Part shown: piece by piece, positions 1-64,000 of the stretch
Position numbering within the stretch: the stretch's first letter is position 1
Layout: every line of letters begins with the position of its first letter
Position numbers and translations under genes: made by a program
Origin: Amycolatopsis thermophila
GTDB taxonomy: Bacteria; Actinomycetota; Actinomycetes; Mycobacteriales; Pseudonocardiaceae
Direction: 5' to 3'
DNA: 64,000 bases
NCBI RefSeq assembly: GCF_030814215.1
Contig: NZ_JAUSUT010000001.1
Location: 6,882,001-6,946,000, forward strand
The notes under the pieces: generated by a model
Told to the model about the DNA's origin: nothing
The model's database searches: none
What the model saw: only the letters and a program-made list of their open reading frames with translations

Positions 1-1955
1 GCCTTCAGGTCCAGGATGGCGTCGCGGACGGTGTCCCGGTCGGCGGGCAACGCGATCCTGCGTACGTCCCGCAGCGTCTCGGTCCACACACCGCCCATGC
101 CGACCGCCAGCACCGCACCCCAGTCCGGATCCCGCACGACGCCGACGAGGAACTCCAGCCCGCCCTCGCGCATCGGGCTCACCAACACACCGTCCAGAGA
201 CGCGCCGGGAACCGCGGCCGCGACGTGCGTGAGCAGCGCGTCGACGTGCGCGGGCACGTCCGCCGCCGCCACGCCGAGCACGACGCCGCCGACATCGGAC
301 TTGTGGGCGATGTCGGGCGAGACGATCTTCAGCGCGTACCGGTCGGCCGAGCCCGCGACCAGTCCCGCCGCGGTCGCACCGTCGGGAACGACGGTCGCCG
401 GAACCACCGGCACACCCTCGCGTTCGAGCAGTGCGCGGCTGCGGGATTCCGACCAGGTGCCGGTGGCAGGGCCGAGACCGGTGATGTCGAGCGGCCGGGC
501 GTCGGCTGTGGTGTCCAGCAGGTGCACACGCGCGTGGCGGGCGAGCAGGGACACAGCGGTCAGCACGCGGTCGAGTCCCCAGGCGACGGCGGGCATCGGG
601 TGTTCCCGCCTGAGGCGCAGGGTCGTGTCGGAATAGGCGCGCACCGTCGTGCTCACCAGCAGGGCCGGGACGGGCGAGTTCGCCGCGGCCGTCAGCAGGC
701 CGGCGAGCATGCCGTCCTCGGGGGTGGCCGCCATGTGGTCGGCTTCGGTGATGGCGATGGACACGTCGATGTTCGGGTCGGCGGACACCAGCGCGAGCCC
801 CTGGCCGAACAGCTCGCGGTCGGCGACCGCGGCGCCGGTGACGTCGAGCGGGTTCTGGGCGGTGCCGTAGGAAGGCAGCACCTCGGCGAGCCCGGCGGCC
901 GTCGCGGGTGTGATCTGCGGCAGCTCGAGCCCGAGCGACTCTGCCAGGTCCCCGGCGATGTCTCCCGCGCCGCCCGAGATGGAGGTGACACCCACTCGGT
1001 TGCCCCGGATCGGGCCGACCCTCGTGAAGATGTCGGCCGTGGCGAGGAGATCCTCGAGCGTGTCGACGCGGACCACGCCTGCGGCGGTGAGCGCGGCGTC
1101 GATCACGGCGTCGTCACCGACGAGCGAACCGGTGTGCGCCATGGCGCTGCGCGCGGCAGCTTCGCTCCGGCCGGCCTTCAGCACCACGACGAGCTTGCCC
1201 GCCGCGTGCGCGCGCAGACAGGCCGCCCGGAAGTCGTCGGGTCGACGGATCGTCTCGAGGAACACCCCGATGGCAGCGGTCCCCGGATCGTCGACCAGGT
1301 AGTCGATCACGTCACCCGCTGTGACGTCGACCTCGTTGCCCGTGCTGACCACGACGCTGACCCCGACGTCGAACTGGCGTGCCAAGGTGGACAGTTGGCC
1401 GCCCAGGTTGCCGCTCTGCGAGACGATTCCCACCGAGCCGGGGCGCAGCGGTGCCTCCTGGCCCATCGGGGTGAGACCGATTCCGGCGCGAACATTGGCG
1501 AAACCGAGGTTGTTCGGTCCCAGGACGGCCATGCCGGTCCTGCTCGCGAGCTCGCCGATCGCGTTCTGCAGCGCAAGCCCCTCCGAACCGACCTCGGCGA
1601 AACCGGAGCTGAGCACCTCCGCCGCCGGAACGCCCAGGGAAGCGGCCTCCTCCAGCACCCCGTACACCCTGGCCGCGGGCACCATCACGTACACGAGATC
1701 GGGTGTCCGGGGCAGGCTGGACAGGCTGACGGCCAGTTCGTGCCCGTGTGCCGTGCCGCCTCGGGGGTTGACGTAGAAGACCTCGCCATCGAAGCCGTAG
1801 GCGCGCAACGCGTGCTCGACCAGGCCCGACCACGCGTTCCGGTCACTCGCGCCCACCAGCGCCACCGACCGCGGCTCGAACAGCGGGCTCAGCCGGTGCC
1901 TGCCGCCCGGCCTCCCGCCGCTGTCCGCCGGTGCCTGGTCCATCGTCGTGGTCAC
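1..1955 (-). CDS. NDP-forming acyl-CoA synthetase (partial, runs off the left edge)
   Basis: Acetate--CoA ligase (ADP-forming) family enzyme, which activates a carboxylic acid to its CoA thioester through a phosphohistidine. About 650 N-terminal codons are present; the 3' end lies outside the window. Visible are the CoA-binding Rossmann start RSVALVGAS (about residues 29-37), the phospho-His motif AHTG (about residue 260), and an ATP-grasp region with LKIVSPDIAHKSDVGG. The GTG start at 1955 has AAGGGAG seven bases upstream; an ATG at 1943 is too far from it. It is a paralogue of the synthetase at 20333-22453 with the same fused alpha-beta layout. It is the last visible gene of a minus-strand run beginning at 8554, so it probably activates an acid for the neighbouring CoA enzymes. 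Substrate unknown. Confidence 0.9.
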   Translation of the reverse strand, partial: MTTTMDQAPADSGGRPGGRHRLSPLFEPRSVALVGASDRNAWSGLVEHALRAYGFDGEVFYVNPRGGTAHGHELAVSLSSLPRTPDLVYVMVPAARVYGVLEEAASLGVPAAEVLSSGFAEVGSEGLALQNAIGELASRTGMAVLGPNNLGFANVRAGIGLTPMGQEAPLRPGSVGIVSQSGNLGGQLSTLARQFDVGVSVVVSTGNEVDVTAGDVIDYLVDDPGTAAIGVFLETIRRPDDFRAACLRAHAAGKLVVVLKAGRSEAAARSAMAHTGSLVGDDAVIDAALTAAGVVRVDTLEDLLATADIFTRVGPIRGNRVGVTSISGGAGDIAGDLAESLGLELPQITPATAAGLAEVLPSYGTAQNPLDVTGAAVADRELFGQGLALVSADPNIDVSIAITEADHMAATPEDGMLAGLLTAAANSPVPALLVSTTVRAYSDTTLRLRREHPMPAVAWGLDRVLTAVSLLARHARVHLLDTTADARPLDITGLGPATGTWSESRSRALLEREGVPVVPATVVPDGATAAGLVAGSADRYALKIVSPDIAHKSDVGGVVLGVAAADVPAHVDALLTHVAAAVPGASLDGVLVSPMREGGLEFLVGVVRDPDWGAVLAVGMGGVWTETLRDVRRIALPADRDTVRDAILDLK

Positions 1956-2023
1956 GCGTTCACTCCCTTGCGTCCGTGGTGTGCACGGAAAACGCTAATC
2001 AGCGGGAGCCGGTGAAACCACGA

Positions 2024-2920
2024 TCAGCTGGGTCGCCGAGCCGGACCGAAACGGTCCGGCTCGGCCGGCACGCGCTCGCGCACCGCGCGGACGATGTCGT
2101 CGAGGTCGACGCGGTCACGCCGCCACACCAGGTGGGTGGCCGCGAGGATCGGGCGCTCGGTCACGAGCCGCACGAGCGACGCGCTCGTTGGTCGCGGCGT
2201 TCCCACGAGGTTCAGCGTCACCCGCTCGCCGTGCTGCGCCAGCACGGCGAGCGCGTTGGCGTCGGCTCGCGGCACCACGCGGACATCGGTGATCCGCTGC
2301 TCGACCAGGAAGCGGTCGAGATCGGCGCTGAAGTTCAACGGATACGAGGTGAGCAGTGTCCAGCCCTCGAGGGCGCCCGCGGACAGCCGGTGCCCGGGAA
2401 ACCGCGCCCCGGCTTGCGGGCCGGCGAGCACCTCGATCTCCTCCAAGCCGATCGGCACGCTTCCCAGCCGTTCATCGGACACCACGACGCGCACGGTCGC
2501 GATGTCGAGCTGCTGATCGAGCACCTTCCGGTTCTGCACGGGCGAGCTGGCCGGCAGGAACTCCAGCTCGGCCCCGGGGCGCAGCCGCCCGAGAACGTCC
2601 TCGAGAACCCTGGTCACGGTGGCGCTGATCCCGGGCACGAGCCCCACCCGGAACGGCACGGCCCGGGTTGCGGTGCGGAGTGCTTCGACGCGGTCGAAGG
2701 CGCTCAGCACCTCCTCGGCGAGCGGCAGCAGCCGACGTCCCGCCTCGGTCAGGTCGAGACGACGGCCGCCCCGCACGAACAACGGCGCGCCCAGGTGCCG
2801 TTCCAGGTCGCGGATGCGCCGCGACAGCGGACTGGCCTCCATCGAGAGGCTGACGCTGGCCGCGGCGACGGTGCCCGCCCTGGCGACCTCGACGAAGTAC
2901 CGCAGGTGCCGAACGTCCAC
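2024..2920 (-). CDS. LysR-family transcriptional regulator
   Basis: Product of 298 residues, normal LysR length. The N-terminal winged HTH (residues 1-60, with MEASPLSRRIRDLERHLG) is followed by a periplasmic-binding-like effector domain. The GTG start at 2920 is preceded by GAGGAG at six-base spacing; longer in-frame extensions would run into the OB-fold gene and have no ribosome site. It lies 26 bp downstream of that gene and 68 bp upstream of the acyl-CoA synthetase, in the same direction, so it may be co-transcribed with the operon it controls. Its HTH resembles that of the LysR at 8758-9663, suggesting paralogues. A CoA ester or free acid effector is inference. Confidence 0.9.
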   Translation of the reverse strand: MDVRHLRYFVEVARAGTVAAASVSLSMEASPLSRRIRDLERHLGAPLFVRGGRRLDLTEAGRRLLPLAEEVLSAFDRVEALRTATRAVPFRVGLVPGISATVTRVLEDVLGRLRPGAELEFLPASSPVQNRKVLDQQLDIATVRVVVSDERLGSVPIGLEEIEVLAGPQAGARFPGHRLSAGALEGWTLLTSYPLNFSADLDRFLVEQRITDVRVVPRADANALAVLAQHGERVTLNLVGTPRPTSASLVRLVTERPILAATHLVWRRDRVDLDDIVRAVRERVPAEPDRFGPARRPS

Positions 2921-2946
2921 AAGCGCCTCCTCGTACCGCGACCCGG

Positions 2947-3345
2947 CTACTCCACCTTGGCGAAGTACGGCACCGTCTCGTCGTGCTCGCCGTCGCCGGA
3001 CTTCTCGAACCGTACCCTCACCCGGGCCCCGGCGAGGTCGTCGTCCGGGTCGAACCCGCGCAGCTCGGTCCACCACCACGGGCCTTCCGCGAGCTCGACG
3101 ATGCCCACCACGGAACGACGGGTGCCGCCGTCGGGTGTCCTGGTGTGGGGCACCGACCACGTCACGACGGTCCCTTCGCCCGAGGCCGGCACGTGCTCGA
3201 AACGAGCCCTGTCGAAGGCGGTGTCGGTGCGCGGGTCGAGGATCTCACCGGTGGTGGTGTCGCGTACCAGCAGGAACTCGCCGCGCGCGGTGCCGTCGAA
3301 GAACTCGGCTGTCGCCGCGTCCCGGCGCACTGGGAAAAGTGCCAT
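2947..3345 (-). CDS. DUF35-like OB-fold protein without zinc ribbon
   Basis: A 132-residue protein of the DUF35/OB-fold type that partners SCP-x-like thiolases and aldolases (ChsH2-DUF35 is the known example). It has an N-terminal helix with AEFFDGTARGEF and a C-terminal beta-barrel ending in RVRFEKSGDG. The usual rubredoxin-like Cys-X2-Cys pairs are absent; there is no cysteine in the protein. It starts 15 bp after the stop of the thiolase-like gene, so the two probably form a complex. In known systems such proteins bind acyl-CoA or stabilise the partner. Start ATG 3345 has AAGGA ten bases upstream. Confidence 0.8.
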   Translation of the reverse strand: MALFPVRRDAATAEFFDGTARGEFLLVRDTTTGEILDPRTDTAFDRARFEHVPASGEGTVVTWSVPHTRTPDGGTRRSVVGIVELAEGPWWWTELRGFDPDDDLAGARVRVRFEKSGDGEHDETVPYFAKVE

Positions 3346-3360
3346 TCCACTCAGTCCTTT

Positions 3361-4518
3361 CTAGACGGTGCCCAGCACGAGGGTGGCGTGGTGGTCGAGG
3401 GTGCCGCCGTTGCCGGACACCAGCACCCGGTCGTGCCGGGCGACTTGCCGCTCCCCCGCCTGGCCCCGGGTCTGGATGACGGCCTCGGACAGTGGGGTCA
3501 TCCCCCACAGGTAGTACGACGACAGCTCACCGCCGCCGGTGTTCACCTTCAGCTTCCCGTTCGGGCCGAGCGTGCCCGGCTCCGCCAGAAAGGGCCCGCC
3601 TTCGCCCTTCTCGCAGAACCCGTAGTCCTCCAGTGTGATCAGCGCGGTGAAGGTGTAGCAGTCGTACACCTCGACCACGTCGATCTCGTCCAGTTTCGTG
3701 TCGGCCATCCGCAGCGCCGCCGGTCCCGAGCGCGCGGCGCCGCTGACGAGGCCGAAGTCCTCGTTGCGCACGCCGGTGCGACCGGGATGGGTCTGGGCCC
3801 AGCCGAGCACCTCGACGGGTGGCTGCTTGAGCGTGCGAGCGCGGTCCAGCGACGTGATCACGAGCGCGATGCCGCCGTTGGAGACCAGGCAGCAGTCGAG
3901 CAGGTGGAACGGTTCGGAGATCCAGCGCGAGGCGTGGTAGTCCGCCAGCGTGATGGGCTTGCGCATCTGTGCCAGCGGGTTCATCGTGGCCCACTGCCGC
4001 TGCGCCACCGCGATCGCACCCAGGTGGTCGTTGGTGGTGCCGTACTTCTGCATGTGCCGCCGCGCGGCGAGCGCGTAGTAGGTGTTCGCGCTGGACAGCC
4101 CGCCCGCCGCCATCATCCCGCGCCATCCGGTGGGCAGCGACGCGGCGCTCCGGTAGGCCGCACCCGCTCCGACGTTCTCCTTGAGCGGGTCGTCGGCCCA
4201 CACGACGGCGATCGTGTTCGCCATCCCCGACCGGATCGCCATCGAGGCGTACTGCACCATCTGCGCCGCGGTGGACCCGTAGCCCTGCATGGACGTGAGC
4301 AGGTTCAGGTCCGTCAGGCCCAGCATGCCCTGCAGGCCCAGGTCGACACCGCTGCCGAGGCCGCTCGAGACGATGAGGCCGTCGAGGTCGCCCAGTTCCA
4401 GCCCGGCGTCGGCGACGGCGTCGCGCACGGCGATCGAGGCGAACTCGCTCGCCGTGTAGCCGTAGACCTTGCCGATCTCGCTCATGCCGAGACCGGCGAT
4501 CGCGGTCCGCACAGTCAT
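3361..4518 (-). CDS. SCP-x/Ltp-type thiolase-like protein lacking classical Cys and His
   Basis: A 385-residue thiolase-fold protein of the lipid-transfer/SCP-x group. The family signature VEVYDCYTFTALITLEDYGF is present at about two thirds of the length. Where true thiolases have the nucleophilic Cys, the sequence reads SMQGYGSTAAQ, and where the C-terminal His motif is expected it reads YYLWGMTPLSEAV. Loss of both residues is typical of the Ltp aldolases, which cleave beta-hydroxyacyl-CoA by a retro-aldol reaction. Together with the adjacent OB-fold gene this makes a retro-aldolase pair plausible, but it is inference. Start ATG 4518 is preceded by GGGAAG; a GTG at 4524 overlapping the upstream stop is the alternative. 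Confidence 0.83.
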   Translation of the reverse strand: MTVRTAIAGLGMSEIGKVYGYTASEFASIAVRDAVADAGLELGDLDGLIVSSGLGSGVDLGLQGMLGLTDLNLLTSMQGYGSTAAQMVQYASMAIRSGMANTIAVVWADDPLKENVGAGAAYRSAASLPTGWRGMMAAGGLSSANTYYALAARRHMQKYGTTNDHLGAIAVAQRQWATMNPLAQMRKPITLADYHASRWISEPFHLLDCCLVSNGGIALVITSLDRARTLKQPPVEVLGWAQTHPGRTGVRNEDFGLVSGAARSGPAALRMADTKLDEIDVVEVYDCYTFTALITLEDYGFCEKGEGGPFLAEPGTLGPNGKLKVNTGGGELSSYYLWGMTPLSEAVIQTRGQAGERQVARHDRVLVSGNGGTLDHHATLVLGTV

Positions 4519-4520
4519 GG

Positions 4521-5351
4521 TCACTTCCCTTCCCAGCGCGGTTGGCGCTTCTCCGCGAAGGCGCGCATGCCTTCCCGGGCGTCCTGTGTGGTCATCAGAT
4601 GGGCTCCCTCGGCCGCGCTGCGCGCCCAGTCGGCCTCCTCGGCGGCGACCTTGCCGTCGGTGATGCCCTTGGCGATCCGTTTGGTCACCTGGACCGCGAC
4701 CGGTGCATTCGCCAGGATCCGGTCGGCCAGGGCGAACGCCGCCGGCAGCAGGTCGTCCAGCGGCACCACCTGGTTGACCAGACCGAGCTCCCGCGCGCGG
4801 TGCGCGGACAGCGGCTCACCGGTGAGCATGACCTCCATCGCGATCTTGTCCGGGATCTGCCGCGGCAGCCGGAAGGCGCCGCCGGCTCCCGCGAAGATGC
4901 CGCGCTTCACCTCCGGCAGCCCGAACGTCGCGCTGTCCGCCGCCACGGCGAGGTCGCTGGCGAGCGTGATCTCCGTGCCGCCACCGAGGGCGAACCCGTT
5001 CACCGCGGCGATCGTCGGCTTCGAGACGTGGTGTGTCACGTATCCCGCGAACCCCCAGCGCCGCAGGCGTTCGTCGTCGCCACCGAGCTCACCGGCCGCC
5101 GCGGCTTTCAGATCCGCGCCCGCGCAGAACGCCCGGTCCCCCGCACCGGTGATGATCACGCACCACACGTCGGTGGTGTCCTCGGCGTAGTCCAGTGCCT
5201 CCCCGACGCCGACGGTGACGGCCCGGTTGACGGCGTTGCGTGCTTCCGGCCGGTTCAACGTCACCAGCAGCACGTGCCCCCGCTTCTCGGCGAGTACGGC
5301 CCCGTCGCCCCCGATGGCGATGTGTTCGGGCTCAGTGTCGAAGCTGCCCAC
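4521..5351 (-). CDS. Enoyl-CoA hydratase/isomerase (crotonase family)
   Basis: A 276-residue crotonase. Oxyanion-hole segments AFCAGADLKAA (about residues 75-85) and GFALGGGTEITLASDLAVA (about 122-140) are present, with the acidic residue of GGGTE in the position of the first catalytic Glu and LPEVKRGIFAG following. It should hydrate or isomerise a 2-enoyl-CoA. The GTG start at 5351 lies six bases after the stop of the alpha/beta hydrolase gene, and its stop overlaps the thiolase-like gene region (GTGA), so it sits in a tightly packed operon between hydrolase and thiolase-like protein. Substrate chain not deducible. Confidence 0.9.
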   Translation of the reverse strand: MGSFDTEPEHIAIGGDGAVLAEKRGHVLLVTLNRPEARNAVNRAVTVGVGEALDYAEDTTDVWCVIITGAGDRAFCAGADLKAAAAGELGGDDERLRRWGFAGYVTHHVSKPTIAAVNGFALGGGTEITLASDLAVAADSATFGLPEVKRGIFAGAGGAFRLPRQIPDKIAMEVMLTGEPLSAHRARELGLVNQVVPLDDLLPAAFALADRILANAPVAVQVTKRIAKGITDGKVAAEEADWARSAAEGAHLMTTQDAREGMRAFAEKRQPRWEGK

Positions 5352-5357
5352 AGTCGT

Positions 5358-6155
5358 TCACTTCCCTTCCTCACCACGGCTGAGCCAGTCGAGCATCAGC
5401 CGGTTGAACTCCTCGGGACGCTCCTGGTGCAGGAAGTGGCCCGCGCCTTCCCAGACGTGCACCTCGTCCCGGTGACCGGCCGGCAGCGAACGCTCCAGCG
5501 TGGACGCTTCCCCGCTCGCGTACACCGCCAGGCGGGGATGGGATCGCCGCCGGAGGTAGTCGGCAGCCACCACCGCACGGCCGATTCCCTCGTCGCCCTC
5601 GTAGAGCCCGAGCAGGCACCCGGACACCACGTGCGCCGGCACGCCCAGCAGGCGCCGGATGTGCCAGGTCTTCAGGAACGGCGGTGTCGCCTCGGTGTAG
5701 AAGCCCGCCGCGAACATGCCGGCGGCGGTTCCCACCGGGTCCGGACCGCGCATCGCCGCGAGCACGGGGGCGAGGTGCTCGTCGGAGGCGTTGTACACGG
5801 GGTCGACCAGAACCAGCGCCTGGACCAGGCCGGGGTGGCGGACCGACAGCGCGGAGGCCACGACCGTGCCCATCGAGTGGCCCACCACCACCGCCCGCTC
5901 GACCTCCAGTGCGCGCAGCAGCGCCGCCGCGTCGTCGGCGAGGACCTGCGGGCGGTAGGAGCCTTCGGGGGCGGACGAGCGGCCGTGGCCCCGGTGATCC
6001 GGCGCGATCACCCGGTAGCCGGCGGCGAGCAGGGCGGGCACCTGCCACGACCAGTCGTGCGAGTCGCACGACCAGCCGTGCAGCAGCAGCGCCGCGGGTC
6101 CGCTCCCCTCGTCGGTATAGAACAGCTCCACGTCGTCCAGTGCGATCCGGGGCAT
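5358..6155 (-). CDS. Alpha/beta hydrolase
   Basis: A 265-residue alpha/beta hydrolase. LLLHGWSCDSHDW carries the oxyanion region, VVGHSMGTV the nucleophile Ser (about residue 93), and GAGHFLHQE the catalytic His near the C-terminus. It could hydrolyse an ester, lactone or ring-fission product. The ATG at 6155 shares one base with the TGA stop of the double CoA-transferase (TGATG), which fixes the start and implies translational coupling. Frames extending further upstream are only the shadow of that gene. Its place in an acyl-CoA operon suggests action on a pathway intermediate. Confidence 0.88.
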   Translation of the reverse strand: MPRIALDDVELFYTDEGSGPAALLLHGWSCDSHDWSWQVPALLAAGYRVIAPDHRGHGRSSAPEGSYRPQVLADDAAALLRALEVERAVVVGHSMGTVVASALSVRHPGLVQALVLVDPVYNASDEHLAPVLAAMRGPDPVGTAAGMFAAGFYTEATPPFLKTWHIRRLLGVPAHVVSGCLLGLYEGDEGIGRAVVAADYLRRRSHPRLAVYASGEASTLERSLPAGHRDEVHVWEGAGHFLHQERPEEFNRLMLDWLSRGEEGK

Positions 6156-8554
6156 CACCGCACCGGTGTCCGTTCGGGCGATACGGCCGCGTTTTCCTCG
6201 ATCGCGCCCGCGTCGAGCAGGCGCTGGATCTCGTCGTCGCTCAGGTCGAGGACCTCGCGCAGGACCTGCCGGGTGTGCTCGGCCGCCAGCGGCGCGGGAC
6301 CCAGCCGCGGCTCGCCCAGCGTCCGGGTCCGCGCCTCGCCGAGGTTCGTGACCAGCGGGGCGGGCAGCTGCGGCTGGACCAGCTGGCCGAACACCTTCCG
6401 GGAACGCAGGTGCGCGTCCGCGCGCAGGTCGTCGACGCGCAGCATCGCTCCGGCGGGCACGCCCACGGCCTGCAACTCGGCCGCAGCGTCGCGCGGGTCT
6501 TTGGCCCGGCACCACTGCGCCAGCAGTCCCCGCAGCTCGTGCCTGCGCTCCCAGCGCTGGGGCGCCGTCGCGCACCCCTCGTCGTCGATGAGGTCCGGCC
6601 GGCCGATGGCCCTCGCCACCGCGGCGAACCGCTCGTCTCCCTGGGCGTCGACGACGAGCCACTCGTCGTCACCGGCCGCGGGGAAAATCCCGCGGAACGC
6701 ATCGCCGCCCCGGTCGTTGCCCTCGATGCGTGGCCCGGCCCCAGGAGCGAGCGATTCGGCCAGCAGCAGGTCCGCCATCGCCCCGAAGATCGCGTCGACC
6801 TGCGCGGTGCTCACCCGACCCCCGGCGCCGGTCCGGTCGCGGCGGATCAGCAGCGCCACGATCGCCGCCGCGTTCAGACGGGCGACCACGTGGTCGGGGA
6901 AGATCGTGATCGCGTCGCTGTAGCCGTCGGCCTCGTCCGGGTAGGACCACAGCTTCGACAGCCCCGCACTGGCCCGCACCAGCGGCCCGTACCCCAGCCG
7001 CCTGCTCCACGGGCCGTGGTTCCCGAACGCGCTCGACTCCGACAGGATGATACCGGGGTTCAGCGAGCGCAGGGTGTCCATGTCGAACCCGAGCGAGGCC
7101 AGCGTCCCCGGCTTGAAGTTGGTCAGTACCACGTCGGAGCGGCGGACCAGGTCGGCGAACACCCGCTTGCCGTCCTCGCTGCGCAGGTTGAGGCCCAGAC
7201 TGCGCTTGTTGCGCAGGCCCCAGCTGGCCGCCTCGGAGATGGCCTCCCCGCCGGGGGTCTGCCGGGCCCCATCGGGAAACGCCGACGACTCGACCTTGAT
7301 CACGTCGGCGCCGTAGTCCGCGAACAGCCGCCCCAGCTCGGCGCCGACGACGATGACCCCGAGATCGAGGACGCGCAGGCCCTCGAAGGGCAGCCGCCCC
7401 GGACGCGCGTCCGGGAGCGTGGTGACCCCGGTGTGCGCGGACGGAACGTCACCGGCCTGGGCCGGGAGCCGGCGGTCGTCGATCTCGAACCAGCCCGAGT
7501 GCACCACGGCGGGCGCACCGTCCACAGTGTTCTCGGCGAAGGAGCCGTTCTCACGGAAGGCTTCCTCGGCGAGAACCTCCTGGGCGCTCGCGAGCGCCGC
7601 TGTCGGTACCCCGTGCTGCTGCCCCTGCTCCACTGCCTCTGCCATGGTGAGCCCGGCGAACAGCTGCCCGATCAGCGGGTACAGCCGGGCCGCGGCCCCG
7701 AACCGCGTCGTCGTGTTGTCGTACTTCGGGTCGTCGAACTCCGCCGGCCTGCCGAGCCACTCGAACATGCCGCGCCACTGGCGCTTCGACAGGACGCAGA
7801 TGCGCACCATCCCGTCCCGCGCGGCGAAGATCGGGTACAGGTGGCGCGCGTCGGGACGCCCCCGGGGCAGCTCGCTCAACGGCACCCCGGCGCGGGCGCT
7901 GCCGCCCACGCCGAACACCGGATCCAAGATCTGGATCAGCGCCTCCTGCACCGAGAAGTCCGCGACATCCCCCTCGCCGGTGGCTCGCACGTGCGCCAGC
8001 TCCAGCAGCACGACCCACACCGCCTGCACCGCCGCGGACTCGTACAGCAGGAACTCCGGTGGCAGCAGCGGCTCGGTGACCTCCGGCAGACCGGACCGGG
8101 CCAGCACGGTGCTCAGCGCCGCGTGCACATCCGGCGTCGCGACCCAGCCCGCGCGTTCGCCGTAGGTGCCGAAGTCGGTCATCTCGACCACGACCAGCCG
8201 CGAGTTGCGGTCGCGGAGCCGTTCCGCGGCCAGGTCACCGGTGCGCGGCCGGTCCCGCAGGACGACATCCGCCGAGGCCGCCAGTTCGGCGAACTCCGCA
8301 CGTCCCCCGGCCGTGTCCAGGTCCAGGACGACCTTCTTCTTGCCGGAGTTGCGCACCAGGAACGTCAAGCTCTGTCCGTTGTGGACGACACCGGACCGGC
8401 GAGCGGGCGAGCCGCCCGGTGGTTCGACCCGCAGGACCTCGGCGCCGAGGTCGGCCAGGACGCGGCCGACCGTCTGCAGCGGTCCGTCGACCGCATCCAC
8501 GACGCGGACGCCGCTCAGCGGACGGCCGGTCGTGACGTCGTTGTCCCGAGACAT
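6155..8554 (-). CDS. Double-length family III CoA-transferase (CaiB/BaiF tandem fusion)
   Basis: A 799-residue protein with two complete CaiB/BaiF domains (about 1-370 and 390-785); single-domain relatives have about 400. The second domain has DLGVIVVGAELGRLFADYGA, the FKPGTL motif and FPDHVVARLN, placing an Asp at the position of the Asp that carries the acyl group in formyl-CoA transferase. In the first domain the aligned region reads PPEFLLYESAAVQA, with no Asp, so that half may be structural or regulatory. It probably transfers CoA between two organic acids. It begins a minus-strand operon continuing through hydrolase, hydratase, thiolase-like and OB-fold genes, and faces a divergent LysR gene across 203 bp. 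Confidence 0.88.
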   Translation of the reverse strand: MSRDNDVTTGRPLSGVRVVDAVDGPLQTVGRVLADLGAEVLRVEPPGGSPARRSGVVHNGQSLTFLVRNSGKKKVVLDLDTAGGRAEFAELAASADVVLRDRPRTGDLAAERLRDRNSRLVVVEMTDFGTYGERAGWVATPDVHAALSTVLARSGLPEVTEPLLPPEFLLYESAAVQAVWVVLLELAHVRATGEGDVADFSVQEALIQILDPVFGVGGSARAGVPLSELPRGRPDARHLYPIFAARDGMVRICVLSKRQWRGMFEWLGRPAEFDDPKYDNTTTRFGAAARLYPLIGQLFAGLTMAEAVEQGQQHGVPTAALASAQEVLAEEAFRENGSFAENTVDGAPAVVHSGWFEIDDRRLPAQAGDVPSAHTGVTTLPDARPGRLPFEGLRVLDLGVIVVGAELGRLFADYGADVIKVESSAFPDGARQTPGGEAISEAASWGLRNKRSLGLNLRSEDGKRVFADLVRRSDVVLTNFKPGTLASLGFDMDTLRSLNPGIILSESSAFGNHGPWSRRLGYGPLVRASAGLSKLWSYPDEADGYSDAITIFPDHVVARLNAAAIVALLIRRDRTGAGGRVSTAQVDAIFGAMADLLLAESLAPGAGPRIEGNDRGGDAFRGIFPAAGDDEWLVVDAQGDERFAAVARAIGRPDLIDDEGCATAPQRWERRHELRGLLAQWCRAKDPRDAAAELQAVGVPAGAMLRVDDLRADAHLRSRKVFGQLVQPQLPAPLVTNLGEARTRTLGEPRLGPAPLAAEHTRQVLREVLDLSDDEIQRLLDAGAIEENAAVSPERTPVR

Positions 8555-8757
8555 GGTTCACTCCTTCGTGTGCCGCTGTCGCCGCTGGTTCCCGCCGGCG
8601 CTCCCTTCCACTGTGGTCACCTGTTCCCGCCCGGCACAGCGCAAAGATGGCCCCGCGAACGCTGCGCCCGGCGACGGGAGCACCGGCCAATTTCGGCAAT
8701 GTGCTCCGGACGAGATCGGTGTGGAGCGACGAGGGCGCAGGCGCCTAGAGTGGCAAC

Positions 8758-9663
8758 GTGGAGCTGTCACAGCTGAGAGCTTTCGTCACGGTTTCGCGCA
8801 CCGGCACCATCGCCGCGGCGGCCGAGTGCCTGAACGTCACCTCCTCACCGCTGAGCCGCACCATCCGCGAGCTGGAACGCCACCTCGGCCGGGAGCTGTT
8901 CCTCCGCAGGTACCACCGGTTCGAGCGCACCCCGTTCGCCGAGGAGTTCCTGCCGCTGGCGGTGGAGATCCTCGCCCAGGCGGACGAAGCCGAACGTTTC
9001 GCGGCGGGCGAGGAGGCACCACTGCGCATCGGCGCGACGCCGTGGACGTCGAAACGGCTGACCCGGCAGCTCATGGAGTCCGCGGCGGAGCGGTCGGCGG
9101 GCACCCCCGAGTTCAGCTCCGACGTCTCATCGGTGCTCATCGAGTCACTGCGCCACGGCGAGCTGGACCTGGCACTCGTGCACCTCCCGGTCACGGCCCG
9201 CGGCGTTGCCACGGCGGGCCTGGCCCGCTACCGCTACTCGGTCGCCGCCGCGGGCGACCCCGATCTGCCCACGGGCCGTCCCCTCCGGCTGTCGGACCTG
9301 CGCGGCCGGAAGCTGCTGTCGTTCCCGCTGGCGATGCAGCCCGCGCCGATGAAGGCCATGCTCGACGCCCTCACCCGTGCCGGCGTGGAGTCCATCGCCG
9401 AGATCGACCTGCGCGACGTCATCGGCCTCGAAGGACGGATGGCGCGCACGGGTGAACTGATGCTCGCCATGCTCAGCGACGACCTGCCGACGGCCCGGTT
9501 CCTCGACCTGGACCGGCTGCGCACCTATCCGGTCGCGGACGGCGAGATCCGGTTCGAGATCGGACTCGCCTGGCGCGGGCGCGACTGCGTCCATCGCGCG
9601 GCCATCGACGCGGTCGTCGCCGCACTGAGCCCGGACGGCGACGACCTGCCGTTGCTCGGCTGA
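8758..9663 (+). CDS. LysR-family transcriptional regulator
   Basis: A 301-residue LysR regulator with the HTH at residues 1-60 (TIAAAAECLNVTSSPLSRTI) and an effector domain behind it. GTG start at 8758. It is divergent from the double CoA-transferase operon, the classical layout for a LysR gene controlling its neighbour. Its stop is 18 bp from the end of the convergent MaoC gene. The HTH is close to that of the LysR at 2024-2920. Effector unknown; a pathway acid or CoA ester is likely from context only. Confidence 0.9.
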   Translation: MELSQLRAFVTVSRTGTIAAAAECLNVTSSPLSRTIRELERHLGRELFLRRYHRFERTPFAEEFLPLAVEILAQADEAERFAAGEEAPLRIGATPWTSKRLTRQLMESAAERSAGTPEFSSDVSSVLIESLRHGELDLALVHLPVTARGVATAGLARYRYSVAAAGDPDLPTGRPLRLSDLRGRKLLSFPLAMQPAPMKAMLDALTRAGVESIAEIDLRDVIGLEGRMARTGELMLAMLSDDLPTARFLDLDRLRTYPVADGEIRFEIGLAWRGRDCVHRAAIDAVVAALSPDGDDLPLLG

Positions 9664-9679
9664 CCCGGCGGGCGCCGGG
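9664..9679. terminator. Short hairpin between convergent genes
   Basis: CCCGGC (9664-9669) pairs with GCCGGG (9674-9679) across a four-base loop, directly after the LysR stop and before the end of the convergent MaoC gene. It has no U-tract, so the terminator role is tentative. Confidence 0.4.
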
Positions 9680-9681
9680 CG

Positions 9682-10134
9682 TCAGTCCAGGTCCGCGCGC
9701 CGCGGCAGCCGCACGACCACCGCGCCGGGGCCCACAGTCACGCCGTCGTCGTCCTCGCAGGCCATGCGGACGGTGACCTCCCCGGTGGCCGGGTCGGCCC
9801 CGGTGACGGTGCCGGTGACCCGCGTGGTCGTCCCCACGAGGTTGAACCGGCCCATGCGGAACCCCTTCAGCGCCAGGATGCGCGCCCGAGGGCCGGCCCA
9901 GTCACGCACGCAGCGTTCCCACATCCCCATCAGGAACAGGGTGTTCGCGTAGGCGTCCGGCGCGCCCGTGGCCCGGGCGTACTCGCGGTTGTGGTGGATG
10001 GAGTTGAAGTCCCGGTTGGCGCCGGCCTCCATGACGAGGCGGTAGAGCGGGAGCGGGAACGCGACCGGCGGCAGCTCCTCCCCCACCCGCACGTCCTCGG
10101 CGTACCGGGTGTCCGGGACGGTCGGTGTGCTCAC
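9682..10134 (-). CDS. MaoC-like dehydratase, hot-dog fold
   Basis: A 150-residue hot-dog protein. The hydratase motif region RDFNSIHHNREYARATGAPD (about residues 41-60) supplies the Asp and His used by R-specific enoyl-CoA hydratases. It should add water to, or remove it from, an acyl-CoA. The GTG start at 10134 overlaps the stop of the upstream MaoC gene by four bases (GTGA) and has GGAG six bases upstream. The adjacent pair is arranged like known heteromeric two-subunit MaoC hydratases such as ChsH1-ChsH2, so the two products probably form one enzyme. Confidence 0.88.
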   Translation of the reverse strand: MSTPTVPDTRYAEDVRVGEELPPVAFPLPLYRLVMEAGANRDFNSIHHNREYARATGAPDAYANTLFLMGMWERCVRDWAGPRARILALKGFRMGRFNLVGTTTRVTGTVTGADPATGEVTVRMACEDDDGVTVGPGAVVVRLPRRADLD

Positions 10135-10727
10135 GACTGCTCCTTCCCCGCCGGGTGCGGGTCGTAGGCGTAGGTGCCGGTGCGCATCCGCGCCACCACG
10201 TCACCGGCGTCGGACACGATCTCCGACTCGAACGTGCTGAACGCGCCCCGCCCGACCCGGGTCTCCTTGGGCACGCACGACAGCAACCGCCGGCCCCGGG
10301 TGCCGAGGCGCTCACCCACCACCACCGGCCGGAGGAAGTCGATTTCGATGTCCGTGGCGAAGAACCCCGTGGTGCGCGGCGCAGGTCCCGGGTCGTCGTT
10401 GTTGATGGGCGAGCGGGCGGGCTGCGCGTCCGGGTCCGCCGAGTCGAACAGCGTCGCCTCGCCCGGCGCCCACATCGCCGGGATCGTGTACATCAGGACG
10501 GCGCTGCTCGGCGCGACCACCCCGTCGTACCCGGCGGCGCGCGCCGCCTCCTCGTCGTAGTGGACCGGACTGCCCAGCTCGAGGGGTTCGCAGTAGCGGC
10601 GGATCGTCCCGGGCTCGACGGCGTCGGCTCCCCAGGTGATGCTGCCGTCGGACAGGTCGGTACCGACCAGGGCGACCATGGTGTCCCAGGCGCTGACCCA
10701 GCCGGGCCGCTCGTCGTCGGCGCTCAT
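10131..10727 (-). CDS. MaoC N-terminal-type dehydratase subunit
   Basis: A 198-residue protein with a FAS1/MaoC N-terminal hot-dog fold, including RRYCEPLELGSPVHYDEEAA and the later FFATDIEIDFLRPVVVGERL. The catalytic hydratase motif is not evident, as expected for the non-catalytic half of a heteromeric MaoC pair; the adjacent 9682-10134 gene carries it. The ATG at 10727 overlaps the TGA of the upstream CoA-transferase (ATGA), and its own stop overlaps the next start (GTGA), so three genes are translationally coupled. Co-function with the CoA-transferase is inferred from this packing. Confidence 0.82.
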   Translation of the reverse strand: MSADDERPGWVSAWDTMVALVGTDLSDGSITWGADAVEPGTIRRYCEPLELGSPVHYDEEAARAAGYDGVVAPSSAVLMYTIPAMWAPGEATLFDSADPDAQPARSPINNDDPGPAPRTTGFFATDIEIDFLRPVVVGERLGTRGRRLLSCVPKETRVGRGAFSTFESEIVSDAGDVVARMRTGTYAYDPHPAGKEQS

Positions 10728-13228
10728 CGCATGACTCCTTGTTCCACGAGTGCCTTGATCCTTTCGTCGTCGTAGCCGAGCAGCTCCCCGAGCACCTTTT
10801 CGTTGTCCTGCCCGAAGGTCGGGGCGGCACACCGCACCACACCGGGTGTCTCGGACAACAGGTACCGCGGCCCTTCCACGGTCGTCTCCCCGTGCAGCGG
10901 ATGGGGCAGCCGCACGAGGTGGCCGCGGTGTGCCAGCTGGGGATCCGAGCAGAAGTCCGCGCTGGACGCGGACACGTGGGCGGGTACGCCTGCCGCTTGC
11001 AGGGCCGCTTCGACGTCGGCGGCGTACCGGGTGCTCGTCCACTCCGCGACCGCCTCCTCCAGCTCAGCGGCGCGGGCGAGCCGTCCGGCGGCGGAACCGA
11101 GCTCGGGATCGCCGACGAGGTCCGGCCTGCCGATCGCCGCGGCGAGCGCCCGCCACTGCGCGTCGGTGGTCACCGCGATCGCCACGTACCGGCGTCCCTG
11201 GTAGGCGTGCTCGTCGGGCAGGGCCGGGAAGACTCCGTGCGGCGCGTGTTCCCGGTCGGCGTTCCCCATTCGCGCCACGACGGTGCCGTTGTCGGCGTTG
11301 TCGGCGATCTCCGGCGCCTGGAACCACACACCGGCCTCGACCTGGGACACGTCGAGGTAGCACCCTTCTCCGGTGGCGTCCCGGCGGCGCAGCGCCGCGA
11401 GCAGGGCGACCAGGGAGAACCGCGGGCCGACGTAGTCGGTGTAGGGGCCGTAGGGCCCGAACGGGGGCCGGTCGGGCCACCCGACGATCGACTGGTACCC
11501 CGACAGCGAAGCGCCGATGTTGCCGTAGCCCGCCAGCGACGACCACGGTCCGGTCTGCCCGTTGATCGAGGTGCTGACCATGATCAGCCCCGGCTGCTCC
11601 GCGCGCAGGGTTTCGTGGTCCAGCGCCCAGCGGCGCATCAGACCGGGCGAGAAGGACTCGATCACCACGTCGGCCCACCGGGCCAGGTCGCGCGCGACCG
11701 CGCGCCCGGAGTCCGACCGCAGATCCAGGGTCACCCCGAGCTTCCCGGCGTTCCAGGTGCCGTAGAGGGCCGAGTTCTCGGGCCCGAAGACGCCGCCGTG
11801 GAAGGGCGGCATCAGCCGGGCGGTCTCGATCCTGGTCGAGGATTCGACGCGGACGACGGTGGCCCCGAAGTCGGCCAGTGCGCGGCCGACGACCGGACCG
11901 GCGACCACCCAGCTGAAGTCGAGGACCTTGAGCCCCTCCAGCGGAAGACGCCGGGTCCCCGCGACGGCCCTGGGCGCCGGGCGTTGCGGCGCGGACAGCC
12001 ACTCGTCGAGGACTTCACGCGTGTGCTCCCCCAGCGCCGGGGCCGGCCGCGTCAGCGTGCACCCGTCGGCGTCGGTGCGGGCGAACGGACCCGGCAGCGT
12101 GCGGGCACGCTCTCCCTCACCGACGGTGCGGAAGAACCCGCGCGCCGCCAGCTGCGGACTGGTGAGCACGTCGGTGGTGTCGAAGATCGGGACGCACAAC
12201 AGCTTGTACGCCATGGCCGCCTCGATGATCTCGGCCTTCGTCTTCGTGGCCAGGTGCTTCGCCACGGCGGAGCGCAACTCGGCCGTGTCGGCATCGGTGA
12301 ACTCGCCGGACTCGATGAGCCCGGGCACCGTCCGGAAGTCCAGCTCCGCGAAGCGCTCCACCGGTGCGCCTTCGGCGGCCATCCAGCGCAGGAAGTTGTT
12401 CGTGAACCCGCCCGAGGCCGGGCCGACGCCGATGTGGAACTCGACCAGACCGTCCCGGCACTCCCACTTCTTCAACGCGGCTTCGGTGCCGCTGCCGCTG
12501 CCCGACTGGTCGACGCGGGCCGCGCCGAGCGTCTGCCCGGCGGCCATGTCCTGGTTGACGTCGCCCACCGCGTCGGCGAGGACGCGGCCGAGCGTCGCCG
12601 CGCCGAGCGACGCCTGCGCGGACACGTCGACGAGCTGCCCGGCGCCGCTGGTGTCCCGCTCCCGGAGGGCGAGCAGGATTCCCGCCGCCGCGTCGGCCGC
12701 GGCGTGCAGGAACGCCTGCGGCAGTGAGATCCGCACGGGCGGGCGATCACCGTCGCGGTGTTCGTCCAACGGGCCGCCGGCCGCCCAGAGCACGAGGTCG
12801 GCGGCGTGGTAACCGGCTTTCGGCCCGGTCCGCCCGAACGCCGTCACCGACGCGTAGACCAGCCCGGGGTTGAGCGCGCGGAGATCGCCGGCGTCGAGAC
12901 CGCGCGGGCCCTGCACAGCGGGGCCGTCGGTCTCGATCACGACGTCCGCGACCGCGGCGAGCCTGCGGACCAGATCCCGGCCTTCCGGGGTGCCGGGGTC
13001 GGCCACGATGCCCCGCTTGTTCGCGGCGTAGGCCTCCCACACGTAGGAGGCATCGGGCCGTGGTGAACCGCCGGGAGCCCGCAGGTGCGGCGCCCTCCGC
13101 CGGGCACTGCTGCCCGATGGAGGTTCGACCTGGACCACGTCCGCGCCGAGGTCGGCGAGGATCCTGCCCGCGAGCAGACCCCGTTCGTCACTGAGATCGA
13201 GCACGCGCAAGCCGTCCACGAAAGCCAT
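10724..13228 (-). CDS. Double-length family III CoA-transferase (second tandem fusion)
   Basis: An 834-residue protein with two CaiB/BaiF domains (about 1-400 and 425-825). The second has VLDFSWVVAGPVVGRALADF and TDYVGPRFSLVALLAALRRR, with Asp at the expected catalytic position. The first reads RISLPQAFLHAAADAAAG there, with no acid, as in the other tandem fusion in this window. Start ATG 13228 has AGGAGAGG just upstream. It leads an operon with the two MaoC genes. The region upstream carries a nested inverted repeat at 13262-13318 and the same-strand TetR gene, which probably represses this operon. Confidence 0.88.
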   Translation of the reverse strand: MAFVDGLRVLDLSDERGLLAGRILADLGADVVQVEPPSGSSARRRAPHLRAPGGSPRPDASYVWEAYAANKRGIVADPGTPEGRDLVRRLAAVADVVIETDGPAVQGPRGLDAGDLRALNPGLVYASVTAFGRTGPKAGYHAADLVLWAAGGPLDEHRDGDRPPVRISLPQAFLHAAADAAAGILLALRERDTSGAGQLVDVSAQASLGAATLGRVLADAVGDVNQDMAAGQTLGAARVDQSGSGSGTEAALKKWECRDGLVEFHIGVGPASGGFTNNFLRWMAAEGAPVERFAELDFRTVPGLIESGEFTDADTAELRSAVAKHLATKTKAEIIEAAMAYKLLCVPIFDTTDVLTSPQLAARGFFRTVGEGERARTLPGPFARTDADGCTLTRPAPALGEHTREVLDEWLSAPQRPAPRAVAGTRRLPLEGLKVLDFSWVVAGPVVGRALADFGATVVRVESSTRIETARLMPPFHGGVFGPENSALYGTWNAGKLGVTLDLRSDSGRAVARDLARWADVVIESFSPGLMRRWALDHETLRAEQPGLIMVSTSINGQTGPWSSLAGYGNIGASLSGYQSIVGWPDRPPFGPYGPYTDYVGPRFSLVALLAALRRRDATGEGCYLDVSQVEAGVWFQAPEIADNADNGTVVARMGNADREHAPHGVFPALPDEHAYQGRRYVAIAVTTDAQWRALAAAIGRPDLVGDPELGSAAGRLARAAELEEAVAEWTSTRYAADVEAALQAAGVPAHVSASSADFCSDPQLAHRGHLVRLPHPLHGETTVEGPRYLLSETPGVVRCAAPTFGQDNEKVLGELLGYDDERIKALVEQGVMR

Positions 13229-13261
13229 GGCCTCTCCTGGGTTCCGCCGGCCCGGCCATTA

Positions 13262-13318
13262 CTGAACGAAAATGGTCGGTATTGTGGGCTCGAGGTTATA
13301 CCGACGAAGTTCGTTCAG
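13262..13318. promoter_or_regulatory. Nested double inverted repeat, probable TetR operator
   Basis: Outer arms CTGAACGAA (13262-13270) and TTCGTTCAG (13310-13318) are perfect inverted repeats. Inner arms GTCGGTAT (13275-13282) and ATACCGAC (13298-13305) are also perfect, with four bases between outer and inner arms on both sides. It lies between the TetR stop and the start of the double CoA-transferase. The same outer sequence recurs at 13985-14040 and 18169-18224, all beside TetR genes. Confidence 0.72.
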
Positions 13319-13333
13319 CAATAGCCTGGACGC

Positions 13334-13948
13334 TCAGCCCGCGGTCACGGCGCCGAGGACGAAGTCGACCAGCTGTTCCGCGTAGTCGGTCAACCCCTCC
13401 CCGACCCGCCCGCGCAGTTCGTCCGGGGTCGACAGTGCGTGGTTGAGACAGCCGCCCACGATGGCGTCGAGCAGCAGGGTGACGCTTGTGCCGGACTTCA
13501 GCTCGCCGCGGGCGATCCCGCGGCGGACGATCGCGCGGGCGGCGAGGACCTGCGACTGCCGGAGCTCCTTCACCCGTTCGGCGACTCCGGGTATGCGGTC
13601 GGCGTCCATCAGGAGCCTGGTGGTGACCCGGCCCGAGTCCCCGAAGAACGAGGTCAGCATCTGCCCGGCGAGCCGGACGAGGTCCTCGCGCACGGAGCCG
13701 GTGTCGATGTCGGCGACCGGGGTGACGCGCGCCTCCAGGCAGCTGGCCAGCAGCTCCTTCTTGTTCGGCCACCGCAGGTAGATCGACGCCTTGCCGACCC
13801 CCGCACGCCGGGCCACGGCGTCGACGGTGAACCTGCCCCAGCCGTCCTCGCCGAACACCTCCGCCGCCGCGCGCAGGACACGGCGGTCGACCTCGGGGTC
13901 CCGCGGCCGTCCGGCCGCCGGGGCCGCGTCAAGAGCGTTGCCGGTCAT
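13334..13948 (-). CDS. TetR-family regulator
   Basis: A 204-residue TetR repressor. The N-terminal HTH includes FTVDAVARRAGVGKASIYLR (about residues 40-60) and is preceded by AAGRPRDPEVDRRVL. The C-terminal ligand domain is of the kind found beside fatty-acid and acyl-CoA genes. It is closely similar in length and sequence to the TetR at 17527-18138. It lies between two copies of the shared inverted-repeat motif, upstream of the CoA-transferase operon and divergent from the MBL hydrolase. A CoA thioester ligand is inferred from context. Confidence 0.9.
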   Translation of the reverse strand: MTGNALDAAPAAGRPRDPEVDRRVLRAAAEVFGEDGWGRFTVDAVARRAGVGKASIYLRWPNKKELLASCLEARVTPVADIDTGSVREDLVRLAGQMLTSFFGDSGRVTTRLLMDADRIPGVAERVKELRQSQVLAARAIVRRGIARGELKSGTSVTLLLDAIVGGCLNHALSTPDELRGRVGEGLTDYAEQLVDFVLGAVTAG

Positions 13949-13984
13949 GCGCTCACCTTGCCAGAGCCGTGAGGAGGGTCATTG

Positions 13985-14040
13985 GTGAACGACATCCGAT
14001 CAGCATATAGTCGTCCTATTGCTGGACGTAACCTGTTCAG
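13985..14040. promoter_or_regulatory. Probable TetR operator, paired TGAACG elements
   Basis: GTGAACG (13985-13991) and, inverted, TGTTCAG (14034-14040) are separated by 42 bp in the divergent region between the TetR gene and the MBL hydrolase. The right arm is less perfect than in the two other copies. CATATAG inside may be a -10 element for one of the divergent promoters. Confidence 0.55.
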
Positions 14041-14062
14041 TATTTTCGGAGGGGAGTGGACC

Positions 14063-15148
14063 ATGCCGGCCGACCAGGGCATCGAAGTCCTCGGGCTCGA
14101 GCAGCAGGCAGCCTGGCGGGCCAAGCAGCTGCCCCCGGCCGAGAAGCTGCCGGGCGGGCTGTGGTCGGTTCCGGTGCCCATCCCGGACAACCCGCTGCGC
14201 TACACGTTGTCCTACCTCGTGCCCGCCGACGACGGTCTGGTGGTCGTCGACCCGGGCTGGGACACCGACGAGGGCTGGCGCGCGCTGCTCGACGGTCTCG
14301 CCGCGGCCGGTGCCTGCACCGCCGACGTGACCGGGATCGTGGCCACCCACGTGCACCCCGACCACCACGGACTGTCCGGCCGCCTGCGCGCCGAATCCGG
14401 CGCGTGGATCGGCATGCACCCGGCCGAACGGGACACCCTGCCCCACCGGCACCGCGGCGAGCACGGCGACCTGCGGGCCGAGTTCACGGCGTGGCTGCGC
14501 ACCTGCGGTGCATCAGAGGCGGACGCCACGGACCTGCTCGGTACCCTCGCGGCCGCCCCTCGTCCGGCCGACGAGATGGCCGAACCCGACGTGCTGCTGC
14601 ACGACGGCGACCTCGTTCCGATGCGCGGGAGGCGGTTGCGCGCGGTCTGGACCCCCGGGCACACCCCCGGTCACCTGTGCCTGCAGGAGCCCGACGCCCG
14701 GTTGCTGCTCACCGGTGACCACGTCCTACCCCGGATCACCCCGGCCATCGGCACCCGGCTCGACACCGCCGAACCACCGCTCGGACGGTTCCTCGGCTCC
14801 CTGGCACGGACCGCGACGTTCGACGACCACGACGCGCTTCCCGCGCACGAGTACCGGTTCCGCGGCCTCGCGCGGCGCAGCGAGCAGCTGCGTGCGCACC
14901 ACGAGCAACGGTGCCAGGAGATCCTCGCCGTCACCGCAGAACTCGGGCGGCCCACCGTCTGGGAGGTAGCCACCCACCTGACCTGGTCGCGGCCGTGGCC
15001 GGAGATCGGCTTCATGAAGGTGAGCGCCGTCGCCGAGACCGCCGCGCACCTCGAACACCTCGCCGATCAGGACCGCATCCACTGGAACAAACCCGAATCC
15101 GGCACGGCCGGCGCACTACGGGTCAGCACGAACAGGAGCATCCTTTGA
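14063..15148 (+). CDS. Metallo-beta-lactamase-fold hydrolase
   Basis: A 361-residue MBL-fold protein. The metal-binding motif THVHPDHHG (about residues 95-103) is intact, with further ligands in TPGHTPGH and TGDHVLPR. The family includes glyoxalase II, lactonases and CoA-thioester hydrolases, so a thioesterase or lactonase role fits the locus. The C-terminal third (about 270-361) resembles the winged-helix-like tail of LACTB2-type hydrolases. Start ATG 14063 has GGAGGGG upstream; an earlier in-frame start at 13982 would overlap the operator. Its TGA overlaps the TTG start of the next gene. Confidence 0.88.
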   Translation: MPADQGIEVLGLEQQAAWRAKQLPPAEKLPGGLWSVPVPIPDNPLRYTLSYLVPADDGLVVVDPGWDTDEGWRALLDGLAAAGACTADVTGIVATHVHPDHHGLSGRLRAESGAWIGMHPAERDTLPHRHRGEHGDLRAEFTAWLRTCGASEADATDLLGTLAAAPRPADEMAEPDVLLHDGDLVPMRGRRLRAVWTPGHTPGHLCLQEPDARLLLTGDHVLPRITPAIGTRLDTAEPPLGRFLGSLARTATFDDHDALPAHEYRFRGLARRSEQLRAHHEQRCQEILAVTAELGRPTVWEVATHLTWSRPWPEIGFMKVSAVAETAAHLEHLADQDRIHWNKPESGTAGALRVSTNRSIL

Positions 15149-17517
15149 GCGACAACGACATCGACCCGCGTACCCCGGTCGTGGTGGGCGTCGGGCAGTT
15201 CGCCGAACGCCTGGAAGACCCCGGGTACCAGCGCCTGTCCGCCGTGGACCTCGCCGCCGCCGCCGTCCGCGCGGCGCTGGAAGACACCGGCGCCGACCCC
15301 GCGGCCGTCGCGGCCGCCATCGACACCGTCGGGGGCATCCGCCAGTTCGAGACCTCCACCCCCGGGGCGCCCGCACCCCTGGGCAAGTCGGACAACTACC
15401 CCCGATCGGTGGCCAACCGGGTCGGCGCGGCGCCGGCCCGCGCGATCCTGGACGTCGCGGGCGGACAAGGCCCGCAGCACCTCGTCACCGAGTTCGCGGC
15501 GACCATCGCCGCCGGCGACTCGCAGGTCGCGCTCGCCTTCGGGTCCGAAGCGATCTCCACCGTGCAGCACCTGGCCAAGGCCGAGGACAAACCCGACTTC
15601 ACCGAGCACGCCGAAGGCAGCCTCGAAGACCGCGGCTTCGGCCTGAAGGGCCTGATGTCCCGGCACCAGGCGATGCACGGGCTCACCGACGCGCCGAGCC
15701 AGTACGCCCTGTTCGACAACGCGCGGCGCGCCCGCCTCAAGCTGTCGCGCGAGGACTACGCCGCGGCGATGGGCGAGCTGTTCGCGCCGTTCACCAAGGT
15801 CGCCGCCGCCAACCCCTACGCCGCCGCTCCGGTGGAACGCAGCGCCGAGGAGCTCGTCACGCCCACTGAGGCGAACCGGATGATCGCCGATCCCTACCCG
15901 CGCTACATCGTGGCCCGGGACAAGGTCAACCAGGGCGCGGCGGTGCTCGTCATGTCCGTCGCGGCCGCCGAACGGCTCGGCGTGCCCCGTGAGAAGTGGG
16001 TCTTCCTGCACGGGCACGCCGACCTGCGTGAGCGCACCCTGATGGAGCGCACCGACCTGAGCGCGAGCCCGGCGTCCGTCATGGCGTCCCGGCACGCCCT
16101 GGAGCTGGCCGGCGTCGACGTGGCCGAACTGTCCACACTGGACCTCTACAGTTGCTTTCCCGCCCCGGTCTTCAACATCTGTGACGGGCTCGGCCTGAAG
16201 GCCGACGACCCACGCGGACTGACCCTCACCGGAGGGCTGCCCTTCTTCGGTGGTGCGGGGAACAACTACTCCATGCACGCCATCGCCGAGACGGTCCAGC
16301 GGATGCGGGCCGAGCCGGGCACCTTCGGGTTCGTCGGCGCCAACGGCGGGCTGATGAGCAAGTACTCCGTCGGCGTCTACTCGACCACCCCGGTCGAATG
16401 GCGCGCGGACGACAGTGCCGCGCTGCAGCGGGAGATCGACTCCTGGCCGGCGCCGGAAGAAGCACTGCAGGCCGACGGGTGGGCCACCATCGAGACCTAC
16501 ACCGTCAAACACAGCCGCGGCGGCAAGCGCACCGGCGTCGTCATCGGCAGGCTCGAAGCCGACGACCGCCGCTTCGTCGCCATGACCCAGGACGGCGACG
16601 AGGAGATCCTCGCGCACCTGTCCGCCGGCGAACCGATCGGCACCCGCGTGTTCGTGCGTTCCTTCGGGTTCGGCAACCGGGTCACCACCAGCGAAGCCCG
16701 GATGAACGAACTGTTCCCGCCCCGCGCCCCCGGGTTCCGCGAGGACTACGAGCACGTCCTGGTGCGCCGCGACGGGCACCTGCTGGAGATCACGATCAAC
16801 CGCCCCGACGTCCGCAACAGCCTGCACCCGCAAGCCAACGACGAACTCGACGAGATCTTCGACGCCTACTTCGCCGACCCCGACCTGTGGGTCGCGATCC
16901 TCACCGGCGCCGGGGACAAAGCCTTCTCCGCGGGCAACGACCTCGGCTACTCCGCCTCGGGCAAACCCGTGTGGGTGCCCAAGAACGGGTTCGCGGGCCT
17001 GACCAGCCGCCGGGACCTGCCCAAGCCGGTCATCGCCGCGGTCAACGGGTTCGCCATGGGCGGCGGGTGCGAGATCGCCCTGGCCTGTCACCTCGTGGTC
17101 GCAGACGCCACGGCGAAGTTCGCCCTGTCCGAAGTCAAGGTCGGACTCGTCGCGGGGGCAGGCGGGCTGGTCCGGCTGCCGCGCACGGTCCCGGCCAAGG
17201 TGGCCACCGAGATGATCCTCACCGGACGGCGTCTCAGCGCCGAAGAGGCCCAGTCCTACGGTCTGGTCAACCGGGTGACCGAGGCGGGCAAGGCACTCGA
17301 GGGTGCCCGGGCATTGGCGGCCGAGATCATCGACGGGTCCCCCACGTCGGTCCGCGTGTCACTGCAGATCATGGCGGAGACCTCCGGAATCGCCGACACC
17401 GTCGACGCGGTCACCCATCCCTCCTCCGCCTTCGAGGACCTCATGCTCAGCGAGGACATGGTGGAAGGCATCACCGCCTTCGCCCAGAAGCGGCGCCCGG
17501 TGTGGCACAACCGCTGA
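15145..17517 (+). CDS. Fusion of SCP-x-type thiolase and enoyl-CoA hydratase
   Basis: A 790-residue fusion. Residues 1-380 are an SCP-x-like acetyl-CoA acetyltransferase (TPVVVGVGQFAERL, LPFFGGAGNNYSMHAIAET, ANGGLMSKYSVGVYST). Residues 400-510 are a small beta-rich OB-like domain (TVKHSRGGKRTGVVIGRL). Residues 525-790 are a crotonase with AFSAGNDLGYS and GFAMGGGCEIALACHLVVA. The classical thiolase nucleophile is not visible; the aligned segment reads DVAGGQGPQHLVTE. The TTG start at 15145 has AGGAG at six bases and overlaps the MBL stop (TTGA). The fusion would couple hydration with C-C cleavage or formation. It is a single continuous frame without internal stop. Confidence 0.88.
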   Translation: MSDNDIDPRTPVVVGVGQFAERLEDPGYQRLSAVDLAAAAVRAALEDTGADPAAVAAAIDTVGGIRQFETSTPGAPAPLGKSDNYPRSVANRVGAAPARAILDVAGGQGPQHLVTEFAATIAAGDSQVALAFGSEAISTVQHLAKAEDKPDFTEHAEGSLEDRGFGLKGLMSRHQAMHGLTDAPSQYALFDNARRARLKLSREDYAAAMGELFAPFTKVAAANPYAAAPVERSAEELVTPTEANRMIADPYPRYIVARDKVNQGAAVLVMSVAAAERLGVPREKWVFLHGHADLRERTLMERTDLSASPASVMASRHALELAGVDVAELSTLDLYSCFPAPVFNICDGLGLKADDPRGLTLTGGLPFFGGAGNNYSMHAIAETVQRMRAEPGTFGFVGANGGLMSKYSVGVYSTTPVEWRADDSAALQREIDSWPAPEEALQADGWATIETYTVKHSRGGKRTGVVIGRLEADDRRFVAMTQDGDEEILAHLSAGEPIGTRVFVRSFGFGNRVTTSEARMNELFPPRAPGFREDYEHVLVRRDGHLLEITINRPDVRNSLHPQANDELDEIFDAYFADPDLWVAILTGAGDKAFSAGNDLGYSASGKPVWVPKNGFAGLTSRRDLPKPVIAAVNGFAMGGGCEIALACHLVVADATAKFALSEVKVGLVAGAGGLVRLPRTVPAKVATEMILTGRRLSAEEAQSYGLVNRVTEAGKALEGARALAAEIIDGSPTSVRVSLQIMAETSGIADTVDAVTHPSSAFEDLMLSEDMVEGITAFAQKRRPVWHNR

Positions 17518-17526
17518 CCCGCGCGG

Positions 17527-18138
17527 TCAGCGTTCCGGGGCGGGGATGCGGACAAGCAGGAAGTCGACCAGAGCGCGCACGTAGTCGTCGGCGTTCTCCC
17601 GCAGCTGTGCGCGGGCAGCGGCGGGCGTGGTCTGGACGTGGTTCACGACAGCGCCGGACAGCGTGTCCAGCAACAGCGTGACCGACGTGTCCTCGGGCAG
17701 CTCGCCCCGCTCGATGGCACGCCGGACGATGGCACGGGCGGCGAGGATCTGCGACTCCCGGATCCCCGCCCAGTGCCCGGCCACACCGGGAATGCTGTCC
17801 GCCTCCAGGGAGATCCGCAGCGCGGCCCGCCGCGAGTCGCCCAAGTAGTTCCGCATGAGCTGCGAGGCGAGCTGGATCAGCTCGTCGCGCACCGTGCTGG
17901 CCCGCACCTCGGTGACCGCGCTGACGTGCCGCCGGAGCGCTTCCAGCAACAGCTCCTGTTTGGTCTGCCACCGCAGGTAGATCGACGCCTTGCCGACGCC
18001 CGCGCGCTTGGCCACCGCCTCCACGCTGAACCCGGCCCACCCCTGCTCCCCGAAGAGCGCGATCGCGGCATCGGCGATCTTCCGGTCGACTTCGGGGTCG
18101 CGGGGGCGGCCCGCGGCTGAAGTCTCGATCTCGGTCAT
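17527..18138 (-). CDS. TetR-family regulator
   Basis: A 203-residue TetR repressor beginning MTEIETSAAGRPRDPEV, with HTH FSVEAVAKRAGVGKASIYLR. The ATG at 18138 has GGAAGAAGG upstream. A longer frame starting at 18273 would overlap the divergent acyl-CoA dehydrogenase and the operator, so it was not chosen. It is a paralogue of the TetR at 13334-13948, and its promoter carries the same paired TGAACG elements. It is convergent with the thiolase/hydratase fusion (9 bp apart) and divergent from the dehydrogenase operon, its likely target. Confidence 0.9.
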   Translation of the reverse strand: MTEIETSAAGRPRDPEVDRKIADAAIALFGEQGWAGFSVEAVAKRAGVGKASIYLRWQTKQELLLEALRRHVSAVTEVRASTVRDELIQLASQLMRNYLGDSRRAALRISLEADSIPGVAGHWAGIRESQILAARAIVRRAIERGELPEDTSVTLLLDTLSGAVVNHVQTTPAAARAQLRENADDYVRALVDFLLVRIPAPER

Positions 18139-18168
18139 CGCTGTGCCTTCTTCCTGCCGAGCCCTTTG

Positions 18169-18224
18169 CTGAACGGCTCCCGTCAGTATAGAGTCGAACC
18201 CAGTTACAGACGAGTACCGTTCAG
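18169..18224. promoter_or_regulatory. Probable TetR operator, perfect 8-bp inverted repeat
   Basis: CTGAACGG (18169-18176) and CCGTTCAG (18217-18224) are perfect inverted arms 40 bp apart in the divergent region between TetR and the acyl-CoA dehydrogenase. Reading inward from either arm gives TGAACGG, a 5-6 bp spacer, then CGTC and GTA. GTATAG between the arms may be a -10 element. Confidence 0.72.
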
Positions 18225-18236
18225 GAATGAGGGGAC

Positions 18237-20303
18237 ATGGCGTCGAACGAGGAAGTGACCGCCTTCGCCGCATCAGTGGCGGGCGTGGCCGGCGAACAGT
18301 GGGGGAACGCGACCGCGGCCCCTTCGGGTGATCTGGAGAAGTTGTGGCGGACAGCGGCCGCGCAGGGGTGGTTCGACCTTGCTGCGGCCGACGCGTTGGA
18401 CGCCGCTCTCGCCGCCGTCCGTCAACTGGGCCGGGTGGCGTGTCCCCTGCCCGTCATCGACGGCTTCGCCGCCGCCCGGCTCCTGCCCAGTCTCGACTTC
18501 GGTGACGTGCGGGTCCTGGTCTCGATCGGCACCGAGGGAGATCTCGTCGAGCACGCGGAGGCCGCCACCGCCGCCACGCACGTGCTGCTCGTGCCCGCCG
18601 AGGGTGGCACCGCGTACCTGCGGGAGATCGCCGGAGTGGAACCGCGTCCCGGGCTCGCTGTGCCGGCGTGGTGCCAGGTCCGGCTCGGTGCCACCACGAC
18701 GAGCGTGGACATCGATTCCGCTCGTGCGGATGAAGCGGTGGTGCTGATGCGGCTCGGGCTCGCCGCGCGGGCGATCGGCGCCGCGGAGCGGGCGCACGAG
18801 ATGGCGGTCGAGCACGCCAAGACCCGGCACCAGTTCGGCCGTCCGATCGGCTCGTTCGGCGCGGTCCAGCAGCGTACGGCGTCCTGCCAGATCGACGTCA
18901 GCGCCGGGAACCTGTTGATCGAGCAGGCCCAGGAGCAGTGGGCAGCGCGGACCGCGGACTGGACCTCGTGGGCCGAGATCGCGGTCGAGCACGTCCGCGA
19001 AGCCGCGCCCCGCGTGCAACTCGGTGCGCAGCACACCCTCGCCGCCATCGGGTACTTCGAGGAACACGAAGCGCCGTGGTTGTTCCGGCGCGTGCACGCC
19101 GACGTCACGCGGCTGCGGTCCTTCCCGCGCGCGGCGGGCGAGTTCGCCGACGTGCTGGTCGAGACGGACACGTCACTGCCGCCGTTCCGCGCGGGTGACG
19201 TCGGCGAAGCCTTCCGCACCGAGGTGCGGGCACTGTTCGCCGAACACGCCGAAAAGTCCTCCCGCAGCAACATGGACGTCGACCACGAACTGGTGCGCGC
19301 GGTGGCGGACCGCGGCTGGTTCGGGTTCGCCTGGCCGGCGGAATACGGCGGCCGCGACGCGACACTGGCCGAGCAGGTCGTGCTCAACGAGGAAGCCGCC
19401 TACTCCGGCGCACCCGTCACCAGGGCCCTGAGCGCGGTGATGCTACTCGGCAACTCGATCCTCAAACACGGCAGCCCCGAGCAGAAGGACCGTTTCCTGC
19501 CGCTGATCCGTCGCGGTGAACTCGCGTTCTGCCTCGGCTACAGCGAACCCGAAGCCGGGTCGGACCTCGCGTCGCTCAAGACCCGCGCCGTGCGTGACGG
19601 CGACGGCTGGGTCATCAACGGGCAGAAGCTGTGGACCACCGGCGGCCACACGGCCGACTGGGTGTGGCTGGCGGTCCGGACCGACCCGGACGCGAAGCCC
19701 CGGCACGCCGGTATCACCGTGTTCCTGGTTCCCATGGACACCCCCGGTATCACCGTGCAGCAGCACCGCGCGCTGTCCGGCGAGATCTCCTGCACCGTCT
19801 TCTACGACGACGTCCGGGTGCCCGACTCGGCACGAGTCGGCGAGGTCAACGGCGGCTGGAAGGTCATCACCGACGCACTGGCGGGCGAACGCATCACGAT
19901 GGGCAACATCGCCGCAGCACTGCACCGCCAACTCGACGACCTCCTCGCGGAAATCCGCGCCGACGTGGACGGCACGGTCGGTCCGCGCGGCTCCGGCCGC
20001 CGCGCCCTGCTGGGGCGGGTCGCGGTCGCGATCCAGGCCACCCGCGCCCTCGTCTCGGCCGCGATCGACGCGACCGGCCAGGGCCGGGGCGCCCGGCTGG
20101 AAGCACCGATGGCCGGGGTGCTCGGCGGCGAGACCGCGGAGGCGTTCGGCGAAGCCGCGCTGGAAATCCTCGGCCCGGACGCCGCACTGGCTTCCGCCCC
20201 GTTCGAATACGGCCTGCGGCTGTCGGTCATGTACGTCGTCGGCGGCGGAACCAACGACATCCAGCGCGGCCTGATCGCCCGCGGCCTCGGCCTGCCCCGC
20301 TGA
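18237..20303 (+). CDS. Double-length acyl-CoA dehydrogenase (FadE34-like layout)
   Basis: A 688-residue protein made of two acyl-CoA dehydrogenase-like halves (about 1-310 and 325-688). The C-terminal half has the FAD/substrate motif GYSEPEAGSDLASLKTRA, WTTGGHTADWVWLAV and the terminal GGGTNDIQRGLIARGLGLP. The N-terminal half is degenerate and lacks the SEPxAGSD motif. This parallels FadE34 (ChsE3) and other fused actinobacterial dehydrogenases that mimic an alpha2beta2 enzyme with half the active sites. It should introduce an alpha,beta double bond into a bulky acyl-CoA. ATG 18237 follows GAGGGG. It heads an operon with the acyl-CoA synthetase and the monooxygenase-like gene. Confidence 0.88.
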   Translation: MASNEEVTAFAASVAGVAGEQWGNATAAPSGDLEKLWRTAAAQGWFDLAAADALDAALAAVRQLGRVACPLPVIDGFAAARLLPSLDFGDVRVLVSIGTEGDLVEHAEAATAATHVLLVPAEGGTAYLREIAGVEPRPGLAVPAWCQVRLGATTTSVDIDSARADEAVVLMRLGLAARAIGAAERAHEMAVEHAKTRHQFGRPIGSFGAVQQRTASCQIDVSAGNLLIEQAQEQWAARTADWTSWAEIAVEHVREAAPRVQLGAQHTLAAIGYFEEHEAPWLFRRVHADVTRLRSFPRAAGEFADVLVETDTSLPPFRAGDVGEAFRTEVRALFAEHAEKSSRSNMDVDHELVRAVADRGWFGFAWPAEYGGRDATLAEQVVLNEEAAYSGAPVTRALSAVMLLGNSILKHGSPEQKDRFLPLIRRGELAFCLGYSEPEAGSDLASLKTRAVRDGDGWVINGQKLWTTGGHTADWVWLAVRTDPDAKPRHAGITVFLVPMDTPGITVQQHRALSGEISCTVFYDDVRVPDSARVGEVNGGWKVITDALAGERITMGNIAAALHRQLDDLLAEIRADVDGTVGPRGSGRRALLGRVAVAIQATRALVSAAIDATGQGRGARLEAPMAGVLGGETAEAFGEAALEILGPDAALASAPFEYGLRLSVMYVVGGGTNDIQRGLIARGLGLPR

Positions 20304-20332
20304 GCTGGTCCATCCACAAAGGAGTGTGCAAG

Positions 20333-22453
20333 ATGACCCTCGCGATCACCCCGGAGCGGCTCGCTTCACTGTTCCGGCCGCGTTCGGTCGCCCTCGTCGG
20401 AGCCTCGAACAAGTCGAGCTTCTCCCGCAGCGCCTACAACAACCTGGTGGAGTTCGGCTTCGCCGACCGCACGTTCCTGGTCAACCGGCGCGGCGCCGAG
20501 ACCCACGGGCGGCCGACGGTCACATCGTGCACGCGGATCGGGGAGCCGGTCGACGTCGCGTTCATGATGGTGCCCCAGGCGGGCACGCTGGACGCCCTCA
20601 CCGACGCGGCCGAAGCCGGGATCCGCAACGCCGTGATCCTGTCCTCGGGGTACGGAGAAGCCGGTGAGGCCGGCCGGGCCGCGCAGGCCGAGCTCGTCGC
20701 GCACGCCGAGTCCCTGGACGTGGTGCTGCTCGGACCGAACCACCTCGGCTTCGCGAACTTCGTCGACCAGGTGCCGGTGACGCCGATCAACGGCCTCCCG
20801 CACCGGGCTGGTTCGGTGGCTCTGCTCTCCCAGAGCGGCGCCAGCTCGCAGGCCATGCTCAGTTTCGCGGGGATCTGCGGCGCGGACCTCTCGTCGATGG
20901 TCACCCTCGGGAACGAGGCCATGATCACCGCGGGGCACGTGCTGGACTACCTCGTCGACGACGAGCACACCCGCGCGATCGCGATCTTCCTGGAGACCAT
21001 CCGCGACCCGGAGGTCTTCCGCTCCGCGGCCCGGCGCGCCGCCGCCGCGGGCAAGCCGGTCGTGGTGCTCAAAGCGGGCAGCAGCGAGCTGGCCGCACGC
21101 ACCGCGGCGGCCCACACCGGAGCGCTCGTCGGCGACGACCGGACCATCGACGCGGTCTTCCGCGACCTCGGAGTCATCCGGGTGGACTCCATCGAGGACA
21201 TGCTGATCACCGCGGGCACCGCCGCGCAGCTCGGGCGGCTGGCGCGTCCCGGCATCGGCGTGGTGTCGATCTCCGGCGGGGCCTGCGACATCCTCGCCGA
21301 CCGCGCCGAGGACCTGGGCGCCGAACTGCCGGCGTTCGCCGAGAGCACCGAGCAGGCGCTCGCGGAGATCATGCCCCCGTACGGCACCATACACAATCCA
21401 CTTGACGTCACCGGCGCCGCGATCATCGACCCGACCATCTTCACCCGCGCGATCGAAGCGGTCTCCGCCGATCCGGGCGTCGGTGTGGTCGCCGTCGTCA
21501 ACGCTCTGCCCTGGCAGTCGGACGGCCGACCGTACACCGGCCAGGTCTTCGCCGACGCCATCGGCGACGGGATCGGCCGCGCGCAGAGCCCCGTGGTCTA
21601 CGTCAACCAGGTGCTCGAGCCGATCACCGCCTACACCAGGGAGGTCATGGCGCACGCGAGGGTGCCGCACGCCGTGCCCGGGCTGCGGCAGGCCGTCGTG
21701 GCGCTGCGGAACCTCGCCTGGTGGTCGGAGACCACGCGCGACGCCGCCACCCCGCACGAGCCGCGTGCGCTTCCGGTGCCGGACTCGTCCGCCCGCCGCG
21801 GCACGTGGTCCGAATCCGCTGCCCGCGGGCTGCTGGCGGACGCGGGAATCCCGGTCGTGCCGGCGGAGCTGGTGACCTCGGCCCAGCAGGCGGTACGGGC
21901 CGCCGCCGGGTTCGGCGGCCCGGTCGCGCTGAAGATCGTCTCCCCCGGGATCCTGCACAAGAGCGACATCGGCGGAGTCCGGCTCGGTCTGGCCGGCGAC
22001 GAGGCCGTCGCCGCGGCCTACGAAGAAGTCGCCGCGGCCGGCGCGAAGGTACCGGGCGCCACCATCGAAGGCGTGCTCGTCTCCCCGATGCGGGCCGGCG
22101 GCACCGAACTGCTGGCCGGTGTCGTCCGGGATCCGCAGTGGGGACCGGTGCTCGCGGTGGCGCTCGGCGGCATCTTCGTCGAGGTCCTCGGCGACTCGGC
22201 CCTCTCACCGCTGCCCGTCACTCCAGCCAGGGCCCGGCAGCTGCTCGAGGGACTACGGGGTGCAGCGCTGCTGAGGGGTGCGCGCGGCGGCGAGCCCGCG
22301 GACCTCGACGCCCTCGCCGACGTCATCGCCCGGGTCGGCGACCTGGCGCTCGCGCTGGGTGACGACCTCGAATCCCTCGAAATCAACCCGCTGCGGGTTG
22401 CCGGAAACACCGTCGAAGCCCTCGACGCTGTCGTCACGTGGAGGAACACATGA
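20333..22453 (+). CDS. NDP-forming acyl-CoA synthetase
   Basis: A 706-residue acetate--CoA ligase (ADP-forming) family enzyme with fused alpha and beta parts. RSVALVGASNKS (about 22-33) is the CoA-binding start, AAAHTGALVGDD (about 260-271) holds the phospho-His, and LKIVSPGILHKSDIGGVRLG (about 535-554) belongs to the ATP-grasp domain. The family makes acyl-CoA from acid, CoA and ATP, reversibly. ATG 20333 has AGGAG eight bases upstream. It lies 29 bp after the dehydrogenase and overlaps the next gene by four bases (ATGA). Probably it activates the acid that the dehydrogenase then oxidises. Confidence 0.92.
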   Translation: MTLAITPERLASLFRPRSVALVGASNKSSFSRSAYNNLVEFGFADRTFLVNRRGAETHGRPTVTSCTRIGEPVDVAFMMVPQAGTLDALTDAAEAGIRNAVILSSGYGEAGEAGRAAQAELVAHAESLDVVLLGPNHLGFANFVDQVPVTPINGLPHRAGSVALLSQSGASSQAMLSFAGICGADLSSMVTLGNEAMITAGHVLDYLVDDEHTRAIAIFLETIRDPEVFRSAARRAAAAGKPVVVLKAGSSELAARTAAAHTGALVGDDRTIDAVFRDLGVIRVDSIEDMLITAGTAAQLGRLARPGIGVVSISGGACDILADRAEDLGAELPAFAESTEQALAEIMPPYGTIHNPLDVTGAAIIDPTIFTRAIEAVSADPGVGVVAVVNALPWQSDGRPYTGQVFADAIGDGIGRAQSPVVYVNQVLEPITAYTREVMAHARVPHAVPGLRQAVVALRNLAWWSETTRDAATPHEPRALPVPDSSARRGTWSESAARGLLADAGIPVVPAELVTSAQQAVRAAAGFGGPVALKIVSPGILHKSDIGGVRLGLAGDEAVAAAYEEVAAAGAKVPGATIEGVLVSPMRAGGTELLAGVVRDPQWGPVLAVALGGIFVEVLGDSALSPLPVTPARARQLLEGLRGAALLRGARGGEPADLDALADVIARVGDLALALGDDLESLEINPLRVAGNTVEALDAVVTWRNT

Positions 22454-23577
22454 TCAAGACCGCACTCACCGACCTGCTCGGGGTCGACCACCCGCTCGTC
22501 GGGTTCAACCGCTCCCCCGGGGTCGTGGCCGCGGTGACCAACGCCGGCGGGTTCGGTGTCCTGGCCGCCAGCGCGTACACCCCCGAAGAGCTGGACGCCC
22601 AGTTGACCTGGATCGAGCAGCAGGTGGAGGGCAAACCCTACGGCGTCGACCTCCTCGTCCCCGAGAAGTTCGCCACCGGTGACCCGGACAACCTGATCGC
22701 CAGCCTGCGTGCCCAGATCCCGGCCGAGCACATCGCGTTCGTCGACGGCCTGCTCGCGGAGTACGGCATCCCGGCGACCACACCGCGGGCCGGCCACGAC
22801 GAGGTCTCCGCCTCGATCAACCCCGACGGCGCCCAGGCCCTGCTCGACGTCGCCTTCTCCCACCGCATCTCCCTGGTCGCCAACGCACTCGGCACTCCCC
22901 CACCGCACCTCGTCGACCGCGCGCACCAGGCCGGTGTCGTCGTCGCCTCACTGGTGGGACAACGCAAACACGCCGTCCGTCAGCTCGATTCAGGGGTGGA
23001 CGTCCTGATCGCGCAGGGCACGGAAGCCGGCGGGCACACCGGCACGATCGCCACCATGGTGCTCACCCCGGAGATCGTCGACCTGGCCGGGGACAAACCC
23101 GTCCTCGCCGCCGGTGGGATCGCCTCCGGCAGGCAGCTGGCCGCGGCACTGGCCCTCGGCGCCTCCGGCGCGTGGTGCGGTTCGGTGTGGCTGTCCAGCC
23201 ACGAGGACATCACACCGTTGCCCGTCAAGGAAAAGTTCCTCGCCGCCACCAGCTCCGACACCCTCCGCTCGCCCACCCGCACCGGCAAACCGGCCCGCCA
23301 GCTCCGCAGCGCCTGGCACGACGCGTGGGAGAAGCCGGACAGCCCGAAGCCCCTGCCCATGCCGCTGCAACCCATGCTCGTCAACGAAGCCTGGGAACGC
23401 ATCGACGCCGCGGCCGAGCAGGGCCACGAGGGCGCGAAGAAGCTCGAATCCTTCTTCATCGGCCAGGTCGTCGGCTCCTTCGCCGCCCTCCGCCCGGCCG
23501 CCGACATCGCCCGGCAACTGGTCGCCGACTGCGAGAACCGGCTGGCCGAGCTGGCGGCAAGCACGACGAACGGCTGA
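22450..23577 (+). CDS. Nitronate monooxygenase-like flavoprotein (2-nitropropane dioxygenase fold)
   Basis: A 375-residue FMN-binding TIM-barrel protein. NAGGFGVLAASAYTPEEL near the N-terminus and AQGTEAGGHTGTIATMVL (about 190-207) are characteristic of the nitronate monooxygenase/enoyl-reductase-II family, which also includes enzymes acting on CoA esters. In an acyl-CoA operon, an enoyl-CoA-related or detoxifying role is possible; nitronate is not implied. ATG 22450 overlaps the synthetase stop and has GGAGG five bases upstream. It is the last gene of this operon, followed by a strong hairpin at 23681. Confidence 0.85.
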   Translation: MIKTALTDLLGVDHPLVGFNRSPGVVAAVTNAGGFGVLAASAYTPEELDAQLTWIEQQVEGKPYGVDLLVPEKFATGDPDNLIASLRAQIPAEHIAFVDGLLAEYGIPATTPRAGHDEVSASINPDGAQALLDVAFSHRISLVANALGTPPPHLVDRAHQAGVVVASLVGQRKHAVRQLDSGVDVLIAQGTEAGGHTGTIATMVLTPEIVDLAGDKPVLAAGGIASGRQLAAALALGASGAWCGSVWLSSHEDITPLPVKEKFLAATSSDTLRSPTRTGKPARQLRSAWHDAWEKPDSPKPLPMPLQPMLVNEAWERIDAAAEQGHEGAKKLESFFIGQVVGSFAALRPAADIARQLVADCENRLAELAASTTNG

Positions 23578-23680
23578 CCGGATGAGGCGGGGCAGGCGGC
23601 TGGGGCGAACCCCGCGTCACACGTTCCTGGCACGCCACCAGGCAGCCCCGTCAGGCGATCGCCGGCGCGGTCGGCGTCCG

Positions 23681-23721
23681 CCGGGCTTGCCCCCGCGAGT
23701 TCCTCGCCGGGGCAAGCCCGG
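23681..23721. terminator. Strong hairpin downstream of the acyl-CoA dehydrogenase operon
   Basis: CCGGGCTTGCCCC (23681-23693) pairs perfectly with GGGGCAAGCCCGG (23709-23721). The loop contains a further GCGAG/CTCGC pairing, so nearly the whole 41 bases fold back with one mismatch. There is no U-tract, as is common in actinobacteria. It lies about 100 bp after the monooxygenase-like gene. Confidence 0.65.
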
Positions 23722-24441
23722 CTGCTCGACGCGCTGGGACGACGCCCTCGCCGGCCTGCCAGGAACTCCGGAACGTCGATCGCACAACCGGCGCTCCTGA
23801 CAGCCCGGGCTCCGTGTCGCCGCCGTTCCCAGCGCCTACCGCGACACGGCCCGTGGGTCAGGCCAGCGGAACGAGCCGACGCGCTGCGCCATGCGGCGCA
23901 AGCGGTCTTGCTCGACGATCCGCGCGAGGGCCGGGACCTATTGCTCCAGTCGGCGGTCCGGGACCGAGAGCTCGGTCTTCGCTTCGGATCCCCTTCTCAC
24001 GGCGGCGACCGGCCCGAAAGCCTTCGTCTTCGAGGCCGGCGCGCTCCTGCACGAGGAAGGACGTTCCTCTTCAACGCAACGGCGTCGCCCGGGCGGCCCC
24101 GGTGGGAGCGACCGCCCGGCTGCTCGAACTCCGGTGGGAGCGTGGCGTGCGACTCACCGAGCCGGCACATGGCGGTGGGCCGCGCGGGATGACCTTCGTA
24201 CCACGATCGCCGAGCCAACCGCCGCGCACGGCCGGGCAGTGCGGACAGCGCGACAGGCCGGGCGTCGAACCGGCTTCCGCGGCAGCTCGACGAACCGGAG
24301 CGGTCCCTGCCGGATGGCTTCGGGGACGGAGTCAGCCGCTACGGGACCGAAGGCGTCAACACCATCCCGATGGGGAAGACCACCACATGCCAGGCCGCCG
24401 GCGGGCACGCCGGCTACGCCCGCCCCGACCCCTCCCGACCG
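23722..24441. other. Gene-poor stretch with degenerate coding traces
   Basis: About 720 bp without a recognisable intact gene. Two plus-strand patches translate into protein-like sequence that cannot be joined in one frame: one near 23865-24000 (ADALRHAAQAVLLDDP) and one near 24290-24400 (PDGFGDGVSRYGTEGVNTIP). CCGGTGGGAGCG occurs twice around 24095-24155. Codon use in the patches is less GC-biased at third positions than in the neighbours. It is probably decayed coding DNA; I could not identify the parent family. Confidence 0.4.
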
Positions 24442-25548
24442 CTACAGCTCCAGCAGACCCCGCAGGTTCCGCCCGCCGTGCATGTCGGCGAATCCGGCGT
24501 TGACCTCAGAAAGGGGGTAGCGGGTGGTGATCAGCTCGTCGAGCCGCAGCTGACCCCGGCGGTACATCTCGATGATGCGCGGGAAGTCCGCGACCGGGTT
24601 GGCTGCACCGTAGACGTGCCCGCGGAGTTCCTTGTTGCTCATCGCGAAGTCGAACAGCGAGAACGTCATCGCCGTCTCCGTGACGGGCGTGATCGACGTG
24701 ACGACCACCCGGCCGCCCTTCGAGATGATCCCGACCAGCGGGCCGAGGTGCTCGCCGTGCGCCACGCCGACGCACAGGATCGCCTTGTCCGCCATGACAC
24801 CGCGGGTGAGGTCGGCGACCAGTGCCGTCGCCTCCTCCATGTCCGCGGCAACGTGGGTCGCGCCGAACTCCAGGGCCCAGTTCCGCTTCCGTTCGACCGG
24901 GTCCACCGCGACAATCGTCGACGCGCCGGCGATCCGGGCACCTTGGACCGCGTTGATTCCGATGCCGCCCACACCCTGCACCACCACGACGTCGCCGGGG
25001 AGCACGTCCGCGACCCGGATCGCGCCGAGTACGCCCGTGGTCACGCCGCACCCGATGAGCGCAGCGACGTCCAGCGGGACGTCGTCGTCGATCCGCACCG
25101 CCTGCAGCTCACTCACCACCGCGTGGGACGCGAACGTGCCGAGCTGGCACAGTGCGGAGAGAGTCTGTCCCCCCAGGCGCCTCGCGGGAACCTGCTCGTC
25201 CGCCGCCGGGGCCACCGCCCGGCGCCCGAGGTCGCACAGGTTCGCGCGCCCGGAGATGCACCAGCGGCAGTTGCCACAGGCCGGGATGGCGGAGAGCACG
25301 ACGTGGTCACCGGGGCGTACCCGGGACACCCCCTCCCCCACCTCGAGCACGACGCCGGCGCCCTCGTGGCCGCCGACCTGCGGCAGGGGCATCGGGATGT
25401 CACCGGTGACGCCGTGGTCGTCGGAGTGGCAGATGCCCGAAGCCTTGAGCTGGACCAGCACCTCCCCGGGGCCGGGCTCGCCGAGTTCGATCTCCTCGAC
25501 CTTCCACGGGCTGTTCCGCTCCCACAGCACCGCTGCCGGAACCTTCAT
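24442..25548 (-). CDS. Zinc-dependent alcohol dehydrogenase (class III / NDMA-dependent type)
   Basis: A 368-residue medium-chain alcohol dehydrogenase. Catalytic zinc ligands are in GICHSDDHG (about residue 38) and GGHEGAGVV (about 62). The structural zinc site is CGNCRWCISGRANLC (about 90-104). The Rossmann motif GVGGIGINAVQGA follows. The nearest relatives by pattern are the actinobacterial NDMA-dependent/mycothiol-linked enzymes with tightly held cofactor. It should oxidise an alcohol to an aldehyde, which the aldehyde dehydrogenases nearby could use. ATG 25548 has AGGAG eight bases upstream; longer frames overlap the upstream lipoprotein gene. It probably forms an operon with that gene (22 bp gap). 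Confidence 0.88.
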   Translation of the reverse strand: MKVPAAVLWERNSPWKVEEIELGEPGPGEVLVQLKASGICHSDDHGVTGDIPMPLPQVGGHEGAGVVLEVGEGVSRVRPGDHVVLSAIPACGNCRWCISGRANLCDLGRRAVAPAADEQVPARRLGGQTLSALCQLGTFASHAVVSELQAVRIDDDVPLDVAALIGCGVTTGVLGAIRVADVLPGDVVVVQGVGGIGINAVQGARIAGASTIVAVDPVERKRNWALEFGATHVAADMEEATALVADLTRGVMADKAILCVGVAHGEHLGPLVGIISKGGRVVVTSITPVTETAMTFSLFDFAMSNKELRGHVYGAANPVADFPRIIEMYRRGQLRLDELITTRYPLSEVNAGFADMHGGRNLRGLLEL

Positions 25549-25570
25549 CGCACGTCTCCTTCGGTTGTTG

Positions 25571-27142
25571 TCATGACGCCTTTCCCAGGCCGCGGATATC
25601 GGTGTTGCCGCTGACCGTGCTCCACGGCATGTCGGCGACCCCTGTGATGCGCGACGAGGCGACAAAGAAGTTCGGGATCGCGCAGATGGGCACACCAATC
25701 GGGTTCGCGACCAGGTACGAGTTGAAAGCCCGGAGCGCCTGCTCCTGCTGAGCGGTACCGATCGGCGCGTCGAGGGCGGCCTGTCCCAGCGCCGACATCT
25801 CGCTGGTCGGCCCGCCCGGGTTGTCCAAGCGCAGGAAACTCTGGACCGTCAACGACGGGTCGGCGTCCGGGAGGATTTGCTCGACCAACGCCGGGGCGCC
25901 GCCGCTGCGGAAGGCCGGACGTGAGTCGTTCGGGTTCATCGCGGTGAGCCTCAGGTCGATGCCCGCTTCGGCGAGCTGGGCCTGGAGGGCAGGGGCGAGC
26001 GCCCCGGAAAGACCGGCCTGATAGAAGATCGCGTCGATGCCGGCCCCGTCCCGGCCGGCCACCGACAGCAGTTGCCGGGCACGGGCCGGGTCGTGGGTGT
26101 AGGCGTTGTCGAGATCGGCCACGTGACCCGGCCCGTCCGGGAACGGCTGCGAGGTCGGGCGGCACAGACCGCCGAGCAGGCTCGTGCTCAGGCTCTGCCG
26201 GTCGACCGCGTAGTTGAGCGCCCTCCGCACCTCGACCGAGTCGAGCGGTGCCCGGCTCGTGTTGAGGAACATCGCGGCGACGTTCTGCGTCGGTTTCTCG
26301 ACCACCTGGGCCGTCGGGTCGCCGCGGAACGACGCGATGTCGGCGTGCAGGTTGACCTGCGCGAGGGTCCCGTCGATCTGGCCGGCGCGCAGCGCGTTCA
26401 TCCGGGCGGCGCCGTCCGGGATCGCCAGCACCTCGACGCGCGCGGCCTTCGCCACCCCCGGGTCCCAGTACCGGTCGAACCGCTCGTAGGTGACACGGTC
26501 CGCGGTGCGGGAAACGAACCGGTAGGGCCCCGAGCCGACCGGTTGGGTTCCCATGGTGCCGAACGCCGCCGGGCTGCCGATCAACAGGTTCGGGCTGGCG
26601 AGTTCCGCGGGCACAGCCGCGTCCGGCGTGTCGAGGACAATGCGCACGGTCCGGTCGTCGACGACCTCGGCCCTCGACCACCGGCTCAACTTGTTGGCCA
26701 GTACCGGCGTGCTGTCCCGCAACTGCAGGGCGCGGCCGAGGTTCGCGGCCACCGACCGGGCGTCGATCGGCTTGCCGTCATGGAAGACCGCGCCCGTGCG
26801 GAGCGTGACCGTCCAGGAGAGACGGTCGGGGGCCTCGGTCCAGCTCGCGGCCAGCCGGGGGCTGATTCGCCCGTTGCTGTCAACGGTCGTGAGGCCGTCG
26901 AAGATGAGCGTGTCGTAGGTGATGTGGGTCAGCTCCGCCTTTGCCACCATCGGGTCCATCTGGATGGGCGGCACCGAGATGGCCCACCGGATGGTGGCGT
27001 TCGGGTCCGGCTGCAGCCGGCCCGGGTCCCGCTCGCCCGTCACGCCGGCGCACGCCGCGAGGGTCAGCGCGCCGACCACAACCACGGCCGCACGTGCCCT
27101 CCGGGCCACCCGTCGCCGAATCAGCGCATTGAGTTTCCGCAC
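25571..27142 (-). CDS. ABC-type solute-binding lipoprotein, family 5 (orphan)
   Basis: A 523-residue extracellular binding protein of the peptide/nickel family (SBP_bac_5). A twin-arginine-rich N-region and hydrophobic segment end in the lipobox LAAC with Cys31. The domain includes GSGPYRFV, RYWDPGVAKAARVEVLAIPD and RRALNYAVDRQSL, all family hallmarks. No permease or ATPase gene is adjacent or elsewhere in the window. Two paralogues lie at 46442 and 50987. The GTG start at 27142 has AAGGAG twelve bases upstream, somewhat long. A box of the shared AGTATCCT type is about 125 bp upstream. Ligand unknown; a pathway substrate is likely. Confidence 0.87.
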   Translation of the reverse strand: MRKLNALIRRRVARRARAAVVVVGALTLAACAGVTGERDPGRLQPDPNATIRWAISVPPIQMDPMVAKAELTHITYDTLIFDGLTTVDSNGRISPRLAASWTEAPDRLSWTVTLRTGAVFHDGKPIDARSVAANLGRALQLRDSTPVLANKLSRWSRAEVVDDRTVRIVLDTPDAAVPAELASPNLLIGSPAAFGTMGTQPVGSGPYRFVSRTADRVTYERFDRYWDPGVAKAARVEVLAIPDGAARMNALRAGQIDGTLAQVNLHADIASFRGDPTAQVVEKPTQNVAAMFLNTSRAPLDSVEVRRALNYAVDRQSLSTSLLGGLCRPTSQPFPDGPGHVADLDNAYTHDPARARQLLSVAGRDGAGIDAIFYQAGLSGALAPALQAQLAEAGIDLRLTAMNPNDSRPAFRSGGAPALVEQILPDADPSLTVQSFLRLDNPGGPTSEMSALGQAALDAPIGTAQQEQALRAFNSYLVANPIGVPICAIPNFFVASSRITGVADMPWSTVSGNTDIRGLGKAS

Positions 27143-27263
27143 GCCCGTGTCACGCTCCTTCGTTGCAGGTGAACGGCGAGTACTTGTCAGCAGAGATCCG
27201 CTGTGGTCCCGGGTGACCGGAGCACGACTTCCCGGTGTGGGGAGCGGCACACCTCCACCGAGG

Positions 27264-27283
27264 TTTAAAGTATCCTCTAATTG
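27264..27283 (-). promoter_or_regulatory. Shared AGTATCCT/AGGATACT box
   Basis: On the plus strand TTTAAAGTATCCTCTAATTG; on the minus strand this reads AGGATACT as a possible -10 for the lipoprotein gene at 25571-27142. It belongs to a motif set seen at about twelve promoter regions between 27 and 64 kb. Confidence 0.6.
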
Positions 27284-27351
27284 GGCTACAGGCAAGCGCT
27301 TGGCGATTCCGCCCCGGAAGCATGAGACGCCGGACCGAAAGGACGCCATCG

Positions 27352-28128
27352 GTGAGCAGCACCAGGCGGGACGAGCGGCCGTTGCGCCGTCTCGGTTTCC
27401 CCGCCCCCAGCCACGTTCACCGGGCAGGCGCTGGTCGCGGTGCTGGAGCCCGCCGAGTTCGCGATGGCGGACCTCGTGCCCCTGCACGGGAATCCCGCGG
27501 TCCTGGCCGCGGTACACGAGGGACTGGTCGACGCCGGCTGCGGTCCCCTGGAGAACAGCGTCGAGGGCGCCGTACCCCCCGTGCTCGACGGACTGACTGA
27601 GGACCCACCGCTGGCGATCATCCGGGAGGCGGTGCTCGCCGTGCGTTTCGCCCTGATCGTCCGTCCCGGAACCACCACGGAGGGCATCCGCGCCATGGCT
27701 TCGCACACTCACGCCATTGCGCAGACCCGACTGGATCATCACACACGTGCCGGCGGCCGAAGTCCGGATCACCTCCTCCACATCGGAGGGAGCCGCACAG
27801 GTTGCCCGTGGCGAGATCGACGCCGCCGTGTCGTCACCGCTCGCCGCCCGCGAGCACGGCCTCGAGATCCTGGCCCACGACATCGCCGACCACCCGGGCG
27901 CCGTCACCCGGTTCGCCCTGGTCACCCGCCCCGGCGCCACGCCGGCACCGACCGGCCCGGGGACTACTGGTTCCACCTCGACTGCGCCGGCCACGTGGAG
28001 GAACCGACGGTCGACGCGGCGCCCACGTCCGCAACCTCGGCTCCTACCCACGGGCGGACACCCCTCAGCCGCCCGTCGGAACCGGGGCATTGTTGACGGT
28101 CTCACACAGTGGGTTCTCCGGATGGTGA
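27352..28128 (+). pseudogene. pheA: Broken prephenate dehydratase (pheA remnant)
   Basis: Fragments of prephenate dehydratase, the phenylalanine pathway enzyme, occur in order but in different frames. They are RLGFPAPS, then TFTGQALVAVLE, GPLENSVEGAVPPVLDG and IRAMASHTHAIAQTR, then WIITHVPAAEVRITS, EIDAAVSSPLAAREHGLEI and VTRFALVTRPGATPAPTG, then GDYWFHLDCAGHVEE, and finally HVRNLGSYPRAD. At least three frame changes are needed (near 27405, 27730 and 27960-28030). About 45 residues of the ACT domain are missing. The catalytic TRF motif survives. It is therefore a decayed copy, not a functional gene. It lies between the lipoprotein operon and an aldehyde dehydrogenase, probably left by an insertion or rearrangement. 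Confidence 0.85.
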
Positions 28129-28144
28129 CACCCATTACCCTTAC

Positions 28145-28156
28145 TGAGTACACTCA
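28145..28156 (+). promoter_or_regulatory. Shared palindromic box upstream of aldehyde dehydrogenase
   Basis: TGAGTACACTCA: arms TGAGT and ACTCA are perfect inverted repeats around two bases. The core AGTACACT is a variant of the AGTATACT box found at other promoters in this half of the window. It lies 74 bp upstream of the ATG at 28230. Confidence 0.5.
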
Positions 28157-28229
28157 TTCATTCCACGGAGACGCATGCCGGCGAGACCCTGCGTGACCGT
28201 GTCGAGTTTCCAACGACGGGAGTCCGACA

Positions 28230-29717
28230 ATGACCGCAACGTCCCCAGCGCCCGAGCAGGCCGACGTGATCGACCGCGAGGAGATCCTCCTCGGCGGCAC
28301 GTGGGTGCCGGCCACCGGTGACACGCTGATCGACGTCATCAACCCGGCGACCGAGCAGATCATCGCCCGCGTCCGCGAGCCCTCCACCGCGGACGTGGAT
28401 CGTGCCGTCGGGCGGGCGCGCGCGGCCTTCGACGGCGGGCTGTGGTCCTCGTCGTCGCCGGAGCAGCGGGCCAGGGCGATCGACACCGTGGCCGACGGAC
28501 TCCAGGCGCGTGCGGCCGAGCTGAGCGCCCTGGCGACACGGGAAGGCGGGATGCCGGTCGCCTTCGCGGACTCCAGCGTTGAGCGCGCCGTCAGCTTCCT
28601 CCGCTACTACGCGGACCAGGCCCGCTCCTTTCCGTTCCGGACGGACCGGGAACGCCCGGACGGCGGAACAACCCGCATCGTCCAGGAGCCGGTCGGCGTG
28701 GTCGCCGCGATCGCGCCGTGGAACGGCCCACTCGCCGTGGCGGCGCTCAAGCTCGGGCCCGCTCTCGCCGCGGGGTGCACGGTGCTGCTCAAGTCCGCGC
28801 CGGAGACTCCGCTCACCACATACGTGCTCGCCGAGGCCGTGGCCGAGGCCGTGACGGCCGGCGACCTCCCGGAGGGGGTGGTGAGCGTGATCACCGGCGG
28901 CCGGGAGATCGGCCAGGCGATGGTGGCCCACCCGCAGGTCGACAAGATCAGCTTCACCGGCAGCACGGTGGCGGGCCAGAACATCATGGCCGCGGCGAGC
29001 GAGCGCATGGCCAGGCTGACCCTGGAGCTCGGCGGGAAGTCGGCGGCGATCCTCGCGGAGGACGCCGACCTGGAGGCCGCACTCGCCAGCCTGATCCCGA
29101 TGTCGTGCGGCAACACCGGACAGATGTGCTTCGCCCTCACCCGCGTCCTGGTTCCCCGGAGCCGGCACGACGAGATCGTCGAGGCATTGCGGGCCGGACT
29201 CTCGTCGCTGGTCGTCGGCGACCCGGCCGATCCGGCGACGACGACCGGTCCCCTCGTGTCCGAGCAGCACCGGGCCCGAGTGGAAGGCTACCTCGCCGTG
29301 GCACGTGAGGAAGGCGCGCGGGTCGTGCTCGGCGGCGGCCGGCCGCGCGGACTCGACAAGGGGTACTACATCGAACCGACTCTGCTCGACGGTGTCGCCA
29401 ATTCGATGCGGGTGGCCCAGGAGGAGATCTTCGGGCCGGTCGTCAGTGTCATCACCTACCGCGACATCGACGAGGCGATCCGCATCGCCAACGACTCGCG
29501 GTACGGCCTCGCCGGTTCGATCTACACCGCCGATCACGAACGCGGTTTCGAACTGGCCCGTCGCGTCCGCACCGGAACGATCACGGTCAACGGAGCCGTC
29601 TTCGACACCACGGTCCCGTTCGGTGGCTTCAAGTACTCCGGAATCGGCCGCGAAGGCGGGCCCGAGGGCCTTGCCGCGTACACCGAAACCAAGTCGGTGC
29701 ACATGACGAACCGCTGA
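28230..29717 (+). CDS. Aldehyde dehydrogenase (NAD(P)+-dependent)
   Basis: A 495-residue aldehyde dehydrogenase. AIAPWNGPLA (about residue 158), FTGSTVAGQNI (about 243), the general base in LELGGKSAA (about 268) and the nucleophile in GNTGQMCFALTR (about 300) are all present, with EEIFGPVVSV and PFGGFKYSGIGREGG towards the end. It should convert an aldehyde to a carboxylic acid that can then be activated with CoA. ATG 28230 has GGGAG seven bases upstream. It is monocistronic, followed by a hairpin at 29725. A second, related enzyme is at 54532-55983. Confidence 0.93.
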   Translation: MTATSPAPEQADVIDREEILLGGTWVPATGDTLIDVINPATEQIIARVREPSTADVDRAVGRARAAFDGGLWSSSSPEQRARAIDTVADGLQARAAELSALATREGGMPVAFADSSVERAVSFLRYYADQARSFPFRTDRERPDGGTTRIVQEPVGVVAAIAPWNGPLAVAALKLGPALAAGCTVLLKSAPETPLTTYVLAEAVAEAVTAGDLPEGVVSVITGGREIGQAMVAHPQVDKISFTGSTVAGQNIMAAASERMARLTLELGGKSAAILAEDADLEAALASLIPMSCGNTGQMCFALTRVLVPRSRHDEIVEALRAGLSSLVVGDPADPATTTGPLVSEQHRARVEGYLAVAREEGARVVLGGGRPRGLDKGYYIEPTLLDGVANSMRVAQEEIFGPVVSVITYRDIDEAIRIANDSRYGLAGSIYTADHERGFELARRVRTGTITVNGAVFDTTVPFGGFKYSGIGREGGPEGLAAYTETKSVHMTNR

Positions 29718-29724
29718 CGAGAGA

Positions 29725-29756
29725 CCGGGGGCGGCGGCGAAGGCTGCCACCCCCGG
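29725..29756. terminator. Hairpin between convergent genes
   Basis: CCGGGGG (29725-29731) pairs with CCCCCGG (29750-29756), extended inward by GGC/GCC after one mismatch. It lies between the aldehyde dehydrogenase and the convergent enoyl-CoA hydratase. Confidence 0.6.
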
Positions 29757-29783
29757 CTTCCGGTCCCCGGCCGCCGGAGGCGA

Positions 29784-30530
29784 TCACCCGGCGACGAAAC
29801 GCCGGATCAGTTTCTGTGCCTCGTCCGTCGTGACCGCGGCCGCGATGGTCCGGGCCTCGTCGGCCGCGTTATGCGCGCGTCCCTCGCCGAAGGACGACCT
29901 GATGAGGCGCTTGGCTTGTCCGAGCGCCAAGGCTGGTCCGGCGGCGAGTGATTCGGCCAGTTCGCCGGTTCGCCGGGTCACGGCGTCGTCGTCGGTGACC
30001 TCGGTGACCAGGCCCCACGCCCGGGCTTCCTCGGCCGTGAGCGTTCGGCCGGTCAGCGCGAGCTCCAGGGCGCGTTGCGTACCGACCGCACGGGGCAGCA
30101 GGTAGGACACGCCGCAGTCGGGGGTGAGGCCGATACCGGAGTAGGCCATGCGGAACTTCGTCGACCGCGCGGCCACCACCACGTCGGCGTTGAGCACGAA
30201 CGCCAGACCGGCCCCGGCAACCGCACCCTGGACCGCCGCGATCACCGGTTTGGGCAGCTCGGACAGCCGGCGCAGGTGCGACTCGAACAGGGTGGCCAGC
30301 TCGTGGAGGTAGTTCGCCGGATCGGACGCAGCCAGGAACGACCGCACGTCCCCGCCGCCGCAGAACCGCGGCCCCGCACCAGCCAGCAGGATCACACGCA
30401 CGTCGTCGCCGGCCGCCGCTGTGACCGCTTCGCCGAACGCCTGAGCGGTCGGCAGGTCCACCGCGTTCGACACGCTCGGACGGTTCAGCGTGATCCGGGC
30501 GACGCCACCCTCAACCTCGAACCGCACCAT
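29784..30530 (-). CDS. Enoyl-CoA hydratase/isomerase
   Basis: A 248-residue crotonase: RFCGGGDVRSF (about 58-68) and VQGAVAGAGLAFVLNADVVV (about 103-122) form the oxyanion hole. The second segment has AGAGLA where many hydratases have GGGxE, so the first catalytic Glu is missing. GIGLTPDCGVSYLLPR holds an acid at the second position, as in isomerases of this superfamily. The reaction may therefore be isomerisation rather than hydration. The ATG at 30530 shares one base with the thiolase TGA (TGATG), so the two genes are translationally coupled. Confidence 0.88.
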   Translation of the reverse strand: MVRFEVEGGVARITLNRPSVSNAVDLPTAQAFGEAVTAAAGDDVRVILLAGAGPRFCGGGDVRSFLAASDPANYLHELATLFESHLRRLSELPKPVIAAVQGAVAGAGLAFVLNADVVVAARSTKFRMAYSGIGLTPDCGVSYLLPRAVGTQRALELALTGRTLTAEEARAWGLVTEVTDDDAVTRRTGELAESLAAGPALALGQAKRLIRSSFGEGRAHNAADEARTIAAAVTTDEAQKLIRRFVAG

Positions 30531-31711
30531 CAGGCGACCCTTCGCAGCAGCGCGGCCAGCGCCTGCCCGCCACCGATGCACATCGTCACCACGCCCAGCT
30601 CCAGGTCGTTGCGGACCAGGTGCTTGGCCGCCCGCAAGGTGAGGATCGCGCCGGTTGCCCCGACCGGGTGGCCGAGGGCGATGGCCCCGCCGTAGGGGTT
30701 GGTCTTCTCCGGATCCAGCCCGGCATCACGGATCACCGCCACCGCCTGCGACGCGAACGCCTCGTTCAGCTCGACCACGTCCACATCACCTGGCGTGAGC
30801 CCGGTCTGCGCGAACAACTTCGCCAGCGCCGGCACCGGCGCGTACCCCATGAGCTCCGGCTCGATCGCCGCGGTCGCCACGGATTCGAGCGCGACCAGCC
30901 CGGTCAGCCCGCGCTCGGCGGCCACCGACTCGCGGGTCAGCACCACCGCCGCGGCGCCGTCGTTGATCCCGGATGCATTGCCCGCGGTGACCGTGCCGTC
31001 CTTCTCGAACGCCGGCCGCAGCTTCGCCAGCGCCTCCACGGTGGTGCCCGGCTTGGGGTGCTCGTCCTCGGTCACGGTCACCGGGCGGCGGCCACCCACC
31101 TCGACCGGCGTGATCTCCTCGGCGAACGCCTCCTTCGCCGCCACCGCGGCCGCGCGCTGCTGGGACAGCAGGGCGAACTCGTCCTGCTCCTGGCGCGACA
31201 CACCGCAACGGCGGGCGACGTTCTCCGCCGTCACTCCCATGTGGACGTTGTGGAACGGGTCGGTCAGCATCATCACCGTGCCATCGGCCAGGGTCCGGTC
31301 GCCGAGCCGGTAGCCGGACCGGGCGCCGAAGTCGTAAAACGGCATCCGGCTCATCGACTCGTCCCCGCCCGCGAGTGCGAACTCCACGCCGCCCCACCGC
31401 AACTGCATCGCCGCCGACCAGATCGCCTGCAGGCCCGACCCGCACAGCCGGTTCACCGTGTAGGCGGGCGTTTCCACCGGCAACCCGGCGGCCAGCGCCA
31501 CCCGGCGGGCGTTGTAGGCGTCCGGGCCCACCTGGCCGATGCAGCCCATGACGACCTCACCGATGTCGCTCGCACCGACCCCGGCGCGTTCCAGCGCCGC
31601 CTTCGCCGCTGTGGCACCGAGTTCGTGCGCCGGCACGTCCTTCAACGCCCCGCCGAAGCTGCCCACCGGCGTCCGTGCGCCCTCCAGCAGAACGACCCTG
31701 TCCACGCTCAT
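30530..31711 (-). CDS. Acetyl-CoA acyltransferase (classical thiolase)
   Basis: A 393-residue thiolase with the complete active site: nucleophile in NRLCGSGLQAIW (about Cys88), His in ALGHPVGATGA (about 350) and the second Cys in VTMCIGGGQ (about 380). It should cleave 3-ketoacyl-CoA or condense acetyl-CoA. It is the only thiolase in the window of this classical type; the others are SCP-x-like. ATG 31711 has GAGG upstream; a GTG six bases earlier is an alternative. It is coupled to the downstream hydratase. No shared AGGATACT box is visible upstream. Confidence 0.94.
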   Translation of the reverse strand: MSVDRVVLLEGARTPVGSFGGALKDVPAHELGATAAKAALERAGVGASDIGEVVMGCIGQVGPDAYNARRVALAAGLPVETPAYTVNRLCGSGLQAIWSAAMQLRWGGVEFALAGGDESMSRMPFYDFGARSGYRLGDRTLADGTVMMLTDPFHNVHMGVTAENVARRCGVSRQEQDEFALLSQQRAAAVAAKEAFAEEITPVEVGGRRPVTVTEDEHPKPGTTVEALAKLRPAFEKDGTVTAGNASGINDGAAAVVLTRESVAAERGLTGLVALESVATAAIEPELMGYAPVPALAKLFAQTGLTPGDVDVVELNEAFASQAVAVIRDAGLDPEKTNPYGGAIALGHPVGATGAILTLRAAKHLVRNDLELGVVTMCIGGGQALAALLRRVA

Positions 31712-32134
31712 CCACACCTCACCAGCCGAGTGCCGTTGCGCCGAGCCTAGATCGGCAGGCCGGCGACGTGGTGATGTCTGCGTCACATCATGCGGCCACG
31801 ATCTCCGCCAGGGACTGGTTCTTGATGCGAGGCCCGAACGCCATCGCCGCGATGATCGTCCACATTGCCCAGTGCGCGCGGGCGTCTCCGGATGCGGCGA
31901 CCAGCAGCAGGTGACCCGCGTCGAAGAGCAGCCGGCAAGAGCCGAACCCCTGGGAACCCGCCTGGAAGCTCGGCCGACGGAGTGCACACCTCCTTGACGG
32001 GCTCGGTGGCGGTCGCCGGTAGGCCGGAGCCGTGGCGCCGCTGCGGATCGGCGCCACGTCAGCGACCTTGAACGACGACAGCCGGGAAGCCACGGCCTTC
32101 CGCTCCTGGCACGCACAGGCCGCAGCCTTACCGG
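31712..32134. other. Intergenic stretch without intact gene
   Basis: About 420 bp between a thiolase start and an SDR stop, both on the minus strand. A minus-strand frame near 31788-31930 translates as protein-like sequence containing AHWAMWTIIAAMAFGPRIKN, but it has no convincing start, ribosome site or family, so it may be a decayed gene end. TGATGT and ACATCA around 31770-31790 form a small inverted repeat. A stronger hairpin is listed separately at 32031-32058. Confidence 0.4.
32031..32058 (-). terminator. Hairpin downstream of the ferredoxin-SDR operon
   Basis: CGTGGCGCCG (32031-32040) and CGGCGCCACG (32049-32058) form a perfect 10-bp stem with an eight-base loop, about 77 bp beyond the SDR stop. 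Confidence 0.55.
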
Positions 32135-32959
32135 TCAGTCGTCCAGGAAAAGGTCTCGTTCCGGGTTCTCGCCGCCGCCGTAGATGGTCAGGTCCTCGAC
32201 TCCAGCTGCGGCGACAACCGTGGCGTCGACCTCGCACCGGCCGGTGTAGGTGCGCGGGTCCCGCGTGAGCATCGCGATCGCGGCGTCGGCCATGATCTTC
32301 GGCGACCGCGCTCGTGCGGCACCTTGCGCGCCGGCCACCACGTTGCGCACCGCCGCGGTGTCGATCAGCGTCTGCGGCCACAGACAGTTGAATCCGATCC
32401 CCTGGTCGGCGAACTCGGTCGCCCAGCCCAGGGTCAGCATCGTCATCCCGTACTTCGACAGCGTGTACGCGGGGTAGGCGCCGAGCCAGCGCGGGTTGAG
32501 GTTGAGCGGCGGGGACAGCGTGAGCACGTGCGCGCTGCGGCTCTTGCGCAGGTGGGGCAGGCACGCCCGGGTCAGCGCCCACGTGCCACGGACGTTGACC
32601 GTCTGCATCAGGTCGAACCGCTTCGGGGCGAGGTCGAGGGTGCCCTCCAGCGAGATCGCGCTGGCGTTGTTCACGCAGATGTCGATCCCGCCGAACTGCG
32701 CGACCGCCGCCTCCACCGCTGCGGCGACCGACTCGTCGCGCCGGACGTCGCCCACGACGGGGAAGGCCTTCCCGCCTGTCGCTTCGATCTCCGCCGCGGC
32801 CGTGTAGATCGTCCCCGGCAGCCGCGGATCGGCGGTGGCCGTCTTGGCGAGCAGCACGATGTTGGCGCCCTCGGCGGCGGCCGCCACCGCGATCGCGAGG
32901 CCGATTCCCCGGCTGCCACCGGAGATCACCATGGTCCGGTCCGCCAGCTTTCCCGTCAC
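32135..32959 (-). CDS. Short-chain dehydrogenase/reductase, HSDL2-like
   Basis: A 274-residue SDR. ISGGSRGIGLAIA (about residues 11-23) binds the nucleotide, NNASAISL replaces the usual NNAG, and YTLSKYGMT gives the YxxxK catalytic pair. The segment NLNPRWLGAYPAYTLSKYGM is typical of the hydroxysteroid-dehydrogenase-like-2 group, which is linked to peroxisomal or branched-chain lipid metabolism. GTG 32959 with GGGGGAG five bases upstream is preferred; GTG 32965, overlapping the ferredoxin stop, is possible. It is coupled to the ferredoxin gene and sits divergently from a GntR regulator. Confidence 0.85.
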   Translation of the reverse strand: MTGKLADRTMVISGGSRGIGLAIAVAAAAEGANIVLLAKTATADPRLPGTIYTAAAEIEATGGKAFPVVGDVRRDESVAAAVEAAVAQFGGIDICVNNASAISLEGTLDLAPKRFDLMQTVNVRGTWALTRACLPHLRKSRSAHVLTLSPPLNLNPRWLGAYPAYTLSKYGMTMLTLGWATEFADQGIGFNCLWPQTLIDTAAVRNVVAGAQGAARARSPKIMADAAIAMLTRDPRTYTGRCEVDATVVAAAGVEDLTIYGGGENPERDLFLDD

Positions 32960-32961
32960 GG

Positions 32962-33291
32962 TCACTCCCCCGTCGCTTGCTTGAGCGGCAGCGCCGCGAC
33001 GACCGCGTGGTCGGCCAGCGGCCCGCCCACCGATTTCGCCCCGCCGGGACTTCCGAGCTCGGCGAAGAACTCCGTGTTGACCGCGCGGTAGCCGGCGAGC
33101 CGGCCCGGCAGATCGTCCTCGTAGTAGATCGCCTCCACCGGGCACACCGGCTCACACGCACCGCAGTCGACGCATTCGTCCGGGTGGATGTAGAGCGCAC
33201 GCTCGCCCTCGTAGATGCAGTCCACGGGACACTCGTCCACGCAGGCCTTGTCCTTGACGTCGACGCAAGCCTCGGTGATCACGTAGGTCAT
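32962..33291 (-). CDS. fdxA: 7Fe ferredoxin, FdxA type
   Basis: A 109-residue seven-iron ferredoxin. The first cluster motif is ACVDVKDKACVDECPVDCI (about 8-26) and the second CVDCGACEPVCPVEAI (about 40-55), giving one 3Fe-4S and one 4Fe-4S site as in mycobacterial FdxA/FdxC. It transfers electrons, possibly to one of the P450s here. ATG 33291 is preceded by GGAGG and, about 18 bp above that ATG, by the shared AGTATCC box. It is followed immediately by the SDR and divergent from the GntR gene. Confidence 0.92.
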   Translation of the reverse strand: MTYVITEACVDVKDKACVDECPVDCIYEGERALYIHPDECVDCGACEPVCPVEAIYYEDDLPGRLAGYRAVNTEFFAELGSPGGAKSVGGPLADHAVVAALPLKQATGE

Positions 33292-33303
33292 TGGCTACCT
33301 CCA

Positions 33304-33321
33304 TTTAAAGGATACTCTATT
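33304..33321. promoter_or_regulatory. Shared AGGATACT box between ferredoxin and GntR genes
   Basis: TTTAAAGGATACTCTATT, core AGGATACT at 33309-33316, in the divergent region. On the minus strand TATCCT could act as the -10 of the ferredoxin operon. It is probably an operator for an FCD-type GntR repressor. Confidence 0.62.
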
Positions 33322-33444
33322 TCTGGCTTTTGCCCTACCTCCGTGCGTCGCGACACGTCGGCCCGGTCCTCGCCGCGCGCCCGCTGCCAATGGGGTACGT
33401 TTTTCCTTTCAGGTGTGCGGCGGCAGCACGGAGACGATGAGGGC

Positions 33445-34182
33445 ATGGCAGACGCAGTTCCCCAGGCCACCCACACGGGTGGGGACCACTCCCGGGTGAA
33501 GGAGAAGCGGGGCGAGGTCCTGGCCCGCAAGATCGAGGAGAAGATCATGCGCGCCGGCTGGCCGGTCGGCGAGGTGCTCGGCTCGGAGCCGGACCTGCTC
33601 CAGGAGTACAAGGTCTCCCGGGCGGTCCTCCGCGAAGCCGTGCGGATCATGGAGCACCACGGAACCGCCCGTACCCGGCGCGGCCCCGGTGGCGGCCTGA
33701 TCGTCACCAAACCGGACGCACGCGCGGTCGTCCGCTCCGCCGCCGTGTACCTGGACTCCGAGGGCATCACGCCCGACAAGCTCGCGGCCGCGCGCACCGG
33801 CGTCGAACTGATCGCCGTCCAGCTCGCCGCCCAGAACATCGACGAGGACGGGATCACCCGGCTCCGGGCGGCACTCGATCGCGAACGGGCCTCCGTCGCC
33901 GGCGGCGAGACCGCCACCTCTGGCCGCAACGACGTGCACACGGCCATCGCCGCGCTCAGCGGCAACCCGGCGATCCAGCTGTTCACCGAGACGCTGGCCC
34001 AGCTCGAGGTGGAGGTGTTCCGGTCCGTGCCCGAGCCCAAGACCGCCAGCGACGCGCGGACCCAGTTCCTGGACGACCACATCAAGATCGTCGAGGCCGT
34101 GGTCTCGGGTGACGCGAGCGTGGCGCGGTTCCGGATGCAGCAGCACCTTGCCCGCGTCGCGGTCGAGATCCACCCCCGCTGA
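33445..34182 (+). CDS. GntR-family regulator, FadR/FCD subfamily
   Basis: A 245-residue regulator. The winged HTH (about 20-95) includes GSEPDLLQEYKVSRAVLREA and RRGPGGGLIVTKP; the C-terminal FCD all-helical domain contains NDVHTAIAALSGNPAIQLF and DDHIKIVEAVVSGDASVARF, with metal-binding His positions typical of the subfamily. FCD regulators bind small acids or CoA esters. It is a paralogue of the regulator at 39797-40588. It is divergent from the ferredoxin-SDR operon with a shared AGGATACT box between. ATG 33445 chosen; longer frames overlap the ferredoxin gene. Confidence 0.92.
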   Translation: MADAVPQATHTGGDHSRVKEKRGEVLARKIEEKIMRAGWPVGEVLGSEPDLLQEYKVSRAVLREAVRIMEHHGTARTRRGPGGGLIVTKPDARAVVRSAAVYLDSEGITPDKLAAARTGVELIAVQLAAQNIDEDGITRLRAALDRERASVAGGETATSGRNDVHTAIAALSGNPAIQLFTETLAQLEVEVFRSVPEPKTASDARTQFLDDHIKIVEAVVSGDASVARFRMQQHLARVAVEIHPR

Positions 34183-34191
34183 GCCCCTCCC

Positions 34192-35385
34192 TCACGCGAC
34201 CGCGGTGAGCTGCTCTTCGACAGCCGCGCACGGGACGCTGTCGTTGATCGCCTTGCGCACCGCAAGGAGCGCTCGAGGCCAGTTCACCACGGCCGCGAAG
34301 GCGAGCCCGCCCTGCTCGTCGGAACCGACGAACGCGACGCCGCCCTTCCGCGGATCGTCGAAGCGGGCGACCCGGGTCGCCCGCGCGCGGCGGCCCACGA
34401 AGCTCATCGTCCGGTCGTACTGGTCGCTCCACACGTACGTGTTGGCCCGGTGCGCGGCGACCTCGCTCGCCCCGGCAAGCACTTTGCCCACCACGGATGC
34501 CTGTTCTGTCGCATTCGTCCAGTGCTCGATCCGCCGGGCCGCTCCGCTCACCGGGTCCTCCCACCGCGCGACGTCCCCCGCGGCGAGGATGTTCTCGTGC
34601 CCGCGCACTCGTCCCCAGGCGTCGCACGCGATCCCGTCGGCGATGTCCAGGCCGGAGCCCTCGAGCCAGCCGGTGTTCGGAACCGCGCCGACCCCGAGAA
34701 CCACGCAGTCGGCGTCGAGCACCTCCCCGCCGCGCAACTCGACGGCGAGAACGCCTCCGGCCCTGGCGATGTCACGGACGGCCTCGCCGACTCGCACCCG
34801 CACGCCGTGGCCGGCGTGCCATTCACCGGCCAGCGCGCCCAGCTCGGGACCGGCGGCGGGAAGGAGCGTCGCTTCGGGCTCCACGATCGTGACGTCGAGA
34901 CCGAGACCACGCGCGGTCGCCGCCACCTCGCACCCGATGAAGCCGCCGCCCACCACGACGAGCCGGGCGCCCCGCCGGAGGTCCGCCCGCAGCGCCTCGC
35001 AGTCGGCCCGGCTCCGCAACGAGTGGACACCAGGCAGGTTCGACCACGGCAGCCTGCGGGCGCTCGCGCCGGTGGCGATGACGAGCCGGTCGTAGGGGAC
35101 CGGGCCTGCCGTCGTGTGGAGGACCGCCGCCGCGGGATCGAGGCCGACCGCGCGCTGTGACAAAGCCGTCCGGATGCCCAGCTCGGCGGCCGCGCTCTCG
35201 GTCAGCAGGCAGTTCTTCTCCGGCGCGAGAGCACCGGAGAGCATTCCCTTGGACAAGCACGGCTTGTCGTAAGGCAAGTGGGGCTCCTCGCCGGCGAGGA
35301 GGATCTCGTCCTCCCCGCCATTGCGGCGCAGCGCCTGCGCGACGCGCACGCCGGCGACCGACGTGCCGACGATCACGGTCCGCAC
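34192..35385 (-). CDS. NAD(P)H:ferredoxin reductase, FAD-dependent
   Basis: A 397-residue reductase of the putidaredoxin-reductase/rubredoxin-reductase type: VIVGTSVAGVRVAQALRR (about 4-21) binds FAD, LVVVGGGFIGCEVAATARGL (about 141-160) binds NAD(P)H, and ILAAGDVARW is the C-terminal FAD motif. It should pass electrons to the ferredoxin gene just upstream. GTG 35385 follows the ferredoxin stop by two bases and has GAAGG seven bases upstream. With the P450 at 35642 it completes a three-component class I system in one operon. Confidence 0.93.
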   Translation of the reverse strand: MRTVIVGTSVAGVRVAQALRRNGGEDEILLAGEEPHLPYDKPCLSKGMLSGALAPEKNCLLTESAAAELGIRTALSQRAVGLDPAAAVLHTTAGPVPYDRLVIATGASARRLPWSNLPGVHSLRSRADCEALRADLRRGARLVVVGGGFIGCEVAATARGLGLDVTIVEPEATLLPAAGPELGALAGEWHAGHGVRVRVGEAVRDIARAGGVLAVELRGGEVLDADCVVLGVGAVPNTGWLEGSGLDIADGIACDAWGRVRGHENILAAGDVARWEDPVSGAARRIEHWTNATEQASVVGKVLAGASEVAAHRANTYVWSDQYDRTMSFVGRRARATRVARFDDPRKGGVAFVGSDEQGGLAFAAVVNWPRALLAVRKAINDSVPCAAVEEQLTAVA

Positions 35386-35387
35386 GG

Positions 35388-35582
35388 TCAGCCTTCGATG
35401 CGGAGTGCGGCGACCGGGCACGCCTCCACGGCTTCGGCCACGAGTTCGCGGTCCTCCTCGGGCACTTCGTCCCGCCGTACTTCGACGTGCCCGTCGTCGT
35501 CGAGTTCGAAGTAGGTCTCCGCGGTCATGACACAGTTCGCATAGCCGGCGCACAACGCGCGGTCCGCACGGATCGCGGCCAT
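35388..35582 (-). CDS. 3Fe-4S ferredoxin, P450 redox partner
   Basis: A 64-residue ferredoxin. CAGYANC (about 11-17) and the later ACPVAALRI (about 54-62) give the three cysteines of a 3Fe-4S cluster, the type that serves actinobacterial P450s. It lies between the P450 (59 bp upstream) and the reductase (2 bp downstream), so its partners are clear. A related ferredoxin at 52881-53070 is broken, so this copy may also serve the second P450. Confidence 0.93.
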   Translation of the reverse strand: MAAIRADRALCAGYANCVMTAETYFELDDDGHVEVRRDEVPEEDRELVAEAVEACPVAALRIEG

Positions 35583-35641
35583 GTGGCACCTCCGTTCACA
35601 GTCGTGGATCTTCCATACCTGGTTCCGCCCGTGTCACCGTC

Positions 35642-36868
35642 TCAAAAGGACAGCGGCACCCGGCGCGGCAGGATCTTCTGCTGGCCACCGGCGTATTCGA
35701 CGTCGTCGCCGTCGGTGATCCGGTATTCCGGCAGTACCGAGTGGAACTCCTCGAGCGCCACCCGGAGTTCCAGCTTGGCCAGGGGAGCGCCGATGCACCG
35801 GTGGATGCCCGTCCCGAACGTCAGCTGCTGGGCGGGCTTCCGGCTGAAGTCGACCTTTCCCGGGCAGGCGAACTCGGCCGGGTCGTGGTTGGCTCCCCCC
35901 GTGTGCAGGAGGACCCGGTCCCCGCGCTTCAACCCCACACCCGCGACCTCCACGTCGCGGGCGACGTCCCGGATGATGTGGTGGAAACCGTGGTAGCGGA
36001 TCAGCTCGTCGGCCGCGGTGGGGATCGAGTCCGGTTCCGCCACGATCTTCTTCCGGTATGCCGGGTTCTTCGCCAGGAAGGCGAACGAGTAGGCGATCAT
36101 CCCCGCCGTCGAATCGGTGCCCGCGAAGAACATCAGGGTGGCGATGTTGACGATCTCGTCGTCGGTCAGCGGACGGTCGAACACGGCGGCCTTCAGCAGG
36201 AAGCTGATGATGTCCTCACCGGGCCGCGAACGCCGGCGCGGGATGAGGTCGGCGACGGTCGCCTCCACGCGACCGAGGAGCTCCTTCCGGAACTTCTGCG
36301 CCGCCTCCTCGCCCTGCTCCCGTCGAAGTCGCTCCGCTTCGTAGACCAGCCCCCAGGAGATCTCGTGGTAGACGGGAAAGTCGGACAGGGGCAGGCCGAG
36401 CAGACCGCAGAAGGTGGCCGCGGGCAGGGAGATCGCGTAGTCGGTCACGAGTTCACAGGAACCGGACCGTTCGAAGGCGCCGATGCGTTCCCGGGCGACG
36501 CGGCGCACCAGTGGTTCCATCTGGGCCAGGCGGCGCGGGGAGAACATGCCCATCAGCATCTTGCGGTACGCGTGGTGCTCCGGGGGGTTGAGCCGCAGGG
36601 GGATGTGCCGGGTCCCCGTCCAGCTCGTGTTCAGCGTTCCCTGCTGGGGGTAGGTTTCCGGATCCTGGAAGGCCGCCTTGATGTCGGCGAACCGCGTGAG
36701 GACCCAGAAGCCGCCCCCGTAGGGCGTGTAGAAGATCGGGAACGAGTCCCGGAAGGCGTTCATCGCGAAGGGCGGGAACTCCGCCACCTCCGGGCCGGCC
36801 ACCGGATCGAAGTCCACGACGAGATGCGCGGGCACATGATCGGGGATCGCCGCCGACGAGTGGGCCAC
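35642..36868 (-). CDS. Cytochrome P450
   Basis: A 408-residue soluble bacterial P450. I-helix FFAGTDSTAG (about 240) has the acid-alcohol pair, DELIRY carries ExxR, and FGTGIHRCIGAPLAKLEL (about 345) is the haem loop with the Cys ligand. It should hydroxylate a hydrophobic substrate. GTG 36868 follows AGGAGG at seven bases. The operon continues with ferredoxin and reductase. The divergent promoter region to the hydrolase contains the perfect palindrome AAGTATACTT. The substrate cannot be told from sequence. Confidence 0.94.
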   Translation of the reverse strand: MAHSSAAIPDHVPAHLVVDFDPVAGPEVAEFPPFAMNAFRDSFPIFYTPYGGGFWVLTRFADIKAAFQDPETYPQQGTLNTSWTGTRHIPLRLNPPEHHAYRKMLMGMFSPRRLAQMEPLVRRVARERIGAFERSGSCELVTDYAISLPAATFCGLLGLPLSDFPVYHEISWGLVYEAERLRREQGEEAAQKFRKELLGRVEATVADLIPRRRSRPGEDIISFLLKAAVFDRPLTDDEIVNIATLMFFAGTDSTAGMIAYSFAFLAKNPAYRKKIVAEPDSIPTAADELIRYHGFHHIIRDVARDVEVAGVGLKRGDRVLLHTGGANHDPAEFACPGKVDFSRKPAQQLTFGTGIHRCIGAPLAKLELRVALEEFHSVLPEYRITDGDDVEYAGGQQKILPRRVPLSF

Positions 36869-36908
36869 CGGCCGCCTCCTTTGTCACCGTTGAACGAGGG
36901 CGAGATTT

Positions 36909-36918
36909 AAGTATACTT
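36909..36918. promoter_or_regulatory. Perfect palindromic box AAGTATACTT between divergent genes
   Basis: This ten-base perfect palindrome is the most symmetrical copy of the shared box. It lies between the P450 operon and the hydrolase operon. TATACT reads the same on both strands, so it may act as -10 for both promoters or be the operator for a GntR dimer. Confidence 0.68.
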
Positions 36919-36966
36919 TTCTTTGCCAGTGCCATCAACCCGGATCCGAGCAGGAGACCGTCGACG

Positions 36967-37827
36967 ATGACGACGACAGTGATGAAACTCGACGGGGCGG
37001 ACGGGCAGACGCTCGTCGCGGACGTCACCGAACCCGGCGTAGCGGGTTCGTCCGGACCGGCCGTGCTCTTCCTGCACGGCGGCGGGCAGACCCGGGGATC
37101 GTGGCGGGCGACCGCGACGCGGATCGCGGGCGAAGGCTGGCGCACCGTGAGCATCGACCAGCGCGGACACGGAGAGAGCCCGTGGCGGCCCGACGGGCGG
37201 TACGACAACGGCGACTACGCCGCGGACCTCGTCGCCGTTGCCCGCCGGTGGCCCCGGCCCGTGGTCGTGGGGGCCTCCCTCGGCGGCCTCGCCGGCCTTC
37301 TCGCGGTCGGCGAGCTCGGCCTCGACGTCCGTGGCCTCGTGCTCGTCGACGTCGCGGTCTCCAACAGGGTGGACGGCAGCGACCAGATCCGTGGCTTCAT
37401 GACCGCCCACCCCGACGGGTTCGCCGATCTGGACGAAGCCGCCGACGCCGTGGCCGCCTACCTCCCCGGGCGCCGGCGGCCGCGTTCGGTCGACGGGCTG
37501 CGGCGGAACCTGCGGCGCCACGACGACGGCCGCTACCACTGGCACTGGGACCCCCGGTTCCTCGACCACGACCGGGGCCGCGGCGAGGCGGCGCGAGAAC
37601 GGTTGGCCAACGCCGCGCGGCGAATCACCGCACCCGTCCTCCTCGTCCGCGGTGGCCGCAGCGAGCTCGTCGACGACCACGCGGTGTCGGAACTGCTGGC
37701 CCTGATCCCCCACGCCCGCGTGTCCGTTGTGGACAAGGCGCACCACATGGTGGCAGGGGACGACAACGAGACGTTCGGCCGCGAGGTCGTCCAGTTCGTG
37801 CGCGCGACGGAGGACTCCGATGACTGA
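36967..37827 (+). CDS. Alpha/beta hydrolase
   Basis: A 286-residue alpha/beta hydrolase: LFLHGGGQTRGSW (about 35-47, oxyanion), VVGASLGGLAG (about 98-108, nucleophile Ser) and DKAHHMVAGDD (about 255-265, His). The C-terminal domain suggests an esterase, lactonase or C-C hydrolase. ATG 36967 has AGGAG ten bases upstream. It overlaps the next hydrolase gene by eight bases, so the two are co-translated. It is divergent from the P450 operon across the palindromic box. Substrate not deducible. Confidence 0.9.
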   Translation: MTTTVMKLDGADGQTLVADVTEPGVAGSSGPAVLFLHGGGQTRGSWRATATRIAGEGWRTVSIDQRGHGESPWRPDGRYDNGDYAADLVAVARRWPRPVVVGASLGGLAGLLAVGELGLDVRGLVLVDVAVSNRVDGSDQIRGFMTAHPDGFADLDEAADAVAAYLPGRRRPRSVDGLRRNLRRHDDGRYHWHWDPRFLDHDRGRGEAARERLANAARRITAPVLLVRGGRSELVDDHAVSELLALIPHARVSVVDKAHHMVAGDDNETFGREVVQFVRATEDSDD

Positions 37828-38569
37828 GCACACCGGGATGCCGGGCTTCGCGCTCCAGCACGGCGGGTTCCACGGATCGTGGTGCTGGGAGCGTGTCGTG
37901 CCGTTGCTGGAGGCGCCGGCCGTCGCGATCGACCTGCCCGGCCGGGAAGGCGATCCCGCCACCCTGCGCGGAATCACGGCCGCCGGGTGGACCCGCAGCG
38001 CGCTCGACCAGATCAACGCCCTGCCGACGGACCGGGTGGTCCTCGTGGCGCATTCCCTCGGCGGCGTCACCGCCCTCAACGCGGCGAAGGTCCTGGGCGA
38101 CCGGCTCGCGCACCTCATCCTGGTCTCGGCATTGGTACCGGCCGAAGGCCAGACGCCGGCCGAGCTCATCGCCCGGGGCGCGCATCGCGACAGTCTCCTC
38201 GACGACACGGGCCAGTTCGGCGCGCCCCCGATCGAGGCCATCCGGACACTGCTGGCAAACGACATGCCGGACCAGGCGGAGGCCCTGTACGCCCGTCTCC
38301 GGCGCGAGCCCGTGGGACCGGTTTCGGAGCCGTTCACCCACGACGGGATACCCGCCGTCCCGACGACCTACGTCCGGCTCACCCGGGACAACGCCGTCCC
38401 GTGGGCGATGCAGGAACAGATGATCGCCAATCTCCCGCACGAACCGGCCGTGACCGAGATCGACGCCGGGCACAACGTGATGATGAGCCGTCCCGGGCAG
38501 CTCGCCGACCTGCTCAATCTGGTGGCCGCACGCGGCGGGAGCCGCGCCACGCCGGCACACCGGGGCTGA
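37820..38569 (+). CDS. Alpha/beta hydrolase, plant-esterase-like type
   Basis: A 249-residue hydrolase of the compact type related to methyl-esterases and hydroxynitrile lyases: LQHGGFHGSWCWERVV (about 12-27), VVLVAHSLGGVTAL (about 73-86, nucleophile Ser) and DAGHNVMMSRP (about 215-225, His). ATG 37820 has GGAGG six bases upstream and overlaps the preceding gene. The TGA stop at 38567-38569 lies inside the first unit of the 24-bp tandem repeat, so the repeat may have started from the end of this gene. Confidence 0.87.
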   Translation: MTEHTGMPGFALQHGGFHGSWCWERVVPLLEAPAVAIDLPGREGDPATLRGITAAGWTRSALDQINALPTDRVVLVAHSLGGVTALNAAKVLGDRLAHLILVSALVPAEGQTPAELIARGAHRDSLLDDTGQFGAPPIEAIRTLLANDMPDQAEALYARLRREPVGPVSEPFTHDGIPAVPTTYVRLTRDNAVPWAMQEQMIANLPHEPAVTEIDAGHNVMMSRPGQLADLLNLVAARGGSRATPAHRG

Positions 38570-38764
38570 GCGAGCCGCACACACCGGGGCTGGGCGAGCC
38601 GCACACACCGGGGCTGGGCGAGCCGCACACACCGGGGCTGGGCGAGCCGCACACACCGGGGCTGGGCGAGCCGCACACACCGGGGCTGGGCGAGCCGCAC
38701 ACCGGGGCTGGGCGAGCCGCACACACCGGGGCTGGGCGAGCCGCACACACCGGGGCTGGGCGAG
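38551..38764. repeat. Tandem 24-bp repeat, nine units
   Basis: The unit is CCGCACACACCGGGGCTGGG plus CGAG. Nine consecutive units: a first degenerate one at 38551-38574 that holds the stop codon of the upstream hydrolase, five perfect units from 38575 to 38694, one of 22 bp (38695-38716, missing AC), and two perfect units to 38764. An inverted half-copy follows at 38774-38788. The near identity points to recent expansion by slippage or unequal crossing-over. Confidence 0.95.
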
Positions 38765-38788
38765 CCCCTCGGTCTCGCCCAGCCCCGG
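38750..38788. terminator. Hairpin formed by the last repeat and its inverted half-copy
   Basis: CCGGGGCTGGGCGAG (38750-38764) pairs perfectly with CTCGCCCAGCCCCGG (38774-38788), loop nine bases. It lies between the hydrolase (+) and the SDR (-), so it probably ends both transcripts. Every upstream repeat unit carries the same left arm. Confidence 0.7.
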
Positions 38789-38794
38789 AAACCC

Positions 38795-39673
38795 TCACCG
38801 GGCGGACTGCACCTTGGCCACCAGGCCGGGCAGTTCCTGGGCCAGTTCGCCGACCGTCCACCGCGCGTCACGGTCGAGCGCCGGGCCCCGGCTCCACGAC
38901 TCCACGACGGTGACGTGCCCGCCCCGCACGTAGAACGTGCCGCCGCTGATCGGGCAGTCCGCCGTCGCCAGGTAGGCCACGACCGGCGAGACGTTGGCCG
39001 GGTCGTACACGTCGAAGGCACCGTCGTCGTCGGGTGCGGCCATCAGCTTCTTCACCGCGGGCACCGCCTCGGTCAGGCGCGTGCGAGCGGCCGGCACGAT
39101 GCAGTTCGACCGGACTCCGTACCGCTCGAGTTCGGTGGCGACGGCCTGCGAGAACATACCCACACCCGCCTTCGCGGCGATGTAGTTGGCCTGCCCGGGG
39201 TTGCCGAAGAGTCCTGAGCTCGACGAGGTGTGGATCACCGACGCGCGGATCTCCTCGCCCGCCTTGGCGCGGTCCCGCCAGTAGGACGCCGCCCACCTCG
39301 TGGGCACGAAGTGACCCTTCAGGTTCACCCGGGTGACGAAGTCCCAGTCCTCCTCGCTCATGTTCACCAGGAACTGGTCACGTAGCGCGCCGGCGTTGTT
39401 GACCAGCACGTCCAGCCGGCCGAATGAGGAGACGGCCAGCTCGACGAGCGCGCGCCCGGATTCCCATTCGGTGATGTCGTGCCCGCTCGCGACCGCCTCA
39501 CCCCCGGCCGCCCTGATCTCCTCGGCGACCTCCGCCGCGGGGTGCTCCGAGCCGCGCTGGAGGTCGTTGACCACCACACGTGCACCCTCTCGCGCCAGCA
39601 GCTTCGCGTGCGCCGCTCCGAGGCCACGCCCCGCGCCCGTGACCACGGCGACTCGCCCGTCGAGACTTCCCAT
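38795..39673 (-). CDS. Short-chain dehydrogenase/reductase
   Basis: A 292-residue SDR: VTGAGRGLGAAHAKLLAREG (about 11-30), NNAGALRDQFLVNMSEEDW (about 92-110), SSSSGLFGNPGQANYIAAKAG (about 150-170) with catalytic Ser, Tyr and Lys. The pattern resembles the dehydrogenase part of multifunctional enzyme type 2 (HSD17B4), which oxidises 3-hydroxyacyl-CoA. ATG 39673 has GAGGAGG about seven bases upstream. A shared AGGATACT box lies 33 bp above the start. It is divergent from the second GntR gene. Confidence 0.9.
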   Translation of the reverse strand: MGSLDGRVAVVTGAGRGLGAAHAKLLAREGARVVVNDLQRGSEHPAAEVAEEIRAAGGEAVASGHDITEWESGRALVELAVSSFGRLDVLVNNAGALRDQFLVNMSEEDWDFVTRVNLKGHFVPTRWAASYWRDRAKAGEEIRASVIHTSSSSGLFGNPGQANYIAAKAGVGMFSQAVATELERYGVRSNCIVPAARTRLTEAVPAVKKLMAAPDDDGAFDVYDPANVSPVVAYLATADCPISGGTFYVRGGHVTVVESWSRGPALDRDARWTVGELAQELPGLVAKVQSAR

Positions 39674-39705
39674 GCTTCGACCTCCTCGAGACCTGTCCGA
39701 TATTC

Positions 39706-39713
39706 AGGATACT
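39706..39713. promoter_or_regulatory. Shared AGGATACT box upstream of SDR
   Basis: ATTCAGGATACTTAATTGG; read on the minus strand, TATCCT could be the -10 of the SDR gene. Part of the common motif set. Confidence 0.58.
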
Positions 39714-39780
39714 TAATTGGCAGAGTAGACACAACTAGCTGGCATGTCGTCCGAGTCATGTCCATGATCAGCGAATTATG

Positions 39781-39788
39781 AATATACT
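39781..39788 (+). promoter_or_regulatory. AATATACT box just upstream of GntR start
   Basis: AATATACT ends nine bases before the ATG at 39797. If TATACT is the -10, transcription would start at or next to the ATG, giving a leaderless mRNA; no ribosome site is visible. Confidence 0.5.
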
Positions 39789-39796
39789 GTTCTACT

Positions 39797-40588
39797 ATGG
39801 CGAGCGACTCATCCTCCGTGGCCCCGGTTCCGGCACTCCCCCGCACGGGCGCGCCTGCTCTCGAATCCGCCCCGAGCAAGCTCGCCGAGCAGGTCGCCCG
39901 CCGGCTCGAGGACAAGATCGTCGAGCTCGGCTGGCCCGTCGGCGAGGTCATCGGATCGGAGCCCGACCTGCTCGCCGAGTTCGGGATCAGCCGGGCCATC
40001 TTCCGCGAGGCCGTCCGCCTGCTCGAACACCATTCGGTGGCGCGCATGCGGCGTGGGCCGGGTGGCGGGCTGGTGGTGACCACACCGAACACGTCCTCGG
40101 TCGTCCGGGCGGCCGCGCTGCACCTGCAGTTCGACCACGCGACCCCGCGCGACGTGTTCGAGGCGCGGTCGGCGCTCGAGCTCAAGATCGTCGAGCTGGC
40201 GACGGAGAAGATCGACGAAGACGGCATCAGGCTCCTGCGCGCGACCCTCGACCAGGAGGCGGCGATCCAGGCCTCCGACCGGCTGGGCACCCACGACGTC
40301 CACCTCGTCATCGCCGACCTCACGGGCAACCCCGCGATGCGGCTGTTCCTCGAGGTCCTCACGAAGCTGACCGTGCCGCGCACCGAAGGAGTCGAGGAGG
40401 TGCGCAAGCGCGGCCGCCACGTCCGCCACGCCCACGACCGGATCGTGGAGGCCATCGTCGCCGGCGACGTGGCGCTCGCGCGCCACCGCATGCAGAGCCA
40501 CCTGTTGGCGATGAGCCGCTACCTCGCGCACCCCGGTACGTCCGGGGAGCACAGCGTAGCGCGTCCCGGTCTGCATCCGGCCGACTGA
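39797..40588 (+). CDS. GntR-family regulator, FadR/FCD subfamily
   Basis: A 263-residue regulator paralogous to the one at 33445: GWPVGEVIGSEPDLLAEFGI and RRGPGGGLVVTTP in the HTH domain, then an FCD domain with THDVHLVIADLTGNPAMRLF and HAHDRIVEAIVAGDVALARH. The N-terminal 25 residues are a Pro/Ala-rich tail. No ribosome site precedes the ATG, and a TATACT box ends only nine bases upstream, so it may be leaderless. It is divergent from an SDR, with two shared boxes in the interval, and is probably autoregulated. The two GntR proteins may bind the same motif. Confidence 0.92.
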   Translation: MASDSSSVAPVPALPRTGAPALESAPSKLAEQVARRLEDKIVELGWPVGEVIGSEPDLLAEFGISRAIFREAVRLLEHHSVARMRRGPGGGLVVTTPNTSSVVRAAALHLQFDHATPRDVFEARSALELKIVELATEKIDEDGIRLLRATLDQEAAIQASDRLGTHDVHLVIADLTGNPAMRLFLEVLTKLTVPRTEGVEEVRKRGRHVRHAHDRIVEAIVAGDVALARHRMQSHLLAMSRYLAHPGTSGEHSVARPGLHPAD

Positions 40589-40611
40589 CCGGCCGCCGGT
40601 GGCCCGAGCGC

Positions 40612-41799
40612 TCAGCGCGCCGTGTCGCCGATGCGCAGCACCCCGGCCGCGGCGAGTTCCTCCCGCTCCGCGGCGGACAGGCCGAGCCCCTCCAGGATCT
40701 CGTCCGTGTGCTCCCCGGGCAGCGGCGGCGGGCGGCGCACCGACGACGGCGTCGCGGCGAACCGGGGCGCCGGCGCGGGTTGCGGGACCCCGAACCGCGG
40801 CTCGTAGATCCCGCGGTGCCGCACCTGCGGGTGCTCAGTGGCTTCGTCCAGGTTCAGCACGGGCTCGACGCAGGCGTCCCGCCCGGCGAACTCCGCCGCC
40901 CACTCGTCCCGGGTCCGGGTGCGGAAAGCCTCGGCCAGCCGCTTCTTCGCCTCCGTCCACAGTGTCCGGTCCTGGTGCGCGGCGAGCATGGCCGGGTCGC
41001 CGTCCAGTCCGACGCCGCGCAGCAACTCCTCGTAGAACGTGCGCTCCATGGCGCCGACACTGACGTACCCGCCGTCGGCGGTCTCGTAGACGTCGTAGTA
41101 GGGCGCCCCGGTGTCGAGCAGGTTCGTCCCGCGCGGCCCCCACGAGTCCATCGCCCGCAGCGTGTGGACCACGGTGGCCAGCAGCGCGGACGCGTCGAGC
41201 ATCGCGACGTCGACGACCTGCCCGCCGGCGCCCGCCCGGGACGCGAAGACGCCGGCCAGCACCGAGATCGCCAGCAGCATCCCGCCGCCCCCGAAGTCCC
41301 CCACCAGGTTCAGCGGCGGAACCGGCCCGCCGTCCGCGCGGCCGATCAGGTCGAGAACCCCGGACGCGGCGAGGAAGTTGATGTCGTGACCGGCCGCCCG
41401 CGCGTACGGCCCCTCGTCCCCCCAGCCCGTCATCCGCGCGTACACCAGGCCCGGGTTCGCCGCGAGACATTCCTCCGGCCCGGCACCCAGCCGGCTCGTC
41501 ACGCCCGGGCGGAACGGATCGATGACGGCATCCGACGACCGCACGAGCCGCAGCAGGAGATCCGCGCCGGACTCGTGCCGCAGGTCCAGCGCGATCGACC
41601 GGCGGCCGCGGTTGAGCAGGTCAAGCCGCGGATCGTACCCGGCGAGCGGCCGGTCCAGGGCGGTGAGCCGGTCGACCCGGATCACGTCGGCGCCCAGATC
41701 GGCCAGCACCATCGCCCCGAACTGCGAGGGGCCCTTCGACCCGTGCTCGAGCACGCGAACGCCGCGCAGCGGCGCGGTGCCCGGACCTGGCGTGTCCAT
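40612..41799 (-). CDS. mcr: Alpha-methylacyl-CoA racemase
   Basis: A 395-residue family III CoA-transferase fold of the racemase branch. GHDINFLAASGVL (about His 130) and LVGDFGGGGMLLAISVLAGV (about Asp 160) match the His and Asp acid-base pair of the M. tuberculosis racemase, and VSVGAMERTFYEEL holds the third conserved Glu. It interconverts (R)- and (S)-2-methylacyl-CoA, needed when branched or isoprenoid chains enter beta-oxidation. ATG 41799 is preceded by GAGGAAG; longer frames have no support. It is convergent with the GntR gene. It is strong evidence for a methyl-branched substrate. Confidence 0.9.
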   Translation of the reverse strand: MDTPGPGTAPLRGVRVLEHGSKGPSQFGAMVLADLGADVIRVDRLTALDRPLAGYDPRLDLLNRGRRSIALDLRHESGADLLLRLVRSSDAVIDPFRPGVTSRLGAGPEECLAANPGLVYARMTGWGDEGPYARAAGHDINFLAASGVLDLIGRADGGPVPPLNLVGDFGGGGMLLAISVLAGVFASRAGAGGQVVDVAMLDASALLATVVHTLRAMDSWGPRGTNLLDTGAPYYDVYETADGGYVSVGAMERTFYEELLRGVGLDGDPAMLAAHQDRTLWTEAKKRLAEAFRTRTRDEWAAEFAGRDACVEPVLNLDEATEHPQVRHRGIYEPRFGVPQPAPAPRFAATPSSVRRPPPLPGEHTDEILEGLGLSAAEREELAAAGVLRIGDTAR

Positions 41800-41821
41800 C
41801 GTCTTCCTCACTTTCGGTCGG

Positions 41822-42333
41822 CCGCGGGACGGTCCCCGCAGCCCGCTTCGGCACGGCCCCGTTCTCCTCCACCCGCTCGACGCGGGTGGCGCCGGCCAGC
41901 ACACGGGTCACGCCCGGCCTGCTGAGCAGCCGGCTCCGGGGCGGAGCCGGCACATCCGAGCGGTACTTTCCGCTGAGCAGACCGCCGGCCAGCGGGGCGA
42001 GGGCGGACAGCGTCTCCTTACCGGCACGTCGGGATCCGGTTTGTGGAGCTGGCGGAGATCGATCCAACAGGTCCCCAGCCGGCGCAGGCTGCCCTCGACC
42101 GACTTGCACAAGGTGCCCGCTGCGGCTCCCGCACCGGTTCCCGCAAACAGCGGGTGCCCGAACGTCGTCGCGACGAGAACCCGGTCGCGACGACCGGCCA
42201 GAGCACGGCCCAGCAGACGTTCGCTGCCTCCCGGAGCCACCGGTGGGTAGTGGCCTGAGTCGCTGCACCCGGGTGCCGGCGCACCAACCGGCCTGCGGGC
42301 GATCGTGAAGGCGCTGTCCACACTCCCGTTCAT
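41822..42333 (-). pseudogene. Truncated, frameshifted aldo/keto reductase
   Basis: Two parts of an aldo/keto reductase lie in different frames. The N-terminal part from ATG 42333 includes SERLLGRALAGRRDRVLVAT, KSVEGSLRRLGT and LHKPDPDVPV. The C-terminal part, entered near 42020, reads LAPLAGGLLSGKYRSDVP and GVTRVLAGATRVERVEENGA. Roughly 100 residues between them are missing, so it is a deletion product. The ATG overlaps the stop of the MFS gene by four bases (ATGA), showing that the reductase was once coupled to the transporter operon. Exact end uncertain. Confidence 0.78.
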
Positions 42334-43610
42334 CGGCTGCTCACCGGAGCGGCGGACCACACGCGGCGGACCGGGACGCCGGTCGCCCAGGGGACGAGCG
42401 CGATCGCCACGACCGCTGCCGCCCCGGAGGCAAGGAACGCCCCCGAGGCGGACCCGTAGCTTCCGACGGCCAGACCGAGCAGCAGCCCGCCGAGCGACGC
42501 GGACAGATCGGAGAAGGCGCTGTACGTGCCCACGGCGGCCGAGCGTTCCCGCTCCGGCGCGCGCTGGAACACCAGCGGCGTCAACGTCGTTCCCTGCAGC
42601 ATCATCCCGGCCGCGAGCAGTCCGGCGCCGGTGTTGAGGGCCCAGGACGCCGGCACGACCGCGATGAGCACCATGGCCGCCAGGACGAGCAACCCGGACA
42701 GCAACGGACCCCGTGCCCGCCCGAGCCGGTCCACGTACCGCGCGCCGACGAGCCGGACGACGACGCTGCCCACCCCGTAGATGGCGAACGGGAGCGTGAC
42801 GTCGGCCAGCCCGATCTCGTGGGCGCGCGCGGCGGCGAAGGCGGCGAGTGCGGTGTGCCCGCCGAGAAGCAGCCCCATCAGCACTCCCGGCCGCAGGCCG
42901 GCGGGATGCCACGGGCGCCGCCTGCGGGGCGGCGCCAGCCCGTCCGGCACCTCCGCGAGGGCCGGCTCCGGCCTCGCCCGGTCCGCGGGGCGCCGCAACT
43001 GGGGCACCGCCAGCGCGACCAGACCGCCTGCACCGGCCACCGCGGCGGCGCAGAGCCAGGCGACGTCGGTCCCGGCGGCGCCGATGACCGCCGAGCCGAT
43101 TCCCGGTCCGACGGCCAGCCCGGTGTAGTGGGCGAGGGTGAAGTAGGAAACCGCGGCGCCGACCCGTCCCGGCGGCGCCACCGCCCCGACGTTGGCCATC
43201 GTCGGCACGTAGACCGCGGCGTGCGCGAAGCCGTAGAGCAGGCGCAAAGCCATGAGGACCACCAGGCCCCCGCCGAGCGGAACCACGCCGGTGGCGAGCG
43301 CGGCGGCCGCGGCGCCGAGCACCACCACCCGCCGCGCGCCCGAACGGTCGGCCCACCACCCGACGAACGGCCGGGTGAGGAGCGCGGTGACCGCGAACAG
43401 GCCGTACACCACCCCGGTCTCCACCCCGCCACCGCCGAGTTCCCGGGTCACGTGGACCGGGAGGATCGCGAGGACCATTCCGAAGGAACTCATGTAGAGC
43501 AGGATGATCAGCATCAGCGACAGCAGCGCCGGCGTGACCGCGCGCCGGGACGGCTGTGTCTCGCGGACACCGCTCACCGGGCTCGCTCCGCCGCTGCCGC
43601 CCACGGGCAC
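42330..43610 (-). CDS. MFS transporter
   Basis: A 426-residue transporter with about twelve hydrophobic segments and the MFS loop motif GWWADRSGARRVVVLG (about residues 88-103) between helices 2 and 3. The second half repeats YVDRLGRARGPLLSG. GTG 43610 lies two bases after the thiolase stop; a further GTG at 43604 is possible. It is co-transcribed with the SCP-x thiolase and followed by the broken aldo/keto reductase. Probably it moves a pathway substrate or product across the membrane; direction unknown. Confidence 0.88.
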   Translation of the reverse strand: MPVGGSGGASPVSGVRETQPSRRAVTPALLSLMLIILLYMSSFGMVLAILPVHVTRELGGGGVETGVVYGLFAVTALLTRPFVGWWADRSGARRVVVLGAAAAALATGVVPLGGGLVVLMALRLLYGFAHAAVYVPTMANVGAVAPPGRVGAAVSYFTLAHYTGLAVGPGIGSAVIGAAGTDVAWLCAAAVAGAGGLVALAVPQLRRPADRARPEPALAEVPDGLAPPRRRRPWHPAGLRPGVLMGLLLGGHTALAAFAAARAHEIGLADVTLPFAIYGVGSVVVRLVGARYVDRLGRARGPLLSGLLVLAAMVLIAVVPASWALNTGAGLLAAGMMLQGTTLTPLVFQRAPERERSAAVGTYSAFSDLSASLGGLLLGLAVGSYGSASGAFLASGAAAVVAIALVPWATGVPVRRVWSAAPVSSR

Positions 43611-43612
43611 GA

Positions 43613-44806
43613 TCAGCCCCGCTGGGTGCCGACGACCGAGACGAACGAGACGCAGTCCCCCGGCGGACCGCCCAGGTTGTGGGTCAGCCCGAGCGTGCGC
43701 CCGCGCAGATCGATCTGCCGCTCCGCGGGAGCGGCGCCGCGCAGCTGGAGCCAGCACTCGTAGAGCATCCGCAGCCCGGACGCGCCCACCGGGTGCCCGA
43801 AGCTCTTGAGGCCCCCGTCCGGATTCACCGCCAGGTCGCCGCGCAGGTCGAACCGGCCGGCGAGGACGTCCTTCCACGCCGAGCCACGGGCCGAGAACCC
43901 GAGGTCCTCCATGAGTACCAGCTCGGTCGGGGTGAAGCAGTCGTGCACCTCGGCGAGTGCGAGTTCGCGGGCGGGGTCCTCGACCCCGGCCTGCGCGTAA
44001 GCCTGCCGTCCGGCGGCCACGACCTCCGGGAAGGTCGTGAAGTCGTACTCCGTGTCGCGCTGACCGGACCCGTCGCCCGCGACGAGCGCCAACCCCTTGA
44101 CGTAGAGGGGATCGGCCCGCCGGGCCGGCGCGTCCTCGCCCCGAACGATCACCGCGGCCGCGGCGCCGTCGCTGACGCCGGAGCAGTCGAACACCCGCAG
44201 GTCGCCGGCGACGCGGGGCGACCGCTCGATCGTCTCGGCCGCGACCTCCTTGCGGAACTGGGCCTTGGGGTTGCGCGCGCCGTTGAAGTGGTTCTTGGCG
44301 GCGATGTGGGTGAGGACGCGGCGCAGCTCCTCCCGGGACACGCCGTGGCGTTCGGCGTAGGCGGGGACGAGCAGGCTGAAGTAGGCCGGGCCGGTGAGCT
44401 CCGTGCGCGTGCCGTCCTCGGGCACCGGGACCGGCACCAGACCGGAGGTGCCCGCGTCCTTCATCTTCTCCACGCCCAGCGCCATGACGACGTCGTAGGC
44501 GCCCGCGGCGACGGCGTAGGAGGCATTGCGGAACGCCTCGGAGCCGGTGGCGCAGAAGTTCTCGACCCGGGTGACCGGTCGGCCGGCGAGCTTGAGGGGA
44601 CGGCTGAGCGTGAGCCCGCTCATCCCCGTCGCGCGGGTGCCGAGCCAGAAGGCGTCCACATCGGACAGGGTCATTCCCGCATCTTCGACCGCGGCGAGCG
44701 CGGCCTCGACGATGAGGTCCTCGGGGCCGCGATCCCAGAGCTCGCCGAACTGGGTCAGTCCCATGCCGACGATGGCGGCCGCGTCTCGGATGCTTCGCGC
44801 AGACAT
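43613..44806 (-). CDS. SCP-x-type thiolase with intact catalytic residues
   Basis: A 397-residue thiolase of the sterol-carrier-protein-x group. Nucleophile in VENFCATGSEAFRNASYAV (about Cys 83), His in KSFGHPVGASGLRM (about 340) and a C-terminal Cys in GGPPGDCVSF are all present, unlike in the other SCP-x-like proteins here. SCP-x thiolases cleave 3-keto-2-methylacyl-CoA. ATG 44806 has no ribosome site and lies six bases from a TATCTT box, so it may be leaderless; a frame starting at 44836 would put the box inside the gene. It is divergent from the HMG-CoA-synthase-like fusion, a probable partner. Confidence 0.9.
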   Translation of the reverse strand: MSARSIRDAAAIVGMGLTQFGELWDRGPEDLIVEAALAAVEDAGMTLSDVDAFWLGTRATGMSGLTLSRPLKLAGRPVTRVENFCATGSEAFRNASYAVAAGAYDVVMALGVEKMKDAGTSGLVPVPVPEDGTRTELTGPAYFSLLVPAYAERHGVSREELRRVLTHIAAKNHFNGARNPKAQFRKEVAAETIERSPRVAGDLRVFDCSGVSDGAAAAVIVRGEDAPARRADPLYVKGLALVAGDGSGQRDTEYDFTTFPEVVAAGRQAYAQAGVEDPARELALAEVHDCFTPTELVLMEDLGFSARGSAWKDVLAGRFDLRGDLAVNPDGGLKSFGHPVGASGLRMLYECWLQLRGAAPAERQIDLRGRTLGLTHNLGGPPGDCVSFVSVVGTQRG

Positions 44807-44812
44807 GATTTG

Positions 44813-44820
44813 AAGATACT
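44813..44820 (-). promoter_or_regulatory. Shared box at the SCP-x thiolase start
   Basis: AAGATACT on the plus strand, AGTATCTT on the minus strand. TATCTT ends only about seven bases before the ATG at 44806, which suggests a leaderless transcript. Confidence 0.5.
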
Positions 44821-44897
44821 CATCTAGTGTCGACAAGGGAAGTGGGCGTCCTTATTCCTGCGAAGATGTCGACACTCTTGGCCAGTTCCTGTAATTT

Positions 44898-44905
44898 CGT
44901 ATACT
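44898..44905 (+). promoter_or_regulatory. Shared GTATACT box upstream of HMG-CoA-synthase-like gene
   Basis: TTCGTATACTCTAATTGCC; TATACT is a consensus -10, 38 bp above the GTG at 44943. The CTAATTG flank also occurs at 27277-27283. Confidence 0.58.
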
Positions 44906-44942
44906 CTAATTGCCCTTACTCCGGCGACCAGCGGAGCGTGAC

Positions 44943-46400
44943 GTGAACGCACTCGTGGCCTACGGGTCCTACCTGCCCCACCACCGGCTCGACCTCGCCG
45001 ACATCGGAGCCGTGCTCGGCACCCCGGGCGGACGCGGCAGGCGCACCGTGGCGGGGTACGACGAGGACGCCACATCCATGGCCGTCGAGGCGGGCCGTGC
45101 CGCCCTCGCCGCCTTCCCCCGGGACGAGATCAGCAGTTTCGTTCTCGCGATCGGCGAACCGCCCTACCTGGACCGGACCAACGCCGCAGCGGCACACGCC
45201 GCGCTGCGGCTCCCCGGTTCCGCGCTGGCCATGGACCTGATCGGGTCGACACGGGCAGGAGCCGCCGCGCTGGCGACCGCGGCTGCCAACCCCGGCCCCA
45301 CGCTGGCCGTGCTGTCGGACCTCCGCGGCGGTCTGCCCGGCGGGGCCGACGAGCGGGGCGGCGGTGACGCGGCTGCGGCCTTCGTGCTCGCACGGCCGCG
45401 CCCGGACCGGCCCGCCCTCGCCGAGGTGCTCGCGACGACGTGGACCACCGACGAGCTCTTCGACCGCTGGCGGGTGCCCGGGGAGCCGGCATCGCGCGTC
45501 TGGGAGGAACGGTTCGCCGAAGGGCCCTACACCGACCACGGCCTCGATGTGCTCCGCCGCGCTCTGCGGGAGGCCGGGGCGGAGATCGGCGCCGTCGACC
45601 ACCTCATCGTCGCCGGCCTCCACCAGCGGGCGGCGCGGGCGGTGGCGGCCAGGGCAGGCGTACGCCGCGAGGCGGTGACCGACACGCTCGCCAGCCGGGC
45701 CGGTAACCCCGGCACCGCGCAGGCCGGCCTCCTGCTCGCCGACGTCCTGGACCGGGCAGGTGCCGGCGAGGTCGTCGCGCTGGTCGTCCTCGGTGACGGG
45801 GCGTCCTGCCTGGTGCTGCGCACCACCGCCGCGCTCGCGGACCACCGGGCCCCGGTCACGGTCGCCTCCCAGCTCGGGGGAGGCGCTCCGGTCTCCTACG
45901 GGACGTTCCTCACCTGGCGGGGCCACCTCGTCCGGGAACCACCGCGCCGGCCCGACCCGCAACCGACCGCGGCGCCGCCCGCGCACCGCGCGGCGCCCTA
46001 CAAGTACGGTCTCGTCGCCGGCCGGTGCTCCGCCTGCGGCACCGTCAACATCCCCGCCGAGCACGTGTGCGTCCGGTGTGGAGCAGTGGACACCCAGCAG
46101 CCCCACCCGCTCGCCGAGCGCGGCGGCCGGGTCGTCACGTTCTCGATCGACCACCTCGCGTTCTCCCCGAGCCCACCGGTGATCGCCGCCGTGGTCGACT
46201 TCGCCGGCGGCGGGCGGCTGATCTGCGAACTGACCGACGTCGACCCCGGCGACGTGTTCGTCGGCATGCCGGTGCGGATGACGTTCCGGCGGACCGCCAG
46301 CGCCGCCGGGGTGCACAACTACTTCTGGAAGGCCCGTCCGGACGTCACAGCGGCGTCCGGCGAACGCGCGAACACCCAAGCCGCGAGCGTTCACGGCTGA
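44943..46400 (+). CDS. HMG-CoA-synthase/KASIII-like protein fused to DUF35 zinc-ribbon OB-fold
   Basis: A 485-residue two-part protein. Residues 1-310 have the hydroxymethylglutaryl-CoA-synthase/KASIII fold (ALVAYGSYLPHHRLDLADIG, YDEDATSMAVEAG, GDAAAAFVLARP). Residues 350-470 are a DUF35 domain whose zinc ribbon is intact (CSACGTVNIPAEHVCVRCGA) with an OB-fold after it. Where the synthase Cys lies in archaeal enzymes (CKAGTAA), this protein reads STRAGAAALATA, so the nucleophile is replaced. It may be a scaffold or an acyl-CoA-binding partner of the divergent SCP-x thiolase. GTG 44943 has CGGAG about eight bases upstream. Confidence 0.82.
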   Translation: MNALVAYGSYLPHHRLDLADIGAVLGTPGGRGRRTVAGYDEDATSMAVEAGRAALAAFPRDEISSFVLAIGEPPYLDRTNAAAAHAALRLPGSALAMDLIGSTRAGAAALATAAANPGPTLAVLSDLRGGLPGGADERGGGDAAAAFVLARPRPDRPALAEVLATTWTTDELFDRWRVPGEPASRVWEERFAEGPYTDHGLDVLRRALREAGAEIGAVDHLIVAGLHQRAARAVAARAGVRREAVTDTLASRAGNPGTAQAGLLLADVLDRAGAGEVVALVVLGDGASCLVLRTTAALADHRAPVTVASQLGGGAPVSYGTFLTWRGHLVREPPRRPDPQPTAAPPAHRAAPYKYGLVAGRCSACGTVNIPAEHVCVRCGAVDTQQPHPLAERGGRVVTFSIDHLAFSPSPPVIAAVVDFAGGGRLICELTDVDPGDVFVGMPVRMTFRRTASAAGVHNYFWKARPDVTAASGERANTQAASVHG

Positions 46401-46441
46401 CCCGCAGCCCAGTTCCCACCCCTTCGACGAGGAGAACAACG

Positions 46442-47992
46442 ATGTTGTCCAGAACGTCGCGCCTCACTGCCATCCTGACCGCCGCACTGACCGCGGCGAG
46501 CCTGACCGCGTGCGCCGGAGCCGGCCGGTCGGCGACCACCGCGGGCGGGGAGGTGAACCGCGCCGCGACGGTCCGCTTCTCGATCGCGAACCCACCGGTC
46601 CAGTTCGACCCCATCGCGTCCCGCAACGAGATCGGCGACGTCACCTACTTCGGCGCCCTGTACGACGGGCTGACCGGGGTCAACCAGAACGGCGACCTCG
46701 TGCCCCGGCTCGCCGAACGGTGGGAGGAGTCCCCCGACAAGCTGTCCTGGACCTTCACCCTCCGCCCCGGCGCGAGGTTCCACGACGGCGCGCCGATCGA
46801 CAGCGCCGCCGTCGTCGCCAACCTCGAACGCGCGCTGGCGGCCCGCTCGGCCAACGGTTTGCTGAAGGCCAAGCTCGGCCCGGTCACCGGAGTCCGGGCC
46901 ACCGGCCCCGCCACCGTGACGTTCACCGTTTCGGCGCCCTACCCCAGCCTGCCCGCCGTACTGGCCAGCCCCGTTCTCGGCATGGCGAGCCCGGCCGCCT
47001 TCGCCACACTGGCCACCGCGCCGGTCGGCTCGGGTCCCTACAAGTTCGTCTCCCAGTCGGCCAACCGCGCGGTCTACGAACGCTTCGACGGCTACTGGGA
47101 CCCGGGGGCCGCCAAGGCCGCCCGGCTCGAGCTTCTGTCCATCCCGGACGGTCCCGCCCGGATGAACGCGCTGCGCAGCGGCCAGATCGACGGGGCGAAC
47201 GCACAGATCAACCTCTACGCCGACACCAAGGGATTCCAGTCCGACCCCGCCTACCAGGTACTGACCAAGCCGACGCAATCGGTGTTCACGCTCTACCTGA
47301 ACACCACGCACGCGCCCCTGGACAACCCCGACGTCCGTCGCGCCCTGAACTACGCCGTGGACCGCAACGCCCTCAGCGCCCTGGTGGGCGGCCTGTGCCA
47401 GCCGGCGGTCCAGCCGTTCCCGACGGGCCCCGGGCACATCGACGGCGCCGAGCAGCAATATCCCTACGACCCGGAGAAGGCGAAGCAGCTGCTGGCCTCC
47501 GCCGGCGCCACCGGGCTCACCATCAACGGGATCTTCCTGGCCGCCGGTCTGTCCCAGACGCTGGCACCGGCGATCCAGGCGCAGATGGCGAAGGCCGGCA
47601 TCGACCTCCAGATCAACGGTGTCAACCAGAACGACGCGCGCGGGATCTTCCGCAGTGGCAAGCCGGATCTGATGGTCCACCAGATCAACGGCGAGCTGGA
47701 CCCGGCGCTGACCCTGGAGAACAACTTCCTCGGCCTGGACAGCCCGGGTGGCGCCTCGCCGGAGATCACGGCCCGCGCCCGGCAGGCCATCGCGGCCCCC
47801 ATCGGCTCGCCGGAACGCACCGCGGCACTGGAGCAGTTCAGCCGGGCCGTGATCGCCGAACCGGTCCATGTCCACGTGTGCAGCATCCCGAACCTCTTCA
47901 CCGGCACCGCCAAGCTCGTCGGCCTGGACCAGATGCCGTGGAGCTCGATCACGCTCAACCCGGACATCCGCACCCTCGGCCTGACGAACTGA
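46442..47992 (+). CDS. ABC-type solute-binding lipoprotein, family 5 (orphan)
   Basis: A 516-residue SBP_bac_5 lipoprotein with a signal peptide ending at LTAC (Cys24). GSGPYKFVSQSANRAVYERF, GYWDPGAAKAARLELLSIPD and RRALNYAVDRNAL are family hallmarks. It is most like the lipoprotein at 25571. ATG 46442 has AGGAG eight bases upstream, 41 bp after the HMG-CoA-synthase-like gene, so they are probably one operon. A very strong hairpin at 48002 ends it. There is no permease or ATPase gene beside it. Confidence 0.9.
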   Translation: MLSRTSRLTAILTAALTAASLTACAGAGRSATTAGGEVNRAATVRFSIANPPVQFDPIASRNEIGDVTYFGALYDGLTGVNQNGDLVPRLAERWEESPDKLSWTFTLRPGARFHDGAPIDSAAVVANLERALAARSANGLLKAKLGPVTGVRATGPATVTFTVSAPYPSLPAVLASPVLGMASPAAFATLATAPVGSGPYKFVSQSANRAVYERFDGYWDPGAAKAARLELLSIPDGPARMNALRSGQIDGANAQINLYADTKGFQSDPAYQVLTKPTQSVFTLYLNTTHAPLDNPDVRRALNYAVDRNALSALVGGLCQPAVQPFPTGPGHIDGAEQQYPYDPEKAKQLLASAGATGLTINGIFLAAGLSQTLAPAIQAQMAKAGIDLQINGVNQNDARGIFRSGKPDLMVHQINGELDPALTLENNFLGLDSPGGASPEITARARQAIAAPIGSPERTAALEQFSRAVIAEPVHVHVCSIPNLFTGTAKLVGLDQMPWSSITLNPDIRTLGLTN

Positions 47993-48001
47993 GGCTCGGT
48001 C

Positions 48002-48040
48002 GGGGGTGCCTGGCGAGCGATCCGCTCGCCAGGCACCCCC
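48002..48040. terminator. Perfect 18-bp hairpin
   Basis: GGGGGTGCCTGGCGAGCG (48002-48019) pairs perfectly with 48023-48040, loop ATC. It lies ten bases after the lipoprotein stop and before the end of the convergent SDR; it probably ends both. Confidence 0.85.
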
Positions 48041-48051
48041 CTGTTTCGGCG

Positions 48052-48935
48052 TCAGGACGGGTTCACCTCCGCACCCGCCGTCGACAACCGGTCCGCGGCC
48101 TGGGTGTCGACCTCCACACCGCTCGGGAACCCGGGCATATCCGCCACCTGACGGTCCATGTGGGACAGTCCGGTGGCGCCGCCGTCGACCGGAACGATCG
48201 CGCCGGTGATGAACCCGGCCTGGTTCGACACGAGGTGGGCGGCGGTGTAGGCGATGTCCGACGGAGTGCCGACCCGGCCCTGGTAGTACTTGCGGATCAT
48301 CGGGCCGAACTGCGGATCCTCCAGCATCGCCCGGATCGCCGGCTCCCCGGTGTCCACGAAACCCGACACCAGGCAGTTCACCCGCACCGAATACCGCGAA
48401 TAGTAGGCCGCCATCGACCGGGTGAGGCTGACCATGGCCCCCTTGCTGGCGGTGTAGGCGTCGAGGCCGGCGCGCCCCTGCATCGCCGCGGTCGAGGCGA
48501 TGTGGACCACGGAACCGCCACCCGAACGCACGATCTCGGGCAGCGCGTACTTGCTGGCGAGGAAGGTCCCGGTGGTGTTCACGCGGAAGATCTGTTCCAG
48601 TCGGCGAGCGCTATCTCGGTGACCGGACCGTCCACTTTCCACCGGCCCTGCACCCACGCGGCGTTGTTGACCAGCGCGGTCAGTTCGCCGAAACGCTCGA
48701 CCCCGGCGCGGACCGCGCCCCGCACGTCCTCCTCGACCGTGATGTCCATGGGCACGTACAACGCCTGTCCGCCCGCTTCGGTGATCGTCCGCTCCAGCTC
48801 CGCACCCGCGTCGCGGCTGCGGCCGGTCACCACCACCCGGGCGCCCTCGTGCGCGAACAGCTCCGCCATCCGCCTGCCGATCCCGTGGGTCGAACCGGTG
48901 ATCAGCACGACCTGGTCGTCGAGCCTTCTACTCAT
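48052..48935 (-). pseudogene. Short-chain dehydrogenase/reductase with one frameshift
   Basis: The N-terminal frame (from ATG 48935) reads LITGSTHGIGRRMAELFAHE and NNAAWVQGRWKVDGPVTEIA up to LADW, then goes out of frame. The C-terminal frame continues as EQIFRVNTTGTFLASKYALP and has the catalytic DAYTASKGAMVS. Restoring one base in the CC run at 48597-48598 would join the halves as DWEQIFRVN, the usual SDR sequence. The rest of the gene looks intact at about 290 residues. It is either a recent single-base inactivation or a sequencing error. It is divergent from another SDR. Confidence 0.83.
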
Positions 48936-48992
48936 GTCCCTCGCCTCGATCCTTCATCTATTCCTTTTCCTTCCAGGCATTCGGAGGTTGTC

Positions 48993-49766
48993 ATGTCCGA
49001 TGTGGACTGTTTGTCGGGCCGCGTCGCGCTCGTCACCGGCGGTGCCGGTGGCATCGGTGGCGGCGCCGCGGCGGAACTCGCCCGCCGTGGCGCCGCGGTC
49101 GTCCTGCTGGACCGGGCGCAAGCCGGGCCCGCGGACGCCGCCCGCCGCCTCTCCGGCACGACCGGCGGAGAGCTGACCGGGGTCGCCGCCTCCGTCGTCG
49201 ATCCGGCGGAGGTCGGCGCGGCGGTCACGACGGTCCTCGAGCGGTACGGCCGCCTCGACATCGCCGTCAACGCCGCGGGCGTTCCCGGGCCCCGCGGGCC
49301 GGTCACCGGCCTCACCGACGCGGACTGGGACCTCGTCGTGCGGACCCATCTGTACGGCACGATGCACGTGACCCGCGCGGTACTGCCGTCGATGCTCGCG
49401 GCGGGCTGGGGCCGGATCGTCAACGTCACCTCCTCGGCGGCCTGGGACCCCGGGCCGGGACTGGCGCCGTACGCGGCGGCCAAGGCGGGCATCACCGGGT
49501 TCACCCGGTCCGTCGCCGCCGAGGTCGGGCAGTCGGGGGTCACCGTCAACTGCGTCGCCCCGGGCCTGACCGCCACACCCGCGGTCGAGGCCAAGTGGCC
49601 CGATCCCGAGGACCAGGCCGCACAGACGCGCCGGCTGGGGTCGGTCGTGCCGCGGTTCGGCCGGGTCGGGGAGATCGCGGTCGCCGTGGCCACGCTGTGC
49701 CTCCCGTCAGCCGCCTACACGACCGGGAGCACCGTGCACGTCAACGGCGGTTCCTACATGCCCTGA
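48993..49766 (+). CDS. Short-chain dehydrogenase/reductase
   Basis: A 257-residue classical SDR: VTGGAGGIGGGAAAELARRG (about 14-33), VNAAGVPGPRGPVTG (about 91-105, with NAAG), VTSSAAWDPGPGLAPYAAAK (about 142-161) containing catalytic Ser, Tyr and Lys, and the C-terminal TGSTVHVNGGSYM. It should be an NAD(P)-dependent alcohol/ketone or 3-hydroxyacyl-CoA oxidoreductase. ATG 48993 has GGAGG six bases upstream; the longer frame starts inside the divergent SDR. It is convergent with the CoA-transferase at 49779, 12 bp apart. Confidence 0.91.
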   Translation: MSDVDCLSGRVALVTGGAGGIGGGAAAELARRGAAVVLLDRAQAGPADAARRLSGTTGGELTGVAASVVDPAEVGAAVTTVLERYGRLDIAVNAAGVPGPRGPVTGLTDADWDLVVRTHLYGTMHVTRAVLPSMLAAGWGRIVNVTSSAAWDPGPGLAPYAAAKAGITGFTRSVAAEVGQSGVTVNCVAPGLTATPAVEAKWPDPEDQAAQTRRLGSVVPRFGRVGEIAVAVATLCLPSAAYTTGSTVHVNGGSYMP

Positions 49767-49778
49767 ACGGGGCCCCGG

Positions 49779-50909
49779 CTATCCGCGGTCGAGCGCGGTC
49801 CAGCCATCGGCCCGGACGGCGTCGCCGTCTTCGTCGAGGGCCGGCACGTGCCGGTGGACCACGGACCGCAGACCGTTCAGCGGCAACCCGAGCGCCGGCG
49901 CGGAGCCGGGTTCCTCGCCTTCGTGCAGCATTCCCAGCGACCGGACCAGTTCGTCCTCGAGCGCCTCGTGCGGCGTGCGCACCGGCCCGACGGACACCTC
50001 GTGGTCCCGGAGCACGGTCTCCCAGTGGGCCAGCGGACGGGCCGCGATCGCCGACCGCAGCATCTCGTCCAGCTCGTCGAACCGCTCCTTGCGCTGGGCC
50101 AGCGTGGCCAACCCGGGATCGTCGGCCACGTCGGGGCGCCCGATCGCGCGGCACAGTTCCACCCAGCCCCGGTCCTCGATGGTCGACATCGTGAGGTGGC
50201 GGCCGTCGGAGGTGACGAAGACACCGACCCCCGGCATCCGTCCCCGCGACGGCGTGCCGACCGGGTGCACCAGCCGGCACAGCATCGGGTACATCCACGC
50301 CAGCGCCGCGGAAAAGCATGGGGCTTCGATCCGGACGGGCGCTCCCGTCGGCCGGGCGAGCGCCGCGAGGATGCCGATCGTCGCGTACATCCCGGCCGCG
50401 TAGTCCGACACCGGGTAGGGCACGTCGTAGGCGGGCTCGCCCTCGCCCGCCAGCACCGCCAGCGCTCCGACGCGCGACTGGAACTCCGAGTCGTGGGCCC
50501 GGTCGTGCGCGAACGGGGACGCGGCCGGAACACCGGGGAGCGAGACGTAGACCAGCCGGGGGTTCAGCCGGCCCAGTTCCGCGAACCCGGCACCGATCCG
50601 CTCGGCGACGCCGGGCCGGAACCCTTCCACGACCACGTCTGCCTCCGCGGCGAGCTTGTGCAGCACGGCGCGGTCGTCGGGATCGCGCAGGTCGAGCGCG
50701 ATCGAGTGCTTGCCCCGGTTGTAGGCCCGGAAGTACTCGGGTACCGACAGCCGTTCCAGGTCACCGTGCGGAGGCCGCTCCACCTTGAGCACCGTCGCGC
50801 CGAGATCGGCCAGGATCTGCGTCGCGAACGGACCGGGCGTGTAGTTCGACAGGTCCAGCACACGCAGGCCGTCGAGCTGCGGCGGGACTCCAGTGTCCTC
50901 TGGTGGCAT
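49779..50909 (-). CDS. Family III CoA-transferase (CaiB/BaiF)
   Basis: A 376-residue single-domain CoA-transferase: LDLSNYTPGPFATQILADLG (about 18-37), NRGKHSIALDLRDP and VEGFRPGVAERIGAG, and YPVSDYAAGMYATIGILAAL (about 170-190) with Asp at the catalytic position found in formyl-CoA transferase. It should move CoA between acids. ATG 50909 has GGAGG eight bases upstream. It is divergent from the third solute-binding lipoprotein; the shared box AGTACCCT lies 27 bp upstream. Confidence 0.9.
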   Translation of the reverse strand: MPPEDTGVPPQLDGLRVLDLSNYTPGPFATQILADLGATVLKVERPPHGDLERLSVPEYFRAYNRGKHSIALDLRDPDDRAVLHKLAAEADVVVEGFRPGVAERIGAGFAELGRLNPRLVYVSLPGVPAASPFAHDRAHDSEFQSRVGALAVLAGEGEPAYDVPYPVSDYAAGMYATIGILAALARPTGAPVRIEAPCFSAALAWMYPMLCRLVHPVGTPSRGRMPGVGVFVTSDGRHLTMSTIEDRGWVELCRAIGRPDVADDPGLATLAQRKERFDELDEMLRSAIAARPLAHWETVLRDHEVSVGPVRTPHEALEDELVRSLGMLHEGEEPGSAPALGLPLNGLRSVVHRHVPALDEDGDAVRADGWTALDRG

Positions 50910-50935
50910 CGGGCTTCCTCCCGGGCTCGAAGATG

Positions 50936-50943
50936 AGTACCCT
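50936..50943. promoter_or_regulatory. Shared box AGTACCCT between CoA-transferase and lipoprotein
   Basis: GATGAGTACCCTAAATTAG, a variant of the common motif (minus strand AGGGTACT). It sits in the 77-bp divergent region and could serve both genes. Confidence 0.5.
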
Positions 50944-50986
50944 AAATTAGCGCCATGAGGGGCGTCAGTAAAGGAGGACCGATTTC

Positions 50987-52534
50987 GTGAGAACGACGTC
51001 CGCCCGGTATTCCGGGCTCGCGCGGGCCACACTCGCCGGCCTGCTGGTCGCCGTGCTCGGCGCCTGCGTGCCCGCCACCGAGGGCGGCACCGGGACGGCA
51101 CGCGACGGCGACCCGGCCGCGCGCGTCACCGTTGCCATGAGCGTGCCGGCCAGCCAGTGGGACCCGATCGCCACCGTGAACGAGGTCGCGGACAACATGT
51201 ACTTCTCGCTGCTCTACGACCGGCTGCTGACGGTCGGCGCGAACGGCGAGATCCTCCCCCAGCTCGCGACGGGCTACACCGTCTCCGACGACGGCCGCTC
51301 GGTCCGCCTGGACATCCGTCCGGGCGCGACCTTCCAGGACGGTTCGCCGATCGACGCCGCGGCTGTGGTGGCGAACCTGGAACGAGCGCGCACCAGCGGC
51401 AAGGCGGTCGCCTCGTCCCGCCTGGCGGGCGTGACCGCGGTCCGCGCCGAGGGCGCTTCGGTGGTCCTCGACCTCGCCGCCCCCGACCCCGCGCTGCCCG
51501 CCGAGCTCACCAGTGTCGCGCTCTCGATCGCGGCGCCGTCGGCGTTCGGCCGGCTGGGCACCGAGCCCGTCGGCTCCGGTCCGTATCGGCTCGACCGGGC
51601 AGGCCAGGACCGCGTGTCCTTCACCCGCTACGACGGCTACTGGGACCGGGGCCCGCGGGCCGCCGGGTTCGACGTCGTCGCGATTCCGACGACGTCGACC
51701 CGGCTCAACGCCCTGCGGTCGGGCGAGATCGACTGGGCCTTCGTCAACCTCGACGCCGCCGCGGAGATCAAGCAGTTCCAGAGCGACCCCGCCTACCGGG
51801 TCACCCAGGTGCCGACCCGGTCGGTGTTCGCCCTGAACCTCGATACCCGCGTCAAGCCGCTCGACGACCCGCAGGTCCGCCAGGCACTGAGCGCGGCCAT
51901 CGACCGGAACCTGCTGAACAACTCACTGCTGGGCGGGATGTGCGCGCCGTCCGTCCAGCCGCTCGCCGCCGGCCCCGGCCACCTCGACGACGCACCGGCG
52001 GGCGGCCCCGATGTCGCGCGGGCCCGGGCGACCATCGCCGCACGAGCACCCGGGCTCGTCCTGCCCACCGTGGTGGCCAACGGGACCGCGGCCGCCACTC
52101 TCGCGGCAGCGCTGCAGCCGCAGCTCGCCGAGATCGGCGTGACGATGCAGATCAACTCCATCGACGGACGCTCGGCCCGGCCGGAGTTCCGGTCCGGCCA
52201 CTTCGCCGCGCTGCTGCAGCAGGTCAACGCCGAGGTGGACCCGCTGCTGCAGCTCCAGCTCAACTACGCCGGTCCGGACGCGCCCGGAGGGACTTCGCCA
52301 CAGCTGGCCGGCCTGCTCGCGGCCGCCGAGCAGCCACCGCTGGGAAGTCCACAACGGACGCAGTCGCTCGAGGCGGTCTCCCGCGAGCTCGTCGCGCAGC
52401 CGGTGCACATCGTCATCTGCGGGGTGCCCAACACCTACATCGCCGCCGCCGACGTCGTCGGAACGGACAAGATGCCGATGAGCGATGTCCTCAACCCGGC
52501 CGACGTCCGCACGCTCATGAAGGTCGCGGCATGA
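50987..52534 (+). CDS. ABC-type solute-binding lipoprotein, family 5 (orphan)
   Basis: A 515-residue SBP_bac_5 lipoprotein; the signal peptide ends at LGAC (Cys27). GSGPYRLDRAGQDRVSFTRY, GYWDRGPRAAGFDVVAIPTT and RQALSAAIDRNLLNNSL mark the family. It is the most divergent of the three paralogues. GTG 50987 has AGGAGG eight bases upstream. It is divergent from a CoA-transferase and followed by a strong hairpin. No transporter subunits accompany it. Confidence 0.9.
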   Translation: MRTTSARYSGLARATLAGLLVAVLGACVPATEGGTGTARDGDPAARVTVAMSVPASQWDPIATVNEVADNMYFSLLYDRLLTVGANGEILPQLATGYTVSDDGRSVRLDIRPGATFQDGSPIDAAAVVANLERARTSGKAVASSRLAGVTAVRAEGASVVLDLAAPDPALPAELTSVALSIAAPSAFGRLGTEPVGSGPYRLDRAGQDRVSFTRYDGYWDRGPRAAGFDVVAIPTTSTRLNALRSGEIDWAFVNLDAAAEIKQFQSDPAYRVTQVPTRSVFALNLDTRVKPLDDPQVRQALSAAIDRNLLNNSLLGGMCAPSVQPLAAGPGHLDDAPAGGPDVARARATIAARAPGLVLPTVVANGTAAATLAAALQPQLAEIGVTMQINSIDGRSARPEFRSGHFAALLQQVNAEVDPLLQLQLNYAGPDAPGGTSPQLAGLLAAAEQPPLGSPQRTQSLEAVSRELVAQPVHIVICGVPNTYIAAADVVGTDKMPMSDVLNPADVRTLMKVAA

Positions 52535-52544
52535 GCGTGTGAGG

Positions 52545-52577
52545 GGTGCGGGTCTGACGCGGCGTCAGACCCGCACC
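52545..52577 (+). terminator. Hairpin after the third lipoprotein
   Basis: GGTGCGGGTCTGACGC (52545-52560) pairs with GCGTCAGACCCGCACC (52562-52577), about ten bases after the stop. Confidence 0.75.
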
Positions 52578-52880
52578 GCTCCGGCGAACCAGCCGAAGCC
52601 GAATTGGTCGCCGAACACGGCCGTCCCGGAGCCGGGCGTGGCCGAGAGGCTCGACGAAGACCGGGTCACTGCCCGCGCACAGCGAGGCTGCCCGCCCGCA
52701 CGGCGATCCCTGTGGCACCGGGCCGGCGGCCGCGCACGGCCTCGATCGCGAGCCGGGACGCCTTCATCACGTCCTGCACCACGGCGTGCAGACAGGTCCT
52801 GATCGGCTCCGTGCGCCGAAGATCGGCGACGCTCGCCAGGAACTCCTCGACGACAACCGCCGGGTCCCGCGGCGCCGGGG
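52578..52880. other. Non-genic stretch with protein-like minus-strand frame
   Basis: About 300 bp between a terminator hairpin and the broken ferredoxin. A minus-strand frame (about 52870 down to the stop at 52666) gives protein-like sequence including VVVEEFLASVADLRRTEPIR. It has no plausible start, and I do not recognise the family. In one frame it continues from the shifted ferredoxin. It is probably the remains of a gene that once followed the ferredoxin. Confidence 0.35.
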
Positions 52881-53070
52881 TCACTCCACGACACCGATCG
52901 CGCCCTGCGGGCACGAATCCAGCCTCCTGCGCGATCCCCCGCCGCTCCGGCGAAACTGTCGTCCCGTCCGCTGCCGAGCACCCCTCGTCGTCGAGCGGGA
53001 ACACGTCCTCGTCGATCATCAGGCACCGTGCGTATCCCTGGCACTGCGACGGGTCGACCTTGATCCGCAT
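52881..53070 (-). pseudogene. Frameshifted 3Fe-4S ferredoxin
   Basis: From ATG 53070 (RBS GGGGAG) the frame reads RIKVDPSQCQGYARCLMIDE and PLDDEG, the N-terminal half of a P450-type ferredoxin with its first two cysteines. After IAQEA the proper C-terminus, DSCPQGAIGVVE followed by TGA at 52881, is in a different frame. A change of one or two bases near 52920-52930 would restore it. In the actual frame the third cluster cysteine is lost. It is divergent from the P450 at 53197, its natural partner, so that P450 would need another ferredoxin. A sequencing error is the alternative. Confidence 0.8.
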
Positions 53071-53108
53071 CATCGTCTCCCCGTGACGCAGACAGCCAAA
53101 GCTATTTG

Positions 53109-53116
53109 AGGATACT
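53109..53116 (-). promoter_or_regulatory. Shared AGGATACT box upstream of ferredoxin
   Basis: TTTGAGGATACTGTAAG; on the minus strand AGTATCCT, 38 bp above the ferredoxin ATG. It is the first of two boxes in this divergent region. Confidence 0.58.
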
Positions 53117-53146
53117 GTAAGCCCTGCTTGGCCACTGGTGGAAAAA

Positions 53147-53154
53147 AGTACACT
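53147..53154 (+). promoter_or_regulatory. Shared AGTACACT box upstream of P450
   Basis: AAAAAGTACACTCTTGTACT: the box is followed by a second GTACTC copy. It lies 42 bp above the P450 GTG and has the same core as the box at 28145. Confidence 0.5.
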
Positions 53155-53196
53155 CTTGTACTCTGCTGTGACCGGCGTCGCTCGAGGGAGAGTGAA

Positions 53197-54477
53197 GTGT
53201 CCGCAGCTACCGCCGCACCGGGCCCGGCCCCGTGGGCCACGTACCGCGACCACGATCTCGACGCGGAGTACGAGAAGGCGCTGAAAACGTCCGATGACTC
53301 GCTCCACGACCCGCATCCGATCTACGACGAACTACGCTCGCGGGGCTCGGTCTACCGGAGTGACGTGCTCACCGACGTGTTCAAGCTGCCGTACTCGATG
53401 GCGAACGCGGCGGGCGACAGGCAAGTGTTCACCTTCCTCAGCCACGACGCCTGCGCGCAGGCCTACCGCCACCCGGAGATCTTCAGCTCGACCGTGCTGC
53501 AGGAAACCGTCGGGCGCGTCCAGGGGAACAGCCTCATCACGTTCGACCCGCCCGAGCACACCCGGTTGCGCCGGCTGCTGACCGAGGCCTTCAACAAGAA
53601 GCAGTTCACCCGCTGGCGGGACGAGATCGTCGACCCCGTGGTCCAGGAGGTCTTCGCCCGGTTCGCCCAGCGTGGGTCCGCGGACCTGATGCGGGAGTTC
53701 GCACTCTGGCTGCCCATCCGGGTCGTGCACGAGATCATCGGCCTCGACGCCGGGCTGCTCGGCGAGTTCACCCGGCTCGCCGTCGGGCTCCAGCTCGTCA
53801 AGACCCGCCCCGACATCGCCGGCGCCGCGTCGCAACGTCTGGCCGAACTGTTCGGCGAGGTGATCGACCGGCGCCGGCGCGAACCCGGCAACACCACGGT
53901 CGACGTGCTGATCGACGCGCGGGTCGACGGCGAGCACCCGCTCACCGACGAGGAGATCCTGTCCTTCCTGCGCGTGCTGCTCGTGGCGGGCGGGGAAACG
54001 ACCACCCGCGGTCTCGGCTCGCTCCTGGTCGGCCTGCTCAACGACCCCGAGCAGCTCGACCTGCTGCGTCAGGACCGCACCCTGCTGCCCCAGGCGGTCG
54101 AAGAGGCTCTTCGCTGGGAGTCCCCCACCCAGTTCAACTACCGCCTCACCAAGGCCGACGTCGAAATCGACGGCGTGCACATCCCGGCGGGCGCGGGCAT
54201 CAACCTGTGCATCGCCGCAGCGAACCGGGATCCGATGCGCTACGAGGACCCGCACCGCTTCGACATCCGCCGCAAGCCCCGCAGCCACCTCGCCTTCGGC
54301 TTCGGAGCCCACCTGTGCATCGGCATGCACGTGGCCCGGACGGAGATCACGCTCGCGATGAACGCGGTGCTGGACCGGCTCCCGGGCGTGCGCCTCCCGG
54401 CCGGCCACGGCCCGCTGACCATCGAGGGCTCCACCTTCCGCAACCCGTCGACGATCCCCATCGAGTGGGACGTCTGA
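53197..54477 (+). CDS. Cytochrome P450
   Basis: A 426-residue P450. The I-helix LLVAGGETTTRGLGSL (about 265) has the Glu-Thr pair, EEALRWESP carries ExxR, and FGFGAHLCIGMHVARTEI (about 370) is the haem loop. It should hydroxylate a pathway compound. GTG 53197 has GGGAG seven bases upstream; a longer frame from 53128 would include the promoter box. The divergent ferredoxin is frameshifted, so electrons probably come from the ferredoxin at 35388 or elsewhere. An aldehyde dehydrogenase follows 54 bp later, then a GMC oxidoreductase, suggesting an oxidation series from C-H to acid. Confidence 0.93.
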   Translation: MSAATAAPGPAPWATYRDHDLDAEYEKALKTSDDSLHDPHPIYDELRSRGSVYRSDVLTDVFKLPYSMANAAGDRQVFTFLSHDACAQAYRHPEIFSSTVLQETVGRVQGNSLITFDPPEHTRLRRLLTEAFNKKQFTRWRDEIVDPVVQEVFARFAQRGSADLMREFALWLPIRVVHEIIGLDAGLLGEFTRLAVGLQLVKTRPDIAGAASQRLAELFGEVIDRRRREPGNTTVDVLIDARVDGEHPLTDEEILSFLRVLLVAGGETTTRGLGSLLVGLLNDPEQLDLLRQDRTLLPQAVEEALRWESPTQFNYRLTKADVEIDGVHIPAGAGINLCIAAANRDPMRYEDPHRFDIRRKPRSHLAFGFGAHLCIGMHVARTEITLAMNAVLDRLPGVRLPAGHGPLTIEGSTFRNPSTIPIEWDV

Positions 54478-54531
54478 GCCCCCACCGAACCGTCGCCCGG
54501 CCGGACAGACCGGCGGAGAATGAGGAACGCA

Positions 54532-55983
54532 GTGCCTGGATATGACTACGACCGGATCCTGATCGGCGGCCGCTGGACCGAACCCGCGAGCCCCGAGAAG
54601 GTCGATGTCGTCTCCCCCGCGACCGAGGAGGTCGTCGCGCGGATCCCCCGCGTCACCGCCGCCGACGTGGACCGAGCCGTCGACGCCGCGCGGGAGTCGT
54701 GGCGGCGGCGGGAGTGGCGCGACGCCCCACCGGACGAGCGTGTCGCGGCGGTCCGCCGGCTGGCCGGCCTGCTCGCGGAGCACGCCGATGACCTGGCCCA
54801 GCGCGTCACGAGCGAGATGGGCTCCCCGATCACGATGTCGAAGGGCAGCCAGGCCGGGGCCATCGGCCTCGTCCGCTCGTTCGCCGACGCTTACGAGAAG
54901 CTGACGCTCGAAGAACGCAGGCCGGGTCCGCGCGGGCCGGCGTGGATCCTGCGGGAGCCGGTCGGTGTGGTGGCCGCGATCTCGCCCTGGAACGGGCCGC
55001 TGTTCCTGTCCCTGGTCAAGGTCGTCCCGGCCCTGCTGACGGGGTGCTCGGTCGTGGCCAAACCGGCGGTGGAGACCCCCCTGACCGGGTTCGTGCTCGG
55101 CGAGCTGCTCCAGCGGGCCGGCATTCCCGACGGGGTCGTGAGCATCCTGCCCGCCGACCGCGACGCCGGGCAGCACCTCGTCGCCCACCCGGGGATCGAC
55201 AAGGTGACCTTCACGGGCAGCACGGCCGCGGGCCGCCGGATCGCCGCCACCTGCGGCGAGCAGCTCAAGCGGGTGAGCCTCGAGCTGGGGGGCAAGTCGG
55301 CGGCACTCGCCCTCGACGACGTCGAGGTGGACGTGCTGGTGCCGGCGCTGCTCGCCGGGTCGTTCTACAACAGCGGTCAGGCGTGCAACGCGCTGACCCG
55401 GCTGGTCGTGCACACCTCCCGCCACGACGAGGTCGTCGACGCGCTCATCGACGGGGTCAAGGGGCTCGTCGTCGGCGATCCGGCCGATCCGAAGACCCAG
55501 ATCGGCCCGATGGCTTCGGCCACGCAGCGCGCGCGGGTGGAGAGCTACATCGAGGCCGGACGCGCCGAAGGCGCCACGGTCGCGTGCGGCGGCGGACGAC
55601 CGGCCGGCCTGCCCCGCGGATGGTACGTCGAGCCGACCGTCTTCACCGGCGTGGACAACTCCATGCGCATCGCCCAGGAGGAGATCTTCGGGCCCGTCCT
55701 GTCGGTGATCCCGTTCGACGGCGGCGACGAAGCGGCCGTCGCCATCGCCAACGACTCGGACTACGGCCTGCACGGCGCGGTGTTCACCGCCGACCCGGAG
55801 CGCGCGCTCGCGGTCGCCCGGCGTGTCGAGAGCGGCACCTTCACGCTCAACGGCTACCTGACCAACACCGCCGCGCCCTTCGGCGGGCTCAAGGCCAGCG
55901 GGCTCGGCCGCGAGTTCGGACCGGAAGGGCTCGGCGAGTTCCTCGAGTACCGGACGATCAACGACCCGCGCGCCTCCGCCTGA
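54532..55983 (+). CDS. Aldehyde dehydrogenase (NAD(P)+-dependent)
   Basis: A 483-residue aldehyde dehydrogenase: AISPWNGPLFLSLVKVVPAL (about 150), FTGSTAAGRRIAA (about 230), LELGGKSAALAL (general base Glu) and NSGQACNALTR (nucleophile Cys, about 288), then EEIFGPVLSVIPF and PFGGLKASGLGREFG. GTG 54532 with GAGG at about six bases is preferred; ATG 54520 is in frame but closely abuts its purine stretch. It lies between the P450 and the GMC oxidoreductase and probably converts the aldehyde they produce to an acid. Similar to the enzyme at 28230. Confidence 0.92.
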   Translation: MPGYDYDRILIGGRWTEPASPEKVDVVSPATEEVVARIPRVTAADVDRAVDAARESWRRREWRDAPPDERVAAVRRLAGLLAEHADDLAQRVTSEMGSPITMSKGSQAGAIGLVRSFADAYEKLTLEERRPGPRGPAWILREPVGVVAAISPWNGPLFLSLVKVVPALLTGCSVVAKPAVETPLTGFVLGELLQRAGIPDGVVSILPADRDAGQHLVAHPGIDKVTFTGSTAAGRRIAATCGEQLKRVSLELGGKSAALALDDVEVDVLVPALLAGSFYNSGQACNALTRLVVHTSRHDEVVDALIDGVKGLVVGDPADPKTQIGPMASATQRARVESYIEAGRAEGATVACGGGRPAGLPRGWYVEPTVFTGVDNSMRIAQEEIFGPVLSVIPFDGGDEAAVAIANDSDYGLHGAVFTADPERALAVARRVESGTFTLNGYLTNTAAPFGGLKASGLGREFGPEGLGEFLEYRTINDPRASA

Positions 55984-56013
55984 GCCGCTCCCCGCATCGC
56001 GATCGGAGAAATC

Positions 56014-57645
56014 GTGACAGCCCACCAGGAATGGGACTACATCGTCGTCGGCGCCGGCTCGGCGGGCTGCGTGCTCGCGGACCGGTTGTCGGAGTCACCG
56101 GACAACCGCGTGCTGGTGCTGGAGGCGGGCGGGTCCGACCTGCACCCGATGGTGCAGTTGCCCGTCGGCCTCTACCGCATGCCGCGCGGTCTGGACTGGA
56201 ACTACAGCGCGGAGCCCGACCCCTCACTCGGCGGCCGCACCGACAAGTGGGCCGCCGGCAAGGTGCTCGGCGGCAGCAGCTCGGTCAACGGGATGATCTG
56301 GGTCCGCGGTGACCCGGCCGACTTCGACGAGTGGGAGAAGCTGGGCGCCACGGGGTGGGGATACGCGGATGTGCTGCCCTACTTCAGGCGAGCGGAGACC
56401 TACCGACGTGGCAGTGACCGCTTCCGCGGCGGCACCGGTCCCCAGCACGTGGCACCGGTCGGCGTGCGGCACCCGCTCAACGACGCCTTCCTGATGGCCG
56501 CGACCCAGGCGGGCCTGCCGTTCAACCCGGACTACAACGGCGAACGCCAGATCGGCGCGGCGCGGACGCAGGTGTCCCAGCGCCGCGGCATCCGGTGGAG
56601 CACTGCGCGCGGTCACCTCGCCCGTGCCCGGCGGCGCCGCAACTGCACGGTCTGGACGCACGCGCAGGTCCTGCGCGTGCTCGTCGAAGGCGGACGTGCG
56701 GTGGGCGTGGAGGTCCGCCGCGGGAACACCGTGACGCAGCTCCGTTGCGCAGGCGAGGTCGTGCTCAGCGCAGGCGCGATCGCCAGCCCGCGCCTGCTGA
56801 TGCTCTCCGGGATCGGGCCGGCTGACCACCTGCGCGAGCACGGCGTCCCGGTGCTCGCGGACGTGCCCGGCGTGGGCCGCAACCTCCAGGAGCACGCCTG
56901 CGCGCCGATGTCGTTCGAGGTCAACGTCCCCAGCCTGAACCAGGAACTGCACGCGTGGGGGTTCCTCCGGCACGGGCTGGACTTCGTGCTGCGCGGGCAG
57001 GGCGGCGCGACCGCCACGGCGGCCCAGGCGCTGCTGTTCGGCACCTTCTCCCCGGAGAGCACCCGCACCGATTTCGAGGTCATGTTCGCGCCGTTCGGGT
57101 TCGAGCACGGCAAGGCCAAACGGAAGAAGGGCGACGGGCACGACGTCCACGCCATGCAGCTGGCGAAGAACGCGGTCGGTCGCGCCCTGCTCTGCCCGGT
57201 GCATCCCCAGGGTCGCGGCAGCATCACGTTGCGGTCCGCCGATCCCCTGGCGCCGCCCCGCATTGACCGTCCGATGTACGGCGATCCGCGCGACCTGCAG
57301 GCGATGGTCGAGGTCTTCCGCTTCATGCGGAAGGTCACGGCGGCGCCGGCGTTCCGCAAGTACATCCGCGCGGAGGTCCTCCCTGGCCCTTCTGTGCAGA
57401 GCGACGAGGAGCTCGTCGAGGTCATCAAGCGGACCAGCTACGGCGGGCAGCACGCCGCCGGGACCTGCCGGATGGGGTCCGGCCCCGAGGCTGTGGTCGA
57501 CCCCGAGCTGAGGGTCAGCGGTGTCGACGGGCTGCGCGTCGCGGACGCCTCCGTCATGCCCACGCTGCCCAGCGGCAACACCAACGCCGCGACGATCATG
57601 ATCGGCGAGAAGGCCGCCGATCACGTGCTGACCAGCGCCCGGTAA
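56014..57645 (+). CDS. GMC-family FAD oxidoreductase
   Basis: A 543-residue glucose-methanol-choline oxidoreductase: VVGAGSAGCVLADRLSE (about 11-27) binds FAD, KVLGGSSSVNGMIWVRG (about 86-102) and LSAGAIASPRLLMLSGIGP (about 250-268) are GMC signatures, and GGQHAAGTCRMG (about 480) has the catalytic His, with PSGNTNAATIMIGEKAAD near the end. It oxidises an alcohol to an aldehyde. GTG 56014 has CGGAGAA five bases upstream, 30 bp after the aldehyde dehydrogenase. The order P450, dehydrogenase, oxidoreductase gives hydroxylation, alcohol oxidation and aldehyde oxidation in one operon. Ended by a 19-bp hairpin. Confidence 0.92.
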   Translation: MTAHQEWDYIVVGAGSAGCVLADRLSESPDNRVLVLEAGGSDLHPMVQLPVGLYRMPRGLDWNYSAEPDPSLGGRTDKWAAGKVLGGSSSVNGMIWVRGDPADFDEWEKLGATGWGYADVLPYFRRAETYRRGSDRFRGGTGPQHVAPVGVRHPLNDAFLMAATQAGLPFNPDYNGERQIGAARTQVSQRRGIRWSTARGHLARARRRRNCTVWTHAQVLRVLVEGGRAVGVEVRRGNTVTQLRCAGEVVLSAGAIASPRLLMLSGIGPADHLREHGVPVLADVPGVGRNLQEHACAPMSFEVNVPSLNQELHAWGFLRHGLDFVLRGQGGATATAAQALLFGTFSPESTRTDFEVMFAPFGFEHGKAKRKKGDGHDVHAMQLAKNAVGRALLCPVHPQGRGSITLRSADPLAPPRIDRPMYGDPRDLQAMVEVFRFMRKVTAAPAFRKYIRAEVLPGPSVQSDEELVEVIKRTSYGGQHAAGTCRMGSGPEAVVDPELRVSGVDGLRVADASVMPTLPSGNTNAATIMIGEKAADHVLTSAR

Positions 57646-57688
57646 CGGCCGGTCCGCTCTGTCACGGGTCGACGGTCACACCGAACGA

Positions 57689-57733
57689 GCCACCGCCCCG
57701 GACCAGCTGATCACGCTGGTCCGGGGCGGTGGC
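57689..57733. terminator. Perfect 19-bp hairpin between convergent operons
   Basis: GCCACCGCCCCGGACCAGC (57689-57707) pairs perfectly with 57715-57733, loop TGATCAC. It lies between the GMC oxidoreductase and the convergent MFS gene. Confidence 0.82.
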
Positions 57734-57745
57734 GTTGTCCGGACC

Positions 57746-59032
57746 TCAGTTCTTCTCCACCGGTTGCGAGACGAGAGCCATGGCCGGGACCCGCTGCTGC
57801 CGTGCCCGATCGAGCATCACGACGACGACACCGACCGCAGCCGGGAGTACGAAGAGGTAGAAGCTCCAAGCCATGGTCAGGCCGGCACCGACGATCCATC
57901 CGCCGATCAGCGGTGCCACGACACCGCCGATCTTGGCCACCCCCATCATCGCGCCGAGCGCGGAACCGCGGACGCTGGGGTCGAACCGGGTGGCCGAGTG
58001 GCTGTTGAGCAGGCTGATGGTGCCCTGGGTTCCGATCCCCGCCAGCACAAGGCCGGCGTAGAGCAGCCAGGCCGGGGGATCGACCGAAAGCAGCAGCAAC
58101 GACAACACCGCGATGCCGAAACCGAGGACCAGGACACGTTGGCCGCCGAAGCGGTCGGCCAGCCTGCCCAGTACGAGGTCGCCGACGACCGCTCCCGCCG
58201 ACAGGGTCAGCAGCATCGCCAACGCGGACCCGAGAGGGTAGCCGGCATGCCGCATGATCTCGGGCAGCCAGGTGTTGAGCCCGTAGGCGAGGATCTGCGC
58301 CAGCAAGCCCGCGATGGCGAACACCACCAGTGGCCTCAACTGCGGGCGGCGCACCAAGGCCGACAAACGCGCTCGCCGGGCCGCCTCGGGCGCCTCCGGC
58401 ACGGGTATGCCGAACCGCCGCGCGATCGCACCGGCTTCCTCCGGCCGGCCCTTCGCCGCCAGGTAGGCCGGCGACTCGGGCAGCCAGCGCCACGCCACGG
58501 GTGCCAGCACGACCAACGGAATGACGCCGATCGCATAGATCACCCGGAACCCGGCCGACTGCACCAGCGCGATCGACACCACCGCGCCCAGGATCATGCC
58601 GACGCCGTAGCCGGTGTTCATCACCGCCACCGCGAAGTTGCGCCTGGTGTGCGGAGCGAACTCAATGGTGAGCGCGACCGCGATCGGCATCACGCCGCCG
58701 AGCCCGAGGCCACACAATGCGCGGCACACACCGAACACGGCCGGCCCCGGCGCGATCGCGCACAGACCCATGCACACCGAGAACAACGACACGCTGAACA
58801 GCAGCATCCGCCGCCGCCCGATCAGGTCGGTGACCACCCCGGCCAGCAGCGCCCCGATCAACATCCCGGCGACCGCGCCACTACCGATGGCGCCTGCCGT
58901 GGCCGCGTCCATGCCCCACGGCTTGTAATCGAGCAGGCTGGGCACGGTCGCGCCATAGACCGCCAGGTCATATCCGTCGCACACCACGGTCGCGAAACAC
59001 AGTCCGGCGACCAGTAGCCATCGTTTGCTCAT
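57746..59032 (-). CDS. MFS transporter, aromatic/cyclic acid:H+ symporter (AAHS) type
   Basis: A 428-residue transporter of about twelve helices. VVCDGYDLAVYGATVPSLL in helix 1 is the AAHS signature shared with PcaK-type importers; DLIGRRRMLLFSVSLFS and the later LADRFGGQRVLVLG are the MFS loops. The family imports aromatic or alicyclic carboxylates with protons. ATG 59032 has GGGAG nine bases upstream; longer frames overlap the P450 region. It is downstream of a P450 gene on the same strand (71 bp), so it probably belongs to the operon beginning at 62564 or 61513. Confidence 0.88.
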   Translation of the reverse strand: MSKRWLLVAGLCFATVVCDGYDLAVYGATVPSLLDYKPWGMDAATAGAIGSGAVAGMLIGALLAGVVTDLIGRRRMLLFSVSLFSVCMGLCAIAPGPAVFGVCRALCGLGLGGVMPIAVALTIEFAPHTRRNFAVAVMNTGYGVGMILGAVVSIALVQSAGFRVIYAIGVIPLVVLAPVAWRWLPESPAYLAAKGRPEEAGAIARRFGIPVPEAPEAARRARLSALVRRPQLRPLVVFAIAGLLAQILAYGLNTWLPEIMRHAGYPLGSALAMLLTLSAGAVVGDLVLGRLADRFGGQRVLVLGFGIAVLSLLLLSVDPPAWLLYAGLVLAGIGTQGTISLLNSHSATRFDPSVRGSALGAMMGVAKIGGVVAPLIGGWIVGAGLTMAWSFYLFVLPAAVGVVVVMLDRARQQRVPAMALVSQPVEKN

Positions 59033-59103
59033 ACCCTCGACTCCCTTGTCCAGGCGCTGGCGGGCGTCGGAGACGCCACCGCACCGCGTACTGTCCGGGC
59101 TGG

Positions 59104-60336
59104 CTAACTCGCTTCGACAACGGCCGGCATGCCGAGCCAACCGGCGTGGATCGACTGCACGGCAAAGGGAACCGCCGCGTTCTCATCGATCCGGTAGTCC
59201 GGGAACCGCCGGACGAAGGCGCGCAACGTCGTGGTGAGTTCGAGCCGCGCAAGCCACTGTCCCGTGCAGGTGTGCACGCCTCCGCCGAAGACCACGTGCC
59301 GTCGCCGCTCTCGGTCGGGCAGGACAGCGTCGGGCCGGTCGAACCGCTGGGCATCGCGGTTGGCCGAACCCAGCAGCAGCAGCAGGATCCGCTGTCCCCC
59401 GTGCAGCCGCTGGCCGCCGAGCTCGGTGTCCCGGGCCACCGTCCGCGCCGAGGACTGCGCAGGGGTGATGTACCGCAGAAGTTCCTCCACGATGTCGGCA
59501 GCGTGCGGTCCCTCGGCGAGACGAGCGCGGAGGGCAGCATCGTGCTGCAGGTACAGGAGTGAGTTGGCGATCGCCTCGGCCGTGGTGCCCACGCCCCCGA
59601 ACAGCACCGCGAGCTGGAGGGACAGCACCTCGTGGTCGTCGAGGGCGTGGGGCTCCGAGGCGCGCACGAGGTGACTCGTCAGATCGTCCGCCGGTTCCCG
59701 GCGCCGACGCGCGATCAGGTCGGTGAGCTCGCCCAGCACCGCGTCCATCTGCCGCTGGACTTCCGCGGCTGCCGCCGATCCGGGCTCCACGTTGTGTGTG
59801 TCGTGGACGGGCCGGACGATCCTCCCCCACGCCTCGTACGGCAGGCCCAGCAGGTGCATGGTGACGATGCCCGGGACCGCGTTACCAAGATCGGAGACGA
59901 CGTCGAAGGCCCGCTTCCGGGCGATGTCTTCGAGCAACCCGTCGACGATCTCCGCGACGACCGGCGCCAGCCCGGCCATCGCGCTCTTGCCCAGGAAGGG
60001 CAGGAGCAGGTCACGGTAGGGCCGGTGGTCCGGCGGATCGACCTCCCCCGGGATGAATGCCGGCGTCCGGAACGTCGGGATGCCCAGTCCCGCGGATCGT
60101 CCGCCGTCCCGCCGGCCGGAGAAGAACAGAGCCGGGTTCCGCAGGACCTCGTCGACCAGGTCGAAACCCCCGACCACCCAGAAGCCATCGTAGGCGTCCG
60201 ACCAGGCGATCCCGCCGTCCCGCCGCAGGTCGGCGCACAACCGCTCGAGGGCCGCTCGTTCGTTCGGCGCGTGGTGGTCGAAGTGCAGACGCGGACACCG
60301 CGGCCCCAACGCGGTGCCGGCCGAACCCGCGCTCAC
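59104..60336 (-). CDS. Cytochrome P450 with atypical I-helix
   Basis: A 410-residue P450: EELLRYITP carries ExxR and FGGGVHTCTGQWLARLEL (about 345) the haem loop. The I-helix reads AVLFGGVGTTAEAIANSLLY (about 240): the usual acid before Thr is replaced by Gly. GTG 60336 overlaps the TGA of the SDR upstream (GTGA), so the two are coupled. Loss of the acid often goes with altered proton delivery or unusual substrates, but that is inference. No ferredoxin gene lies next to it. Confidence 0.92.
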   Translation of the reverse strand: MSAGSAGTALGPRCPRLHFDHHAPNERAALERLCADLRRDGGIAWSDAYDGFWVVGGFDLVDEVLRNPALFFSGRRDGGRSAGLGIPTFRTPAFIPGEVDPPDHRPYRDLLLPFLGKSAMAGLAPVVAEIVDGLLEDIARKRAFDVVSDLGNAVPGIVTMHLLGLPYEAWGRIVRPVHDTHNVEPGSAAAAEVQRQMDAVLGELTDLIARRRREPADDLTSHLVRASEPHALDDHEVLSLQLAVLFGGVGTTAEAIANSLLYLQHDAALRARLAEGPHAADIVEELLRYITPAQSSARTVARDTELGGQRLHGGQRILLLLLGSANRDAQRFDRPDAVLPDRERRRHVVFGGGVHTCTGQWLARLELTTTLRAFVRRFPDYRIDENAAVPFAVQSIHAGWLGMPAVVEAS

Positions 60337-61109
60337 GACTCCACCCTCGCCAGCTGACGGGAAACCGGTGACGCCAACCGCCCACCTTCCACGGGCACCG
60401 CCGTACCCGTGACGTAGGACGCCGCGTCGCTGAGCAGGAACGCGGCGACCTCCGCCACGTCCGAGGGTTTACCGAGCCGTCCGAGCGCGGTCGCCGCCTC
60501 GACCTCTTCACGCTGACCGGGCATCGATGTGAAGAAGTTCTCGGCCATCGGCGTCAATGTGGTGCCGGGACAGACCGCGTTCACCCGCACGTCCTGCAGC
60601 CCGTACTCGATCGCCGCGACCTTGGTGAGCTGGATGACGCCCGCCTTGGCGGCGCAGTACGCGCCCATCCGGGCGACCCCGCCGATGCCACCGGCCGAGG
60701 CGATGTTCACGATCGAACCACCGCCGCCGGCCGCCATCACGGGCGCCGCGTACTTGATGGCCAGGAAGGTACCCTTGAGGTTGACGTCCATGATGAGGTC
60801 GTAGGCCTCCACCGGACAGTCCCCGATCAGATCGAAGTTGGGGCATGTACCCGCGACGTTGACCAGGCCGTCGAGCCGGCCCCACCCGTCCAGTGCGGCC
60901 TCGACCATGGCTTTGACGTCGCCGGGCGAGGTGACGTCGACGTGTATCGCCTCGACCCCGGCACCCAGCCCGGCCGCCACTTCGCTTTCCTTGCCGGATA
61001 CATCCGCCACGAGAACACGGAAACCGGACCCGGCAAGACATTCGACGATCGCCAGTCCGATGCCGGACGCACCGCCGGTCACCACCGCGACCTTCTCACC
61101 GCCTGTCAT
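60333..61109 (-). CDS. Short-chain dehydrogenase/reductase
   Basis: A 258-residue SDR: VTGGASGIGLAIVECLAGSG (about 10-29), VNVAGTCPNFDLIGDCPVEA (about 83-102; NVAG in place of NNAG), NIASAGGIGGVARMGAYCAA (about 133-152, with Ser and the Tyr of YCAAK) and TGTAVPVEGGRL at the end. ATG 61109 overlaps the stop of the NTF2-like gene (ATGA), and its own stop overlaps the P450 start. Tight coupling of SDR, NTF2-like protein and P450 suggests consecutive steps on one substrate. Confidence 0.91.
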   Translation of the reverse strand: MTGGEKVAVVTGGASGIGLAIVECLAGSGFRVLVADVSGKESEVAAGLGAGVEAIHVDVTSPGDVKAMVEAALDGWGRLDGLVNVAGTCPNFDLIGDCPVEAYDLIMDVNLKGTFLAIKYAAPVMAAGGGGSIVNIASAGGIGGVARMGAYCAAKAGVIQLTKVAAIEYGLQDVRVNAVCPGTTLTPMAENFFTSMPGQREEVEAATALGRLGKPSDVAEVAAFLLSDAASYVTGTAVPVEGGRLASPVSRQLARVES

Positions 61110-61513
61110 GATTCACCCCGGAACGCCTCGGCGTGGATGGACGGATCGAAGTACTCGCGCCATTCCTGGACCTTGCCCGCCCGCACCCGCACCATCGTGA
61201 TGTAGGTGTTGTCGTAGGGGCGGCCGTTCTTCAACCGCGCCCGGCCACGCATCTCGACCACATACGACCCGTCCTCGTACAACGGTCTGATGTGGACGTC
61301 CTCGAAAGCGAACGACTCGTACACGCGGGGAACCTTGGAAAACCTCACGGCGATCGCGTCCCTGCCGACGGATTGCCGTGCCGCGGGATCTGCCATGAAC
61401 GGGAATTCCATCACCCCGTCCTCGGCCCAGAACGCGAGGTAATCGTCGATGTCCAGGCGGCACAGCGCACCCATGAATCGGCGAATGGTGTCGATGTCGG
61501 TGTTTCGGCTCAC
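61106..61513 (-). CDS. NTF2-like/SnoaL-like protein
   Basis: A 135-residue alpha+beta cone protein of the NTF2 superfamily, in the branch with SnoaL, PhzA/PhzB and ketosteroid isomerase. TDIDTIRRFMGALCRLDIDD, then YLAFWAEDGVMEFPF and YDNTYITMVRVRAGKVQEWR are typical. Members catalyse isomerisation, aldol or hydrolytic steps, or only bind ligands; the catalytic residue cannot be assigned from sequence alone. GTG 61513. It lies 34 bp downstream of the medium-chain dehydrogenase and overlaps the SDR. Confidence 0.82.
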   Translation of the reverse strand: MSRNTDIDTIRRFMGALCRLDIDDYLAFWAEDGVMEFPFMADPAARQSVGRDAIAVRFSKVPRVYESFAFEDVHIRPLYEDGSYVVEMRGRARLKNGRPYDNTYITMVRVRAGKVQEWREYFDPSIHAEAFRGES

Positions 61514-61547
61514 AACTCACCTTCCTGTTCACTTTCGAACGGCAGGA

Positions 61548-62564
61548 TCAGTCGACCGTGATCACGACCTTGCCGAAATGACCTCCTTCGCGGAGCCATG
61601 AATAGGCCGCCTCCCCTTCGTCGAAGGGGAAGACACGATCGATGACCGGCGCCAGGCCGTGATGTCCCACAGCCGTCATCAGCCGGTCGAATTCCTGGCG
61701 GCTACCGACCTTGATCGAGTGGATGTCGGGGAACCGGGAGTTCAGCGCGATCTCCCCGGTGCTCGGCGCGCCGCTGAGCACTCCGACCAAGCACACCGTG
61801 CCGCGCAAGCGGACCGACCGCATCGACTGCTCGATCGTGTCCCGGCCGCCGAGGTCGACGACCCGGTCCGCGCCACGGCCACCCGTCGCCGCCAGTACGG
61901 CCTCGTGCCAGCTCCGGTGTTCCCGGTAGTTGATTCCCCAGTCCGCGCCGAGTTCCGCGGCGCGCGCGAGCTTTTTCTCGGTCGACGAGGTGATGATCAC
62001 GCGGGCGCCGAAGAGTTTTGCCAACTGCAGGACGAAAAGCGACACGCCCCCGGTGCCCTGGGTCAGCACTGTGTCACCCGGCAGCAGCGCTGGGCCGGCT
62101 CGTAACGCCGACCAGGCGGTCACTGCCGCGCACGGCAGCGTCGCCCCTTCCTCGAAGGTGAGGTGCGGCGCCAGCCGGACCACCTCGCGCTGGCCGACCA
62201 CCACTTCTTCGCAGAGAACGCCGGGTGCGCGCCCACCCCTCCCGCTGCCGCTCGGGGTGTCCTCCCAGTCACCGCCGTCCCAGTCCGGGTTGAACGTCAG
62301 GGCGACGCGGTCGCCGACGCCGACCGCCCAGACCTCGGATCCGACCTCGACCACTTCACCGGAGGCGTCGGACAACGGCACGAGGCCTTCCACGACCTCG
62401 GGCCCGTAGGCGGCGCCCTGCGCGACCTTGAGGTCCCGGAAGTTGAGCGAACATGCCCTGATCCGCACCCGGACATCGGTTGTCCCGAGCGGGCCGGGCT
62501 CGGGGATGTCTTCCCGTACCGGCGAAGCAGACGTGCCGTGTCGCCGCAGACGGTAGGCTCTCAT
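61548..62564 (-). CDS. Zinc-free medium-chain dehydrogenase (quinone oxidoreductase type)
   Basis: A 338-residue MDR protein. ACSLNFRDLKVAQG (about 42-55) marks the quinone-reductase-like group, and the structural zinc cysteines found in the dehydrogenase at 24442 are absent. VLTQGTGGVSLFVLQLAKLF (about 165-184) binds NAD(P)H. It should reduce an enone or oxidise an alcohol. ATG 62564 has AGGAGG eight bases upstream. It leads a minus-strand operon with NTF2-like protein, SDR, P450 and MFS transporter. A hairpin at 62617 separates it from the CoA-transferase upstream. Confidence 0.88.
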   Translation of the reverse strand: MRAYRLRRHGTSASPVREDIPEPGPLGTTDVRVRIRACSLNFRDLKVAQGAAYGPEVVEGLVPLSDASGEVVEVGSEVWAVGVGDRVALTFNPDWDGGDWEDTPSGSGRGGRAPGVLCEEVVVGQREVVRLAPHLTFEEGATLPCAAVTAWSALRAGPALLPGDTVLTQGTGGVSLFVLQLAKLFGARVIITSSTEKKLARAAELGADWGINYREHRSWHEAVLAATGGRGADRVVDLGGRDTIEQSMRSVRLRGTVCLVGVLSGAPSTGEIALNSRFPDIHSIKVGSRQEFDRLMTAVGHHGLAPVIDRVFPFDEGEAAYSWLREGGHFGKVVITVD

Positions 62565-62616
62565 TTCTTGTCCTCCTGACCCGCCCGTGGAGGCGACCAG
62601 TGGGCATGAGGGAGCG

Positions 62617-62645
62617 CGCTCACGCCCTCGTCGACGGCGTGAGCG
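62617..62645 (-). terminator. Hairpin downstream of CoA-transferase
   Basis: CGCTCACGCC (62617-62626) pairs with GGCGTGAGCG (62636-62645), loop nine bases, about 45 bp past the CoA-transferase stop. Confidence 0.55.
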
Positions 62646-62689
62646 GTGCGCATTCCCGATCGACATGTGATGCGGCAATCGGCCGCGCC

Positions 62690-63943
62690 TCAGATCACTC
62701 CCGCATCACGCAGCGTCTCGATCTCCGCGTCGGACATGCCGAGCAGGCCGCGGTAGACGGCGTCGTTGGAGGCGCCGAGCTTCTGCGCCGGCCACCGCAC
62801 CGGCGGCACTTCGCCGTCGAACCGCGGGATGGGGGCCTGCACCACCGTCTTCCCGCCCTCGCCGTCGTCGAGCTCGACGAGGTTGCCGCGGGCGACCACA
62901 TGCTCGTCGGCGATGATCTCGGCCGGCCCGTTGACCGCCGCACAGGCCACATCGGCCTTTCGGAGCGCCTCGAGCACCTCGTCCAGTTTCCGCTCCCGGA
63001 TCCACGCGCGCAGCACCTCGTCCACGATGGGGAAGCCGGTGTACAGCCGCTGCTTCTCGGTCGCAAGCCGGGAGTCGGTCGCGAAATCGGGTCGTCCGAT
63101 CAACGACACCAGACGCTCGAACTGCGCTCGCGTGGACGAGAAGCAGGCGATGTAGCGCTGGTCCGCGGTCTCGTACACGTATCCGTAGGAGATGTGCGGA
63201 TCCGCGCTGCCGGACGGGATGCTGCCCTCGCGCTCGTGCGGCCGCCCGGTGACGCTGTAGGAGGCGATGAGCTCGTTGGCCATGCGGATCGCCGGCTCGT
63301 AGAGGGCGACGTCGATGTGCGATCCACGGCCGGAGGCGCCGGCGGCGTCCCGGCGGCGGATCGCTTCCAGCACGCCGATGACGCCGAACATCGCCGAGGT
63401 GTGGTCCATGATCGCGACACCCGGGAGCACCGGCGGACGGTCCGGGAAACCGGTCACGTAGGTCAGCCCGGCGAACGCGGCGGCCGCGAACTCGTAGGAC
63501 GGCTGTTCCCGGTACGGCCCGGTCTGCCCCCACCCGGACACGCTGAGGTACACCAGACGCGGGTTGATCGCGGACAGGTCCGGGTAGCCCAGCCCCCAGC
63601 CCGACATGGTGCCCGGGCGCATGTTCTCGACCAGGACGTCCGCCCAGCCGGCCAGCCGGCGCAGCACCGCCTGGCCCTCCGGGCGCCGCAGGTCGAGCGT
63701 GATCGAACGCTTGTTGCGCCCGTGCACCTGCCAGTGCCAGGAGTTGCCGGGCTTGCCGTGCCCGATCGAGCGGATGAAATCACCTCGCCCCGGCGGTTCG
63801 ACCTTGATCACCTCGGCGCCGAGGTCGCCGAGGATCGCCGCGGCGAACGGCCCGCCGACCAGTGTCCCGATGTCCAGCACCTTCAAGCGGTCCGGTTCGG
63901 TGCCGACCGGACCGGGGTCGCTGTCGTCCCGCTGCTGCTCCAT
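62690..63943 (-). CDS. Family III CoA-transferase (CaiB/BaiF)
   Basis: A 417-residue single-domain CoA-transferase: VLDIGTLVGGPFAAAILGDL (about 22-41), RNKRSITLDLRRPEG, VENMRPGTMSGWGLGYPDL and GVAIMDHTSAMFGVIGVLEA (about 176-195) with Asp at the catalytic position. ATG 63943 has GAGGAG six bases upstream. The shared AGGATACT box lies about 30 bp upstream. It is separated from the next gene by 125 bp with a hairpin, so it is probably monocistronic or the start of a longer operon. Together with the others it makes five CoA-transferase-fold genes in the window. Confidence 0.92.
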   Translation of the reverse strand: MEQQRDDSDPGPVGTEPDRLKVLDIGTLVGGPFAAAILGDLGAEVIKVEPPGRGDFIRSIGHGKPGNSWHWQVHGRNKRSITLDLRRPEGQAVLRRLAGWADVLVENMRPGTMSGWGLGYPDLSAINPRLVYLSVSGWGQTGPYREQPSYEFAAAAFAGLTYVTGFPDRPPVLPGVAIMDHTSAMFGVIGVLEAIRRRDAAGASGRGSHIDVALYEPAIRMANELIASYSVTGRPHEREGSIPSGSADPHISYGYVYETADQRYIACFSSTRAQFERLVSLIGRPDFATDSRLATEKQRLYTGFPIVDEVLRAWIRERKLDEVLEALRKADVACAAVNGPAEIIADEHVVARGNLVELDDGEGGKTVVQAPIPRFDGEVPPVRWPAQKLGASNDAVYRGLLGMSDAEIETLRDAGVI

Positions 63944-63968
63944 TGCCGCTCCTCGGGGTTACGACTAA

Positions 63969-63982
63969 TTAAGGATACTTTT
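63969..63982 (-). promoter_or_regulatory. Shared AGGATACT box at the right edge
   Basis: TTAAGGATACTTTT, core 63972-63979; on the minus strand AGTATCCT could be the -10 of the CoA-transferase. It is preceded by CTAATT as in other copies. Anything to the right is outside the window. Confidence 0.58.
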
Positions 63983-64000
63983 CACTGTGATCCAGGCCTC

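Follow-up and report, generated by a model that had tools for sequence, protein, structure and literature searches.

In the tetR/tetA system of Tn10, two palindromic operators (tetO1 and tetO2) lie over divergent promoters and the repressor is autoregulated; as described for this system, occupation of one operator switches off both genes, whereas with the other occupied tetA is blocked and tetR only reduced (PMC3037858, PMC3511530), and the account of tet in the former paper gives no indication of cooperativity (PMC3037858). The TetR-family protein SCO3367 of Streptomyces coelicolor is described as having two sites between divergent genes, each site closer to one of the two, and as repressing its neighbour (PMC3511530). 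For EdcR, which represses a cluster for oestradiol catabolism in Caenibius tardaugens, the proposed palindrome overlaps the -10 element (PMC8700777). Here we compare these systems with three intergenic regions in a 64,000-nucleotide stretch (the window) of the Amycolatopsis thermophila genome, a single contig of 7.3 Mb. S1 (13262-13318) is flanked by the 3' end of tetR1 and by the start of caiB, a double CoA-transferase gene; S2 (13985-14040) separates tetR1 from mbl, a metallo-beta-lactamase-fold gene; and S3 (18169-18224) separates tetR2 from a gene for a fused acyl-CoA dehydrogenase. We consider it likely, with a probability of about 0.82, that each region is a repressible promoter, at which TetR dimers on two separate operators repress an acyl-CoA catabolic cluster. 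The features, with operators and promoters as predicted from sequence, are the following:

9682-10134: MaoC-like gene, after caiB
10131-10733: FAS1-dehydratase-like gene, after caiB
10724-13228, minus strand: caiB, double CoA-transferase family III protein, first gene after S1
13262-13280, no strand: S1 O_dn, predicted downstream operator, CTGAACG-N5-GGTCGG, at about +7 to +25 of the putative caiB start
13293-13321, minus strand: putative caiB promoter, TTGCTG (13316-13321), 17 bp, TAACCT (13293-13298)
13300-13318, no strand: S1 O_up, predicted promoter-embedded operator, CTGAACG-N5-CGTCGG on the minus strand
13334-13948, minus strand: tetR1, TetR_N and TetR_C_11 domains
13982-14011, plus strand: putative mbl promoter, TTGGTG, 18 bp, TATAGT
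13985-14003, no strand: S2 O_up, predicted promoter-embedded operator, GTGAACG-N5-CGATCAG
14002-14007, minus strand: putative tetR1 -10, TATGCT, overlapping the O_up inner half-site
14022-14040, no strand: S2 O_dn, predicted downstream operator, CTGGACG-N5-TGTTCAG, at about +5 to +23
14063-15148, plus strand: mbl, metallo-beta-lactamase-fold hydrolase, first gene after S2
15145-17517, plus strand: thiolase-like/enoyl-CoA hydratase fusion, second gene after S2
17527-18138, minus strand: tetR2, TetR_N and TetR_C_11 domains, product 54% identical to TetR1
18166-18194, plus strand: putative acyl-CoA dehydrogenase promoter, TTGCTG, 17 bp, TAGAGT
18169-18187, no strand: S3 O_up, predicted promoter-embedded operator, CTGAACG-N5-CGTCAG
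18185-18190, minus strand: putative tetR2 -10, TATACT, overlapping the O_up inner half-site
18206-18224, no strand: S3 O_dn, predicted downstream operator, CAGACG-N5-CGTTCAG, at about +6 to +24
18237-20303, plus strand: fused acyl-CoA dehydrogenase, first gene after S3
20339-23577, plus strand (first start approximate): ADP-forming CoA ligase-like and nitronate-monooxygenase-like (NMO) proteins, downstream of S3

Like Tn10 as described above, S2 and S3 have a tetR gene divergent from its target with two predicted operators in between, a layout that would put the operators over the predicted promoters of both genes (see below for the negative strict E. coli scan). Unlike Tn10, the operators have another sequence, the targets are acyl-CoA catabolic genes, and the pair at S1 stands without a divergent tetR. 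With the SCO3367 region as described, the likeness (two sites in a divergent intergenic region) is one of site layout and not of operator letters. TetR1 and TetR2 have the same two Pfam domains as EdcR, TetR_N (56.3 and 58.5 bits, gathering cut-off 24) and TetR_C_11 (70.3 and 47.7 bits, gathering cut-off 32), and by eye the EdcR half-site layout TnnCnnTAC resembles TTnCTRRAC here; the operator proposed for EdcR, TnnCnnTACnAnTnGTAnnGnnA, has a centre 2 bp shorter, reads TAC..GTA, and is given as one palindrome per promoter (PMC8700777). By domain make-up, EdcR appears to be the nearest characterised protein among those we met, with a different proposed operator. By analogy, the arrangement seems to work like tetO1/tetO2; it is real, well conserved and useful for annotation, and of a kind already known in principle. 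It yields the operator code CTRRACG-N5-CGTYYAG, along with a predicted regulon and promoters, for a TetR_C_11 clade whose members, in Pseudonocardiaceae and Micromonosporaceae, are often found with acyl-CoA catabolic genes. Searches of open-licence papers on TetR operators and binding motifs and on Amycolatopsis TetR pathways did not turn up this code.

The original prediction described each region as a pair of inverted TGAACG elements (one of them TGAACA) 40-43 bp apart, and these are found in all three, with a hexamer-to-hexamer gap of 43 bp at S1 and of 42 bp at S2 and S3. The nested symmetry described for S1 is present as well (TGAACGAA-4-GTCGGTAT ... ATACCGAC-4-TTCGTTCA), with 26/40 position pairs around 13290 being complementary. 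Exact TGAACG-N24-44-CGTTCA pairs occur twice in the window where 0.08 are expected, and none of 100 shuffled windows held two of them. Bare hexamer pairs with gaps of 24-44 are found at 12 places across the genome, S1 and S3 included, and are thus not rare; by contrast, the genome scan that had been proposed for further pairs shows that the extended pair is rare (models R1 and R3, below).

Each arm, however, appears to be not half of one long palindrome: the letters point to a complete candidate operator of about 19 bp per arm, CTRRACG-N5-CGTYYAG, with CTRRACG as the half-site. The CGTC-like bases that were said to continue each element inward are indeed there, but they form the inner half-site of each operator: CGTCGG and GGTCGG at S1, CGATCAG and CTGGACG at S2, and CGTCAG and CAGACG at S3, with those of S1 being weak (S1 scores below 11/14 in a simple palindrome scan). 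Among 80 loci with a homologous tetR, TGAAC/GTTCA pairs with a gap of 40-47 recur upstream of tetR, in Amycolatopsis, Pseudonocardia, Actinoplanes, Paractinoplanes and Dactylosporangium and also in one Streptosporangiales assembly, although a few pairs with this gap are of another type (e.g. L029, L066, L085). In Actinoplanes and Paractinoplanes the arms often have a complete CGTTCA as their inner part and so read CTGAACG-N5-CGTTCA. Moreover, a single perfect CTAGACG-N5-CGTCTAG precedes the metallo-beta-lactamase (MBL) gene in L014 (8126-8144), L016 and L028, and therefore one such 19-mer would be the unit and the predicted pair two operators. The full palindromes within each arm in relatives and the single perfect operators together rule out the half-site reading of the arms. 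In L018 a perfect CTAGACG-N5-CGTCTAG lies between tetR and the MBL gene, with a degenerate partner possible. The palindromes at these Actinoplanes MBL genes (L014, L016, L018, L028) have TTC..GAA flanks and represent a variant operator, TAGACG. Our survey of operators per locus, which covered L011-L072 and L077, found only one operator in several homologues (e.g. L025, L036, L039, L042, L045, L053, L056). Prauserella has no operator above threshold upstream of tetR, and the top operator-like 19-mer ahead of the MBL gene reaches 12-13 of 14 in the three examined.

So are the two operators of a pair equivalent? We oriented 28 pairs by gene (target to the right) and sought TAnnnT 17/18 bp after the outer hexamer, which was present for 27/28 O_up versus 1/28 O_dn (that of G003), while TTG at the start of the outer hexamer was present for 27/28 versus 0/28; L044 is the O_up exception in both respects. 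A further 11 O_dn carry TA at 17 bp without the last T of TAnnnT, and the contrast therefore rests partly on this T and on TTG. The table holds recognisable pairs only, hand-chosen from earlier scans, and omits the single-operator loci, L026 (second operator incomplete), L038, L065 (28-bp spacing), L074, L077 and G219, as well as L051, a copy of L049; its 28 sites are related and not independent, with 16/28 coming from Actinoplanes or Paractinoplanes. The two operators of a pair thus appear not to be equivalent, O_up being embedded in the predicted promoter and O_dn lying just past the putative start. With starts set 7 bp after the -10, near 13286 on the minus strand and near 14018 and 18201 on the plus strand, O_dn falls at +5 to +25 in all three window promoters. 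Furthermore, the spacer is 18 bp where the inner half-site is full-length (S2, the mbl pair of L011, L012, L013, L017 and L019-L022) and 17 bp at the other sites; spacer length tracks inner half-site length, and operator and promoter spacer therefore seem to be interlocked.

A scan of 13200-18300 for the strict E. coli sigma-70 consensus returned 0 promoters (0.2 expected); high-GC actinobacteria usually have looser promoter hexamers than this consensus, and the hexamers at these sites are of that looser kind. The TTG..N17/18..TAnnnT layout at O_up, matched in 27/28, is also what one would see if the conserved blocks were not repressor sites but elements of the core promoter, with the outer TTGCTG serving as -35 and the inner TAnnnT as -10. 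We regard this as very improbable, since O_dn is the same operator and has the TAnnnT layout in 1/28 only and TTG in 0/28, CTGAACG and CGTC are conserved between the promoter boxes, and isolated perfect palindromes occur. Back-to-back promoters with operators over both starts were rejected for the enzyme gene, as TTG and TAnnnT are found at O_up in 27/28 and hardly at O_dn; we infer such a layout for the tetR -10 only. An argument from the loss of a T on the tetR side of S1 (TATACC versus TAnnnT) was dropped, because this T belongs to the half-site consensus, so that the test is not independent.

Compared with A. bartoniae, S1 has 3 differences, all of them between the operators, which are both unchanged, and S2 has 2, one in an inner half-site and one between the operators, while the flanks of both show more changes and gaps than the elements. 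S1 keeps both operators although there is no gene start on the side facing the tetR1 3' end. In five Actinoplanes (L017, L019-L022) the pair lies at the MBL promoter with tetR convergent and no tetR start there; these pairs match model R1 at E 2e-9 to 6e-4, none of them being in its training set. The pairs kept at S1 and in these Actinoplanes therefore suggest that O_dn is kept for the enzyme promoter too, and not only for tetR.

The proposed constant spacing of about four helical turns, with both sites on the same face, fails; the idea arose because the distance was taken between the outer half-sites (42-43 bp). Between operator centres it is 38 bp at S1 and 37 bp at S2 and S3, or about 3.5 turns, and over all pairs with placed arms it covers a range of 33-38 bp (about 3.1-3.6 turns). 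In other Pseudonocardiaceae the centres are 36-38 bp apart (36 bp in G003), and in Micromonosporaceae and the Streptosporangiales assembly 33-35 bp (34 bp in most Micromonosporaceae), which at 10.5 bp/turn amounts to about 3.4-3.6 and 3.1-3.3 turns, respectively; this variation therefore leaves no fixed same-face geometry. A plain 14-position palindrome score of at least 12/14, applied to 81 sources (the 80 tetR loci plus the window), gave 20 pairs within 15-100 bp, at distances of 28 (1), 33 (1), 34 (14), 35 (1) and 37 bp (3), whereas ten shuffles, a rough control in which two-base blocks were moved, averaged 0.3 pairs over the whole range, with 0 at 33-38 bp; S2 passes at 12/14, S3 at 11 only, and S1 at neither.

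On a rival view, two TetR dimers acting cooperatively, or a single assembly, would recognise the TGAACG arms either on one face over about four turns or by looping, with both paralogues cross-regulating all three operons. Such cooperation would fit the pairs retained without a divergent tetR (S1 and the five Actinoplanes MBL promoters), the tight spacing within groups (37-38 bp for S1-S3, 34 bp in most Micromonosporaceae) and the identical recognition regions of TetR1 and TetR2, but we think it unlikely: centres at 36-38 bp in Pseudonocardiaceae and 33-35 bp in Micromonosporaceae are neither whole turns nor of one phase, many relatives have single operators, and each paralogue type is found with its own site where the genome lacks a close counterpart of the other. 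There is also a small chance that the pair is one device with two geometries (about 34 or 37 bp), in which the dimers in the spacer and at +5/+25 would act cooperatively, trapping polymerase or keeping it out, with two old TetR clades sharing one regulon at all three promoters. EthR, a TetR-family repressor, reportedly binds its operator as an octamer, so that a regulatory region carries more than one dimer, in one cooperative assembly; unlike in EthR, the two predicted operators here are discrete and spaced apart, and their variable spacing argues against a rigid EthR-like contact between dimers. Under our preferred reading of two separate operators, the pair is asymmetric with one operator in the promoter, and its spacing is therefore more simply set by promoter layout. 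As a natural comparison within one repressor type, the locus sets one-operator against two-operator promoters and 34-bp against 37-bp spacing.

Two paralogous TetR proteins had been proposed, and TetR1 and TetR2 are 54% identical and have the same GVGKASIYLRW recognition region; TetR linkage, paired sites and three operons are all borne out. Neither protein scores above the curated cut-off of the NCBIfam TetR equivalogs (ScbR, FadR, FasR, KstR, MftR and others), the best model for both being ScbR (40.1 and 44.7 bits versus a cut-off of 150), and a PDB search returned general TetR relatives (best E 1.4e-16). In an analysis whose bootstrap had not settled, TetR1 with L011-L013 (100/99) and TetR2 with L056 and L125 (97/99) fall into separate supported clades. 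At E <= 1e-30, A. bartoniae has a TetR1-type regulator with S1- and S2-type sites and no close TetR2 counterpart, its second homologue being 45% identical and located beside a distant dehydrogenase where no pair is found, and G003 has a TetR2-type regulator with an S3-type site, the other homologue there being 35% identical. Each type thus occurs without a close counterpart of the other, and the suggested cross-regulation of three operons by both paralogues is not needed. Most likely, judging from these genomes, TetR1 controls S1 and S2, and TetR2 controls S3; cross-binding or cross-regulation by the two is possible, because their recognition regions are identical and the operators nearly so. 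At L128 (G005:C19, 1340-1530), where a 45% TetR homologue of A. bartoniae lies by a 46% acyl-CoA dehydrogenase without a pair, there is a different palindromic stretch, TTACGTACG...CGTACGCAA, possibly reflecting a shifted specificity.

For the genome scans we built three sequence-only models, each on part of the known pairs or arms: R1 from 15 pairs (S1-S3 included), R2 from 28 single arms, and R3 from 14 pairs, none of which is from Amycolatopsis. With 150/1027 first-look candidates scored in the own genome, R1, trained on these very sites among others, returned S2, S3 and S1 at E 2e-15 to 8e-13, and at E <= 10 it added S1 and S3 read on the reverse strand, together with a weak match to a single arm. 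Under strict filters, with 19/1261 candidates scored, R3 returned exactly S3 (6e-7), S2 (9e-4) and S1 (2.5e-3) at E <= 0.01. Across 249 family genomes R3 matched 5 at this threshold, the own genome, G003, G005, G091 and G167; the matches in G003 and G005 adjoin tetR. Those in G091 and G167 were set aside as probable chance, being partial and without tetR, and none of the 11 window proteins, among them TetR1 and TetR2, has a match in the 3-kb loci around them.

R1 matched 4/19 genomes of the genus at E <= 0.01, all within the 5 that have a TetR homologue at E <= 1e-30 (38% identical in the fifth, which has no R1 match), and 4/249 genomes of the family at E <= 0.001, all within the 28 that have a TetR homologue at E <= 1e-40; every match in these two scans adjoins a homologous tetR. 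Under strict filters R1 found no pair in 24/28 of these family genomes; among 26 such tetR loci inspected, some have single or drifted operators (e.g. L139, L140, L157, L159) and others have no 19-mer at 12/14 upstream of tetR. Weak matches may be lost in the large scans because of their strict filters and the few candidates (12 or 19) scored per genome. With 44 TetR-like matches at E <= 0.001 in the own genome, one could suspect that a regulator other than the neighbouring TetRs binds these operators. We find this quite improbable, given that R1 pairs in the own genome and genus are found only beside these tetR genes and that the operators accompany homologous tetR in other families. Outside the window, the sole further place in the own genome given by R1 and R2 at E <= 10 is a weak single-operator match at G000:C1:2926678-2926707 (L108, L114; E 0.16 with R1, 0.35 with R2).

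How might two such operators act on these genes? In the mechanism we propose, a dimer on O_up, located between the two boxes of the enzyme promoter (TTGNTG...TAnnnT, spacer 17/18 bp), would block polymerase there. At S2 and S3, O_up would also overlap the -10 and start of the divergent tetR; with O_up over both promoters, one bound dimer would therefore silence both directions, and the same sites would autoregulate the tetR genes. A dimer on O_dn, roughly between +5 and +25 of the enzyme transcript, may block initiation or early elongation, and O_dn would overlie the -35 zone of tetR. At S1, the two operators would control caiB, with no gene starting in the opposite direction. The repressor would be released by an effector, for which a pathway acyl-CoA or acid is the most likely candidate; caiB with the two dehydratase-like genes, the mbl-thiolase/hydratase genes, and the dehydrogenase-CoA ligase-NMO genes would then be induced together. 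In other genera, the operator pair precedes a thiolase/hydratase gene in L030, L043 and L050, and a DUF1996 gene (a mechanical frame call) in L044.

The window contains a second long CoA-transferase family III protein (6155-8554, minus strand); the 206 bases upstream of its gene hold no 19-mer above 10 of 14. In the Paractinoplanes loci L047, L048, L058, L060 and L061, the tetR/operator pair faces a gene for a universal stress protein (Pfam E 7e-24 in L058, by eye from the protein start in the others) and not acyl-CoA genes, which would represent reuse of the regulator. Lastly, L050 of Paractinoplanes lichenicola carries a compact cluster in one 13.6-kb locus, comprising a CaiB part, two dehydratase-like genes, a dehydrogenase, a thiolase/hydratase and an MBL gene, with a single tetR found there.
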